Source: Ptychodera flava
Lineage: Eukaryota; Hemichordata; Enteropneusta; Ptychoderidae
Assembly (NCBI RefSeq): GCF_041260155.1
Contig: NC_091929.1
Location: 31,981,962 to 32,045,961 of the forward strand
Direction of reading: 5' to 3'
Length of the DNA stretch: 64,000 bases
The stretch's first letter is position 1; each line of letters begins with the position of its first letter. This document shows, piece after piece, positions 1-64,000 of the stretch. A program made the translations under genes and the position numbers. Under the pieces are notes generated by a model. The model was not told where the DNA came from, made no database searches, and was given only the letters and a program-made list of their open reading frames with translations.

Positions 1-950
1 AAGTAAAATGATAAGACTGGTGAGTTGCCTTGCCTCCATACACATGATATACTGAGAAGAAAGGGAGGGAGGGGGTTGCAGCATCTGATACACAATTGTT
101 ATGAGGAAAAAAAACTAAATAATTTTTGCCAAATGTTGAGGAACAGAAAAATATCTTGTTTTCATTGGCCGAAGATGTTTTCTTACGGGCCTACAGCTTT
201 GTGCTGTATTCAAAACAGGGATCGACTCCCTAGGTTACTAGTAGTTGCAAGCAGTAGTTTCTTAGAATGTCCGGGTTTTTAAGATCTTTATAATTCTTAG
301 ATGAATTTTCTTGGATAAAACCAGCTGTTTGCATCTTTCCATTTACTACATACCATACGATGCAATGAATAAATGAGGTGTAGTCCATGTCGATAGGGAG
401 CAGGGCAATGTTCACCTTTAAGGACACCCTAAATATCATCAAAGAGTAACTACCTAAAATATTTCAACAGATCAGTCAACATTCCAGTTTTCCATATATG
501 AAGATGGCTAAGTTGGAGACCGCTGTTCAATATATAGTGGGTGGAAATCCAAGGCCGGGCACATCACTGACGCTAGAGGTAGCTGTCTCAAAGCCCGTAA
601 AAAGTTTTTAATCTCCTATACTCTCCCAAACTACAAACCCCCAACAGCACATGACACAGAACACATAATTTTCTGTGTTAAGGAAATCAAATCTTTTTAA
701 ATTTGACATCTATGCTCTGTTGAAACGGAGCTTGATGCTGTCATTTTCAAACTCTCAACGAAAATTTCCCCATCTTGTTTTTGTGACAATTGAAAGTTAG
801 TCTGACTCGAGAAGCCCACAAATACCGGAGACATATTCACATCGCTTTGTTGAGATTTCACATTGATTTTGCGATAGGCTCTCCCATCAACTAATTACTT
901 GTTAGTAAAATCCATTCCTCGATTGTCGACAGAACGTCACCGTCGCATTA
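1..950. other. Sequence without recognisable gene
   Basis: I see no splice-supported exon, RNA gene or clear transposon end here. Short open frames occur on both strands but have no recognisable motif. Confidence 0.5.
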
Positions 951-957
951 TACGGGG

Positions 958-1165
958 TAAGGGTGGACCATTTAATATCGTGGAGGAGTCCTGGAAGATT
1001 GATGAGGTAGCATTATTTTTTTACCTGATCCATTGTTTTCCCACTCCCCCACCTTATTTTTTGTCCAGCCTTCTGTGGCTGATTTTTCTTTCATTGACAT
1101 TTGCTTGGAATCTTTTTCCCGAAAATCTTCCTTACACCCACGATATCAAATGGTCCACCCCTTAG
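958..1165. mobile_element. Short inverted-repeat element (MITE-like)
   Basis: The ends are imperfect inverted repeats of about 27 bp: GGGTGGACCATTTAATATCG on the left, and on the right the complement of GGGTGGACCATTTGATATCG. A related end occurs near 49,300-49,325 and a weaker relative near 5,835-5,910. No protein is encoded. The class is not determined. Confidence 0.5.
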
Positions 1166-1169
1166 CCAA

Positions 1170-2117
1170 CAAAGCTTGGGGTGGGATGGATGGATGGGGG
1201 CGGTATATATTGCCATATATATTAGTACAGCCAGGAAGGCAGGGGAGTGGGATTACAAGTCACTTGTTTGAGGGGCTGGCCAATATTAGGGGAGGGAAGA
1301 GTTTGTACGATGATAAAGCAGTGAGGGAGTGAAAGCGGGGAGGTTTTCCTGCTGGGAATGGGGAGAGAGGAAGGTTGGAGTATCACATCGCATAGTCAGG
1401 GCAATCTCGAACAGATTTCCCTTCCCCTCCAAATTTAATAGTGTTCAACTTAATCTTAGAATGGCATATTATTTATCATTAAACGTTTAAAAACAAAAAA
1501 ATTCGGAATCGGCCGGTTGACTTCCCTTTGTAAAGACACACGCATTTTGATGAGGCTCTATCTACATTAAAAGGTGGTGATCACGCCTTGATATATTGAC
1601 TCATACTTCAGGGCAAATTATTGCAACGTTGCGGCCAGTCTACTCGGTAAACCTGCCAGCCTCGGTTCATGATTTATACACTTATGCTAAAAAAATAAGG
1701 CTGCAGGAGTTCAGAGCCTGGTCTTGTGAAGCAGACACGCTCCGAAATCATGCAGAGCACATTTCATAATAGCATAGAAACAGTCTTCCAATCGCCATGA
1801 GTTGCTGATTAGATCAGGTAGACGACTTTTGTGATCGTTGAGCCGACGTATTGTGCAGCAGCAGAGATCTTTTGGCTGGCGCAAATTAACCTGTTCCTAA
1901 ATAAATGACACACACACATATTCCGTGACAGCATAACCCTTTAAAGTCAATTCGACCGGCGAAATAAAACCAATCCATTCACCCAAAAATGTGTGTTTCC
2001 CCGATGGACAATATCCTAAGCCGATAAACACAGGATGTATTTAATCCACTGAAGAGATAGAATTTCAATCTGAAGATCATTGCAAAGGATATAAACTGTT
2101 TCACCCTGTCCCATATC

Positions 2118-2186
<69 letters not shown>

Positions 2187-3430
2187 CACACCACACACAC
2201 ACACACTGTCTTTGTAGCTATGACCATAACATACCATAACACACGATTAAATGAACGCAACACACGGAACGTGTTATTGCGTTACATTTGGATTGCTCAC
2301 AAATGATGCAGTAAGCTACCATGCATGTAACAATTTATTATTCTTGCTTGGGAATTAAGGCCATAATCTTGAGAGTCGAAAGAAAAAACATTAAACTAAG
2401 AAGTACAGTTTGAATTTGTCAAAATTAATGAAGATACAAGAACGAGAAAAGTAAATAACAATTTATGTGATCATAGCCCCATTGTCGATAGTCAAATTCA
2501 CGTAATAGGCCAGATAGTCGGAGTCTCAAAATTTCTACAATTCTGTTCTGATCTACTACTTAAGGGGGCTCATTTTGAAGCTCTTGGAGAAAGAAAAACT
2601 TTCACCATCTTAGTTTCTGGAAAATCTGAAATTTAATTTTTCCCTATAGAGTTAACACAGGAATGGCGGCCATTTTGAATTTCCAATATCGCAAATTTTG
2701 GATAATTTGTTTCGCTAGTTCCAAACTTTGCACGGTGATCCCCGATTTTTAATGTTGGAGAATGGTGGAAAGTTTCATTGAGGAAAGTTTGAGCAAAAGT
2801 TTAAGTCTTTCACTTTCGAGGCGTATACTACATGACATGTTGGCAGAACGGCATATGTGTGGGTAATACACAAATCAAACAAAAACTCCTTGCGATAGCA
2901 TTACAGGTTACTTACAAATATTTTATAACAAATTCACATGATGGAAATGACTAATTCTAGGTGAAAACATGTTCAACCACTCCGATCGTTGGTGACGACT
3001 GGTTAAAACTGACAGGACCTTTCCTTCTGATGAAATTGTTCAGCGTGACGCTAATACTATGCACCCGTTAACTCGACCAAACTACTTGTTCACATATGAG
3101 TATGACTATGTGGTCGTATAGTATTCACTAAAAACCATCGTATATCTGACTACTGCAGATACAGATCAAACACCAGTTTGTCTGGATATTCACCATCCAC
3201 ACGTGGTAAAGCCATATCCAAAAAGTTTACAAACTACTCAAAAAAAAAGAATGATTTCTCAGAAACTTTAGTCAAATAGCATCTGTCGTGGAATGTCAGC
3301 CCTTCTTCTACATAATTAAATAACACATCCCAGAAAAAATACTCAACGACAAATAGGATACAGTATAGCATGAAATAAAGAGTCCTGGATATGAAATGTT
3401 TGTGTTTAACCAGTCATTGCATGCATACAC
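1170..3430. other. Non-coding stretch with a CT/CA microsatellite
   Basis: This holds a (CT)n run at about 2,123-2,184 followed by a short (CA)n run. The remaining exons of the secreted-protein gene that begins at 3,536 (minus strand) should lie here or beyond the window edge, but I could not identify them. Confidence 0.5.
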
Positions 3431-3436
3431 GCTTAC

Positions 3437-3536
3437 CTAGCTCCGTGTCTTCCTCAGCGAAGCAGTGCGTTGTGAGAAAAAACAGACCGAATAGAAAAGC
3501 CAGAATTTGGTATCTTGCAACCATGCAAAACGCCAT
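3437..3536 (-). CDS. First coding exon of a small secreted protein
   Basis: On the minus strand an ATG at 3,536, with a second in-frame ATG at 3,524, opens 33 codons that look like a signal peptide. There is a basic residue, a hydrophobic core ILAFLFGLFFLTT, a likely cleavage after HCFA, then an acidic mature start EEDTEL. The frame ends in a good splice donor (G|GTAAGC, last exon base 3,437), leaving phase 1. A TATA box lies about 100 bp upstream of the ATG. Signal peptide, promoter and donor together argue for a real gene; the mature protein and its function are unknown because the later exons were not found. Confidence 0.65.
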
Positions 3537-3638
3537 CTTTCTAAGCAAAGTTGTGGACTGTGGTATCTGTAGAGCTTCGTTCGTGACAGTATTTCGATGA
3601 ATTGTTAGGTTCTGCGCAAGTATAGCTTCACTTCCGTG

Positions 3639-3646
3639 TATTTATA
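3639..3646 (-). promoter_or_regulatory. TATA box of the secreted-protein gene
   Basis: TATAAATA on the minus strand, about 103 bp upstream of the first ATG at 3,536. Transcription would be expected to start near 3,610-3,615, giving a 5' UTR of roughly 75 bases. A TGACGTGAC sequence (CRE/bZIP-like) lies further upstream near 3,681-3,689. Confidence 0.55.
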
Positions 3647-3649
3647 TCA

Positions 3650-4200
3650 TCCGAACTGTAGAATTACTCTCCAGAAATTCGTCACGTCAGCATATCAATA
3701 GTTTATAAAACCCCATGAGATATCCGTCAATTCAATGATTAATTTCGTTCGCTTCATTAACACGGTGAATTAGCTTCTGTCATTTAGCAAACATTCCGTT
3801 TTATTTTATGACAACTACATCCAAAAATACCCCAACAACTATTGATATGTTACACTGTTGCCATCGCGTTCAGACACCTCTGCAAATACGTAAGGGTCTG
3901 GACAGAATTAATAGAGTGCGAGGTGGCTGTGCAATGAGGGGCAGGGTCACTATTTTTCATGCATGTGTCCGGATGGGATGAGGGCTTTTACAATTTGTGC
4001 AAACATTTGGGGAGGGCCACTTTTTTCGTGCAACCATTTTAGGATAACATATAGCCAAAAACGTCCAAAATATGTCTTTTAACTCTACAAACAGTCCAGC
4101 ATTTTCTTAGTCTTTGTGTTGACAAGTAAGCCTTGACGGTCAAATTCATTGGGACAAAGTCGGCCATTTTTCATGGATTTTGTTTGATGTGAGATACTAC
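3650..4200. other. Non-coding stretch upstream of the secreted-protein gene
   Basis: Apart from the CRE-like site near 3,685 I see no gene or repeat end here. It ends at the (ATT)n tail of the LINE fragment at about 4,203. Confidence 0.4.
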
Positions 4201-4202
4201 TT

Positions 4203-5190
4203 ATAATAATAATAATAATACTTTATTGCACAACAACACACTTCGGTAAGTGCGGTAGAGCAAACAATCATACATTACACACATGTTCAGGTAAGCCTGC
4301 TGCTGGGGATGAATCTGTAGTGTAAGAAATATACCTTAAAAGAGGCTTCTTGTCCTCAAAATTCATGATGTTCAGGAATTTCTCTCTGTCACTTAAATAT
4401 TCAAAGTTCTCAAAATGTGATTTCATACTAGTGAAAAGAGTATTCCTATTATGAACATATTTGTCACACTTAATAATATAATGAAACTCATCTTCTACAG
4501 AAGACTTACAAAAAGTACAAAATCTCTCATTTAACGGGATTCTTGGGACTGACCTTCTGCCAATCTCAATTTGTAAATTATGATCAGAAATACGAAACTT
4601 GGTAATCAATTTCCTGCAGTTAATATTTGTAATATCCATCAAGTATTCCTCAAAAGTAAATAAAGTTTTAAATTTTCTGTACGTTCTTAGTTTATTTTTG
4701 TCCAAACTCTGAGTCCTTACATCATTATGTAAATCATTAATCCATGAGACACGATATCTTTCTTTCATTTTTCTGTGAACTGTTTAACAGTGAAATTAAT
4801 GTTACAGATATTTGACCAGATAGATCTTCCACTATAATTATCCAGAATATACTGAATATACTCAAACCAATGGGAGTGGTGCTTAGCAGTTGTATATGCA
4901 GCACGTAGTAGAATATCATCTGATAAACCAATCTATGCCAATATTTTATCATATGTAGTATAACAGTGAACTGAATGGGGTATCTACCCAATTCACCAAC
5001 AATACCAGCTCGTGGAGCTTGTTTAGAAACACCAAGTAAATACCTGTAAAAGGAAATACTTACATCATTCATAAATTCTTCTTATCATTGATTTCGTTTC
5101 CCCAAATTTCACATCCATAAGTCATAATGGGTACGATCAAACAATCAAAAAGGTCTAATGCAACTTTGACTGGGAAACCATTATTGTGAG
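4203..5190 (-). pseudogene. 3' end of a non-LTR retrotransposon (LINE), truncated and frameshifted
   Basis: Minus-strand frames carry the C-terminal part of a LINE polyprotein in order: LFDCLIVPIMTYGCEIWG (about 5,100-5,155), then RYLLGVSKQAPRAG and GELGRYPIQF (about 4,975-5,050), then a long frame (4,268-4,768) with TKFRISDHNLQIEIGRR and a C-x2-C...H-x4-C pattern (RFCTFCKSS, HYIIKCDKY). These are familiar from the region downstream of the reverse transcriptase in animal LINEs. The 5' part, including the RT, is missing. The element ends in an ATT-repeat tail at 4,203-4,222. Several frameshifts separate the pieces, so it is dead. The clade is not assigned. Confidence 0.8.
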
Positions 5191-5284
5191 ACATTCCCTT
5201 GTGGCGTGGCCGGGTTGACCTTTGACCCGCATAGCGATCCCCGCCAACAGATAGCTGCGCTTCCACAGCTAACGGCGATGCAAT

Positions 5285-5380
5285 GTCTTAGTATGTGTAT
5301 GTGTGTGTGTGTGTGCCTGTTTGTCTGTCTTAGAGAGAGATAGAGGGAGAGAAAGAGAGAGAGGGAGAGAGAGAGAGCAA
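5285..5380. repeat. GT and GA microsatellites
   Basis: A (GT)n run at about 5,294-5,314 is followed by a GA-rich run at 5,332-5,377. The open frames across it are low complexity. Confidence 0.8.
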
Positions 5381-5399
5381 TCTGTTCTACTATCACCAG

Positions 5400-6074
5400 G
5401 CGTCAAATTGATGGCAGTTGAGAACAGGTATTGGTTATCTGTTTCATAAGAGAAGGCTACAACCAGGGTGGTACAAAACAGCGGATTGGACCACCAAAAT
5501 CATTCAAATATTGCGGGAAAATGCGTATTGATTAAATTAATATGGCTGCCTAAATAGATTTCGAGAGGGGATATTCCCCCAAGGAACCCGTTGGTATACC
5601 AAACAAAACCCACACATTTGTGTGATATCAAGTAAAATGAGATATTTCGCAAAGTTGTGCCAAGATTTTTCAAGGAAAACTACTTTCAAGTTGCGGGGTT
5701 TTAGCAGGTCAGTCAACAGAATTTTCCGTATATGAACCCTACAGTTCGAAGGTTAAGTGGAAAATTTATTTTTGGGTTGTCCCCTCGAGGTGCTTGTTTG
5801 TGAAGCCTTATTGTAACAGTTGTTGACCAAATTAGGGGAGAACCATTTAATTTCTGCAGGGGGTAGTAGAGGAAATGGATATGGAAGCATTTTCCCCTTC
5901 ATTCAGGCATCAATTTTTTCCACTTGTGCAATTTTTTTTCGCAGGAGAAGATTTATTTTTAGTGTAAAATGACGGTGGATGTAAAACAAATGCTGCGCAA
6001 CTCGTCAAAATACGGACACATCACTCGAATACGACGCGGTATCGCCCAAACTTTGTGTAATAACCCCTAAATAT
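5400..6074. other. Non-coding stretch
   Basis: No gene seen. The segment at about 5,860-5,945 recurs at 23,060-23,135 (AGAGGAAATGGATA and following bases), so it is an interspersed repeat fragment. Confidence 0.4.
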
Positions 6075-6080
6075 CTTTTG

Positions 6081-6324
6081 TATGGAAGACCGGTCACGAC
6101 ATGCGACATGCGATTTGCTGTTAGGGTTAGTGTTAGGGTTAGGGTAGGGTTACCTGCGTCTTTAAACTGTGATCTGCGACCTAACCGTAACCGTAACCCT
6201 AACCCTACCCTAACCCTAACCCCCAACCCTACCCCTACCCCTAACACTAACACTAACACTAACCCTAACCGCAGATCGCAGTTTAAAAAACTCGCATGTC
6301 GCATGTCGTGACCGGTCTTCCATA
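6081..6324. mobile_element. Foldback element with telomere-like TTAGGG/CCCTAA core
   Basis: A 244-bp element with inverted ends of about 32 bp (TATGGAAGACCGGTCACGAC on the left, its complement on the right), flanked by a direct repeat CTTTTG (6,075-6,080 and 6,325-6,330). The interior contains degenerate TTAGGG on the left arm and CCCTAA/CACTAA on the right, also in inverted orientation. The right end recurs alone near 49,330-49,388. The flanking direct repeats suggest insertion as a mobile element rather than a relic of a chromosome end. Confidence 0.7.
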
Positions 6325-6390
6325 CTTTTGACATAACAATATCCATTCTTCAATGTTCGTCGTTTCCCCCAAATTATCATCTTTTTGCTT

Positions 6391-6841
6391 GGCTACTCTG
6401 ATTTCATTGGCAATATTGACACCAGCATACAAAAATATCCTTCATTGCAGTGTTGTAAAAGAATACCGCGAAGCCAGTTTATTATAAAACTTTGGTTTTA
6501 TTTCACCAAGATGAAGCTAGGTATTAATTGTCAGCCATATTCTATAAAAAACTTATGAAAGTATTTATATATCAAAAAGAAGTCTTACATTGTTTTTATG
6601 AGTGTAACCACCATGTTGACACATCCCTCATAAAGATAACAATATTCTTAAGATACAGTAAGGAACACATTGGGAATAATCTAGACATTGAATGCCTAAG
6701 TTCATGTGTACTATTTGTTTTTTATGAGGTCAGATATTCAAATGCGTACATCTACGAATATCAAAATGTTTTATTGTTGGGATTATTTCACCACACTCTT
6801 TTAAGCAAAGCCTAATATTTAACAAGATGAACATGAGTATC
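6391..6841. repeat. Left end of segmental duplication, copy A
   Basis: From about 6,391 to 6,640 the sequence matches 37,228-37,388 and then 39,873-39,960, allowing for the repeat block inserted in copy B. This marks the left limit of the A/B duplication. No gene seen. Confidence 0.7.
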
Positions 6842-9549
6842 TTAAAGGGGAAGTTCACCAAGGATAATGTTTACATATGTGCTAGCTTTGTAGTCACTTA
6901 CCCCAGAAAGCTATTTTCACCATTTATAAATCGCGCGCGAATTTTTTACAAAAACCAATAAGAATAGTACAGGAAGTTGCCAATGAAATTTGAATCATGG
7001 GAAAAAAGCTCCAGGCTTGGAGCTGGCATCATGTGATATGGAAGGGACCATCTTCCCATGGGTATGGCATTGTCCACTCACCCACACTCAAACCAGGCTG
7101 TGCGTATTTACATAACTTTTGTTAATACTGAGTATCCTTGCATAAACGATGAATCACTTATAATAAACTGTACACTGTCAGATTTTGTGTTGCTGTTTAC
7201 TACTGAGTTGCTGTGAGTGGACAATGCGGGCCATACCCGTCTGAAGATGGTCCCTTCCATATCACATGATGCAAGCTCCAAGCCTGGAGCTTTTTTCCCA
7301 TGATGCAAATTACATGGGCAACTTCCTGTACTATTTTTATCGGTTTTTGTAAAAAATCGCGCGAGTTATAAATGGCGAAAATAGCTATTTCAGGGTAAGT
7401 TACCACAAAGCTAGCACATATGTAAAAATAGCGCCAATGGCACTTGATCACAACTGGCACATTGTGAAACTACTCTATCTCTGGGTACACCTGTACATGA
7501 AATACTGAATGGGTAGGTGCTTCGGGTTTGGAGTTTGTCAGTAAATGCACACAGAAAACAAAGTCCCGAAGTAGCGAATTCCAGCCATTTTCAAACCACA
7601 CTGTTTGTCAGTGGGGTAAACAATATTCGCAAAAATCACATTTCCAGGCTAATAGAACTATGTTTTACGAAATCACACGTCCTTATTACAAAATAAAACG
7701 ATCTTTGTCTTTAAATCAATGTGCCAGTAAACAGGTCTAGCAGCTAGTTATGTCATCAAATCTGTAATGTTAAGGGTCATAACAAATGTGAGAAATCTAA
7801 AACATTAAATATGTTGTTTTTTATCAATTTTATTACCAAAAGCGCATGAAAATCTCTGATACTTTGAATCAGCCATCCTGCATATTTGTAACATTCATCA
7901 AAATCTCATTTCTGTTCCACAATTCATTAAATAGTCCACAATGCAGGATTGGTGTACATTCCAAAACTACATTTATGAAAGACCCCTAAAATCAATTAGT
8001 TAAAGGGGGGTTAGAAATTTCCCAAAACTATCTAACTGCTGCTCTGTTTGGCTCCATTTTTCTGAATCATAACCTTGGAATTAGTCTGAATATCTCTACC
8101 AAATATCAATGCAGTATGTTCAGCGGTTTTTGACTTTTTGTCGTTTACGGAAATGGACACTGTCCACCACCGGTTGAAGCTAACCCTATATCACAACTTT
8201 CAGATGTGATAATGACCTATGGTCATTATGTTAAAAAATACCGCCAATGGCGCTTGGACATAATGACCGCCTAGTATTATCGGCATTTATCAACAACCAC
8301 ACTCACTGTGAATTAGACAGACCACGAAGTCAATGAGCAACATATAGCTGAAAGACTATTTTTCACATTGCGATTTTAAGCTCATTTTTATGAGAAAAGA
8401 GACATGTATATGTATATGGAGAAAAAGCAGAAGACATATTTGTATTTGTTTGTTAAGTGACAATCATATATGCATCTCTTGAAATTTTGTGGTTATAAGG
8501 TATAACAGTAGTGTAAGAATAATGAGGTATGAATAAGTTAGTAAAGCTAAGTTGACAGTAATTAAGATTACAAAAATTATACACTAGGCTGGGAAATCTG
8601 ATTGAAATAAATGTTGAAAAGTAGCAAAGTCATGGTCATCTTTTGTCAAATACCTCGTGTAAGTTCATGAACTTTACATAAATCTTGCTATGGATTTGTT
8701 GCTAATGGGCAATAACTGTGTTTCAGATCATTTGAGAGCAATCTATCCATGACAGGTTTAAATTGTAATATACTTCTATTTAAAAGGAGAGAAACTTCTC
8801 AAATAATTTTTTTCCCTGTAATTTGCTGTGAGAACACATGGACAGATGCCCAGGACTCTATGCTGGTGCTACCTTGATAACTAACCTACAACTTGTAACG
8901 TCATTGTCTAACCTGTTCACCCCAATTTCCTGTAGACAGGTCCACACTCTCCATTGATAACAATTGGTTTGGGCCATACCATTGTAGTGAAAGACTGTAA
9001 CATGTGAGGTTGTGGATACTTAATCTCTGGAATGTCAAAGTCTGTATATTGACTCAAGGATGTTTACTTAACAAATGCCTAGGGTCATCTCAAAAGTGAG
9101 AATCTAAACTATGAAATATGTTTTTTTTAATGCTTTTGATGCCCAAAAGACCATAGAAATCTCTTATACTTCGAATCAGCCATCCTGCATATTTCTAACA
9201 TTCATCAAAACCTCATTTCTGTTCAACAAATCATAAAACAGTCCACAATGCAGGATTGGTGTACATTCCAAAACTACATATATGAAAGACCCCTAAAATC
9301 AATTAGATAAAAAGGGGGGTTAGAAATTTCCCAAAACTATCTAACCGGCGCTCCGTTTGGCTCCATTTTTCCGAATTGGAACCTTGGAACCAGTCTATGT
9401 ATCGGTATCAAATATCAGTGCAGTCTGTTCAGCAGTTTTTGACTTTTTGTCGTTTACGGAAATGGACGACATCAACACCGGTTGAAACCACCTCTATATC
9501 ACAACTTCCAGTTGTGATAAAAATCATCCTTGGTGAACTTCCCCTTTAA
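6842..9549. mobile_element. TTAA-flanked DNA transposon (T2/Kolobok-like), non-autonomous
   Basis: The ends are inverted repeats: TTAAAGGGGAAGTTCACC at 6,842 and its complement ending at 9,549. Both start with TTAA, consistent with a TTAA target site. The termini fit the TTAAAGGRR pattern that I recall for T2-type elements of frogs. Arms of about 590 bp (6,842-7,427) fold back on themselves. No transposase is visible. The right end is also present in copy B (39,990-40,162). Confidence 0.65.
7428..9525. mobile_element. Insertion nested in the TTAA element, absent from copy B
   Basis: Copy B runs straight from the segment ending GCACATATGTAAAAA to ATCATCCTTGG (40,120-40,150), whereas copy A has about 2.1 kb between the same sequences. 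The inserted DNA holds a direct repeat of about 420 bp (7,795-8,215 and 9,095-9,515) and two starts of the form CGCCAATGGC (about 7,430 and 8,242), so it may be two related copies in tandem. No protein recognised. Confidence 0.6.
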
Positions 9550-9738
9550 GGCAACTTATCTCTCCTCAGTCACACACCCTTTGCATTCGTAAGGCCTGAT
9601 ATGTTATGCTATTGATTAACTTGCCCTAAGATTGTTCTCTGATAATTTTTGTTTTTACCTGCTTTAATACATTGACATTTTTAGAAGTGTCAGTATGCAT
9701 GTCTTACACGTACACCATTCTTTTGCATTCATGAGGTC

Positions 9739-10870
9739 TTACATTTGAATGGTCAACATATGTATCTTAAGACCGCCCTCATGTTTGAATGTTGTATGAC
9801 ACTTTTGCAATGGTATGATCTGAATCTTTTTAAAGAATCTTTTTAGGTAAATATTCACCATGCTGTTTGTGTTTATACAGTAAGATATTTGAACCGCTGT
9901 GTTCATTTGATCTTTGAGTGGGTTAACACATGCCTTATAAAAATAAAAGTATGTGACCACACTCTTTTACACTCATGTTGTCTGACATCTGAATGGGTTA
10001 GCATATGGCTTTTAAGATGGCCCTTGTGTTTGAATGTTTTACCACACTCTGTACATGTCTGACAACAGAGAGGATCAAAATAATCGCAATCATACCAATC
10101 CATAATCCAATAACACTAGGTCAAAATTTGTAAGACAATAGTTGTAAACATAGACACAAAACAGCACAGAACAGACAGTAAATAGACGTACAAACAAAGT
10201 CAAATTCATGAAAGAAAGATATATGGACCTCTGGCCAAAAGACCAAGAAGGGATGTCAGGTGTTTCGAAAATAGTAAGCGCATCCTGCCCCACATGTGGC
10301 ACCCGCCATATATCAAACTGTAAGTCAGATAGGTATTGGTCATTAACTAAGGCCCAATGTCAACATATGGTTGAGTACCTCGTCCTTCCTTTTAAATGTT
10401 TTACCACACACTCTGCATTGATATGACTTTTAAGATTGCCCTTGTCTTTGAATGTTTGACCACATTCTCTACATTCATGTGGTTTGACAACAGAATGGAT
10501 AAACATATGGTTGAGTACATGGTCCTTCCTTTTAAATGTTTTACCACACTCTCTGCATTGATGTGGTCTGATCTCTGAATGGATCAGCATATTAATGTTT
10601 GTGACCACACTCTATACATTTACGCTGGCTGGTACCAGTACGGGTCAACATACGCATTATAGGTCAGTGATTCTGTGTGAAAGTTTTACCAAACTCTGTA
10701 CATTCATATGGTCTGACAGTCAGTGACACAAGAATGGATTAATGTATGGTTGAATACCTTTTTCCTTCCTTTTAAATGTTTTACCTCAAGTCTCTGCATT
10801 TCCGGGTTCTGATCTTTTAATTGGTCCGCATGCGCCTTCTAAGACTGCCCTTCTTTATGAATGTTTGACC
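9739..10870 (-). pseudogene. Decayed C2H2 zinc-finger repeats downstream of gene A
   Basis: Minus-strand frames contain broken finger motifs: CTECGKTFKHKGHLKSHMLTH (about 10,000-10,060), two fingers with CRECGKTFKRKDHVLNH and CRECGQTFKDKGNLKSH (10,390-10,580), and a fragment KCHTTFKHEGGLKIHMLT. Frameshifts and stops separate them. They lie after the conserved stop of the terminal exon of gene A, with matching debris in copies B and C, so they are fossil fingers that were once tandem with the working array. Confidence 0.75.
10079..10363. mobile_element. 285-bp insertion in copy A only
   Basis: Copy B (40,685-40,705) runs GAGGATCAACATATGG without interruption; in copy A about 285 bp lie between the same flanks, with TCAA repeated on both sides. 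The insert contains no recognisable frame or terminal inverted repeat. It may be a SINE or a truncated element. Confidence 0.55.
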
Positions 10871-10891
10871 ACACTCTTCACATTCATGCTG

Positions 10892-12928
10892 TCAGACACA
10901 AGAATGGATCAACATATGGTTTTTAAGATGGCCCTTCTGTGTGAATGTTTTACCACACTCTTTACATTCATGTGGTCTGACACCAGAATGGATCAACATA
11001 TGCTTTTTAAGACTGCTCTTGTGTGTAAATGTTTTACCACACTCTTTACATTCGTGTGGTCTGACACCAGAGTGGATTAACATATGGTTGAGTACCTGGT
11101 CCTTCCTTTTAAATGTTTTACCACACTCTCCGCATTTATGAGGTTTGATCTCTGAATGAGTCAGCAAGTGCCTTTTAAGACTGCCCTTCCATGTGAATGT
11201 TTTACCACACTCTGCACATTCATGTTGTCTGACACCTGAATGGATCAACATATGCTTTCTAAGTCCGTACTTCAGTGTGAATGTTTTACCACACTGTGTA
11301 CATTCATGTGGTCTGACACCAGAGTGGATCAACATATGTGTTGTAAGAGTGCTCCTTTGTTTGAATGTTTGACCACACTTTGTACATTCATGCTGTCTGA
11401 TACCAGTATGAGTCAACATATGGATTTTAAGATGTTCCTTCAGAATGAACATTTTGCCACACTCTATACATTCATGTGGTCTGGCACCAGAATGGATTAA
11501 CATATGTTTTTTAAGAGTGCACCTTAGTTTGAACATTTGACCACACTTTGTACATTCATGCTGTCTGATACCAGTATGAGTCAACATATGGCTTTTAAGG
11601 GTGCCCCTCTCTGTGAATGACTTACCACACTCTGCACATTCATGTGGTCTGACACCAGAATGGATTAACATATGGTTTTTAAGACTCTGCTTCTTTGTAA
11701 ATGTCTTACCACACTCTGTACATTCATGTGGTCTGACACCAGAATGGATTAACATATGACTTTTTAGACTTCCCTTATGTGCGAACTTTTGACCACACTT
11801 TGTACATTCATGTTGTCTGATACCAGTATGAGTCAACATATGGCTTTTAAGGGTGCCCCTCTCTGTGAATGACTTACCACACTCTGCACATTCATGTGGT
11901 CTGACGCCAGAATGGATTAACATATGACTTGTAAGACTGCCCTTTTGTGTGAATTTTTGACCACACTTTGTACATGCATACTGTCTGGTACCGGTATGGG
12001 TCAACATATGGCTGTTAAGATTGCTCTTCCGTGCAAATGTCTTACCACACTCTGAACATTTATATGGTCTGGTACCGGTATGGGTCAACATATGGCTGTT
12101 AAGATTGCTCTTCCGTGCAAATGTCTTACCACACTCTGAACATTCATGTGGTCTGACACCAGAATGGATTAACATATGACTTTGAAGAGTGTCCTTTCGT
12201 ATGAATTTTTGACCACACTTTGTACATTCATGCGGTCTGGTACCGGTATGGGTCAACATATGGCTGTTCAGACTGCCCTTCTGTGTGAATGTTTTACCAC
12301 ATTCTGCACATTCGTGTGGTCTGACACCAGAATGGATCAACATATGGTTGAGTACATGGGCCTTCCTTTGGAATGATTTTCCACACTCTCTGCATTTATT
12401 GGATATGATCTCTGAATGGCTCTGCATATGACTTTTAAGATTGCCCTTCTTTGTAAACGTTTTATCACACTCCTTGCATTTATATCGTCTGATATTTGAG
12501 TTGGTCCACATGTGTCTGACGATTGTCATTCTGAATTAATGTTTCACTGCACTCACTGTGTTTGAATGGCTGGAGATCAGAATTGATTACTGCAAGCCTC
12601 TTGAGATACATGTTGTCTCTGAAGGTCTCAACACTTTCTCCACATTCAATTTCTTGTGCCCTTGAGTTCAAGTTATGTGCTCCATCATTGCTGTTTTTCA
12701 CATAATTTTTACCACAGTCAGTGCTGACTTCACCATCATAGCTGTCCCCATTATGAGAATGGCACTCCATCAAACGGAAGGGATCTTTGTGTAATGTAGA
12801 TTGGTGTTCAATATGATTGCCCTCATACCATGGATTCAGGTCTTTGATGCTGTTCTCTTGGTTGGACATACCATATTCCCATGTTATACAGCAGTTTTGC
12901 ATAATGCTCTGTACAATTATTGATGCAT
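10892..12928 (-). CDS. Terminal exon of C2H2 zinc-finger gene A (19 fingers, one frameshift)
   Basis: The exon starts at an acceptor (TTTCTACTTACAG, first base 12,928) in phase 1. It encodes about 140 residues of acidic/Ser-Asn-rich linker (for example ASIIVQSIMQNCC, WYEGNHIEHQSTLHKD), then 19 C2H2 fingers ending at the stop at 10,892. Fingers follow C-x2-C-x12-H-x3-H, with linkers such as HSGVRPHEC and HTGTRPYKC in place of the usual TGEKP. The family binds DNA in the nucleus; targets cannot be read from the sequence. Near 12,505 a 2-base loss relative to copies B and C shifts the frame just before finger 1, so the linker and the fingers are in different frames. The 19-finger frame itself is clean. 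Either a pseudogene or an assembly indel. Confidence 0.8.
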
Positions 12929-13244
12929 CTGTAAGTAGAAAGATTAATGTAGAACAGTTCAGTAGAGTATGGTAGTGAGGACAAGGCTCCATAAAGAAGT
13001 CTTGGGACAGAGAGAGACGTAGGCTTTTGGTGTTACTAATGACTTCATGTAATATTTTACAAAACGGAGACATTTTCATGGATTTTATTGGACTAGTTAA
13101 GAGCACAGCTGGTTAGCCATCATAGCAATCTTTATCCAAAAATTACATGTTAATGGTCACATACAAAGTTACTGAACACAACGTAAAGGCAGCACAGCAC
13201 AGCAAGGCACAGACTATGAACAAAGTACACACATAAGTCATACA

Positions 13245-13282
<38 letters not shown>
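13245..13282. repeat. CA microsatellite in intron 2 of gene A
   Basis: An uninterrupted (CA)n run, also present in copy B at about 44,486-44,524 with a different length. Confidence 0.9.
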
Positions 13283-13339
13283 GACATACATACCATACCA
13301 AACAAAACTCAACATCATCACTGTAAAGCAAAACTTTAC

Positions 13340-13462
13340 CTTCCATTGATAATGTATTGTCTTGATAACGTTGACACAGCTTTTCAGTCAGTGTCTCTAA
13401 TGGTTTCACTAGCTCATGCACATTGTCGAAATGTTTTAGAGACTTGAAAATTGCACAACACT
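13340..13462 (-). CDS. Second coding exon of zinc-finger gene A
   Basis: 123-bp exon with acceptor TTTCTTTCAG and donor G|GTAAAG. It is phase 1 on both sides. It encodes a compact, probably helical module including CCAIFKSLKHFDN, HELVKPLETLTEKL and YQDNTLSME. Splice sites and length are identical in copies B (44,584-44,706) and C (59,193-59,315). The module is not one I recognise; leucine/charged spacing suggests a helix that could mediate protein contacts. Confidence 0.75.
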
Positions 13463-14103
13463 CTGAAAGAAATACAAAATGTTTCTATGTTAGAGTTAAG
13501 AAGCCATGGAGTAACATTAACATCCAATCTATGATATTCCTCAACTGAAACAAAACAAATAAATAATAAATAAAGTCTCATCTCCAGCACAACTTAGTTT
13601 AAAAAAAAACTGTTGGAATTTTCAGTAAAGTCAATGTTCACAATATCAACGCACCTTGGGCAAACCCTCTTTCATCACTTCCCTGTAAACATTAAAACTT
13701 TTTAACATAGTTCTACTAGCCGATGCGAAAATACTGCACTATACATTTAATAAAACTCCGAAAGTCACAGTGACGTCTTCTTGCTTTCACTGTATCACGA
13801 AAGTGCAAGACTGGAGATTAGCGGACACAAAACAGTTATGTTTGAATATTGCTAGGAACTTATGAAGTCCACTCAGCCGATCCATTTTAGGTGGTGTGTC
13901 TACCATTCTTTACTTGTGCAGATATCTGTGACAATGTATAGCTCTGTGTGCAGGAGCTGTGGCCTCAATAGCTGAAGTGATGTATCACCATCCGCCCAAA
14001 ATACCCAGGCAAAACCTATGGCTAAAGTATGGCCTCTCGTGGTTAGAGTCCCAAACAGAATTACACAGCCTAGTCTAGGGTCTCTCTGTCATCTTTTGGC
14101 CTT

Positions 14104-14195
14104 CAGCATGCAGAGCCAGTGCCACTCCCTGACTGTTTGTTTGTTTGTTTTTTGAATCCATATAAACAATCAGGGAGTGGCAGGGCACAGTCCCT
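14104..14195. repeat. Short hairpin repeat shared by all three copies
   Basis: The segment GCCACTCCCTGACTGTTTG and the complementary CAGGGAGTGGC downstream form a hairpin with a TTTG-rich loop. It also occurs near 45,036-45,103 and 62,155-62,210, so it predates the triplication. Confidence 0.7.
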
Positions 14196-14449
14196 CCAGA
14201 GTGACCTTGGGCAGGGTTAATCAATGTAGACCCCCACCCCCAACTCGGGGCATAGTGGGGATGTGGAAATTAGTCTTAAGAAATTTGTAAAATGCACCAC
14301 CTCCTGGGGCAAGACAATCTGGAAAATTCCCACCTAAACCAAGTAAATCCCCATCATTTCCCTGCCCAAATGGCCCAGACATTAAAATGCTGCGCTTGTC
14401 CATGACAGTGACAAGGGGGATCAATATGAGGACATTGCCCAACCCTCGG

Positions 14450-14559
14450 GCATATTTTCATGGCAGACCCTGCGTACAGGTCTGTGTGTTCCCGGCGTGG
14501 AGGCCGTATAACGCCGGGAACACACAGACCTGTACGCAGGGCATATTTTCATGGCAGAC
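14450..14559. mobile_element. 72-bp palindrome flanked by 19-bp direct repeats
   Basis: A palindrome with 31-bp arms (14,469-14,540; CCTGCGTACAGG ... CCTGTACGCAGG) sits between two identical 19-bp sequences, GCATATTTTCATGGCAGAC. Copy B holds a single copy of the flank at 45,309-45,327 with one substitution and no palindrome: the empty site. A relative lies at 62,752-62,833 in copy C, in a different setting. The target duplication is longer than usual for DNA transposons. Confidence 0.8.
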
Positions 14560-14870
14560 ACGGTCTACCCGGCTCCCCTCCCCCCATTTGCCCCGTATCG
14601 CCCGAGGTGACTACAGTCGGGGGTTAGTTTACACTGGCTGCCGTGCTGTAATATTACAGATCCGCACCTGTATATACGGCACGTCCATCGGTAAACCCGT
14701 CCATCTTACTTGTCGTGTTCGGAGGTACACAGCGAACAAAACCTTTTGACCCTGAACAAAATACCGTTTACTGGGTTACAGGGGCCGTCCACCGTGTACA
14801 GACCACAACCTATGCAGTACACCGTATATACGGGTGTTTCACCTCCTCTTCACATGGATCATAGGCCTAC

Positions 14871-15006
14871 CTTGACAGGCTTGTGGTACGCCACAGTTGT
14901 TATTGAATGCACTTCCAGTTCCACCGCCGCCATTGCAGTTCGTTCTCTCACAGGGCTCCAAATCCGAAAGAGGACAGTCCTTGTTCATTATTTCCGCCGA
15001 TTTCAT
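14871..15006 (-). CDS. First coding exon of zinc-finger gene A
   Basis: ATG at 15,006, 45 codons plus one base, donor G|GTAGGC. It contains DCPLSDLEPC, a Gly-rich stretch and NNNCGVPQACQ. Phase 1 matches exon 2, creating a Glu codon at the junction. Counterparts in copy B (142 bp) and copy C (127 bp) differ in length only by multiples of three and keep the same donor position, supporting selection on the frame. Intron 1 is 1,408 bp. The start is the first ATG shared by A and B; copy C starts at the next conserved position. Function unknown. Confidence 0.7.
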
Positions 15007-16729
15007 CTTTAGAGTACGAATATTATGTCGCTGAACAAATATTTTAGAAGGATGTAAAATTCAAAACTCTGATTCCGTAAAAGGCACTGTCATTCGAGAA
15101 AAACAGCGGCTCCAGCTGCACCGTGTTGGGTGCGAATTCACCAAGCTTTGTTTATATAATATGACCTTTGACCCCTCAACTGAACATTGAAACATCCGTT
15201 GCGGCCGCTTTGCACAGAGACAATTACTGAATTATACCGCTCGGGTCTATTTAATCAAATTGTACGAGAACTCCGCATAATCTTACTCAGGCTTGTTGAA
15301 TTTCAACATAATTTAGAAAAAACATCATCATACATCTAAAAGATTTTCATATTTGCATTATACGCTGTAAAATCAAGTATTTTTCGGGCTGTTAAAACAT
15401 CTGTACAGTCACTGAGTCAGTAGGCTACTAGTCTGTAGGCCTACTGCATGCAATTCAGTTGTTGTGTTATGAATGGTGGAAGTGAATACTTTGTACAGTA
15501 TTGCCTTTAACGGGTAAAAAAAATCTCTTGTGTAGAAGATATGTCTTAATAATTAAATTGTCAACAAATACGTAGAATTACTTTCTGTATAGCATTAGCA
15601 GTGTTATAGCCAGTGTGCGTGATTGCAAGAAACCACGCATATTTTAACAAAGCCCCCCTAAATCAAACGCAAGAGTGCGACATGTTGCCCAGCTCTCTAC
15701 CATGAGATATTAGATTATGATTTATTATGTTGGGAGATAATTTAGGTGCGGTGAAAAGTAAAGGTTGATATAAGCTGTCCTGTGAACACCAGGTTAGACC
15801 CTAATTGACTTGAAAAGTTATTGCTTATCTTACATTGTAAAGCATTGATATACTGTGTTGATATCACATTGTCCATTATTGTTATCCTGTAGCTTCAAAC
15901 ACGACGTACACACCATCCGTTGGGGGCGCTTTACCAGAGACACTGCTTCTCTGACATCCTCACTGTTGGCCTGATTTTATGTAGGGACTTTCAAAAGTGT
16001 TTGCAATAAAATAAGCGATTCTCTGAAAACGGTCATGCACAAAAGACAGTGACCTTTCACAGGCGGGTCACAGTCAATATCAATAATATCTCATTTGTAT
16101 GACCTTTCACAGAATATTTTTAATCTTTAATCCCATTTCCCACTAAACTTTATCATATATAAGTATTCCATTGATGCACATATTTTTGAGACAAAGAATA
16201 CTAACAACTTCAAGTAATATTTTTGTAATAAATTTCCAAGCCGTATTAAATGTTTACATTTTATTGGCAGCTCTTATTTCATTCAACGTGTTCCTGTCCC
16301 GGTGAACGTGGATATTGAGCATTTGTGTTCCCTTTAAAAATACATTTACAAATTTGACTCCCTGGCAGGTTTTCTGAATGTGAGCCTGTCCAAATTCCGG
16401 TCCGTCCTAAAGTAGATGAAAGCTCCCTAACTAAGTTTCCAGTCTTGTGTGCGCCACTTTGAACTACTGCGATGTGGGAGAAGAGTTTGACGATATCGTC
16501 TCCTACACCCTGTACTACGAGTCATTTATTATATATCAACCGTAATCTCTTGTTCTATTCCCCAAAATAGGTTGAAAGCATACATAGTTTCTTTACAAAG
16601 TGACTTTGTACATGTAGAATGCATTGTTATTGATAACGTTTGAACAGAATTCACTCGTTAATAGTCTTCACATGCATAGGCTGAGATGACATCTCATTAC
16701 CCTTTAGAGAGTAGAAAAAGTTACTGTAG
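15007..16729. other. Upstream region of gene A, duplicated in copy B
   Basis: This matches 45,787-48,646 of copy B once the copy-B insertions are removed. No TATA box is obvious upstream of exon 1. A possible exon lies on the minus strand at about 16,353-16,466 (acceptor CCCACATCGCAG, donor T|GTAAAT), open in both A and B (B: 47,361-47,474, a Leu/Tyr change). I give it low weight. Confidence 0.45.
16707..16729. repeat. Left target-site duplication of the L1-type insertion
   Basis: GAGAGTAGAAAAAGTTACTG and three further bases recur at 22,785-22,806 with one A fewer. Copy B carries the sequence once (48,624-48,646). Confidence 0.85.
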
Positions 16730-16731
16730 TT

Positions 16732-18320
16732 TTTTTTATTGAAAAAACAAACATAAAGACAACAGACAACAGAAAAGACCTGAGGAAAAAGAAAGATAAC
16801 ACAGAAAGAAGAAAAGCTAACCATCAAAAAAGTTCACAAAATCTCCCCCCTTTTCAACATGTATCCTTTGCCTATCTTTTGACATTGCTACATACTTTTC
16901 TGTTTTGTAAACAGAATTCACGTACAATTTAAACTGAAGAACATTTGGCAGTGAATTAGCATTTTTACATCTAAAAATAAAAGCGTCCCATAAGGAAGAT
17001 GAGATTTATAAGTAAACTAGAACTCGAACACGAGTCACCAAGTATACAGTAGATTGCATTAAGCGTTATGGTATTTAGTGTAACCATTTGAAACCACTCC
17101 TTTACTGAAATCCAAAAACGATTTACATAAATACAATCCCAAAATAAATGATAATAATCCTCTTCAACCTCTTTGCAAAAATTACATATCGGTGAATTAA
17201 AAGTAATCGATTTGAGGGAAGAATCTTCATTATCAACTTATATTGAAAATTCCATAGCTTAATATCACTAGTTAATTGGAATGGAAGCACTAACAACTTT
17301 TTCAGAAATATTATCTCATCAAATAAATCGTACCAGTACCAAACTATGTGTGGAGGGAGGTCCTCAGTGTTTTCTATATTTACAAAGAAAGTGTAAATCT
17401 CTCTGTTAATTTTTAAACCAGACAAACATTTAGGATTGCGAAAATTAGGCCTACAGACCTGTAATTTTGATGAATGTGAATCCTGTAAATATTTCTTCCA
17501 ATCTGTTGGTATTGCAGACAATAATTGATTGTACTGAAAGCGAGTACAGATATTACCATACATTGTGATGACATTTTCATAACTAAAAAACTTACAATTA
17601 TCGTCGAGAAGATCGTTAATAAAAATTATACCATTCTCAAAAAAGCGTTTCCTCATTATTGGCTTGTCTGTAATACGTATTTTAGAATTATAACAGATCA
17701 GTTGTTGGCAAACATCTACCTTGTCAACAACAGTGGTGAAGTTATACTGCAGCCACGCTGAAAAAATTCTCGTAAGAAAACAGAACTAATGGGCTTTAAG
17801 CGATCAAAATCAGTCTTATCTAAATTAACATAATAAAAAGGAGGACCACCAAAACCGAAAAGCAAATATTTATACCACTTACTGTAAAATAAACTATTAT
17901 TACACAAGAGTCTAATAAACCAGGCATTAAAGTATTGTACTTCTTGAAGAAGTCGCTATTGGGTGAAGGGAGAGACATAAACAAATAGGTAAACTGTGAA
18001 TTAACCAAAGATTTAATAACTGTTACTTTCCCGTAAAGAGTGAGCCCCCTACCCTGCCATGGCTGCAGTAACTTCCTCGCCTTTTCAAAACGTGGATAAA
18101 ATTAGCATCAACAAGATATGATAAATCTCTTGGAATCTGGATACCAAGAACATTAACATCGCCATCCGTCCAAATTAGGGGACATTTGGTATTGATATGA
18201 AATCTGTGTTTTTAAGTGACCCCAATACGTAGCACCTTGCATTTATCATAATTAGGTTGCAACCCTGATATTATGGAAAACACATTCAAGATATCAAGTA
18301 TTGCATAAAAAGAACCAGAA
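16732..18320 (-). pseudogene. 3' part of L1-type ORF2 and 3' UTR
   Basis: Minus-strand fragments continue the reverse transcriptase after the catalytic YADD box: ILDILNVFSIISGLQPNYDK (about 18,245-18,305), WTDGDVNVLGIQIP, a segment like GLTLYGK, FTYLFMSLPSPNSDFFKKYN (about 17,935-17,995), and a C-terminal frame at 17,123-17,656 with WKKYLQ and LPPHIVWYWYDLFDE. Several frameshifts interrupt it. Ends at the T run at 16,730. Confidence 0.8.
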
Positions 18321-18617
18321 GGAGTCGGGATTGAAACACAGACAGATAGACACAATGAGGCCGCCAGAGAGACATCGATAGTCGGACAGACAAGCACAGA
18401 GCCACAGATTGACTGAGTGTGTAAACTTTTTTCACAGTATAGGAAGATTTAACCGTTAGAGATTTTTGCATATCATGGCGGCCTGAACAGACGTGTGCTC
18501 TCCAACCTCTGCAAGCTTTTTTCTATTTCTTCAAAAATTGAGAGTTTATTTACCTTGGCTGCAATAATTATTGACATTACATCATTGTGGTTCATGTGAA
18601 CTACTTTTTTTAGCCAT

Positions 18618-20186
18618 ATGGTACGTAAGAGTAAAAAAAGACAACGGCAGAAGTCTTCGACAAGTTCCACGTGTGGTCTCAACATGGCGTCTTATGCTGC
18701 TACCGTGGGTATTGGCAATGAGAGTGTTACGCAACATGATGATCAAGATATTTTCCCGCAACTGTCGACACCAGAACTGAAGGCTTTGGCAACGATACTT
18801 ACTAAGCAAAATGAAACTTTGTCACTCAAATAGACCAAGTGAAAGAAGAATTAACTCTAGAAATCTCCTCGGTCGTCGCTAAATTGAACTCAACGGTGGA
18901 AAATGTTACAGACTTGAAGGAAAAGGCACAGGTCCAGTAGGCATGTGATGATTTTTCGTATTCTTATCATAAAAAATAATTATGAATATTAATAAATTAT
19001 TAATATGAATGTTACAGAATATTAAAACTTTTTTACACACAATGTCGTCTACTTTGTGTAAATGCCGTCTGGAAACCCCATTGTTGTGATAATTATGATT
19101 ATTAATAAATTACAATTATGATTATCAAAATCATATTTTACACATTGTAATCTGCTTATGTGAACAACCCTCTGGAAACCCTTATATAGTTTCACAATCT
19201 ATGCCAAAATTATACAAGTGACACCATTGCCCAGGTTCAGTCTACGGTGAGAGTTACTACACATATACACTGTGTAGTAACTCTCGCCGTAGACTGAACC
19301 TGGGCAATGGTAACTCTCGCCGTAGACTGAACCTTGGCAATGGTGTCACTTGTATATTTTGGCATGGATTGTGAAACTATATAAGGTTTCCAGAGGGTTG
19401 TTCATATAAGCACATTACAATGTGTAAAATATGACTTTATTAATCATAATTTATTAATAATCATAATTATCACTACAATGGAGTTTCCAGACAGCATTTA
19501 CACAAAGTAGACGACATTGTGTGTAAAAACGTTTTAATATTCTGTAACATTCATATTAATAATTTATTAATATTCATAATTATTTTTTATATAAGAATAC
19601 GAAAAATCATCACATGCCTACTGGACCTGTGGAAAAGGTCGCTGACGTGGAACGCTGCCAAGAGTGCCAGTCATCGGAGATTGATTCCCTGCGTAAGATG
19701 CTAGCTAATGAGCGTCGTGAGCGGATAACTGCTCAGCTGTTATTAGATAGATATAGTCGAAATATGATATACTTATACGTGGTATCCACTATGAGAAAGA
19801 TGAAGATTTAGAACGCAAAACTCGGACCTTTTTGAAGAACTCGTTAAAACTCCCGACGGCTGAAACCGTACAATTGAGTTCCGTTCATCGTCTTGGTACG
19901 CCTTCTGAAAATCGCCCGTCTCCTCCAGTTATTACAAGGTTCAAGTTGTCAGTCTCAGCGGTAGGAATGATGTGCTTAGTCGTGGACATTTATTGAAGAC
20001 ACCAACTTTGTCGTTCATGAACATTTACCACCTGTCCTACAGAATGCACGCAATAAACTGTTGCCTGCGTATTACACGGCCAAGAAAGATGGCCACCGTC
20101 TCAAGTTACGAGTACCACCACGAGACTGTTGTGCTTTGTTAATTATTGACGGTAAAGAGAGCAAACGCTTAGATGCAGTGGTTTAA
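18618..20186 (+). pseudogene. L1-type ORF1 (nucleic-acid-binding protein), interrupted
   Basis: The start ATG at 18,618 is followed by a basic N-terminus (RKSKKRQRQKS), then a predicted coiled coil (IDQVKEELTLEISSVVAKL in the next frame), then after the nested foldback more coiled coil (EIDSLRKMLANERRERITAQ), LLDRYSRN, SSVHRLGTPSENRPSPPVI and a C-terminal YYTAKKDGHRLKLRVPPRD before the stop at 20,184-20,186. This order matches L1 ORF1 (coiled coil, RRM-like, C-terminal domain), which coats the element RNA. At least two frameshifts plus the insertion break it. Confidence 0.75.
18927..19631. mobile_element. 705-bp foldback element nested in the L1 ORF1
   Basis: Arms of about 330 bp are inverted copies (CACAGGTCCAG at 18,927; complement ending at 19,631) with a small hairpin at the centre and an extra partial copy of the inner arm near 19,300-19,350. 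Flanks carry GAAAAGG on both sides (7-8 bp duplication), and removing the element returns ORF1 to frame across the junction. The CACAGG end and ~8-bp target size match the foldback at 60,364-61,141, so they may be one family (hAT-like). Confidence 0.8.
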
Positions 20187-20609
20187 TTTTTTTTATATGT
20201 GAACAACTTGTCCAGATATACACTGAATTTAAAATTTGTCACAGTTTTTTTTTTTTTTTTTTTTTTTTGGGGGGGGGGGGGTTTCCCTGTCTCTCTCATA
20301 TTGTTAGTCGCGACGTTGGAGACGCCTGCTTTTCCCCGTTGTGCTCCATCTGTTGGCACCTCGTCTGAAGTTTGGTCGTGTTTCGGTTTTTGTTTGCTCA
20401 TTTTTTTGTTTGTTTGTTTTTTCTTGTGTCTTTGTTTTCGTTTCTTCTTGTTTTTTTGTTTTTGTTTCCTTGTGTGTTGATGTTTCCCCTTTGTTTGCTT
20501 TCTTCCTTTCTTTTTTATGTCATGACAATCCCCATTTTCAGCTATTGTATACATTTGGTGTATTTTGTAAGTTATTTATTTCAGTTATTATTTCCCACTA
20601 CTTACATAT

Positions 20610-22784
20610 ATGGCTGTTACTTCCAAAGTTGAAATTGCTTCATATAATTGCAATGGATTAGCAAATTCAGTTAAAAGAAGAGAGATCTTTACTTGGTTGC
20701 GAGATAAATCTTACAACATCTATTGTTTGCAAGAAACTCACTCCACTGTATGTAATGAAAGTTACTGGAAAGCTGAATGGGGTGCGGATATTTTTTTCAG
20801 TCATGGTACTAGTAATCGGAGAGGGATTGCAATTCTTTTGAAAAATAATTTTTCGTATACAGTAACCAAGAGTCCAAGACAAGTGTAGATTCTGAGGGTA
20901 GGTGGATTATGATGGATATTACTGTTGATACTCATCGGTTCATTCTTGTTTGTTTATATGCCCCAAATGATGATAATCCCCTTTTCTTTGAGATATCCAT
21001 TCACAAATTGTCGATTTCTGTGGTGATGTGTCTGATATCCTCATTTGCGGGGATTTTAACACACGTTCAAGATGATTTGGTTGACAGAGTAGGTACTGGA
21101 AAGAATGTTTATCATCGGAATGCATTCGAGAGCATTAAACATTTAATGCATTCGTGGGACTTGCATGACATCTGGCGATTACGTAACCCTTCTGTAAGGC
21201 GATACACGTGGAGGAGAGGCAATTCGGCCAGTAGGATTGATTATTTTTTAGTGCCATTTTCTTTTGTCTCAAAAATAACAGGTGTTACCATCGGCGAAAG
21301 ATATCGCTCAGATCATCACCTCATTGGTATTGGTTTGGAAACTAATGTGTTCACACGTGGAAAGGGGTATTGGCACTTCAATAATTCTCTCCTCAAAGAC
21401 CAAAATTTCATTATCCATTCACAACGTTTTATTTCCAACTTCTTTGTTGCTAATAATGGCTCTGCAAACCCTCACAGTGTCTGGGATGCCTTTAAATGTG
21501 CTTTTAGAGGCCACTGTATTAAGTTTAGCTCATTTAAGCAACGCAAAAGAACAGAAAAGGAGAATTGTCTTATTAGAGAAATTAATGAATTACATGCCAT
21601 CATTGATTCTGGGTCTAGTCATTGTCAAGGTGACCTTTCTCTCCGTTTGTCATTGAAACAGGAAGAACTTGAGTCTCTGTATGCAGAGAGAACAGGTGGT
21701 CTCATTATTCGTGCTAAAGCTAGGTGGATGGCTGATGGCGAACGTCCGACGAAATATTTTCTTAATCTTGTTCACAGGAATTATTCGAGGAAAAATGTCA
21801 TGACTTTAGTACAATCCGATGGTACCATTCTGTCAGACCCATTACAGATTTTGAGTGAAGAAGTTTTGTTTTACAGGAAACTTTATTCATTCGATCATCC
21901 CCCTATTTTACTTAGCAATGGAAATTGCCGAACTTTCTTTCCTGATAATTATTCTTGTCGTCTAGGTAGATCTGAACGGGAAACATGTGAAGGTTTAATT
22001 ACGATCAATGAGTTGTGGCAAGCTATCAGATCCTTCCCAGCTGAAAAATCTCCTGGCTCGGACGGTATTCCGGTTGAAGTTTAAAAAACATTTTTCAAAG
22101 AATTATATACACCCATGCTTCAATGTTTTAGTCATTCATATAATCTTGGGTTTTTATCATCCTCACAAAGAGAAGGGCTATTAGCACTTTTTTGAAACAG
22201 GATGCACAAGGTAATGATAAGGATCCAGTTTTTCTTAAAAATTGGCGACCTTAACTTTGCTTTGTTGTGATACTCGCATTTTGGCCAAGTGTCTTTCATT
22301 GCGAGTAAAACGGGTTATCACAAATATTATAAATGAGGACCAAACAGGTTTTATTCATGGTAGATTTATAGCAGATAATATTAGGAGGATTCTTGAAATT
22401 ATAGAATTGTACGAGAAGAATAATGAGCCTGGATTAGTCTTTATTGCCGATTTTGAAAAGGCCTTCGATAAAGTGAGATGGGATTTTATTTTTAAGTGCT
22501 TGGATTTTTTCAATTTTGGTCCATCATTTATGTCATGGGTGAAAGTTATGTATAACAACATTTCTAGTCGTATTATTAATTATGGTCATATTTCTGATAA
22601 TTTTAGTCTCTTTCGGGGCGTTCGACAAGGTTGTCCGCTGTCACCTTACTTATTTGTAATTGCTGTAGAGATTCTAGCGATTCGAGTAAGAAGTTGTAAA
22701 GAACTAAAGGTCTTAAAACAGGTCCCTTCGAAAATAAGATTTCACAATACGCCGACGATACTAACTTCCCAACTGAACCAGACC
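20610..22784 (+). pseudogene. 5' part of L1-type ORF2: endonuclease and reverse transcriptase
   Basis: From the ATG at 20,610: an apurinic-type endonuclease with SYNCNGLAN, LQETHS, RRGIAILLKN, LYAPND, SRIDYFLVP and RSDHHL, then the RT with GFIHGRFIADNIR, FIADFEKAFDKVRWDFI, GVRQGCPLSPYLF and, in a shifted frame, QYADDT at about 22,745-22,763. The gene would nick target DNA and prime reverse transcription. Frameshifts occur near 20,885 and 22,080-22,250. The reading ends at the target duplication, with the rest of ORF2 inverted at 16.7-18.3 kb. Confidence 0.85.
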
Positions 22785-22806
22785 GAGAGTAGAAAAGTTA
22801 CTGTAG

Positions 22807-23055
22807 TCGCCATTTAGACAACATTTGTGAAAAAAATCATCAAAACTTACAGGCTGTATTCATATGCAACCTGGAAACGGGACGGGAGATGTGGCATGCG
22901 GATTATAAAATTTCATACTTACAATCATTTGCCAAATCTCGCTCAACTAACCATCTGGTGTCTCTATGAATACCGTTTTTGTAATCAAAATGCAAAATTG
23001 GTTCCTTCTTCCCTTTAATAAATAAAGCCGTTGATATTTTGAAAACAGTGAGTGA
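22807..23055. repeat. Right end of segmental duplication, copy A
   Basis: This continues the copy A/B match (to 48,895 in B) and stops at GAAAACAGTGAGTG, after which the two diverge. No gene recognised. Confidence 0.7.
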
Positions 23056-23147
23056 GTGATAGAGGAAATGGATACGGAAGCATTTCCCCCTCCATTCAGG
23101 CATCAATTTTTCCACTTGTGCAATTTTTTTTTCGTGATTACCACTAT

Positions 23148-23262
23148 TTAAAGAGGCACTCCCACTTGGTAACATTTTTAAAACACATTTTTTAAATGCC
23201 AACGGTCGATATTTGACGTGGCGACTGCGCTTGGATTGCGAGATATCGATAAAAACATGTCC
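23148..23262. mobile_element. Left terminal inverted repeat of a second TTAA element
   Basis: TTAAAGAGGCACTCCC opens an arm of about 110 bp whose inverted partner ends at 29,302 (and again at 32,575 and 35,879 in tandem copies). TTAA forms both outer edges. The element was about 6.1 kb between 23,148 and 29,302, swollen by other repeats. Confidence 0.6.
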
Positions 23263-25400
23263 TCAAAAAAGTAAAAGTTTGAATTCCGGTGCCCCACCTA
23301 AAGTCAGCTTCTAAACATCGAACGTTCGGCACTGGGGCAATTGTCAACTAAGCTATGGAGTACGACTCCGAGTCTATGCTAACGCTGCTGTACACTACAG
23401 TACCAGGCTCGCGTCGGTAATCAGTCATGCCCCGTGGGGGAAAGCTGAGTCTTGCTGACTCGGAGAAAAAAGCGGAAAAGAAAGTCTGCTAATTCCACCA
23501 GAATTCGCATAGGTGACTAGCACAGATACGTGCGGTTGATACATAGCGGCCGCGTTGTATGTACGCATACCACGCGCGGTGGGCGCCGCTATGCATCGAA
23601 CCACGCGTAACTGTGTGGCAGACGACAAAATGTAGTCATCGGAGGCGGCTAATATTTTACACGTAAAAACTGATATCTATGTGGTATTGGTTAAAAATAT
23701 AATAGAACTGACTGAGAATAATGAAAACGACAAAAACTAAGGAGAAGTTTAAAAACAAAATTACCTGAAGTGAAGGCATAATCCTGTGTATAAAAAGTCT
23801 TGGCATAGGGCCAAAGTCCCTGAAGCTACTATAGACATGGATACAAAATTAAGTATTTCCTGACTGTATGAAATTATCTCACTAAGGTCATCCTAGGGAC
23901 ATGTAAACCAAATATTAAAGCACTTTTGTGGAGGGACCGTGATTAAAGCTGTCTGACCAGCGGTTTTGAAAAAACAAGCGACTCAACAGTTGACAGAGCT
24001 CTGCTGTGTTATGTAGAGAATAACCTTTTGTGACACATGTATTGATGAAGAAGGTGGATATCTGTGATAGCTCATTTCAGGATGGCCTGACCAAAAATGG
24101 AAAAAAAATTCCGTAAAAATACAGATTTGCATATTTCATCACAATTTTAACAAATCTAAGTTGGGTTATCCCTAGGGACCTGTATACCAAATAACAAAGC
24201 TGTCTGACCAGTGGTTATGAAGAAGAAGATTTTTTACCAAAAACGCCTTTTTTGGTGCTAATTTGCATATTTTCAACAATATCAAAATTAATAAAAAGAG
24301 TTTCTCAAAATCATATATTTTATCCACACAACAAATATCAAATCAGTAAGTACTGCAGTTCTCAAGATATTTGAGTGGACGGACGCCTCACAAACGGACA
24401 TACATACATACATACATACATACATACATACATACATACTGACAGTGCATGCCGGACAGATACCCATCCCAATAGCTTCTATAGACTATATTAGTCTATA
24501 GTAGCTAATAAACGAGAGTTAATTACATTCTAATTAAAGTAAACAAGACTTGCTTAAATCAAGATTTTCATCATAAAAAAACAGCATATCTGTCAGGTTA
24601 TAAAGAATCTTAAGCTGGTTTAATCTTTATCAGTATTTTCATCCTATTAACCAAGCACATTTTAACTTTCAAATTAACATTGTAAGTAAGTTCTGTTGAA
24701 TAAGTTGAGACTGTACGTACTCAGAGAAAGCACACTGAAGAGACAAATGTTTGAAACTTAAGAAGTTCAAGGTCATCAAAAGCATCATGTAACACTTTCA
24801 TTGCACTGTTTACACAGATTGCATAATTGCTATAAATAGCACATGACGAATCTTACAGCCCAGCTTTACCATAAAAACCCTATCACTTTGACCACTCTTT
24901 TAATTGACCACTCTATTTTTTTCCTCAAAAAGTAATTTTATTTTATCCTTACCAAGTCAACCATAAATGGAAATTAGAACTTTCTCTATCTCTATTTATT
25001 TTACCACCCTATCATGACAAACTATTTTGAGCAATTTCTTTAAGATAACATACAGGGCACAATAAATGACGGTTCAGAATATGTCAAGTTGGGATTCAGG
25101 AAAGTTGCCTTTGCATGTTTTAATCCTCCAAGATGGTAGGCATTTCACTATGAACTGTCAAAAAAAGTTGAACTTTCTGATAATTCTACACTAAAATTAT
25201 TTTGGCTTTGATGATTTCCTAATTAATTCAATTATTTAAAATCATATTAATTATTTTTTTCTGGGTGAATTGATAGGGTTTATACAGTACAAGAATTACA
25301 TACGATGTAAGTCAAATTTTGATAAACAAGTCATCGTTGATGACACAGTCCCCACTTGTTAATGGGTACTTTGATTACAGGTCCTCAGAGAGGATAGAGT
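23263..25400. repeat. Mixed interspersed repeats between gene copies A and B
   Basis: This holds first versions of modules that recur in the 27.6-36.9 kb array: the segment from 23,973 (ACTCAACAGTTGACAGAGCT), the segment from 24,110 to 24,510 ending in an ACAT microsatellite and the palindromic CTATAGACTA motif, and 24,510-25,320. No coding gene recognised. Confidence 0.6.
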
Positions 25401-25559
25401 CCTCTTCATTAGGTCTGTGATAAAAATACTTTTGAATAAATTTGCTTGATACATGTCTGAGCTGTAGTTCAGGACATGAAAGAAACGTAATAAAATGGCC
25501 ACATGGCGGCCTTATTGGATCGTATCACAGAACAAATCTATGTGCATATGTATGACAGT

Positions 25560-26645
25560 CATCCAGCTCTATGGGTTTGCTCAGAATTAGATATATGCAT
25601 AATTAATGAGGTACAGTATGAAGCATCATAAGGTCTCCAATCATACCATATATGAAGGGTGTACCACTTGTGGTTCCTGAGTTATGGACAAATATGTATA
25701 TTTAAGGTCAAAGGTCATCGACGTCATGTGACATTTTGTCAAAAAAATTGTAGTGCTAAGTTATCCCTATATACCAAAAATCAGACCTCTAGCTCTATTT
25801 GCTTGCTCAAAATTAGATATGCACATAACTAATGAGGTACAATATGTGGCGTCATAAGGTGTCCCGTCATACCATATATGAAGGGTGTAGCACTTGTGGT
25901 TACTGAGTTATGGACAAATATGTATATTTGAGGTCAAAGGTCACCGAGGTCACATGACATTTTGTCAAAAAAAATTGTATTGCTAAGTTATCCCTATATA
26001 CCAAAAATCAGACCTCTAGCTCTATTGGCTCGCTCAAAATTAGACATGCGCATAATTGATGAGGTACAATATGTGGCGTCATAAGGTGTCCCGTCATACC
26101 ATATATGAAGGGTGTACCACTTGTGGTTCCTGAGTTATGGACAATATGTATATTTTAAGTCAAAGGTCACCGAGGTCACGTGACATTTTGTCAAAAAAAT
26201 TGTAGTGCTAAGTTATCCCTATATACCAAAATCAGACCTCTAGCTCTATTTGCTTGCTCAAAATTAGATATGCACATAATTAATGAGGTACAATATGTGG
26301 CGTCATAAGGTGTCCCATCATACCAAATATGAAGGGTGTAGCACTTGTGGTTACTGAGTTATGCACAATATGTATATTTGAGGTCAAAGGTCACCGAGGT
26401 CACGTGACATTTTGTCAAAAAAATTTTAAAGCTAAGTTATCCATATATACAAAAAATCAGACCTCTAGCTCTATTGGCTCACTCAAAATTAGATATGCAC
26501 ATAATTAATGAGGTACAATATGTGGTGTCATAGGGTGTCCCATCATACCATATATGAAAGGTTTAGGACTTGTGGTTACTGAGTTATGGACAAATATGTA
26601 TATTCGAGGTCAAAGGTCACCAAGGTCACGTGACATTTTGTCAAA
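25560..26645. repeat. Tandem array of ~227-bp repeats with nuclear-receptor-type half sites
   Basis: Five monomers spaced 221-229 bp. Each carries AGGTCAAAGGTCA or a one-base variant (at 25,705, 25,931, 26,156, 26,381 and 26,607), and most also have a third AGGTCA 3 bp further on, which often runs into CACGTG. A perfect AGGTCA-A-AGGTCA is a DR1 site. A second array lies at 37,950-39,120. Regulation is not shown, only sequence resemblance. Confidence 0.8.
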
Positions 26646-26812
26646 GTGTCTGAGATATCTGCGTGAACGGATGGACTCATGGATGGACTCATGGACGGAC
26701 ATGACCCAATCTAAAAGCCCCCTTGACTTTATCTTTGGGGACTAAAAACTGTGTAACTGCATCCTTTTTGCAATATGAATACGATGAGAAACTAAATGTT
26801 TATTTTTCTTGG

Positions 26813-27016
26813 CCTTATACATGGGAGTCTATGGACTGCCTTATACATGGGAGTCTATGGACTGCCTTATACATGGGAGTCTATGGACTTCCTTATACAT
26901 GGGAGTCTATGGACTGCCTTATACATGGGAGTCTATGGACTGCCTTATACATGGGAGTCTATGGACTGCCTTATACATGGAAGTCTATGGACTGCCTTAT
27001 ACATGGGAGTCTATGG
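26813..27016. repeat. 26-bp minisatellite, about eight copies
   Basis: Unit CTTATACATGGGAGTCTATG plus six bases, nearly perfect. Because 26 is not a multiple of three, all three forward frames stay open and encode the same peptide cycle; I take these as artefacts. Two copies lie at 39,308-39,362. Confidence 0.9.
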
Positions 27017-27612
27017 AGGTGAAAACTAAAAAGTCCTCTAACACGGCCAAATTTGATCGTATTGTGAAACAAATCGATGTGCATCTGTATGAGGTAGGGT
27101 ACTATCCAGGCGTCTCTGAGATATCTGCGTGAACAGACGGACGCACGGATGCACGGACGCACGCACGGACATGACCAAACCTATAAGTCCTCCCCGACGG
27201 TGTCCGTGGGGACAAAAATGACCAAAAAAATTCCTTAAAAATACAGATTTGCATATTTCATCAAAATTTGAACAAATCTAAGTTGGGTTGTCCCTAGGGA
27301 CCTGTATACCAAATAACAAAGCTGTCTGACCAGCGGTTATGAAGAAGAAGATGTTTTACCAAAAACACCTTTTTTGGCATTAATTTGCCTATTTTCAACA
27401 ATATCAAAAAATTAAAAAAAATAGTTTCTCAAAATCATATTTTTCATCTACACAACAAATATCAAATCAGTAAGTACTGCGGTTCTCAAGATATTTGAGT
27501 GGACGGACGCCTCACAAACGGACATACATACATACATACATACAGACTGACGACGGACGCCGGACGGATACCCATCCCAATAGCTTCTATAGACTAAAGT
27601 CTATAGTAGCTA

Positions 27613-30094
27613 ACAAGCGACTCAACAGTTGACAGAGCTCTGCTGTGTTATGTAGAGAATAACCTTTTGTGACACATGTATTGATGAAGAAGATGGATAT
27701 CTTAGATAGCTCATTTCAGGATGGCCTGACCAAAAATGGAAAAAATTCTGTAAAAATACACATTTGCATATTTCATCAGACTATATTAGTCTATAATAGC
27801 AAATAAACGAGAGTTAATTACATTCTCATTAAAGTAAACAAGACTTGCTTCAATCAAGATTTACGTCATAAAAAAACAGCATATCTGTCAGGTTATAAAG
27901 AATCTTGAGCTGATTATCTTTTAATATCAGTATTTTCATCCTATTAACCAAGCACACTATAACTTTCAAATTAACATTGTAAGTAAGTTCTGTTGAATAA
28001 GTTAAGACTGTACGTACTCAGAGAAAGCACACTGAAGAGACAAATGTTTGAAAACTTAAGAAGTTCAAGGTCATCAAAAGCATTATAAGGAATCATGTTA
28101 CACTTTCAATGAACTGTTTGCACAGATTGCATAATTGCTATAAATAGCACATGAGGAATCTTACAGCCCAGCTTTACCATAAAAACCCTATCACTTTGAC
28201 CACTCTTTTAATTGACCACTCTATTTTTTTCCTCAAAAGGTAATCTTATTTTATCCTTACCAAGTCAACCATAAATGGAATTAGAACTTTCTCTATCTCT
28301 ATTTATTTGACCACCCTATCATGACAAACTATTATGAGCAATTTCTTTTAGATAACATAAATGGTGGTTCAGAATATATCAAAGTTGGGATTCAGGAAAG
28401 TTGCCTTTACATGTTTTAATCCTCAATTCACTATGAACTGTCAAAAAAAAGTTGTACTTTCTGATAATTCCACACTAAAATTATTTTGGCTTTGATGATT
28501 TCCTAATTAATTCAATTATTTAAAATCATATTAATTATTTTTTTCTGGGTGAATTGATAGGGTTTATACAGTACAAGAATTACATACAATGTAAGTCAAA
28601 CTTTGACCAAAATGACAAAAAAATTCCTTAAAAATACACATTTGCATATTTCATCACAATTGAACAAATCTAAGTTGGGTTATCCCTAGGGACCTGTATA
28701 CCAAATAACAAAGCTGTCTGACCAGCGGTTATGAAGAAGATTTTTTATCAAAAACACCTTTTTTGGCATTAATTTGCCTATTTTCAACAATATCAAAAAA
28801 CTAAAAAAAATAGTTTCTCAAAATCATATTTTTCATCTACACAACAAATATCAAATCAGTAAGTACTGCGGTTCTCAAGATATTTGAGTGGACGGACGCC
28901 TCACAAACGGACATACATACATACATACATACATACATACATACATACATACATACATACAGACTGACGACGGACGCCGGACGGATACCCATCCCAATAG
29001 CTTCTATAGACTATAGTCTATAGTAGCTAAAAAGTCTTGGCAGTTGGAGGTAAAATTGCGTGGTTCGAACTTATTATGGACTCTCTAGAATATCGTCAAT
29101 CAGCACAACAACAAACCTTCAGGGGATATCGGGTCATAATCAGAAACAATCGTAAAACTTCGGGATGTGAAAAATACGCTCAGGAAATGACATGTTTTTA
29201 TCGATATCTCGCGATCTGTGCGCAGTCGCTATGTCAAATATCGACCGTTGGCATTACGAAAATGTGTTTTAAAAATGTTGCAAAGGGGGAGTGCCTCTTT
29301 AATATGCGGTTTTGACTTAATTACATGTCAGTGGTTAACAATTGCACATCTGAAATAACGAGTAGTATTCTATGAAGGAGGAGTCCCCGCCCGGAAAGCA
29401 AATGGTTCTCCCCTTAGAATCCATCAGTGCCCACTTTCAATCAAATTTAAACCCTAAGCACTCCTTGGCGGCCAAAGATCACGTCTGTGTGAATTTGGGT
29501 AGTGATAAAATGCTAAAATACAAGCGACATAAGAATCATTAAGTAATAGCCCCATGTAAGTCAGGAGTGAATAGCTATATGCTTACCAGCTCCAAAGATA
29601 GCCTCCAGGTACCCAACACTCACGACGTACCCGTAGGGCTATTGACTAATAGAAATGTGTTAACTAAATCTTAGCCTGCATCCACAAAATTAATAATGGT
29701 TGGGGTGGGTGGGGGTGGGGGCTGTACGAATTGTGATTAAAATATTTTTTTAGGTCTAGGGATGCACGTAAAGAAAAAACAAACATGTATTTGGCAGTTC
29801 TACTTGCAGATGTGCGACACTACCTGTTATTAGCAGTTTGTAGGGCCATATTTCTATAAGTTCATAAAGTGATTAATTTTTAAATGCATCAGTGGATTTT
29901 TTTATTTTTATAAGTCTAAGGCGACTTGAGTTAATCCAACTGAAGAGCACACTGTAGCAAGGCAGTAGCTGTATGAACTCTGAATATTCTGACAATATTT
30001 TTGTTAAAATTATAAAACTGCACTCTTGTTCTACTCCCTGCAGCATGTTGAACTGTCCAATGTCAATGTTCAGCTTGCCAACACACACACACAC

Positions 30095-30184
<90 letters not shown>

Positions 30185-30753
30185 GATGCTGGAGAATTGA
30201 TTTTACAATGTCATCTCTACAACGTTGTTTCGTGAGTCGCGAAACTCACTCATCAGGAGACTAGACTCCAGTCTAGTCTCCTGATGAGTGAGTTTCGCGA
30301 CTCACGAAACAACGTTGTAGAGATGACATTGTAAAATCAATTCTCCAGCATCCCTTATATATCTCGCTCTACTTTTGTATTGAGCACTTTGTATCGGACA
30401 AGTCGAACCGCATACTTCGTATATATATATATATATATATTGTATTTGATATATTGCACAAAATATTGAAAAATGTATCAACAGCTGCATATTCTGCCCC
30501 TTTAATACCTACTTGTTTGCATTTTTACGAAAAATCATCCATGTTGAGATTTTTTTGAGGTATGTCATATTTGATATTTTTCATCTACACACCAAATATC
30601 AAATCAGTAAGTACTGCGGTTCTCAAGATATTTGAGTGGACGGACGCCTCACAAACGGACATACATACATACATACATACATACAGACTGACGCGGACGC
30701 CGGACGGATACCCATCCCAATAGCTTCTATAGACTACAGTCTATAGTAGCTAA
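27613..30753. repeat. ~3.2-kb tandem unit 1
   Basis: Starts at ACTCAACAGTTGAC and runs through: module b (27,780-28,610), the ACAT-ending module (28,610-29,035), the right arm of the TTAA element (to 29,302), a unique-looking segment (29,305-30,095), a TA microsatellite, the hammerhead palindrome and a short repeat end. Unit 2 is nearly identical with small indels. Confidence 0.8.
30181..30356. ncRNA. Perfect 176-bp palindrome with a hammerhead ribozyme on each strand (unit 1)
   Basis: Arms of 87 bp are perfect inverted copies around a 2-base centre. On the plus strand: stem I GTCTC (30,276-30,280) pairs with GAGAT (30,320-30,324, one G-U); core CTGATGA (30,281-30,287); stem II GTGAG/CTCAC with loop TTTCGCGA; core GAAA (30,306-30,309); stem III ACAAC/GTTGT without a loop; cleavage triplet GTA ending at 30,319. 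All universally conserved core bases are present. The mirror arm gives the same ribozyme on the minus strand, with the site at 30,218. Short stem III hammerheads are known from Penelope-like elements. Whether it is transcribed or cleaves is not known. Confidence 0.85.
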
Positions 30754-33366
30754 CAAGCGACTCAACAGTTGACTGAGCTCTGCTGTATTATGTAGAGAAT
30801 ACCTTTTGTGACACATGTATTGATGAAGAAGGTGGATATCTTTGATAGCTCATTTCAGGATGGCCTGACCAAAAATGGAAAAAAATTCTGTAAAAATACA
30901 GATTTGCATATTTCATCAGACTATATTAGTCTATAATAGCAAATAAACGAGAGTTAATTACATTCTCATTAAAGTAAACAAGACTTGCTTCAATCAAGAT
31001 TTACGTCATAAAAAAACAGCATATCTGTCAGGTTATAAAGAATCTTGAGCTGATTATCTTTTAATATCAGTATTTTCATCCTATTAACCAAGCACACTAT
31101 AACTTTCAAATTAACATTGTAAGTAAGTTCTGTTGAATAAGTTGAGAATGTACGTACTCAGAGAAGAGCTGATTATCTTTTAGTATCAGTATTTTCATCC
31201 TATTAACCAAGCACACTATAACTTTCAAATTAACATTGTAAGTAAGTTCTGTTGAATAAGTTGAGACTGTACGTACTCAGAGAAAGCACACTGAAGAGAC
31301 AAATGTTTGAAACTTAAGAAGTTCAAGGTCATCAAAAGCATTATAAGGAATCATGTTACACTTTCAATGAACTGTTTGCACAGATTGCATAATTGCTATA
31401 AATAGCACATGAGGAATCTTACAGCCCAGCTTTACCATAAAAACCCTATCACTTTGACCACTCTTTTAATTGACCACTCTATTTTTTTCCTCAAAAGGTA
31501 ATCTTATTTTATCCTTACCAAGTCAACCATAAATGGAATTAGAACTTTCTCTATCTCTATTTATTTGACCACCCTATCATGACAAACTATTATGAGCAAT
31601 TTCTTTTAGATAACATAAATGGTGGTTCAGAATATATCAAAGTTGGGATTCAGGAAAGTTGCCTTTACATGTTTTAATCCTCAATTCACTATGAACTGTC
31701 AAAAAAAAGTTGTACTTTCTGATAATTCCACACTAAAATTATTTTGGCTTTGATGATTTCCTAATTAATTCAATTATTTAAAATCATATTAATAATTTTT
31801 TTCTGGGTGAATTGATAGGTTTATACAGTACAAGAATTACATACAATGTAAGTCAAACTTTGACCAAAAATGACAAAAAATTCCTTAAAAATACACATTT
31901 GCATATTTCATCACAATTTGAACAAATCTAAGTTGTGTTATCCCTAGGGACCTGTATACCAAATAACAAAGCTGTCTGACCAGCGGTTATGAAGAAGATT
32001 TTTTACCAAAAACACCTTTTTTGGCATTAATTTGCCTATTTTCAACAATATCAAAAAACTAAAAAAAATAGTTTCTCAAATCATATTTTTAATCTACACA
32101 CCAAATATCAAATCAGTAAGTACTGCGGTTCTCAAGATATTTGAGTGGACGGACGCCTCACAAACGGACATACATACATACATACATACATACATACATA
32201 CATACATACATACATACATACATACAGACTGACGACGGACGCCGGACGGATACCCATCCCAATAGCTTCTATAGACTATAGTCTATAGTAGCTAAAAAGT
32301 CTTGGCAGTTGGAGGTAAAATTGCGTGGTTCGAACTTATTATGGACTCCCTAGAATATCGTCAATCAGCACAACAACAAACCTTCAGGGATATCGGGTCA
32401 TAATCAAAACAATCGTAAAACTTCGGGATGTGAAAAATACGCTCAGGAAATGACATTTTTTTATCGATATCTCGCGATCTGTGCGCAGTCGCTACGTCAA
32501 ATATCGACCGTTGGCATTACGAAAATGTGTTTTACAAATGTTGCAAAGGGGGAGTGCCTCTTTAATATGCGGTTTTGACTTAATTACATGTCAGTGGTTA
32601 ACAATTGCACATCTGAAAATAACGAGTAGTATTGTATGAAGGAGGAGCCCCCGCCCGGAAAGCAAATGGTTCTCCCCTTAGAATCCATCAGTGCCCACTT
32701 TCAATCAAATTTAAACCCTAAGCACTCCTTGGCGGCCAAAGATCACGTCTGTGTGAATTTGGGTAGTGATAAAATGCTAAAATACAAGCGACATAAGAAT
32801 CGTTAAGTAATAGCCCCATGTAAGTCAGGAGTGAATAGCTATATGCTTTACCAGCTCCAAAGATAGCCTCCAGGTACCCAACACTCACGACGTACCCGTA
32901 GGGCTATTGACTAATAGAAATGTGTTAACTAAATCTTAGCCTGCATCCACAAAATTAATAATGGTTGGGGTGGGTGGGGGTGGGGGCTGTACGAAATGTG
33001 ATTAAAATATTTTTTTTAGGTCTAGGGATGCACGTAAAGAAAAAACAAACATGTATTTGGCAGTTCTACTTGCAGATGTGCGACACTACCTGTTATTAGC
33101 AGTTTGTAGGGCCATATTTCTATAAGTTCATAAAGTGATTAATTTTTAAATGCATCAGTGGATTTTTTATTTTTATAAGTCTAAGGCGACTTGAGTTAAT
33201 CCAACTGAAGAGCACACTGTAGCAAGGCAGTAGCTGTATGAACTCTGAATATTCTGACAATATTTTTGTTAAAATTATAAAACTGCACTCTTGTTCTACT
33301 CCCTGCAGCATGTTGAACTGTCCAATGTCAATGTTCAGCTTGCCAACACACACACACGTGTATATA

Positions 33367-33408
<42 letters not shown>

Positions 33409-33646
33409 GATGCTGGAGAATTGATTTTACAATGTCATCTCTACAACGTTGTTTCGTGAGTCGCGAAACTCACTCATCAGGAGACTAGACTCCAGTCTAG
33501 TCTCCTGATGAGTGAGTTTCGCGACTCACGAAACAACGTTGTAGAGATGACATTGTAAAATCAATTCTCCAGCATCCCTTATATATCTCGCTCTACTTTT
33601 GTATTGAGCACTTTGTATCGGACAAGTCGAACCGCATACTTCGTAT

Positions 33647-33696
<50 letters not shown>

Positions 33697-34011
33697 ATTT
33701 GATATATTGCACAAAAATATTGAAAAATGTATCAACAGCTGCATATTCTGCCCCTTTAATACCTACTTGTTTGCATTTTTACGAAAATCATCCATGTTGA
33801 GATTTTTTTGAGGTATGTCATATTTGATATTTTTCATCTACACACCAAATATCAAATCAGTAAGTACTGCGGTTCTCAAGATATTTGAGTGGACGGACGC
33901 CTCACAAACGGACATACATACATACATACATACATACATACAGACTGACGACGGACGCCGGACGGATACCCATCCCAATAGCTTCTATAGACTATAGTCT
34001 ATAGTAGCTAA
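30754..34011. repeat. ~3.2-kb tandem unit 2
   Basis: Same order of modules as unit 1. It has an extra ~120-bp internal duplication (31,048-31,165 and 31,166-31,285) that unit 1 lacks and unit 3 shares, so units 2 and 3 are closest relatives. Confidence 0.8.
33405..33580. ncRNA. Hammerhead ribozyme palindrome (unit 2)
   Basis: Identical in sequence to the unit 1 palindrome: CTGATGA at 33,505-33,511, plus-strand cleavage triplet ending at 33,543, mirror ribozyme on the minus strand. The flanking TA runs differ in length, so the palindrome has been conserved while its flanks changed. Confidence 0.85.
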
Positions 34012-36656
34012 CAAGCGACTCAACAGTTGACAGAGCTCTGCTGTGTTATGTAGAGAATAACCTTTTGTGACACATGTATTGATGAAGAAGGTGGATATCT
34101 TTGATAGCTCATTTCAGGATGGCCTGACCAAAAATGGAAAAAATATCTGTAAAAATACAGATTTGCATATTTCATCAGACTATATTAGTCTATAATAGCA
34201 AATAAACGAGAGTTAATTACATTCTCATTAAAGTAAACAAGACTTGCTTCAATCAAGATTTACGTCATAAAAAACAGCATATCTGTCAGGTTATAAAGAA
34301 TCTTGAGCTGATTATCTTTTAATATCAGTATTTTCATCCTATTAACAAGCACACTATAACTTTCAAATTAACATTGTAAGTAAGTTCTGTTGAATAAGTT
34401 GAGAATGTACGTACTCAGAGAAGAGCTGATTATCTTTTAGTATCAGTATTTTCATCCTATTAACCAAGCACACTATAACTTTCAAATTAACATTGTAAGT
34501 AAGTTCTGTTGAATAAGTTGAGACTGTACGTACTCAGAGAAAGCACACTGAAGAGACAAATGTTTGAAACTTAAGAAGTTCAAGGTCATCAAAAGCATTA
34601 TAAGGAATCATGTTACACTTTCAATGAACTGTTTGCACAGATTGCATAATGCTATAAATAGCACATGAGGAATCTTACAGCCCAGCTTTACCATAAAAAC
34701 CCTATCACTTTGACCACTCTTTTAATTGACCACTCTATTTTTTTCCTCAAAAGGTAATCTTATTTTATCCTTACCAAGTCAACCATAAATGGAATTAGAA
34801 CTTTCTCTATCTCTGTTTATTTGACCACACTATCATGACAAACTATTATGAGCAATTGCTTTTAGATAACATAAATGGTGGTTCAGAATATATCAAAGTT
34901 GGGATTCAGGAAAGTTGCCTTTACATGTTTTAATCCTCAATTCACTATGAACTGTCAAAAAAAAGTTGTACTTTCTGATAATTCCACACTAAAATTATTT
35001 TGGCTTTGATGATTTCCTAATTAATTCAATTATTTAAAATCATATTAATTATTTTTTTCTGGGTGAATTGATAGGGTTTATACAGTACAAGAATTACATA
35101 CAATGTAAGTCAAACTTTGACCAAAAATGACAAAAAAATTCCTTAAAAATACACATTTGCATATTTCATCACAATTTGAACAAATCTAAGTGGGTTATCC
35201 CTAGGGACCTGTATACCAAATAACAAAGCTGTCTGACCAGCGGTTATGAAGAAGATTTTTTACCAAAACACCCTTTTTTGGCATTAATTTGCCTATTTTC
35301 AACAATATCAAAAAACTAAAAAAAATGGTTTCTCAAAATCATATTTTTCATCTACACACCAATATCAAATCAGTAAGTACTGCGGTTCTCAAGATATTTG
35401 AGTGGACGGACGCCTCACAAACGGACATACATACATACATACATACATACATACATACATACATACATACATACATACATACATACATACATACATACAT
35501 ACATACATACATACATACATACATACATACATACATACATACAGACTGACGACGGACGCCGGACGGATACCCATCCCAATAGCTTCTATAGACTATAGTC
35601 TATAGTAGCTAAAAAGTCTTGGCAGTTGGAGGTAAAATTGCGTGGTTCGAACTTATTATGGACTCCCTAGAATATCGTCAATCAGCACAACAAAACCTTC
35701 AGGGATATCGGGTCATAATCAGAAACAATCGTAAAACTTCGGGATGTGAAAAATACGCTCAGGAAAGACATTTTTTATCGATATCTCGCGATCTGTGCGC
35801 AGTCGCTACGTCAAATATCGACCGTTGGCATTACGAAAATGTGTTTTAAAAATGTTGCAAAGTGGGAGTGCCTCTTTAATATGCGGTTTTGACTTAATTA
35901 CATGTCAGTGGTTAACAATTGCACATCTGAAAATAACAAGTAGTATTCTATGAAGGAGGAGCCCCCGCCCGGAAAGCAATGGTTCTCCCCTTAGAATCCA
36001 TCAGTGCCCACTTTCAATCAAATTTAAACCCTAAGCACTCCTTGGCGGCCAAAGATCACGTCTGTGTGAATTTGGGTAGTGATAAAATGCTAAAATACAA
36101 GCGACATAAGAATCATTAAGTAATAGCCCCATGTAAGTCAGGAGTGAATAGCTATATGCTTTACCAGCTCCAAAGATAGCCTCCAGGTACCCAACACTCA
36201 CGACGTACCCGTAGGGCTATTGACTAATAGAAATGTGTTAACTAAATCTTAGCCTGCATCCACAAAATTAATAATGGTTGGGGTGGGTGGGGTGGGGGCT
36301 GTACGAATTGTGATTAAAATATTTTTTTTAGGTCTAGGGATGCACGTAAAGAAAAACAAACATGTATTTGGCAGTTCTACTTGCAGATGTGCGACACTAC
36401 CTGTTATTAGCAGTTTGTAGGGCCATATTTCTATAAGTTCATAAAGTGATTAATTTTTAAATGCATCAGTGGATTTTTTTATTTTTATCAGTCTAAGGCG
36501 ACTTGAGTTAATCCAACTGAAGAGCACACTGTAGCAAGGCAGTAGCTGTATGAACTCTGAATATTCTGACAATATTTTTGTTAAAATTATAAAACTGCAC
36601 TCTTGTTCTACTCCCTGCAGCATGTTGAACTGTCCAATGTCAATGTTCAGCTTGCC

Positions 36657-36698
<42 letters not shown>

Positions 36699-36706
36699 TA
36701 TATATA

Positions 36707-36762
<56 letters not shown>

Positions 36763-36890
36763 TGTATTTGATATATTGCACAAAAATATTGAAAAATGTA
36801 TCAACAGCTGCATATTCTGCCCCTTTAATACCTACTTGTTTGCATTTTTACGAAAAATCATCCATGTTGAGATTTTTTTGAGGTATGTCA
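34012..36890. repeat. ~3.2-kb tandem unit 3, lacking the palindrome
   Basis: Follows unit 2 closely up to the TA run at about 36,700-36,757, then continues GAAATTGTATTTGATATATTG without the palindrome and the ~65 bases after it. Has a long AC run (36,659-36,694) and a long ACAT run (35,424-35,542). Ends near 36,890, where it diverges from units 1 and 2. Confidence 0.75.
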
Positions 36891-37409
36891 TGAAATGTGA
36901 CAAAATGGTACTAGATTTTGTTAAATTATTACTTACATTAGAACAATTGGATTACATTAAAACGTTATTTAAATGTTATGGGAGCAAAGCTTTTCCTTTA
37001 AAATGTCATGTGACATGGATGACCTTTGACCTCGATTTCACATAACACTAGAAAAATAATCTGAAAGTATATTTTAATGGTTTGAATATACATATATCAT
37101 GTTCATGGACTGCTTACAATCAGCAAAATTACTCGTAACAGTGATGAAACATCAACCATACGATGATTACTGCTCACATGGAAATACTAGACAAAATATT
37201 TTTCAAGCAATTTATTCTAACAGCGCCCCATCAGGGCGACTCTGATTTTATTGGCAATATTGACACCAGCATACAAAATTATCATTCATTGCAGTGTTAT
37301 AAAAGAATACCGGGGAGCCAGATTATTATAAAACGTTGGTGTTATTTCATTGAGATGAAGCTAGGTATTGTCAGCCATATTCTATAAAAAAATAGCGTCA
37401 ATGACACTG
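36891..37409. repeat. Left part of segmental duplication, copy B
   Basis: From 36,776 to about 36,980 it matches 54,985-55,345 ahead of gene C. From 37,228 to 37,388 it matches 6,391-6,550 ahead of gene A. No gene seen. Confidence 0.65.
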
Positions 37410-39872
37410 TAGCTCCCATCCTGGACTATTTAGTGTTTGTTCTCTGGTCAGATATTTGAACATGTGTGAAAGGGATAAAGTGCATGAAGTGAAAATACTT
37501 AAATGTAATGTACTGGAGACAGTGAAATATGTTTAATGTATTTATTCAGAATATAAAATGGAAAAAATACAGAATTAGATATATCGAATACTGTGATACA
37601 ACAATTAACTCAACAAGTCATTTACAATGACATAGTCCCCACTTGTAATAGGAGTATTAGTCTTGATGGGGCAGGAAAATGTGGTCATTAAGAAGTATCA
37701 CTGGAGTGTATATGTTGAGATCTATGGGCACATAGGTCTATGTCGTTGTTCCCAATTTGAAACACATGAGGCATGTCTAAGTTATGGTTCTAAATCGGGA
37801 AAAAAGATTAGACCTCTAGCAGTATTGGCCAGCCAAGAAATACATATGCGCATTATAAATGAGGTACAAGATGTGACATCTTAAGGTCTAATATCCTATC
37901 AAAATTGGAGGGTATAGAACTTGTGGTTACTGAGATATGCATATATATGTATAATCAAGGTCAAAGGTCATCGAGGTCACATGACATTTTGAAAAAAAAA
38001 ATTATATTGCTAATTTATCCCTATATGCCAAAAATAAGATCTCTAGCTCTATTGGCTTGCCCAGAATTAGATGTGTACATAATTAATGAGGTAAAGCGTG
38101 TGTTGTCATAAGGTCTCCCATCCTACTGAATACAAAGGACATAGCACTTGTGGTTACTTATTTATTGACATAAACATATATTTTAGGTAAAAGGTCATCG
38201 AGGTCACATGACATTTTGTCAAAATATTTCTCTCCTATAGTTATCCCTATATACCAAAAATCAGACATCCAGCTCTATTGGCTTGCTCAGAATGAGATAT
38301 GTGCATAATTGTTGAGGTACAGTATGTGGTGTCATACGGTGTCCAATCATACCAAATATGAAGGGTGTAGCACTTGTGGTTACTGAGTTATGGACAAATA
38401 TGTATATTTGAGGTCAATGGTCACCGAGGTCACGTGACATTTTGTCAAAAAAATTGTATTGCTAAGTTATCCCTATATACCAAAAATCAGACCTCTAGCT
38501 CTATTGGCTCGCTCAAAATTAGATATGCACATAATTAATGAGGTACAATATGTGGCGTCATAAGGTGTCCAATCATACAATACATGAAGGGTGTAGCACT
38601 TGTGGTTACTGAGTTATGGACAAATATGTATATCTGAGGTCAAAGGTCACCGATGTCATGTGACATTTTGTCAAAAAAATTGTATTGCTAAGTTATCCCT
38701 ATATACCAAAAATCAGACCTCTAGCTCTATTGGCTCGCTCAAAATTAGATATGTGCATAATTAATGAGGTACAATATGTGGCGTCATAAGGTGTCCCATC
38801 ATACCATACATGAAGGCTGTAGCACTTGTGGTTACTGAGTTATGGACAAATATGTATATTTGAGGTCAAAGGTCACCGAGGTCACGTGACATTTTGTCAA
38901 AAAAATTGTATTGCTAAGTTATCCCTATATACCAAAAATCAGACCTCTAGCTCTATTGGCTCGCTCAAAATTAGATATGTGCATAATTAATGAGGTACAA
39001 TATGTGGCGTCATAAAGGTGTCCCATCATACCATATATGAAGGGTGGTAGCACTTGTGGTTACTGAGTTATGGACAAATATGTATATTTGAGATCAAAGG
39101 TCATCAAGGTCACATGACATTTTGTCAAATATCCGAGATTCTGCATGAACGGATGGACTCACGGATGGACGAACAGACGGACATGACCCAATCTATAAGC
39201 CCATCTATAAGCTGCCCACTGGACTTCATCCATGGGGACTAAAAATTGTGTCACTGCATCCTCTTTGCAATATGAATACGATGAGAAACTAAATTTTTAT
39301 TTTCGTGGCCTTATACATGGGAGTCTATGGAGATCTGCCTAATACATGGGAGTCTATGGACGTGTAAACTAAAAATATGCAAATTTCACCACGATTTGCC
39401 CAAATTTGGCAAAGGTCATCCTATGCACTTCCATACCAAGTTTCAAATCAATTGGACTTGTGGTTTCAGAGAAGAAGATTTTTTGACCAAAAAGGGGAGA
39501 AAATTACAAAAAAATTCATGAAAAATAGCAAGTCCAAGATACTGACCCAAGATGTGCACAATCATTTCATGTCAGCCCAAAGTACATACATGCCAATTTT
39601 AAATGTAATCTGCTCAGTGGTTATTGAGTTTTTTCAATTTTGACTGTTTTTACATTTTTTCACTTAATTTGCATATTTTTGGCAATGACAACTTCATTTG
39701 AACAAAATCTCATCTACAGCCCATCATCCATGTACACACCAAATATCAAGATGAAATGTACAGCGGTTTTGGAGTTTTTGATGTTGACGGACAGACATAC
39801 AGACATACAGACATTTCCCTAGCCTATAAGAATAGCTTCCATTGCCATATATACATATGGCTATGGGAGCTA
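37410..39872. mobile_element. 2.5-kb repeat block inserted in copy B, with the second ~227-bp array
   Basis: Ends are short inverted repeats TAGCTCCCAT (37,410) and ATGGGAGCTA (39,863-39,872). Copy A has only CTATAAAAAACTTATG at this point (6,540-6,555). Inside are six monomers of the ~227-bp repeat (half-site motifs at 37,958, 38,186, 38,411, 38,637, 38,865 and 39,090, several with point variants) and two copies of the 26-bp minisatellite. No coding capacity recognised. Confidence 0.65.
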
Positions 39873-39989
39873 AAAACTTATGAAAGTATTTATACATCAA
39901 AAAGAAGTCTCACATTATTTTTATGAGTGTAACCACCATGATGACACATCCCTCATAAAATGTTTGTGTTTATACATGATGCCAGCTCC

Positions 39990-40162
39990 AAGCCTGGAGC
40001 TTTTCCCCATGATGCAAATTACATTGGTAACTTCCTGTACAATTTTTATTGGCTTGTGTAAAAATTTGCGCGAGTTAAAATGGCGAAAATAGTTTTTCCA
40101 GGGTAAGTGACCACAAAGCTAGCACATATGTAAAAAATCATCCTTGGTGAACTTCCCCTTTA
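39990..40162. mobile_element. Right end of the TTAA element, copy B
   Basis: Matches 7,265-7,427 and then 9,526-9,549 of copy A, ending GGTGAACTTCCCCTTTAA. It shows the state without the 2.1-kb nested insertion. Confidence 0.75.
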
Positions 40163-40357
40163 ATGTAACTTATCTCTCTTCAGTCACACACCCTTTGCAT
40201 TCGTAAGGCCTGATATGTTATGCTATTGATTAACTTGCCCTAAGATTGTTCTCTGATAATTTTTGTTTTTACCTGCTTTAATACATCGACATTTTTAGAT
40301 GTGAAACTTTTGTATGCGTGCCTTACACGTACACCATTCTTTTGCATTCATGAGGTC

Positions 40358-42790
40358 TTACATTTGAATGGTCAACATATGTATCTTAAGACCGCCCTCA
40401 TGTTTGAATGTTGTATGACACTTTTGCAATGGTATGATCTGAATCTTTTTAAAGAATCTTTTTAGGTAAACTTTCACCATGCCGTTTGTGTTTATACAGT
40501 CCGATATTTGAGCCGCTGTGTTCATGTAATCTTTGAGTGGGTTTGCACATGCCTTATAAAAATAAAAGTCTGTGACCACACTCTTTTACCCTCATGTTGT
40601 CTGACATCTGAATGGGTCAGCATATGGCTTTTAAGATGGCCCTTGTGTTTGAATGTTTTACCACACTCTGTACATGTCTGACAACAGAGAGGATCAACAT
40701 ATGGTTGAGTACCTAGTCCTTCCTTTTAAATGTTTTACCGCACACTCTGCATTGATATGACTTTTAAAATTGCCCTTGTATTTGAATGTTTGACCACATT
40801 CTCTACATTCATGTGGTTTGACAACAGAATGGATAAACATATGCAGGGCTACCCCTAAGTCACCAAAATGATTAGCCAACTCATTAGCCAAATCAAAAAT
40901 CTTTTAGCCATTTTGAGTAACTTTTAGCCAGTTTATGATCTCAAGTGTGGCAACAGCTTTCTCGTCATTCAGGAGTCCCTAATTTTACAAATCAAGTTGT
41001 TTTGTATGATGTTCATGATGGTTTTTACATTAAAGAAATATGTGTTTAGTTTTTGCATTTATAATCTGTGTTTTTATGACATTTCAGGGATAGAAATCCT
41101 TTTTCATTTTTGGTGGTAAACTTTAAACTCCAGAAATAAAATTAGGTAGCAATTGAATTCTAAATATCTGGTAGCAATGTTAAGTGTATATTACAAGAGG
41201 TACAGATTGAATATTTCTGCCACATTCAGTTAGTATTCACAGTATAATAGCTTGTCATAAGTTACAGGCTTCTCATGTGGCAAATTTATGCAGTCTTCCA
41301 TAACCTAAATGTTTGAGCCAACAAGTAAAACAATTTTCCATGCAGAAGACAGCATTTATGGTACAGCACAATGGCAGTGTAGATACAATTATTGTGGTAT
41401 TTAAGGCCCTGGTTTTACTTGTATGTCATAGTTGTGATCAAGCAGGCTGAAATAGCATCTTGAATATAAGTACTTTTCTTGAGACAAAAAGGGCTAGGCC
41501 AAACAAAACTCTTGTAAAACAAGACACAACGATATATATTCATTTAAATTACTCACTGTTTGAGGGCATTCATTGTTTTAATGATTATGATAACATTTTT
41601 GCCTAGATAATTTTTCATTTGATATTTTGATATCATCAAGAAATGTCTGGTGATGTTCACTTCTAGATCACTAAACTGGTGGAATCTACAAAAATATTAA
41701 AATCATTCAGAATCACATAATTTCTTGTATAAGTTATAGCAGTTTGAAAGTAGGCCGAATGGGAGTCAGTCAAGCTGAATGCCATTTAAATTGGAAGGCA
41801 GCAAAATTACCTTTCACCTATTGGACCACCCTAGGTGGTTTCTTGTGAACCATAATTGTGTAATTAGGGGGTCTTCATGCATGAAATCACATGATGAGAT
41901 GACCTAGATTTGACCTTTCAGATAACCTCAGTTTTTCTCCTTTTCCTTTGTATTATGACTCAGTTTGTGAAAGTTTCCTTTGAATATGGTTTTTACTATC
42001 AAACTGAGTAGTTGCAGGCCAAATTTTGATACAGCAAAGTAGGTAAAACTTTTGATAGACTCAAGGACGACCCAGGACTCTCAGAGGCAAAGCAGGCCTC
42101 AGTGTATTCATGGACGTTACGTTCATGATGTATTGTAGTATCGAACGGCAACAGTGTTTGTTTTACGTACCAGGGAATTTGTAACTTTGTAGAAAGGAGA
42201 TTAAACTGTTTCAATACATTGCAACTTTGTAGGAAGGAGGGTAAACTGTTTCAACATCTTACAAGTTATTGTTACGCGTGGTTTTCTGTTGAGGTCGTCT
42301 AAGAATTCGATATTCAATAGCCACTACATTAGCCAAACAGGAATTTTTGTAGCCATTTTTAACTTTCTTTCGCATTTGGCGAATTGGCGAATAGGTAGCG
42401 GGAGCCCTGCATATGCTTGAGTACATGGTCCTTCCTTTTAAATGTTTACCACACTCTCTGCATTGATGTGGTCTGATCTCTGAATGGATCAGCATATTAA
42501 TGTTTGTGACCACACTCTATACATTTACGCTGGCTGGTACCAGTACGGGTCAACACACGCATTATAGGTCAGTGATTCTGTGTGAAAGTTTTACCAAACT
42601 CTGTACATTCATATGGTCTGACAGTCAGTGACACAAGAATGGATTAATGTATGGTTGAATACCTTTTTCCTTCCTTTTAAATGTTTTACCTCTCGTCTCT
42701 GCATTTCCGGGTTCTGATCTTTTAATTGGTCCGCATGCGCCTTCTAAGACTGCCCTTCTTTATGAATGTTTGACCACACTCATCACATTC
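40358..42790 (-). pseudogene. Decayed zinc-finger repeats downstream of gene B
   Basis: Fragments matching 9,739-10,870 of copy A: KCHTTFKHEGGLKIHMLT, CRECGQTFKYKGNFKSH, CRECGKHLKGRT. They are split by the 1,566-bp hAT-like insertion at 40,844-42,409. Not functional. Confidence 0.75.
40844..42409. mobile_element. 1,566-bp hAT-like element inserted in copy B
   Basis: Ends CAGGGCTACC and GGGAGCCCTG are inverted and flanked by CATATG on both sides (40,838-40,843; 42,410-42,415). Copy A has the uninterrupted site at 10,505-10,515. CAGGG ends are typical of hAT elements; a 6-bp duplication is shorter than the usual 8. Both ends are rich in AGCCA/TGGCT motifs. No transposase frame is visible, so it is non-autonomous. 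Confidence 0.8.
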
Positions 42791-44162
42791 ATGCTGTCAG
42801 ACACAAGAATGGATCAACATAATGGTTTTTAAGACTGCTCTTGTGTGTGAATGTTTTACCACATTCTTTACATTCGTGTGGTCTGACACCAGAGTGGATT
42901 AACATATGGTTGAGTACCTGGTCCTTCCTTTTATATGTTTTACCACACTCTCCGCATTTATGAGGTCTGATCTCTGAATGAGTCAGCAAGTGCCTTTTAA
43001 GGGTGCCCCTCTCTGTGAATGACTTACCACACTCTGAACATTCATGTGGTCTGACACCAGAATGGATTAACATATGACTTTTAAGACTGCCCTTATGTGC
43101 GAACTTTTGACCACACTTTGTACATGCATACTGTCTGGTACCGGTATGGGTCAACATATGAATTTTAAGATTGCTCTTCCGTGCAAATGTCTTACCACAC
43201 TCTGAACATTTATATGGTCTGGTACCGGTATGGGTCAACATATGGCTGTTAAGATTGCTCTTCCGTGCAAATGTCTTACCACACTCTGAACATTCATGTG
43301 GTCTGACACCAGAATGGATTAACATATGACTTTTAAGACTGCCCTTATGTGCGAACTTTTGACCACACTCTGAACATGTATATGGTCTGGTACCGGTATG
43401 GGTCAACATATGGCTGTTAAGATTGCTCTTCCGTGCAAATGTCTTACCACACTCTGAACATTTATATGGTCTGGTACCGGTATGGGTCAACATATGGCTG
43501 TTCAGACTGCCCTTCTGTGTGAATGTTTTACCACACTCTGCACATTCATGTGGTCTGACACCAGAATGGATCAACATATGGTTGAGTACATTGGCCTTCC
43601 TTTGGAATGATTTTCCACACTCTCTGCATTTATTGGATATGATCTCTGAATGGCTCTGCATATGACTTTTAAGATTGCCCTTCTTTGTAAACGTTTTATC
43701 ACACTCCTTGCATTTATATGTCTGATATTTGAGTTGGTCAACACATGTGTCTCACGATTGTCATTCTGAATTAATCTTTCACTGCACTCACTGTGTTTGA
43801 ATGGCGGGAGATCAGAATTGATTACTGCAAGCCTCTTGAGATACATGTTGTCTCTGAAGGTCTCAACACTTTCTCCACATTCATTTCGTGTGCCCTTGAG
43901 TTCAAGTTATGTGCTCCATCATTGCTGTTTTTCACATAATTTTTACCACAGTCAGTGCTGATTTCACTATCATAGCTGTCCCCATTATGAGAATGGCACT
44001 CCACCAAACGGAAGGGATCTTTGTGTAATGTAGATTGGTGTTCAATATGATTGCCCTCATACCATGGATTCAGGTCTTTGATGCTGTTCTCTTGGTTGGA
44101 CATACCATATTCCCATGTTATACAGTAATATTGCATAATGCTCTGTACAATTATTGATGCAT
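42789..44162 (-). pseudogene. Terminal exon of zinc-finger gene B (frameshifted)
   Basis: Acceptor at 44,162 (TTTCTACTTACAG), phase 1 as in A. The linker region matches A until a 1-base loss near 43,882; another 1-base loss near 43,720 breaks finger 1; then ten fingers run clean from 43,661 to about 42,825, where an extra A removes the last His and changes the C-terminus to YVDPFLCLTA. Finger number is about half that of copy A, so fingers have been lost or gained in blocks. Three frameshifts make it a likely pseudogene unless they are assembly errors. Confidence 0.8.
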
Positions 44163-44486
44163 CTGTAAGTAGAAAGATTAATGTAGAACAGTTCAGTAGA
44201 GTATGGTAGTGAGGACAAGGCTCCATAAAGAAGTCTTGGGACAGAGAGAGACGTAGGCTTTTGGTGTTACTAATGACTTCATGTACTATTTTACAAAACG
44301 GAGACATTTTCATGGATTTTATTGGACTAGTTAAGAGCACAGCTGATTGGCCATCATAGCAATCTGCCAATCTTTATCCAAAAAATTCATGTTAATGGTC
44401 ACATATAAAGTTACTGAACACAACGTAAAGGCAGCACAGCACAGCAAGGCACAGACTATGAACAAAGTACACACATAAGTCATACA

Positions 44487-44526
<40 letters not shown>

Positions 44527-44583
44527 GACATACATACCATACCAAACAAAACTCAACATCATCACTGTAAAGCAAAACTGTAC

Positions 44584-44706
44584 CTTCCATTGATAATGTA
44601 TTGTCTTGATAACGTTGACACAGCTTTTCAGTCAGTGTCTCTAATGGTTTCACTAGCTCATGCACATTGTCGAAACGTTTTAGAGACTTGAACATTGCAC
44701 AACACT
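44584..44706 (-). CDS. Second coding exon of zinc-finger gene B
   Basis: 123 bp, acceptor TTTCTTTCAG, donor G|GTACAG (one base unlike A). Encodes FKSLKRFDNVHELVKPLETL and following residues, with only two residue changes from A. Phase 1 at both edges. The exon looks intact although the last exon is broken. Confidence 0.7.
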
Positions 44707-45644
44707 CTGAAAGAAATACAAAATGTTTCTATGTTAGAGTTAGAAGCCATGGAGTAACATTAAAGCGCAGTGGTCGTCGCGCTGCGCATCCTCCTGAGGG
44801 GGTCCCCCTCTGTTGTAAACAAATCCAAGAACGCCGCACATGTTACGGGTTGATTGTAATGTTTGCGATATTGCCGCTTGTTAAAATGGCGTCTGATCTG
44901 TCACAAGTATACCAACTAACCAAATGTAACACGCGATAAAAGGTCAATTAATCTAAGTTAAATATCTGCTGAATATTGAACAATAATTGCACGCTGGATT
45001 GAGATCACATTTGCTCATGATTTTCTTCAGCAGAGCCAGTGCCACTCCCTGACTGTTTGTTTGTTTGTTTTTTAATCCATATAAACAATCAGGGAGTGGC
45101 AGGGTTAATCAATGTAGACCCCCACCCCCAACTCGGGGCATAGTGGGGATGTGTGGAAATTAGTCTTAGGAAATTTCCACCTCTGGAAAATCCCCACCTA
45201 AAGCAAGTAAATCCCCATTATTTCCCCGCCCCAATGGCCCAGACATTAAAAAGCTGCGCTTGTCCATACAGTGACAAGGGGGGTCGATATGAGGAAATTG
45301 ACGCTCGGGCATAGTTTCATGGCAGACGCGGTCTACCCGCACAACCCCCCATTTGCCCCGTATCGTTCGAGGTGACTACAGTCGGGGGTAATAGTTTACA
45401 CTGGCTGCCGCGCTGTAATATTACAGATCCGCATGTGTCTACACGGGGCAGGTCCATCGGTAAACCCGTCCATCTTACTTGTCCGGTCGTGTTCTGAGGT
45501 ACACAGCGAACGAAACCTTATGACCCTGAAAAAAATACCTTTCACTGGGTCACAGGGGCCGCCCACCGTGTACAGACCACAACCTGTGCACTACACCGTA
45601 TATACGAGTGTTTCACCTCCTCTTCACATGGATCATAGGCCTAC

Positions 45645-45786
45645 CTTGACAGGCTTGTGGAACGCCACAGTTGTTATTGAATGCACTTCCAGTGCCACTG
45701 CCGCCATTGCAGTTCGTTCTGTCAAAACTGGGCTCCAAATCCGAAAGAGGACAGTCCTTGTTGTTCATTATTTCCGCCGATTTCAT
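45645..45786 (-). CDS. First coding exon of zinc-finger gene B
   Basis: ATG at 45,786, 47 codons plus one base, donor G|GTAGGC. Relative to A it has one extra Asn (MNNKD) and one extra codon (EPSFDRTN for EPCERTN), both in frame. Intron 1 is 938 bp. Confidence 0.65.
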
Positions 45787-47493
45787 CTTTAGAGTACGAA
45801 TATTATGTTGCTGGACAAATATTTTAGAAGGATGTAAAATTCAAAACTCTGATTCCGTAAAAGGCCCTGTCATTCGAGAAAAACGGCGGCTCCAGCCAGT
45901 GTTGGCACTCGCCAAGCTTTGGGTGATATAATATGACCTTTGACCCCTCAACTGAACATTGAAACATCCCGGCGACCGCGGGTCATCCGGGTACTTGCGG
46001 TTTTTTACGTCATTTTTGCGTCACAGCATCGTGAAGGGGTTCGGATTTTTCAACCATCAAAACAATATTCAAAGTTTCAATATACCTAAATGACACAACT
46101 TTCAGTGCTGCTTTTTTCTACACAACTGTGTCATTCGCTCTTCTGTATCGTCTGATCCCGGCGTCTGATCTCTCATTCACCGCGCTCGTAAGCTTATGCG
46201 TTTCACCTACTGACGTCACTCCGCGGTCGAGAATTTAATCAAATTTGTACGAGAACTCCGCATAATCTTACTCAGGCTTGTTGAATTTCAACATGATTTT
46301 AGAAAAAAACATCATCATACATCTAAAAGATTTTCATATTTGCATTAGGCCTATACGCTGTAAAATCAAGTATTTTTCGGCCTGTAAAAAATCTGTACAG
46401 TCATTACTAGTCTGTAGGCCTACTGCATGCAATTCAGTCGTTTATGTGTTCATATATTATAGTTACTGTTTGTGTTATAAATGGTGGAAGTGAATACTTT
46501 GTACAGTATTGCCTTTAACGGGTAGAAAAAATCTCTTGTGTAGAAGATATGTCTTAATAATTAATTTGTCAACAAATACGTAGAATTACTTTCTGTATAG
46601 CATTAGCAGTGTTATAGCCAGTGTGCGTGCTTGCAAGAAACTACGCATATTTTAATAAAGCCCCCTTAATAATCAAACGCAAGAGTGCGACATGTTGCCC
46701 AGCTCTCTACCATGAGATATTAGATTATGATTTATTATGTTGGGAGATAATTTAGGTGCGGTGAAAAGTAAAGGTTGATATAAGCTGTCCTATGAACACC
46801 AGGTTAGACCCTAATTGACTTGAAAAGTTATTGCTTATCTTAAAGCATTGATATACTGTGTTGATATCACATTGTCCATTATTGTTATCCTGTAGCTTCA
46901 AACACGACGTACACACCATCCGTTGGGGGCGCTTTACCAGAGACACTGCTTCTCTGACATCCTCACTGTTGGCCTGATTTTATGTAGGGACTTTCAAAAG
47001 TGTTTGCAATAAAATAAGCGATTCTCTGAAAACGGTCATGCACAAAAGACAGTGACCTTTCACAGGCGGGTCACAGTCAATATCAATAATATCTCATTTG
47101 TATGACCTTTCACAGAATATTTTTAATCTTTAATCCCATTTCCCTCTAAACTTTATCATATATAAGTATTCCATTGATGCACATAATTTTGAGACAAAGA
47201 ATACTAACAACTTCAAGTAATATTTTTGTAATAAATTTCCAAGCCGTATTAAATGTTTACATTTTATTGGCAGCTCTTATTTCATTCAACGTGTTCCTGT
47301 CCCGGTGAACGTGGATATTGAGCATTTGTGTTCCCTTTAAAAATACATTTACAAATTTGATTCCCTGGCAGGTTTTCTGAATGTGAGCCTGTCCAAATTC
47401 CGGTCCGTCCATAAGTAGATGAAAGCTCCCTAACTAAGTTTCCAGTCTTGTGTGCGCCACTTTGAACTACTGCGATGTGGGAGAAGAGTTTGA
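45787..47493. other. Upstream region of gene B
   Basis: Matches 15,007-16,490 of copy A. A CG-rich stretch of about 265 bp (45,969-46,233; TACGTCA, TGACGTCAC and CCGCGGTC motifs) replaces about 50 bp of A. The TGACGTCA site is a perfect CRE. I see no further gene beyond the possible exon at 47,361-47,474 (minus). Confidence 0.45.
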
Positions 47494-48402
47494 CCACAGT
47501 CGCTCGAGAGCTATTCAGCTCTGGGACTATTCGCCCCATAGACGAGTATACAGAAGCGAGAAATACCCCAAGTCAGGAAATGAAATGGCTATTTCGTACA
47601 GGGATTGTGCCACCATGTCATCTTCGACGTTCGATTTTACCGTGAAAAGTACAAGTTCATCTATCATGTAACCGTCGACCGTTCCCTATCATTCTCAAAA
47701 TTCAGACCTGGTACTTGATTTGCTTCACAAACGCTCGTTTCGTGTGATTTTCGGCCGAATTCGACGGACACGTCGCTAAACATAAGCGTGAGCACATTCC
47801 GGTCACCTTACAGTGGACATTGGGCACCTCCACTTTACTGACGTTAGCGCCGCGTACCCATGAGGGGTGACTGGAAGGTTGTTCATGCCTTATGTTTTGG
47901 CGACGTGTCTTCTGAACTGGGCCGAAAATCACACGAAAATTCATACCTGATACTTCATCTGCTTACAAAATGCTCATTCCTGTGATTTTCGGCTGAGTTC
48001 GAGAGACACCTGGCCAAACCATAAGCGTGAGCAACATTCCAGTCATCCCTCATGGGTAGGCGGCGCCAACGTCAGTAAAGTGGAGGTACCCAAGAGGTGA
48101 CCGGAATGTTGCTCACCCCCAGGTTTTGGCGAGGTTTCCGTCGAATTCGGCCGAAAATTACACGAAACAAGCGTTTTTGAATCAGATAAAGTATCAGGTA
48201 TGAATTTTTAGAATGATAGGGAACGATCGACGGTTGCATGATAGATGAACTTGCTAATTTCCACAGTGAAATCGGACACGGAATGTTACATGGCGCGGTT
48301 TTTATAGCCATTCTGTTTCCTGACTTGGGGTATTTCTCGCTTCTGTATACTCGTCTATGGGGCGAATAGTCCCAGAGCTGAATAGCTCTCGAGCGACTGT
48401 GG
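47494..48402. mobile_element. 909-bp inverted-repeat element in copy B
   Basis: Long inverted ends (CCACAGTCGCTCGAGAGC and its complement) extend over about 90 bp. The target duplication is TTTGA (47,489-47,493; 48,403-48,407). Copy A reads GAGTTTGACGATATCG without it (16,484-16,500). The interior also contains inverted pieces (CACGAAA/TTTCGTG, the CGTCAGTAAAGTGGAGGT segment), so it is a nested foldback. No protein assigned. Confidence 0.8.
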
Positions 48403-48895
48403 TTTGACGATATCGTCTCCTACACCCTGTACTAAGAGTCATTTATTATATATCAACCGTAATCTCTTGTTCTATTCCCCAAAATAGGTTGAAAGCATAC
48501 ATAGTTTCTTTACAAAGTGACTTTGTACATGTAGAATGCATTGTTATTGATAACGTTTGAACAGAATTCACTCGTTAATAGTCTTCACATGCATAGGCTG
48601 AGATGACATCTCATTACCCTTTAGAGAGTAGAAAAAGTTACTGTAGTCGCCATTAAGACAACATTTGTGAAAAAATCATCAAAACTTACAGGCTGTATTC
48701 ATAGGCAACCTGGAAACGGGACGGGAGACGTGACATGCGGATTATAAAATTTCATACTTACAATCATTTGCCAAATCTCGCTCAACTAACCATCTGGTGT
48801 CTCTATGAATACCGTTTTTGTAATCAAAATGCAAAATTGGTTCCTTCTTCCCTTTAATAAATAAAGCCGTTGATATTTTGAAAACAGTGAGTGTA
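48403..48895. repeat. Right end of segmental duplication, copy B
   Basis: Contains the empty site for the L1-type insertion (48,624-48,646) and then matches 22,807-23,055. Confidence 0.75.
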
Positions 48896-50300
48896 TATAC
48901 GGGCAACTATGGAAGTTTTCACTGTAAGTTTGTTAATGCTTAATGTAGAACTCGGTAATCAGGTTGTTTGATTTGTATCTTCAGTGTGTTACCCATGGTA
49001 TAAATAAGATCTATAAACTGATATTTTTGTAAAGTGAATCAAAAATGTACAAGTATTTACATATCTTTATTTAGTTTCTTGAATATAGTCTGTGCGATAG
49101 AACAGCATCTTGTTACTGGGTGTGAAAAACCAAGCAAACAAACATTGCACCGAAATTTGGTAAACAAAAAAATATATCTCGAAAAAGGAAAGTGAAAAAA
49201 AAAGGTTGCCAGCATATGCCCTGTAGAAAAAAAAATTCATGGTGAAGCAGGTGGGAAAAAAATAATGGCTCTCCACCAATCTTCCAAGCTCCCCCCCCCC
49301 CGGGATATCAAATGGTCCACCCGTAATCCTAACCACAGATCGCAGTTTTAAAAACTCGCATGTTGCATGTCGTGACCGGTCTTCCATAGTCAACACATTC
49401 TCTGTTTGGTATTAATTGCTGAGAATGCCTAAACAAACACACAGGCACTTTCTCACATCCATGTGCATCAACCAGATCACATGGCCCAGGAACTGTTCAT
49501 GCCTATTAGTTCCATGTGTCAAGGAAACATTAATTTTGTGTTTATATAGGAGTACAAAGATTACAGTGGGTCGCTTACATTTATTTACAATATTTAGGAT
49601 TTGTGAAACATCTCACCCACAATCATTACAGCATTCTATAGCAGGGACTTGAAACCAAAACGTCACAGCTCAAATTTGCAAGACTAAATAGGCAGCTGTC
49701 AAACCGTACTGCACAGTAGAAGTCACACAGGGTCACCTTTAATAGGACACAAGTGGAACAGCATACACAATCTAGCTTTTGAATAATAACTCATATTTAT
49801 GGGTGAGGATTGGCAATATGACCTGAGTGTGACTTTACCCCAAGAGGAGCTGTAACTTTGGGTTGATTTTGTTGTGGTTTTGTTTGGTGTATCTACTGCA
49901 GTTTCTTGTTCTACTCCCTGAAGCCCTGTGAGAAGTGTAGCACAGCCATATGTGTACAGTCAGCATAATTATTGTTCAAAATTGAATTCAAATCCGGACT
50001 ACAATAAATTTGTCTTCAACCACAATAATTACGATCAATATACATATACAGAGTACTTTTCCAAACAGAATATTTTTTATTCTAACATGCTTTGCTGCTT
50101 GGGGGATAGAACAAGAAACAAAGATATAAAGGGAAATATTTGTTCAGTTTATATTATTGCTTGTTCTACTCCCTATACAGCATGTTGAACTGTCCAGTGT
50201 TTAGCTTGCCAGCACAGCCTGTCTGTGTACTGTGCATTCGTATCATTAACAATCACTTTCAGGCTGGACTCTAATACAATTATAATCCAACACACACACA
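48896..50300. other. Non-coding stretch with repeat fragments
   Basis: Holds a MITE fragment (about 49,250-49,325, related to 958-1,165), the right end of the telomere-like foldback (49,330-49,388) and, at 50,160-50,215, a piece related to the 3.2-kb unit (30,015-30,085). No gene recognised. Confidence 0.5.
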
Positions 50301-50304
50301 CACA

Positions 50305-50305
50305 C

Positions 50306-50398
<93 letters not shown>
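50305..50398. repeat. TA microsatellite
   Basis: CA repeats followed by about 90 bp of (TA)n. Confidence 0.9.
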
Positions 50399-50399
<1 letters not shown>

Positions 50400-50400
<1 letters not shown>

Positions 50401-50506
50401 CTGAATACATGGTTGTATATGCCCTAGAACAGGTGACAATTTGCCTGACACCAGGATGGCAAATTTTTCGTCCTGCTGCAAGGGCACATAAACCAATGTA
50501 TTCAGG
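50400..50506. mobile_element. 107-bp inverted-repeat element
   Basis: CCTGAATACATGGTT on the left and AACCAATGTATTCAGG on the right, with TATATGCCCT/AGGGCACATA extending the stem. Sits directly at the end of the TA run. Confidence 0.6.
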
Positions 50507-50907
50507 CAATAATATTTTTATTACATGCTTCTTCAGAAATAATTAAGTTACATGCAGGGCATTTTTAAACAATTTTGCCACTATAGACCAGCACGAAACA
50601 GATTTCAACGAAAGTCAAAATAGCAGCGAGCATGGATATTTTACATCTAGCATTAAGCGTCTACTTTGAAGTTGAAAAGGTCGAAGGGCTTCACTGGACC
50701 AAGTAACCATAGAAACCAATCAGTACATTGTTCACAGGCCTGCTAACTCCCTGGATGTCCCTATTTAAATCAAAGCACTGATTTGCACACATATCGAGAT
50801 ACACACACACACACACACACACAATATATATATATATATATAAACATATATGTGTGTATGTGTATATATGTATCTATGCATATATACACATATATCAATA
50901 TATATAT

Positions 50908-50954
<47 letters not shown>

Positions 50955-50956
<2 letters not shown>

Positions 50957-51745
50957 GGGCTCGAAATTAACTTTTTTCCCTGGTAGTCCACTTGGGCTAC
51001 CATTTTCTGAAGTTGGTAGCCCAGTGACAATGGCTGGTAGCCCATGCATATTTTAGTTTAGGGATATTTTTCATTAAGTTGACAGGAAAAAGCTATTTTT
51101 CAAGATTCTGCGCATGAAGTGAATTTTCTAGTTATTTGATGTGTATACTTGTACACCCAATACCCAAAGGAAACAGGTATAAAAGACAACAGTGATACTC
51201 AAAAGTTTCGTGACCTATTGACAACCAGTTTGCAAATTTTGATAGTCGTCATGACAACGACCACAACATTCTCAGCATGTGAGACCAGCATGTGAGAGAC
51301 CAGGTTTTTTTGTATATCCATGGTGAGACATACTGTAGCAGGGCTAAAATAGACCATGAGCTTTCTATACGGAGGAGGCATAATGTCCTTGATTGATACA
51401 TGATCAAAATGCAATGAAAATGCGTTCTCATTGGCCATCATTTCCCGTGCTAGTCATCCAAGTACATCAGTTGAGATTTTGAAACTTTGTTTCATAAAAG
51501 TTCCACCGCACGACCGTCTTTGTAATTTGTATAACAAAGTCATAGTCTAGCATTTCTGTGTCCAACTGCATTGACTGCATTTAGCTCATCCCAAAATGAC
51601 GGACCGGACAAGTCACGCCAAGTACTTGACTGAATTTCATGTCCCGAGCTTTTGTAGTCCGTCTGGGCTACCATTTCATGGATTTTGGTAGCCCCAGGAA
51701 AAAGTTGGTAGTCTGTGGACGCGGGACTACTGCTAATTTCGAGCC

Positions 51746-51748
<3 letters not shown>
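50955..51748. mobile_element. 794-bp hAT-like element in a microsatellite
   Basis: Perfect 15-bp inverted ends CAGGGCTCGAAATTA / TAATTTCGAGCCCTG. Both flanks are AC/TA repeats, so the target duplication cannot be read. Both arms hold GGTAGCCC-type motifs. Related in end sequence to the element at 40,844-42,409. Non-autonomous. Confidence 0.8.
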
Positions 51749-51833
<85 letters not shown>

Positions 51834-52300
51834 CCCTGTATATATATAATTAGAGGTTATTACCCAATATCGCCTGTTCCTGTGTCGTATCAGCATGAGT
51901 GTCATTTGTGCTGCGTCAGACATGACACTTCATATACCCATGCCCACAATTTTAGGGAATTTTTACCAATAGAACAAAAAACCTTAAATTTTGAGGCTTT
52001 ACTTTATTACGCCTCGTGCATAAATATCAAAATGTTTGTGTGAACAGGCTTCATTCATAAAGTATACGACGAAGATGTCAACATCACGCGCGACATAGCT
52101 GCAAGTCGTCCATATCTCAATGAAACCCAAGAAGAAAGACACCGGGATACAAAATTTCGTGTAACTATTACGTGACAAATAAAGAATGAATGAATGAATG
52201 AATGAATGAATGAATGAAATCGTCATACAAAAGGGACATTTTAAGGTGCAATATGCCATTACAACTGTAACTGATCAAAACGTGCTCAGCTAAAAATCTA
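51749..52300. other. TA microsatellite and non-coding stretch
   Basis: (TA)n at 51,749-51,830, a short GAAT repeat at 52,186-52,218, and no recognised gene. Confidence 0.5.
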
Positions 52301-52309
52301 TCCAGATTT

Positions 52310-52770
52310 CGATCGTCGTACGGCACGGAGCTCGCGCGGAGAGGACGCCATTTTGTTAGTTTACCCTTAGAGTTGCCATATCAACAGTTGTCGCGCGCGC
52401 GACATCGCTGTCACGCCACGCGCTCACTACCTGTTCGGGGGAGACCGTGCACAGTGCCGGCGCCGTGCGAACGGCAGAATTTTTGCTAGAACTTGACCAA
52501 AAAAAATACCATGGGAAAACATTTCAAGAGTCAACATGATATTTCCGTATTTTGCAACCAGAAATACCCGTGTTCCTCGAAGCCCTTCAATTTTTTACGT
52601 CGGCGATATCGCTTCGCAGGCGGGGAGTGGCAGCCATTTTGTTGTTTACGTTGTTTACCAACAAACTGCTAATGTAGTTCGGGAAAACTCTAAAACTGAT
52701 GACGTTCATCGTGCATATTTCGACGTTTACCGTGAAATATCGCGGCTGATATTTTACGGTGAACGTTACT
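52310..52770. promoter_or_regulatory. CpG-rich stretch, possible promoter
   Basis: Unlike its surroundings it is rich in CpG (GCGCGCGCGAC, GGCGCCGTGCG) and holds two GCCATTTTG sites (YY1-like; about 52,348 and 52,634). No exon with clear splice sites was found next to it. The evidence is base composition only. Confidence 0.25.
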
Positions 52771-52800
52771 AGGGTGTAGCAATATGGGTATGGGTATATG

Positions 52801-52920
52801 TAGCTGCAGTACAGTAGCTCGAGGTTTGCCTGGGTATTTGGGTCGGACGGCAAAACCTGGTTTTGCCGTCCGACCCAAGTACCCAGGCAAAACCTCGAGC
52901 TACTTACTGTACTGCAGCTA
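52801..52920. mobile_element. 120-bp palindromic element with 9-bp target duplication
   Basis: Arms of about 57 bp start TAGCTGCAGTAC. Flanks are GGGTATATG on both sides (52,792-52,800; 52,921-52,929). The TAGCTG end and 9-bp duplication match the element at 55,047-55,195. Nine base pairs suggests a Mutator-type transposase in trans. Confidence 0.75.
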
Positions 52921-52934
52921 GGGTATATGATAAA

Positions 52935-53060
52935 ATATAATAACAAAATTACTTCAAGTAGGCTACAAAGTAATGGTATCGGTTAAGCTTACTTAAGTTT
53001 CATGCATCCTGTAATCATCAGATAGGTGAAGTGAAAGTAATAGCAGCTCAACACTCTTAT
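52935..53060 (-). repeat. Terminal repeat of a Penelope-like element with degenerate hammerhead motif
   Basis: This is an inverted copy of 54,645-54,765. On the minus strand it has CTGATGA (about 53,010-53,020), GAAAC, the self-pairing ACTTAAGT and the GTA triplet, in hammerhead order, but stem I is disrupted by about 8 extra bases and stem II is weak. It lies downstream of the GIY-YIG remnant on the same strand, where a Penelope terminal repeat would be expected. Confidence 0.5.
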
Positions 53061-53237
53061 ATCTATATGGTCGGGACGTACCATTCTATTTATAGGTGGT
53101 GTTTAAATTTGATAGATAATATTTTTTTTGTGGGCAACATTTTGAAACCAACTCCGAGCATTTGTTTAACAGCGTAGATTTGTCAGCATTGATAATGTGC
53201 AGTTTTTCTGATATACAAAGATTACATTGCTTGCTTA

Positions 53238-54250
53238 GGGACCGTTCAGTTTTTACGGCCGGGGGGGGGGGGGCGGCAAAATCCAGGGGGGGGGTCATCG
53301 TAATTTTGGAATCCGCAAAGGGGGGGCGTCATCGCTTTTTCACTGGTAGGAAAGGGGGGGGGGTCACCACATTTTCAAAAACATAAGACCAACAATAAAG
53401 TTTACTTTATACCATGGCCATGATCGACCCTCTTTACCAGCGGGCCGCCTTCGGCGGCCCACTACAATAAATATACATTATGTATTACCCATGACCCTGT
53501 TAACGGGCAGACGCCTTTGGCGGCCCACTCAAATTAGGTTTACTTCATGCAATGGCCATGATTGACCCTCTTTACCGGCGGGCCGCCTGTGGCGGCCCAC
53601 TACAATAATACCCCACGGCAATCTTACCATAAAATTCCCAATTGAAGCCGCGGCTTCTATTAGAAACATTTTTGAGGGACCCCTGGGATCACGCACTGAA
53701 TAATGGTAATGGCTGCGCGCCTTCAGCGGCCCTGTCCAGTAAAGTCTACTTTATGCAATAGCCATGATCGACCCTCTTTACCGGCGTGCCACCTTTGGTG
53801 GCCCACTAGAATAAAGTTGACTTGGCCCGTGACTTGGCCCATGACCCTCTTAACCGGAGGGCTGCCTTTGGCGAACCACTCCAATAAAAGTTTACTTTAT
53901 ACAATGTCCATGGACATGAGTTGTCTATGGAAATGAAGTTAAAAATTGCCTTACAGTCATCCTAATTAACAGATGTTTCAATGGATGTGGCTGAGAAGTT
54001 TGTGCACTGGCATCTCTGCTACACGAATAAAGTGCGCCGCGTACCGGAGTTCAAATCCAAACCATGCGGGTAAATTTGACATATGGGTTTTGGTTATTTT
54101 TCAGGGGGGGGGGGTTCATCAATTTTTTTCGTCTGACAAAGGGGGGGGGTCATCTTTTTTTCACAAAAAATGCAGGGGGGTCTATATTTTTTTGAACACC
54201 GGCGACAAGATTTTGCCGCCCCCCCCCCAGCCGTAAAAACTGAACGCTCC
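53238..54250. mobile_element. ~1-kb PIF/Harbinger-like element with GC-rich hairpin minisatellite
   Basis: Inverted ends GGGACCGTTCAGTTTTTACG (53,238) and the complement of GGAGCGTTCAGTTTTTACGG (54,250), flanked by TTA. A 3-bp TTA target fits PIF/Harbinger elements; the assignment is tentative. The interior has runs of G and, at about 53,410-53,900, diverged units each containing GGGCCGCC...GGCGGCCC, a strong hairpin. A second copy, inverted, starts at 63,557. No transposase visible. Confidence 0.65.
53981..54067 (+). other. tRNA-like segment inside the Harbinger-like element
   Basis: TGGCTGAGAAG resembles an A box (class II Ser/Leu type) and GAGTTCAAATCC a B box; the ends ATGG/CCAT can pair as part of an acceptor stem. 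The copy near 63,729-63,819 (minus) has a slightly better GCATGG/CCATGC stem. It may be a captured tRNA gene or SINE head; not a functional tRNA that I can support. Confidence 0.4.
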
Positions 54251-54254
54251 TTAT

Positions 54255-54610
54255 GTTAGAGTAACTTGATGCTTTGTCAATAATTGACCACAAATGTCAA
54301 AGACCTGATTCTTTTGTTTCAAGGTCCAGATGTACTTGGACAGCTCAGTCGAGAGTTGATATCTTTTGTTACGGAACTATTGCATGCGATTAGCGAAGCG
54401 TGTCTTGAAGGTGTTATTAGTGAGTCCGATGTAGACCTTCTCTGTGTTGTCCCCCATTGATACCTTGGCCTTGTTAACCACACCTTTGACTTGACAGTTA
54501 CCCTTCAAGGGGCATGTACACTTGTCCCGGCAATTACAATCAGCTTGTCGATCTTGACGTTGGTCTTCAGTGATTACTCTCTTATTATGTGATTTGAGTA
54601 TAGTAGCCAT
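54255..54610 (-). pseudogene. GIY-YIG endonuclease region of a Penelope-like element
   Basis: Minus strand: CNCRDKCTCPLKGNCQVKG, a Cys-rich linker, then VYIGLTNNTFKTRF (the YIG half of the motif), then after an in-frame TAG about 54,380, FRNKRYQLSTELSKYIWTLK. This order is typical of the C-terminal endonuclease of Penelope-like retroelements, which cuts the target DNA. The RT is missing, and the stop replaces a residue expected to be Ser. The element is truncated and dead. Confidence 0.8.
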
Positions 54611-54644
54611 ATTTGAGTATACTGGCCATATTTTTCATACAACT

Positions 54645-54765
54645 GTAACATATATAAGAGTGTTGAGCTAGTATTACTTTCATCTGTCTGATGATTGCAG
54701 GATGCATGAAACTTAAGTAACAGATACCATTACTTTGTACTTGAAGTAATTTTGTTATATATATA
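54645..54765 (+). ncRNA. Hammerhead-like motif in the inverted Penelope terminal repeat
   Basis: Plus strand: stem I ATCTGT/ACAGAT perfect, CTGATGA, stem II TGCA-GGA-TGCA with a T-T mismatch next to the core, GAAA, stem III ACTT/AAGT and triplet GTA. Core order and bases are right, but the mismatched closing pair of stem II may abolish activity. Confidence 0.55.
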
Positions 54766-54769
54766 CACC

Positions 54770-54912
<143 letters not shown>

Positions 54913-55046
54913 TTTGTCGACGAATTGAATATTGTGTGTTTTATGTGTTTCAGCTTACTCAAGGGAGACAGAAAGAAACTGTACTTTATATATTGCACAG
55001 AAATGTTGAAAAAAATTATCAACAGCTAAAGCTTCTGCCCGTTAAT

Positions 55047-55195
55047 TAGCTGTGGGTCCACAGCTGTGGTGTTTTCAGACGGGATTCCTGCCTTTTACGG
55101 GCTGGTTTTGACTTGATTTTAACCCTGGGGTTAAAATCATAATGAATGAGTCATTCATGCTGTGTGAAAACACCACAGCTATGGACCCACAGCTA
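55047..55195. mobile_element. 149-bp inverted-repeat element with 9-bp target duplication
   Basis: Ends TAGCTGTGGGTCCA and complement; direct repeats CCCGTTAAT (55,038-55,046; 55,196-55,204). Related sequence at 30,485-30,540 and 36,805-36,860 reads straight through (TGCCCCTTTAATACCTACTTG), giving empty sites. Confidence 0.8.
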
Positions 55196-55359
55196 CCCGT
55201 TAATAGGCCTACTTGTTTGGGTTTTTTAACGAAAAATCATACGTATGATTTTTTTTGAGATAAAAGTCATGAAATAAGACAAAATGATTCTAGATTTTAT
55301 TTAGTTATTTCTAACCTTAGAACAATTGGATGACATTAAAATGTTATTAACGTCAGTGC

Positions 55360-55548
55360 TTCTGTGTACATTTATGTGGTCTGACACAGTAATTTATTAA
55401 TGTATAATTGAGAACCTCGTCCTTTCTTTTAAATGTTTTACACACACACTCTGCATTTATGGGTTCTGATCTATGAATGGGTCAGCATGTGCCTTCTAAG
55501 ACAGAACTTCTTTATGAATGTTTTACCACACTCTTCACATTCATGCTG
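55360..55548 (-). pseudogene. Decayed zinc-finger repeats downstream of gene C
   Basis: Remnants of fingers (CEECGKTFIKK and others) after the conserved stop HMLIHSCV, parallel to copies A and B. Confidence 0.65.
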
Positions 55549-58091
55549 TCAGACACAAGAATGGATCAACATATGGCTGTTAAGAGTGCCCTTCTGCGTG
55601 AATGTTTTACCACACTCTTTACATTCATGTGGTCTGACACCAGAATGGATTAACATATGGTTGAGTACCTTGTCCTTCCTTTTAAATGTTTTACCACACT
55701 CTCCGCATTTATGAGGTTTGATCTCTGAATGAGTCAGCAAGTGCCTTTTAAGATTGTACTTCTGAGTGAATGTTTTACCACACTCTGCACATTCATGTGG
55801 TCTGACACCAGAATGGATCAACATATGCTTTCTAAGACTGTACTTCTGTATGAATGTTTCACCACACTCTGTACATTCATGTGGTCTTATACCGGAATGG
55901 ACTAACATATGTCTTGTAAAATTGCACCTTAGTGTGAATGTTTGACCACAATGTGTACATTCATGCTGTCCGGTGCCATTATGGGTCAACATATGGCTTT
56001 TAAGACTGCCCTTCTCTGTGAATGTTTTACCACACACTTTACATTCATGTGGTATGACACCAGAATGGATCAACATATGTATTTTAAGACTGTGCTTGCG
56101 TGTGAATGTTTTACCACACTCTTTACATTCATGTGGTCTGACACCAGAATGGATTAACATATGGTTGAGTACCTTGTCCTTCCTTTTAAATGTTTTACCA
56201 CACTCTCCGCATTTATGAGGTTTGATCTCTGAATGAGTCAGCAAGTGCCTTTTAAGATTGTACTTCTCTGTGAATGTTTTACCACACTCTGCACATTCAT
56301 GTGGTCTGACACCAGAATGGATTAACATATGGTTGAGTACCTGGTCCTTCCTTTTAAATGTTTCACCACACTCTCCGCATTTATGAGGTTTGATCTCTGA
56401 ATGAGTCAGCAAGTGCATTTTAAGATTGCACTTCTCTGTGAATGTTTTACCACACTCTGCACATTCATGTGGTCTGACACCAGAATGGATTAACATATGG
56501 TTGAGTACCTGGTCCTTCCTTTTAAATGTTTCACCACACTCTCCGCATTTATGAGGTTTGATCTCTGAATGAGTCAGCAAGTGCATTTTAAGATTGCACT
56601 TCTCTGTGAATGTTTTACCACACTCTGCACATTCATGTGGTCTGACACCAGAATGAATCAACATATGTATTTTAAGACTGTACTTCTGTGTGAATGTTTT
56701 ACCACACTCTGCACATTCATGTGGTCTGACACCAGAATGGATCAACATATGTCTTTTAAGACTGCCCCTTTCTGTGAATGTTTGACCACACTTTGTACAT
56801 TCATGTGGTCTGGCACCGGTATGGGTCAACATATGGCTGTTCAGAGTGCCCTTCTGTTTGAATGTTTTACCACACTCTGCACATTCATGTGGTCTGACAC
56901 CAGAATGAATTAACATATGACTTCTAAGATTACACTTGTCTGTGAATGTTTGACCACACTTTGTACATTCATGTGGTCTGGCACCGGTATGGGTCATATA
57001 TGGCTGTTCAGAGTGCCCTTCCATGTGAATGTTTTACCACACTCTCTACATTCATGTGGTCTGGCACGAATGGATTAACATATGACTTGTAAGACTGCCC
57101 TTTTGTGCGAACTTTTGACCACACTTTGTACATGCATACTGTCTTGTACCGGTATGGGTCAACATATGGCTGTTCAGAGTGCCCTTCTGTTTGAATGTTT
57201 TACCACACTCTGCACATTCATGCGGTCTGGCACCGGTATGGGTCAACATATGGCTGTTAAGATTGCTCCTTCCGTGCAAATGTCTTACCACACTCTGAAC
57301 ATTCATGTGGTCTGACACCAGAATGGATTAACATGTGTCGTTTAAGACTGCACTTTTGTGTGAATTTTCGACCACACTTTGTACATTCATGCTGATTGGT
57401 ACCAGTATGGGTCAACATGTGCCTTATAAGACAGCGCTTCCATGTGAATGTTTTACCACACTCTCTACATTGTGTGGTCTGACACCAGAATGGATCAACA
57501 TATGGTTCAGTACATGGTGCTTCCTTTTGAATGATTTACCACACTCTCCACATTGATGGGGTCTCATCTCCGAATGGCTCAGCATATGACTCTTAAGACC
57601 GCTCTTGTCTGTGAATGTTTTATCACACTCCTCGCATTTATATGGTCTGATATTTGAGTTGGTCAACTCATGTATCTCATGATTGTCATTCTGAATAAAT
57701 GTTTCACTGCACTCACTGTGTTGGAATGGTGTGAGATCAGAATGGATCACTGCAAGCCCCTTGAGATACATGTTGTCGCTGTAGGACTCAGCACTTTCTC
57801 CACATTCAATTTCTTGTGCCCTTGAGTTCAAGCTATGTGCTCCATCATTGCTGTTTTCCCCACAATTTTCACCACACTCAGTGCTGATTTCACCGTCATA
57901 GCTGTCCCCATTATGAGAATGGCACTGCATCAAATGGAAGGAATCTTTGTGTAATGTAGATCGGTGTTCAATATGATTGCCCTCATACCATGGAGTCAGG
58001 TCTTCGTTGCTGTTCTCTCGGTTGGACATGGAACTGTATTCCAATGTTATACAGCAGTTTTGCATAATGCTCTGTACAATTATTGATGCAT
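55549..58091 (-). pseudogene. Terminal exon of zinc-finger gene C (about 23 fingers, four indels)
   Basis: Acceptor at 58,091 (TTTCTACTAACAG), phase 1. The linker and the first two fingers (YKCEECDKTF, HQCGECGKSF) are intact, unlike A and B. Indels near 57,470 (-1), 57,268 (+1), 57,067 (-2) and 56,996 (-1) take the frame out and back twice, with stops in the shifted parts. From 57,024 a clean frame of 491 residues holds 17 fingers and ends at the stop shared with A. Same linkers as copy A. A 168-bp two-finger block is duplicated within it (56,262-56,429 and 56,430-56,597). Confidence 0.8.
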
Positions 58092-59192
58092 CTGTTAGTA
58101 GAAAGATGAATATAGAACAGTTCAGTAGGATAATTATAAGGCAGTAACAGGAAGGCTCCATAAAGCACTCTAAGGACAGAAAGATGTAGGCTTTTGATGT
58201 TACTACAAATGACTTCATGTAATATTGTACAAAACTGGATATTTTTCATGGATTTATTGGATTAGTTAAGAGCACAGCTGCTTAGCCATCATAGCAGTCT
58301 TTAATCCAAAAATTATAGGTCAAAGGGCACATACATAGCTACTGAACACACAAAAGACAGCACAGCACAGCATGACTATCAACAAAGTTCAGGTACAAAT
58401 GTAATAAAGTCAAAGTCATGAAGCTGTACAGTACAGTACAATATAAGCATATATGAAAGCATTGCTATTAAAACCATGGGTGATCCACAGAGATCCATGA
58501 AAAGTTAAACTGTGCAAAAGTCATGAACATGTCTGACAGTCACTTTGACATTGCACACCTAGCTGACCAACCACCCAAAGCTGTTTCTAGACTTTAATAA
58601 ATTACATAAATCAATTCTGGCATTCATACTTCATACAATGGTGGCAATCACATGCATTTCTGGGTACATTTTGCCTTAAACAGTTCTAAATACACAACAC
58701 CAACTTAAAAGAGTGCAAAGTCAGCAAATTTCTACAAGGGGCTGGTTATTATTAGCCTCGTCCTAAGCAAAAAGGTTAAAACTTAATGACAGCTTGAGCA
58801 AAATAAGTAGTGTGCCAACGCACACACAAATATTTGTATTTTCATTAACGCATGAAATTTAGGTAAGACAACAGTTCAGCTGTACTTTGTTAGGATTTAG
58901 CGAATCCTTTCTTAAGTAATTCATTTGACACCAGACATATTCACATTTACCCCAAAACACTGTTACAATCATAGTCAAGTTGCAGTAATATCTATGAATT
59001 ATGTAGATGCAGCAGATCATAGCATAACAAAATGTCAGCCATATTATAAGATTGGGTTGAAAAACAACATGATGTAGACATGTTTGCCATGTGGCACATT
59101 AGTGCCAGATCCACACTCACATACACACACACACACTCATACATACCATACCAAACAAAACTTGACATCTGCCCTGTGTAACAGAACCTTAC
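58092..59192. other. Intron 2 of gene C
   Basis: 1,101 bp, longer than in A (411 bp) and B (421 bp). I see no element ends that explain the added sequence. Confidence 0.6.
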
Positions 59193-59315
59193 CTTTCATT
59201 GATAATGTATCGTCTTGATATTCTTGATACAGCTTTTCAGTCAGTGTCTCTAATGGTTTCACAAGCTCATGCATTTTGTCGAAACGTTTTAGAGATTTGA
59301 AAATTGAACAACACT
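59193..59315 (-). CDS. Second coding exon of zinc-finger gene C
   Basis: 123 bp, donor G|GTAAGG, acceptor TTTCTTTCAG. FKSLKRFDKMHELVKPLETL, then EKLYQEYQDDTLSMK: more diverged than A and B from each other, with the same length and phase. This suggests C is the older branch. Confidence 0.7.
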
Positions 59316-59898
59316 CTGAAAGAAATACAAAATGTTTCTATGTTAGAGTTAAGAAGCCATAGATTAACATTAACAGCCAATCTATGATATTCCTTGACTG
59401 AAACAAGAAAAATAGTCAGACAGTGTTCTCCCCAGGATCAAGCAAAAGCGTAGCGGCTAATTTGCATAATCATTTGCATATCATTAATTTATATTTGCAT
59501 ATGGATGTAAGCTTGCACATGCACCCACGCATTCATGTCCCGGGATTCATGTACACTCACAACAAAATGCAATGGTAACATACAAGTATGCAATTTGAAC
59601 ATCATGGAAACTCTTTATTACACTTAAATAAATCATCACAGTATAGTACAATTGCAAATAAAATCGAAGATTCAAACAGTAACAGCAAGTTCAGATTGAA
59701 GCAAGAAATGGTTCGTCGGACTCTGATTGGAGTTTCATTAATACATATATTGCTAATAAAATTGTCAAAAATTGCCAACAAAGAGGAAAATTCATAAGTT
59801 TAAGCTTTACACAAGAAATGTAATTGAGTTTTATATCATTTTTGAACGACAAACACCGCGAATAATGTTTCATCGCGGGGATCAATTTCAACCAACAG

Positions 59899-59971
<73 letters not shown>
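59899..59971. repeat. Homopolymer of 73 C
   Basis: Uninterrupted C run; on the minus strand poly-G that could form quadruplexes. Its exact length is uncertain because sequencing of such runs is unreliable. Confidence 0.8.
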
Positions 59972-59972
<1 letters not shown>

Positions 59973-60363
59973 CGTAACTACCAGTGCCACTGAACATCGT
60001 CGTTCGATTCTTGATTTTAAAAATACCACCAAGATGATCACAAGACATGAACTAAGTACGACTAGAATCACTCGAAAATCAGGTGTAAAATCTTTCAGAG
60101 AACGTGTCGGAGTGGAACCACACGCGACGCCAGGATCAATGTCAACACGTTATAAACACGTCGGCCAACATGGCCGCCGCCATATTGGAATTTATGCAAT
60201 GTGAACTCGATCGCGATCGTGATCGTACTCGGACAAAAAAAAAGATTATCGTTGTAAAATCATAATCAACCTCACTAGTCAACTGCTTCTTTTGTTTCTT
60301 TTGCGGTCCATTTCGTTGATCAAAGCATGGGAATGTGATCACAGGCCCCGCTAGTGCTACACC

Positions 60364-61141
60364 CACAGGCGCTCCTTAGCTGGGTAGTCTGCTAAGTAGA
60401 TCGATTTTCGGATCGATCTATTGATCCCGTAGTCGATATGCCCGCCACTGCAACCTAAATACTCACAAGGTGTGCAACACAGTCACTCAAAAACACACCA
60501 CCCGATTTGTAAACTGGCCGTGCGCTCGCACAAAACATTCAGAACTGCACTCTCATATACCTAGTTGGATCACAAATTTAACCATCTCCTCAAAAATCAC
60601 GCAGATGAATGTGTTACTCGCGTCATCTTGAAGAAATCGGCCGTGTTTTGAGACCAAGTGCAGTGAAATATGGCCTGCAGAACGATTCTACCATATGATG
60701 TAATTTATTCCAATACTGATTGGCTAATCAACGGCCAAAACAAAGGTCATGGCAACATGTCACTGGTATAGTATAGTTGAACCAATCAGCAGTGGAAAAA
60801 ATGACGTCATATGGTAGAATCGTTCTGCAGGCAGCATTTCAACTCGCTTGGTCTCAAAACACGGCCGATTTCTTCAAGATGACGCGAGTAACACATTCAT
60901 CGGCATGATTTTTGACGAGATGGTTAAATTTGTGATCCAACTAGGTATAGAGAGTGTAGTTCTGAATGTTTTGTGCGAGCGCACGGCCAGTTGACAAATC
61001 GGGTGGTGTGTTTTTTGAGTGATTGTGTTGCACACCTTGTGAGTATTTAGGTTGCAGTGGCGGGCATATCGACTACGGGATCAATAGATCGATCCGAAAA
61101 TCGATCTACTTAGCAGACTACCAAGCTAAGGAGCGCCTGTG
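60364..61141. mobile_element. 778-bp foldback element with 8-bp target duplication
   Basis: Arms of about 370 bp (CACAGGCGCTCCTTAGCT and complement) are slightly diverged; target duplication GCTACACC (60,356-60,363; 61,142-61,149). Eight bases fits hAT. A 131-bp deletion derivative lies at 62,525-62,655. Confidence 0.85.
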
Positions 61142-61541
61142 GCTACACCGCCTAACTCTGTGAGTACTTGTCCCCGGGACTTGTCCTCGATGTATACCGA
61201 CTAAAAGGTCTTTGTTGGTCGTAATAGTCGTTGTAGAATGAAAACTTGTGAACAACCCAGCCGATTCTTCTATTGTTTTAACGTTCCTCTCAACACTTAA
61301 GGACAAGTTATCGGACGCATACCATACTTCACACCTTCCACTCTTTCACCAAGTTGAAAGTTGCAGTGAGCGCTAATGTGTAGACAATGCATGCAACAGC
61401 TGGTAGCTACGCAGAACGCTAGCGTGTGAACTAAAGGATGGCGGGAATATTTTAAAGCGTAGCGGGGAGAATCAAAGCGTAGCGGGGAGAGGCGAAAGCG
61501 TAGCGGCACCGCTACGCTAAAATGGCCTGGGGAGAACACTG

Positions 61542-62524
61542 CAGATAAAGTCACAATCATGAAATTATACACACCATAACAACGTGCTCCAGCTCAAATG
61601 CGTTTCAACAAATTTCAACAATGTTCAGTAAAGTCAATGTGATTACAGTATCAACGCACTTTGGGCACACTCTTTCATCACATCCCTGTAAACATTAAAA
61701 CTTTTTAAACATAGTTTTGTAACTTATTCAATGACTGACCAATACAAAAATACTGCACTATTTAATAAAACTATAGTGACACTGTCCAATTTTTAATTGA
61801 TAACATGGACAACTAAATACTTTCGCTGTATCATGTAAGGGCAAGACTGGAAATTAGAGGACACAACACAATCATGTTTTAATATTGTTAGTAACTTATG
61901 AAGGCCACTCAACCAATCCCTATCAGGTGGTGTGTCCACCATTCTTTAGTCCTGCATTATGTCTCAGTGTATCAATGAAGCCCTGCATGCCGGGGCTGTG
62001 GCCTCAATAGCTGAAGTGATGTATTACCGTCCACCAAAAATACCCAAGCAAAACTTCGAGCTACAGTATGGCCTCACGTGGTTAGAGTCCTAAACAGAAT
62101 TACACAGCCTAGTCTAGGGTCTCTCTGCCATCTTTTGCCTTCAGCATGCAGAGCCAGTGCCACTCCCTGACCGTTTGTTTTTGGGAATCAATAGAAACAG
62201 TCAGGGAGTGGCCGTTTATGCAGTAGTCAATGTAACTCCCCACCCCAACCTCGGGGAATAGTGGGGGATTTGGGAATGTCTTACAAAATTTGTCAAATGC
62301 CCCACCCCCTTGGGCAAGATAATCTGGAAAATCCCAACCTAAATCAAGTAAAGCCCCCTCATTTCCCTGCCCAAATGTGTGGGACAATACATTCCTAAAT
62401 TCTGCGCTTAGTCATGTCAGTGACTGGGGGGGGGGGGGGGAGAGGGGATTATGAGGCAATTACCCAACCCATAGTTTCACGGTAAACACGGTCTAGCCCC
62501 ACCCCCACCACCCCACATTTGCCC
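61542..62524. other. Intron 1 of gene C, continued
   Basis: Matches intron 1 of copy A (13,600-14,590) with moderate divergence, including the hairpin repeat at 62,155-62,210. Confidence 0.6.
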
Positions 62525-62655
62525 CACAGGCGTCCATAGTCTGCTAAGTAGATCGATTTTCGACTCGATCTATCGATCCCGTAGTCGCTATGCCCGCCAA
62601 GTGCTACAACCTAAATACAGTTCTAAGCAGACTATCCAGCTAAGGAGCTCCTGTG
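62525..62655. mobile_element. 131-bp MITE derived from the CACAGG foldback family
   Basis: Ends CACAGGCG and CTCCTGTG; target duplication ATTTGCCC (62,517-62,524; 62,656-62,663). Copies A (14,585) and B (45,350) keep the single ATTTGCCCCGTATC site, so insertion followed the split of C. Confidence 0.85.
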
Positions 62656-62751
62656 ATTTGCCCCGTATCACCTGAGGTGGCGTCCGTCGGGAATTAATTA
62701 CGGATCTGCAGAAAGTATGTGTTTATACGGCGCGTCTATATTTGACCTAGG

Positions 62752-62833
62752 CCTGCGTACAGGTCTTCGGTTCCCGGCGTTATATGGCCTCCACGCCGTA
62801 TAAACTCCGGGAACACAAGACCTGTACGCAGGG
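62752..62833. mobile_element. Second copy of the CCTGCGTACAGG palindrome
   Basis: Imperfect palindrome of about 82 bp, related to 14,469-14,540. Its loop is in the other orientation (TATATGGCCTCCACGCC). Flanks are not clearly duplicated. Confidence 0.6.
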
Positions 62834-62962
62834 CTAACGCGGTGACCCTGAAACAAAACCTCTTACTGGGTCACGGGGCCGTCCACCGTGTACCTGACCG
62901 AAAGCGACTGTGTACTATACCGTATATACGGGTGTTTCACATTCGCTTCACATAGATCATAC

Positions 62963-63089
62963 CTTGACAGGCTTGTGGAACGCCACAGTTGTTATTGAGT
63001 GCACTTCCAGTGCCACTGCCGCCATTGCAGTTCGATCTTTCACAGGGCTCAAAATCCGAAAGAGGACAGTCCTTGTTCATTATTTCCAT
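62963..63089 (-). CDS. First coding exon of zinc-finger gene C
   Basis: ATG at 63,089, 42 codons plus one base, donor G|GTATGA. Aligned with A it lacks three codons near the start but keeps DCPLSDFEPC and NNNCGVPQACQ. Intron 1 is 3,647 bp because of the insertions. Confidence 0.65.
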
Positions 63090-63556
63090 CTTTAGAGTAC
63101 GAATGTTGCTGCGAAAAAATATTTCAGAGGGACGTAAAATTCAAATCTGAGATTCCGTAAAACCACAGTTATTCCAGAAATGCCGGGGCAAGCGGCTACA
63201 TCTACAGTTAGCAGCTGTGTTGAGTACGATTCCACCGAGCTTTGGTATGAACTTTTGACCTCTCAACCACGCCTCTCAACAACTGAACTTTGAAACATCC
63301 GTTGGGGGCGCTTTGTACAAAGGCAATTTGTGTTTCACACCGCTGTATACCGCGGCATACCGCAAGGCTGCATTTACAAACACTAGGAGGATGGGCTTGA
63401 GCAATCACGATTGAGATTTTAAATTTATAATCAATCTTCAAAACCTGAAAAACATCACATCCCCCTCTATTTGATCAAACTTGATCAAGAACCCCGCACC
63501 AGGCTGCGAAAAATAAATCATCATACATCTAAAAGATTTTCATATTTGCATTATAA
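63090..63556. other. Upstream region of gene C
   Basis: Matches 15,007-15,365 of copy A loosely, then stops at the element beginning at 63,557. No promoter motif recognised. Confidence 0.5.
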
Positions 63557-64000
63557 GGGACCGTTCAGTTTTTACGGTCTTGGGGGGGGGGGGCAAAATC
63601 TTGTCGCCGATGTTCAAAATAATATAGACCCCCCTACATTTTTTGTGAAAAAAAGATGACCCCCCCACCCTGATAAAATTTTATGACCCCCCGCCGAAAA
63701 ATAACCAAAACCCATATGTCAAATTTGCCCGCATGGTTGGATTTGAACTCATTACACAACACACGCTATTCGTGTAGCAGAGATGCCAGTGCACAAACTT
63801 CTCAGCCACATCCATGCAAACGTCTGTTAATTAGGACGACTGTAAGGCAATTTTAACTTCATTTCCATAGACATTGTATAAAGTAAACTTTATTGGAGTG
63901 GTTCGCCAAAGGCAGCCCTCTGGTTAAGAGGGTCATGGTCCATTATGTAAAGTCAACTTTAATTTAGTGGACCATAAAAGGTTGCCCGCCGGTAAAGAGG
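63557..64000. mobile_element. PIF/Harbinger-like element, second copy, cut by the window end
   Basis: Starts GGGACCGTTCAG and continues as the reverse complement of the copy at 53,238-54,250, including the tRNA-like segment (63,729-63,819) and the first hairpin units. Continues beyond the window. Confidence 0.75.

Follow-up and report, generated by a model that had tools for sequence, protein, structure and literature searches.

Two identical copies of a 239-bp insert, each lying within a TA repeat, were identified in the window (the whole 64,000-nt stretch of DNA analysed here), and both arms of the palindrome in each copy carry a complete type I hammerhead motif (Table 1). As a feature of sequence and structure this motif is real; its ribozyme activity is predicted. 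From comparison with published elements we infer, with moderate confidence, that the palindrome represents a small insertion of Penelope-like element (PLE) origin, composed of two hammerhead-bearing end segments joined head to head, with a 3' tail on one side only, and set in (TA)n. We favour this reading because head-to-head arms, a one-sided 3' tail, an AT-rich target and a hammerhead together form the published pattern of PLE pseudo-LTRs (pLTRs). The inverted hammerhead pair looks like a case of this known PLE-end pattern, and not like a novel genetic device.

Read outward from the palindrome centre, each arm runs GUCUC - CUGAUGA - GUGAGUU UCGC GACUCAC - GAAA - CAACGUUG - UA - GAGAU, and the hammerhead core CUGAnGA ... 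GAAA ... UH is present in order in all 4 arms. This bears out the first-pass annotation, which had listed CTGATGA, stem II, GAAA, stem III, GTA and a five-pair stem I in that order on both strands, with one sense ribozyme motif per strand; the cleavage positions that it gave, 30319 (+) and 30218 (-), likewise follow from the sequence as predictions. Its stem measurements need revision. Three helices surround the core, with helix I as the open end: stem I comprises five pairs (GUCUC/GAGAU, one of them G-U), stem II has 7 bp and a UCGC loop rather than the 5 bp proposed, and stem III, described as loopless, has 2 bp beyond the A-U, with CAACGUUG able to pair C-G and A-U closed by ACGU. Because CAACGUUG is self-complementary, as 1 in 256 random octamers would be by simple arithmetic, an intermolecular duplex is an alternative to this small hairpin. 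An ATG lies within CTGATGA, and the reading frame that it opens closes after 16 residues. The motif was located with a structural descriptor requiring the core, stems I and II of 4 or more pairs and a short stem III, which gave 4 matches in the window; a simpler pattern also gave 4, against a mean of 0.02 over 100 shuffles. We ruled out that the motif arose by chance, as 0 of 150 dinucleotide-preserving shuffled windows contained a complete hammerhead.

The two arms join 5' to 5' around CC, and the outer ends of both lie where the TA repeat begins. What had been annotated as a perfect palindrome at 30181-30356 is in fact a pair of 93-bp arms (30175-30267 and 30270-30362) around this unpaired dinucleotide. 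Arm sequence was matched at 4 places in the window, arranged as two inverted pairs, and the second palindrome (33399-33586) adds to the earlier account. Insert copies 1 and 2 (30181-30419 and 33405-33643) show 0 differences over 239 positions. Both sides of the insert are flanked by (TA)n, which also occupies the empty site in unit 3 of the surrounding repeat; in units 1 and 2 the 57-bp extension sits between the palindrome and a further TA run.

Table 1 Coordinates of the insert, its hammerhead motifs and the repeat that contains it (positions in the window).
Feature	Position	Strand	Remarks
Whole insert, copy 1	30181-30419	+	Palindrome plus one-sided extension within (TA)n; first base possibly TA repeat
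Left arm	30175-30267	-	Head-to-head; exact reverse complement of 30270-30362, 93 bp; outer 6 bases are TA repeat
Unpaired CC, palindrome centre	30268-30269		Sole mismatch pair inside the palindrome
Right arm	30270-30362	+	93 bp; outer 6 bases TA-like
57-bp extension, right side only	30363-30419	+	Beside both palindromes, nowhere else in the window; missing from unit 3
(TA)42	30098-30181		Left flank of insert copy 1
(TA)10	30420-30439		Right flank of insert copy 1
Insert copy 2	33405-33643	+	239 bp identical to copy 1; palindrome 33399-33586 (inverted match)
Type I hammerhead motif, copy 1	30276-30324	+	Descriptor scan; predicted cleavage after 30319
Hammerhead motif, copy 1	30213-30261	-	Descriptor scan; predicted cleavage after 30218, counting down
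Hammerhead motif, copy 2	33500-33548	+	Descriptor scan
Hammerhead motif, copy 2	33437-33485	-	Descriptor scan
Three-unit repeat	27907-37150	+	Units 27907-31165, 31166-34422, 34423 onward; self-BLAST and three-way alignment
(TA)22 empty site, unit 3	36714-36757		Place corresponding to the insert

The limits of the insert are unusually clear, given the identical copies and an empty paralogous site 3 kb away. The first-pass annotation had spoken of a tandem satellite-like array: a repeat does exist, but it consists of three units of about 3.26 kb, one of them without the insert. Whilst two of the three units carry the insert, unit 3, whose similarity ends near 36891, has only AC and TA repeats at that place, and three-way alignment revealed that it lacks the palindrome and also the 57-bp extension (30363-30419), the latter being a further addition to the earlier account. 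No unit has a single arm; two of the three have two arms and one has none. Because unit 3 is without both together, palindrome and extension are most simply seen as a single insertion into (TA)n, the alternative histories being two steps, or loss from unit 3. Flanking substitutions number 28 in 2748 positions between units 1 and 2 (counted outside microsatellites, the region of the insert and the unit's end), 17 in 2204 between units 1 and 3, and 22 in 2204 between units 2 and 3, from which the branching order of the three units is not clear. Special conservation of the insert was considered and ruled out, as 2.4 differences were expected and the probability of zero is 0.088.

Several other repeats occur in this part of the window. 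Partial relatives of the 3.26-kb units lie at about 24000-25322, whilst 119-bp doublets (31047-31284 and 34305-34541) and several (ACAT)n runs were found within the three-unit repeat. The latter is flanked by arrays of a 226-bp tandem repeat (25565-26645 and 37803-39129), which are up to 93% alike across overlapping BLAST pieces. A short inverted motif, cttctatagactatagtctatagtagct, comes after (ACAT)n and a stretch rich in G+C at ~29000-29035, at 30723-30755 and at the corresponding places in the other units, and may be the end mark of a dispersed repeat.

The match to PLEs is one of anatomy, not of sequence, and the published comparisons made here draw on excerpts of the cited papers. PLE pLTRs are often head-to-head, with an optional tail on one 3' end and simple AT-rich targets, and their head-to-head ends have been explained by self-priming, which the same source terms unproven (PMC3846280). 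The insert shows an end-segment hammerhead motif, inverted head-to-head copies with a junction palindrome, and an AT-rich target; inverted head-to-head copies are a frequent feature of pLTRs rather than an obligatory one. The arrangement that the first-pass annotation had found unusual is therefore less so, and its Penelope lead fits the anatomy, whereas the short stem III is closer to retrozyme hammerheads. Pen2a_Av of Adineta vaga offers one of the nearest layouts in these excerpts, with adjacent inverted head-to-head pLTRs, palindromes at the inverted junction, an optional tail on one 3' end and simple AT-rich targets (PMC3846280). The insert differs from it in having no ORF and no further direct pLTR, in its arms of 93 bp against about 181-218 bp, in its extension of 57 bp against 31 bp, and in lacking a definable target-site duplication; the excerpted description of Pen2a_Av, for its part, mentions no hammerheads (PMC3846280). 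We compared the one-sided 57-bp extension, as a putative counterpart, with the optional PLE 3' tail.

Poseidon of Anolis carolinensis (PAc) resembles the insert in its end-segment hammerhead, which lies at the pLTR-ORF junction, and in its AT-rich target, the DNA that is cut being AT-rich (PMC11167929). Its reverse transcription begins 111-118 bp into the ORF and its hammerhead is cut 26 bp into the ORF, placing the reverse transcription start, by arithmetic from these excerpted figures, 85-92 nt beyond the cut (PMC11167929). By the same arithmetic the insert ends 100 nt beyond its predicted hammerhead cut, and the short arm ends 37-43 nt beyond it, so that the 3' ends of PAc and of the insert both fall roughly 85-100 nt beyond the cut. 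In PAc, however, the ORF starts at stem II, whereas the frame of the insert closes within 16 residues, and cleavage of the Anolis hammerhead needed protein, none being seen in its absence (PMC11167929), whilst cleavage of the insert is predicted. Because that hammerhead needs protein and its mutants left insertion in vitro unaffected (PMC11167929), a role of the ribozyme in mobility is putative. We also asked whether the extension resembles an AC-rich stem-loop of the kind found at the Anolis reverse transcription start, and set this candidate aside: an equally stable fold came from 19 of 200 shuffles (z -1.32), and the remaining three pieces are less notable still (z -0.39, 0.89 and -0.48).

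On a PLE origin, the insert probably formed by the following route. A PLE enzyme would nick AT-rich DNA, and reverse transcription would start inside the element RNA at the tail end, pass the hammerhead and halt only some bases past stem I; the end of the cDNA would then fold back on itself, in keeping with the published self-priming proposal, or switch template, giving the inverted arm, and duplication or conversion of units would carry the insert to two of the three. If it is a PLE end, the insert would be a small and nearly intact record of head-to-head end formation, the very step that PMC3846280 calls unproven.

Folding predictions suggest how the two hammerheads would behave in one transcript. 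The full palindrome folds at -171.5 kcal/mol, strongly supporting the earlier proposal that a read-through transcript would form one long hairpin, and the ensemble energy is -171.8 kcal/mol, as compared to -88.9 kcal/mol with the hammerhead enforced; predicted pairing with the antisense arm beats the ribozyme fold by about 83 kcal/mol. In a read-through transcript the hammerhead forms the second half, its complement being transcribed first. Minimum-energy folds of the growing transcript, computed as equilibrium folds of prefixes with no kinetic simulation, have 10 of 11 right-arm bases paired with the left arm at position 30280, and 54 of 55 at 30324, by which point the whole hammerhead has been transcribed. 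Because, in this head-to-head form, the antisense half would be made first and would pair with the emerging hammerhead, read-through transcripts of both strands probably carry a silent ribozyme. The insert may thereby illustrate why hammerheads in inverted ends can be silent, and its clear empty site and predicted hairpin lock make it useful as a test case, though hardly surprising.

When one arm is folded by itself, the hammerhead is a minority structure. In the 49-nt core its energy equals the minimum free energy and it makes up 4% of the ensemble, as compared to 0.5% in 30270-30362 and 0.1% when the extension is included; single-arm pieces do not exceed their shuffles in stability (z -0.23 to -0.74). 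Pairing of two strands is predicted to be more favourable: for the 49-nt core, the top joint fold of two strands is a double hammerhead whose 10-bp stem III spans the strands, at -34.9 kcal/mol against 2 x -10.1 kcal/mol, and the dimer of the 87-nt arm reaches -42.3 against 2 x -15.3 kcal/mol, the shuffled controls having covered single-strand folds. Minimal type I hammerheads in PLE pLTRs may self-cleave as dimers (PMC7761336); in the excerpts used, cleavage as a dimer is a published finding for amphibian motifs, and for PLE motifs a proposal. The self-complementary CAACGUUG would promote this mode of cleavage in the parent element.

The first-pass annotation had counted the lack of a covariance hit against its ribozyme, and a search of the whole window with Rfam release 15 returned 0 matches at the gathering score, thus neither RF00008 nor RF03152. 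Below threshold, RAGATH-1-hammerhead (RF03152) aligned to the palindrome across model positions 1-77, with the core in register and a hairpin upstream of stem I, but on the minus strand only and at 14.8 bits against a cut-off of 56.3, which is no match; Hammerhead_3 scored 13.2 bits against a cut-off of 48.5 on both strands (E about 5). A shorter stretch gave sub-threshold hammerhead scores of 14.8 bits (E 1.7) and 12.2 bits (E 3.3). Unrelated hairpin families outscored the hammerheads on the palindrome, with WsnRNA46 at 49.4 bits and mir-5615 at 43.1 bits, both below their cut-offs, because the palindrome is a long hairpin and any such hairpin would score. Searched alone, 30262-30430 (a single arm with the extension) matched no hammerhead family at E up to 10; its two matches were both microRNA families. 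Published minimal hammerheads of the PLE type may lie outside the Rfam models, and, judging from this one case, covariance searches by themselves probably undercount such motifs.

Searches for genes and relatives yielded little. A six-frame Pfam scan of 27901-37202 revealed no PLE reverse transcriptase or GIY-YIG domain, its only hits being ATE_N and Bromo_TP below cut-off. We therefore class the insert as a probable PLE-derived fragment and not as a PLE, since an ORF with a telomerase-like reverse transcriptase and a GIY-YIG endonuclease was not found nearby. No relatives of the insert were found in viral_contigs by five specific-pattern scans, nor in genome_contigs, and short translated stretches of the arm and extension found 0 proteins; animal genomes are scarce or missing in these collections, so that the absence of relatives means little. 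Eleven viral stretches with a loose hammerhead pattern were rejected, as the Rfam gathering score returned 0 hammerheads among them and one match, to Betaproteobacteria-1 RNA. The literature searched, which was of limited coverage, gave no description of hammerheads in inverted PLE ends, and we do not claim that none is in print.

Several observations count against a PLE origin. The 57-bp extension exceeds the 30-40 bp of published PLE tails, and neither an element RNA nor the start of an ORF could be aligned with it; the searches above found no PLE gene nearby, no relative and no Rfam hammerhead above threshold; single arms fold like shuffles, with the hammerhead a minority of the ensemble; and a target-site duplication is undefinable inside (TA)n. 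Stem III also sits awkwardly, since PLE hammerheads usually lack helix III (PMC6155905, PMC7761336), whereas the insert, with two pairs and a tetraloop, has a longer stem III than most published PLE copies. In this it comes closer to the hammerheads of animal non-LTR retrozymes, being likewise of type I, and its stem III of two pairs with a palindromic tetraloop matches the excerpted description of invertebrate retrozyme and axolotl type 2 hammerheads (PMC7229834). The source of the arm might then be a non-autonomous retrozyme of animals, its cDNA having become joined head to head during integration, the more so as retrozymes are thought to be mobilised by PLEs (PMC7761336, PMC7229834). We nonetheless hold this second-ranked reading to be unlikely: by published description, retrozymes form direct tandems of about 150-450 bp (PMC7229834), whilst the insert is an inverted pair with an extension, the arm is nowhere in direct tandem in the window (its 4 matches make up two inverted pairs), and the tandem period that does exist is about 3.26 kb.

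The 93-bp near-perfect inverted repeats with TA at both sides also recall a palindromic DNA transposon. Tc1/mariner elements target TA, and a remnant of a TA-inserting MITE of this type could hold a hammerhead by coincidence or capture. This is improbable, because the empty unit lacks the 57-bp extension as well, which a simple TA-to-TA insertion fails to explain, and none of the 150 shuffled windows produced a complete hammerhead; the TA on both sides is itself uninformative, as TA duplication cannot be judged inside (TA)n. A CC spacer and 93-bp arms would equally be expected if a single hammerhead-bearing end had undergone local inverted duplication after its insertion, through a fold-back during replication or repair, and the array's first unit might have acquired the palindrome in this manner and then passed it on. 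Against such a history, both arms have their outer ends where the TA repeat begins, a unit with a single arm is not seen among the 3 units, and head-to-head joining is already known for PLEs (PMC3846280, in the excerpt used); we regard it, too, as improbable. Finally, the head-to-head palindrome might itself be mobile, with a ribozyme on both strands that is locked in the hairpin and active only when two arm RNAs pair through CAACGUUG, in which case cleavage would depend on RNA concentration. We consider this very improbable, and an end fragment derived from a PLE remains the origin that we prefer.

The window as a whole is eukaryotic in character, with C2H2 zinc-finger arrays, a LINE-like reverse transcriptase and many microsatellites. 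Long C2H2 zinc-finger arrays, their repeat period being 84 bp, lie at 10892-12535, 42789-43751, 55549-57033 and 57424-58245 (minus strand); Pfam confirmed the first, and the others were judged from translation. A broken LINE-like element occupies 20849-22817 (+), with a reverse transcriptase domain (PF00078) at 22239-22817; homologues of its upstream frame, 20849-22084, carry endonuclease and reverse transcriptase domains, and the matches of this fragment are distant and animal-like (Oculina and Mytilus at 30%, 29% and 24% identity; best match 49%). A run of 73 C lies on the plus strand at 59899-59971, and short, interspersed telomere-like hexamers, GTTAGG followed by CCTAAC, were observed at 6120-6270, away from a contig end.
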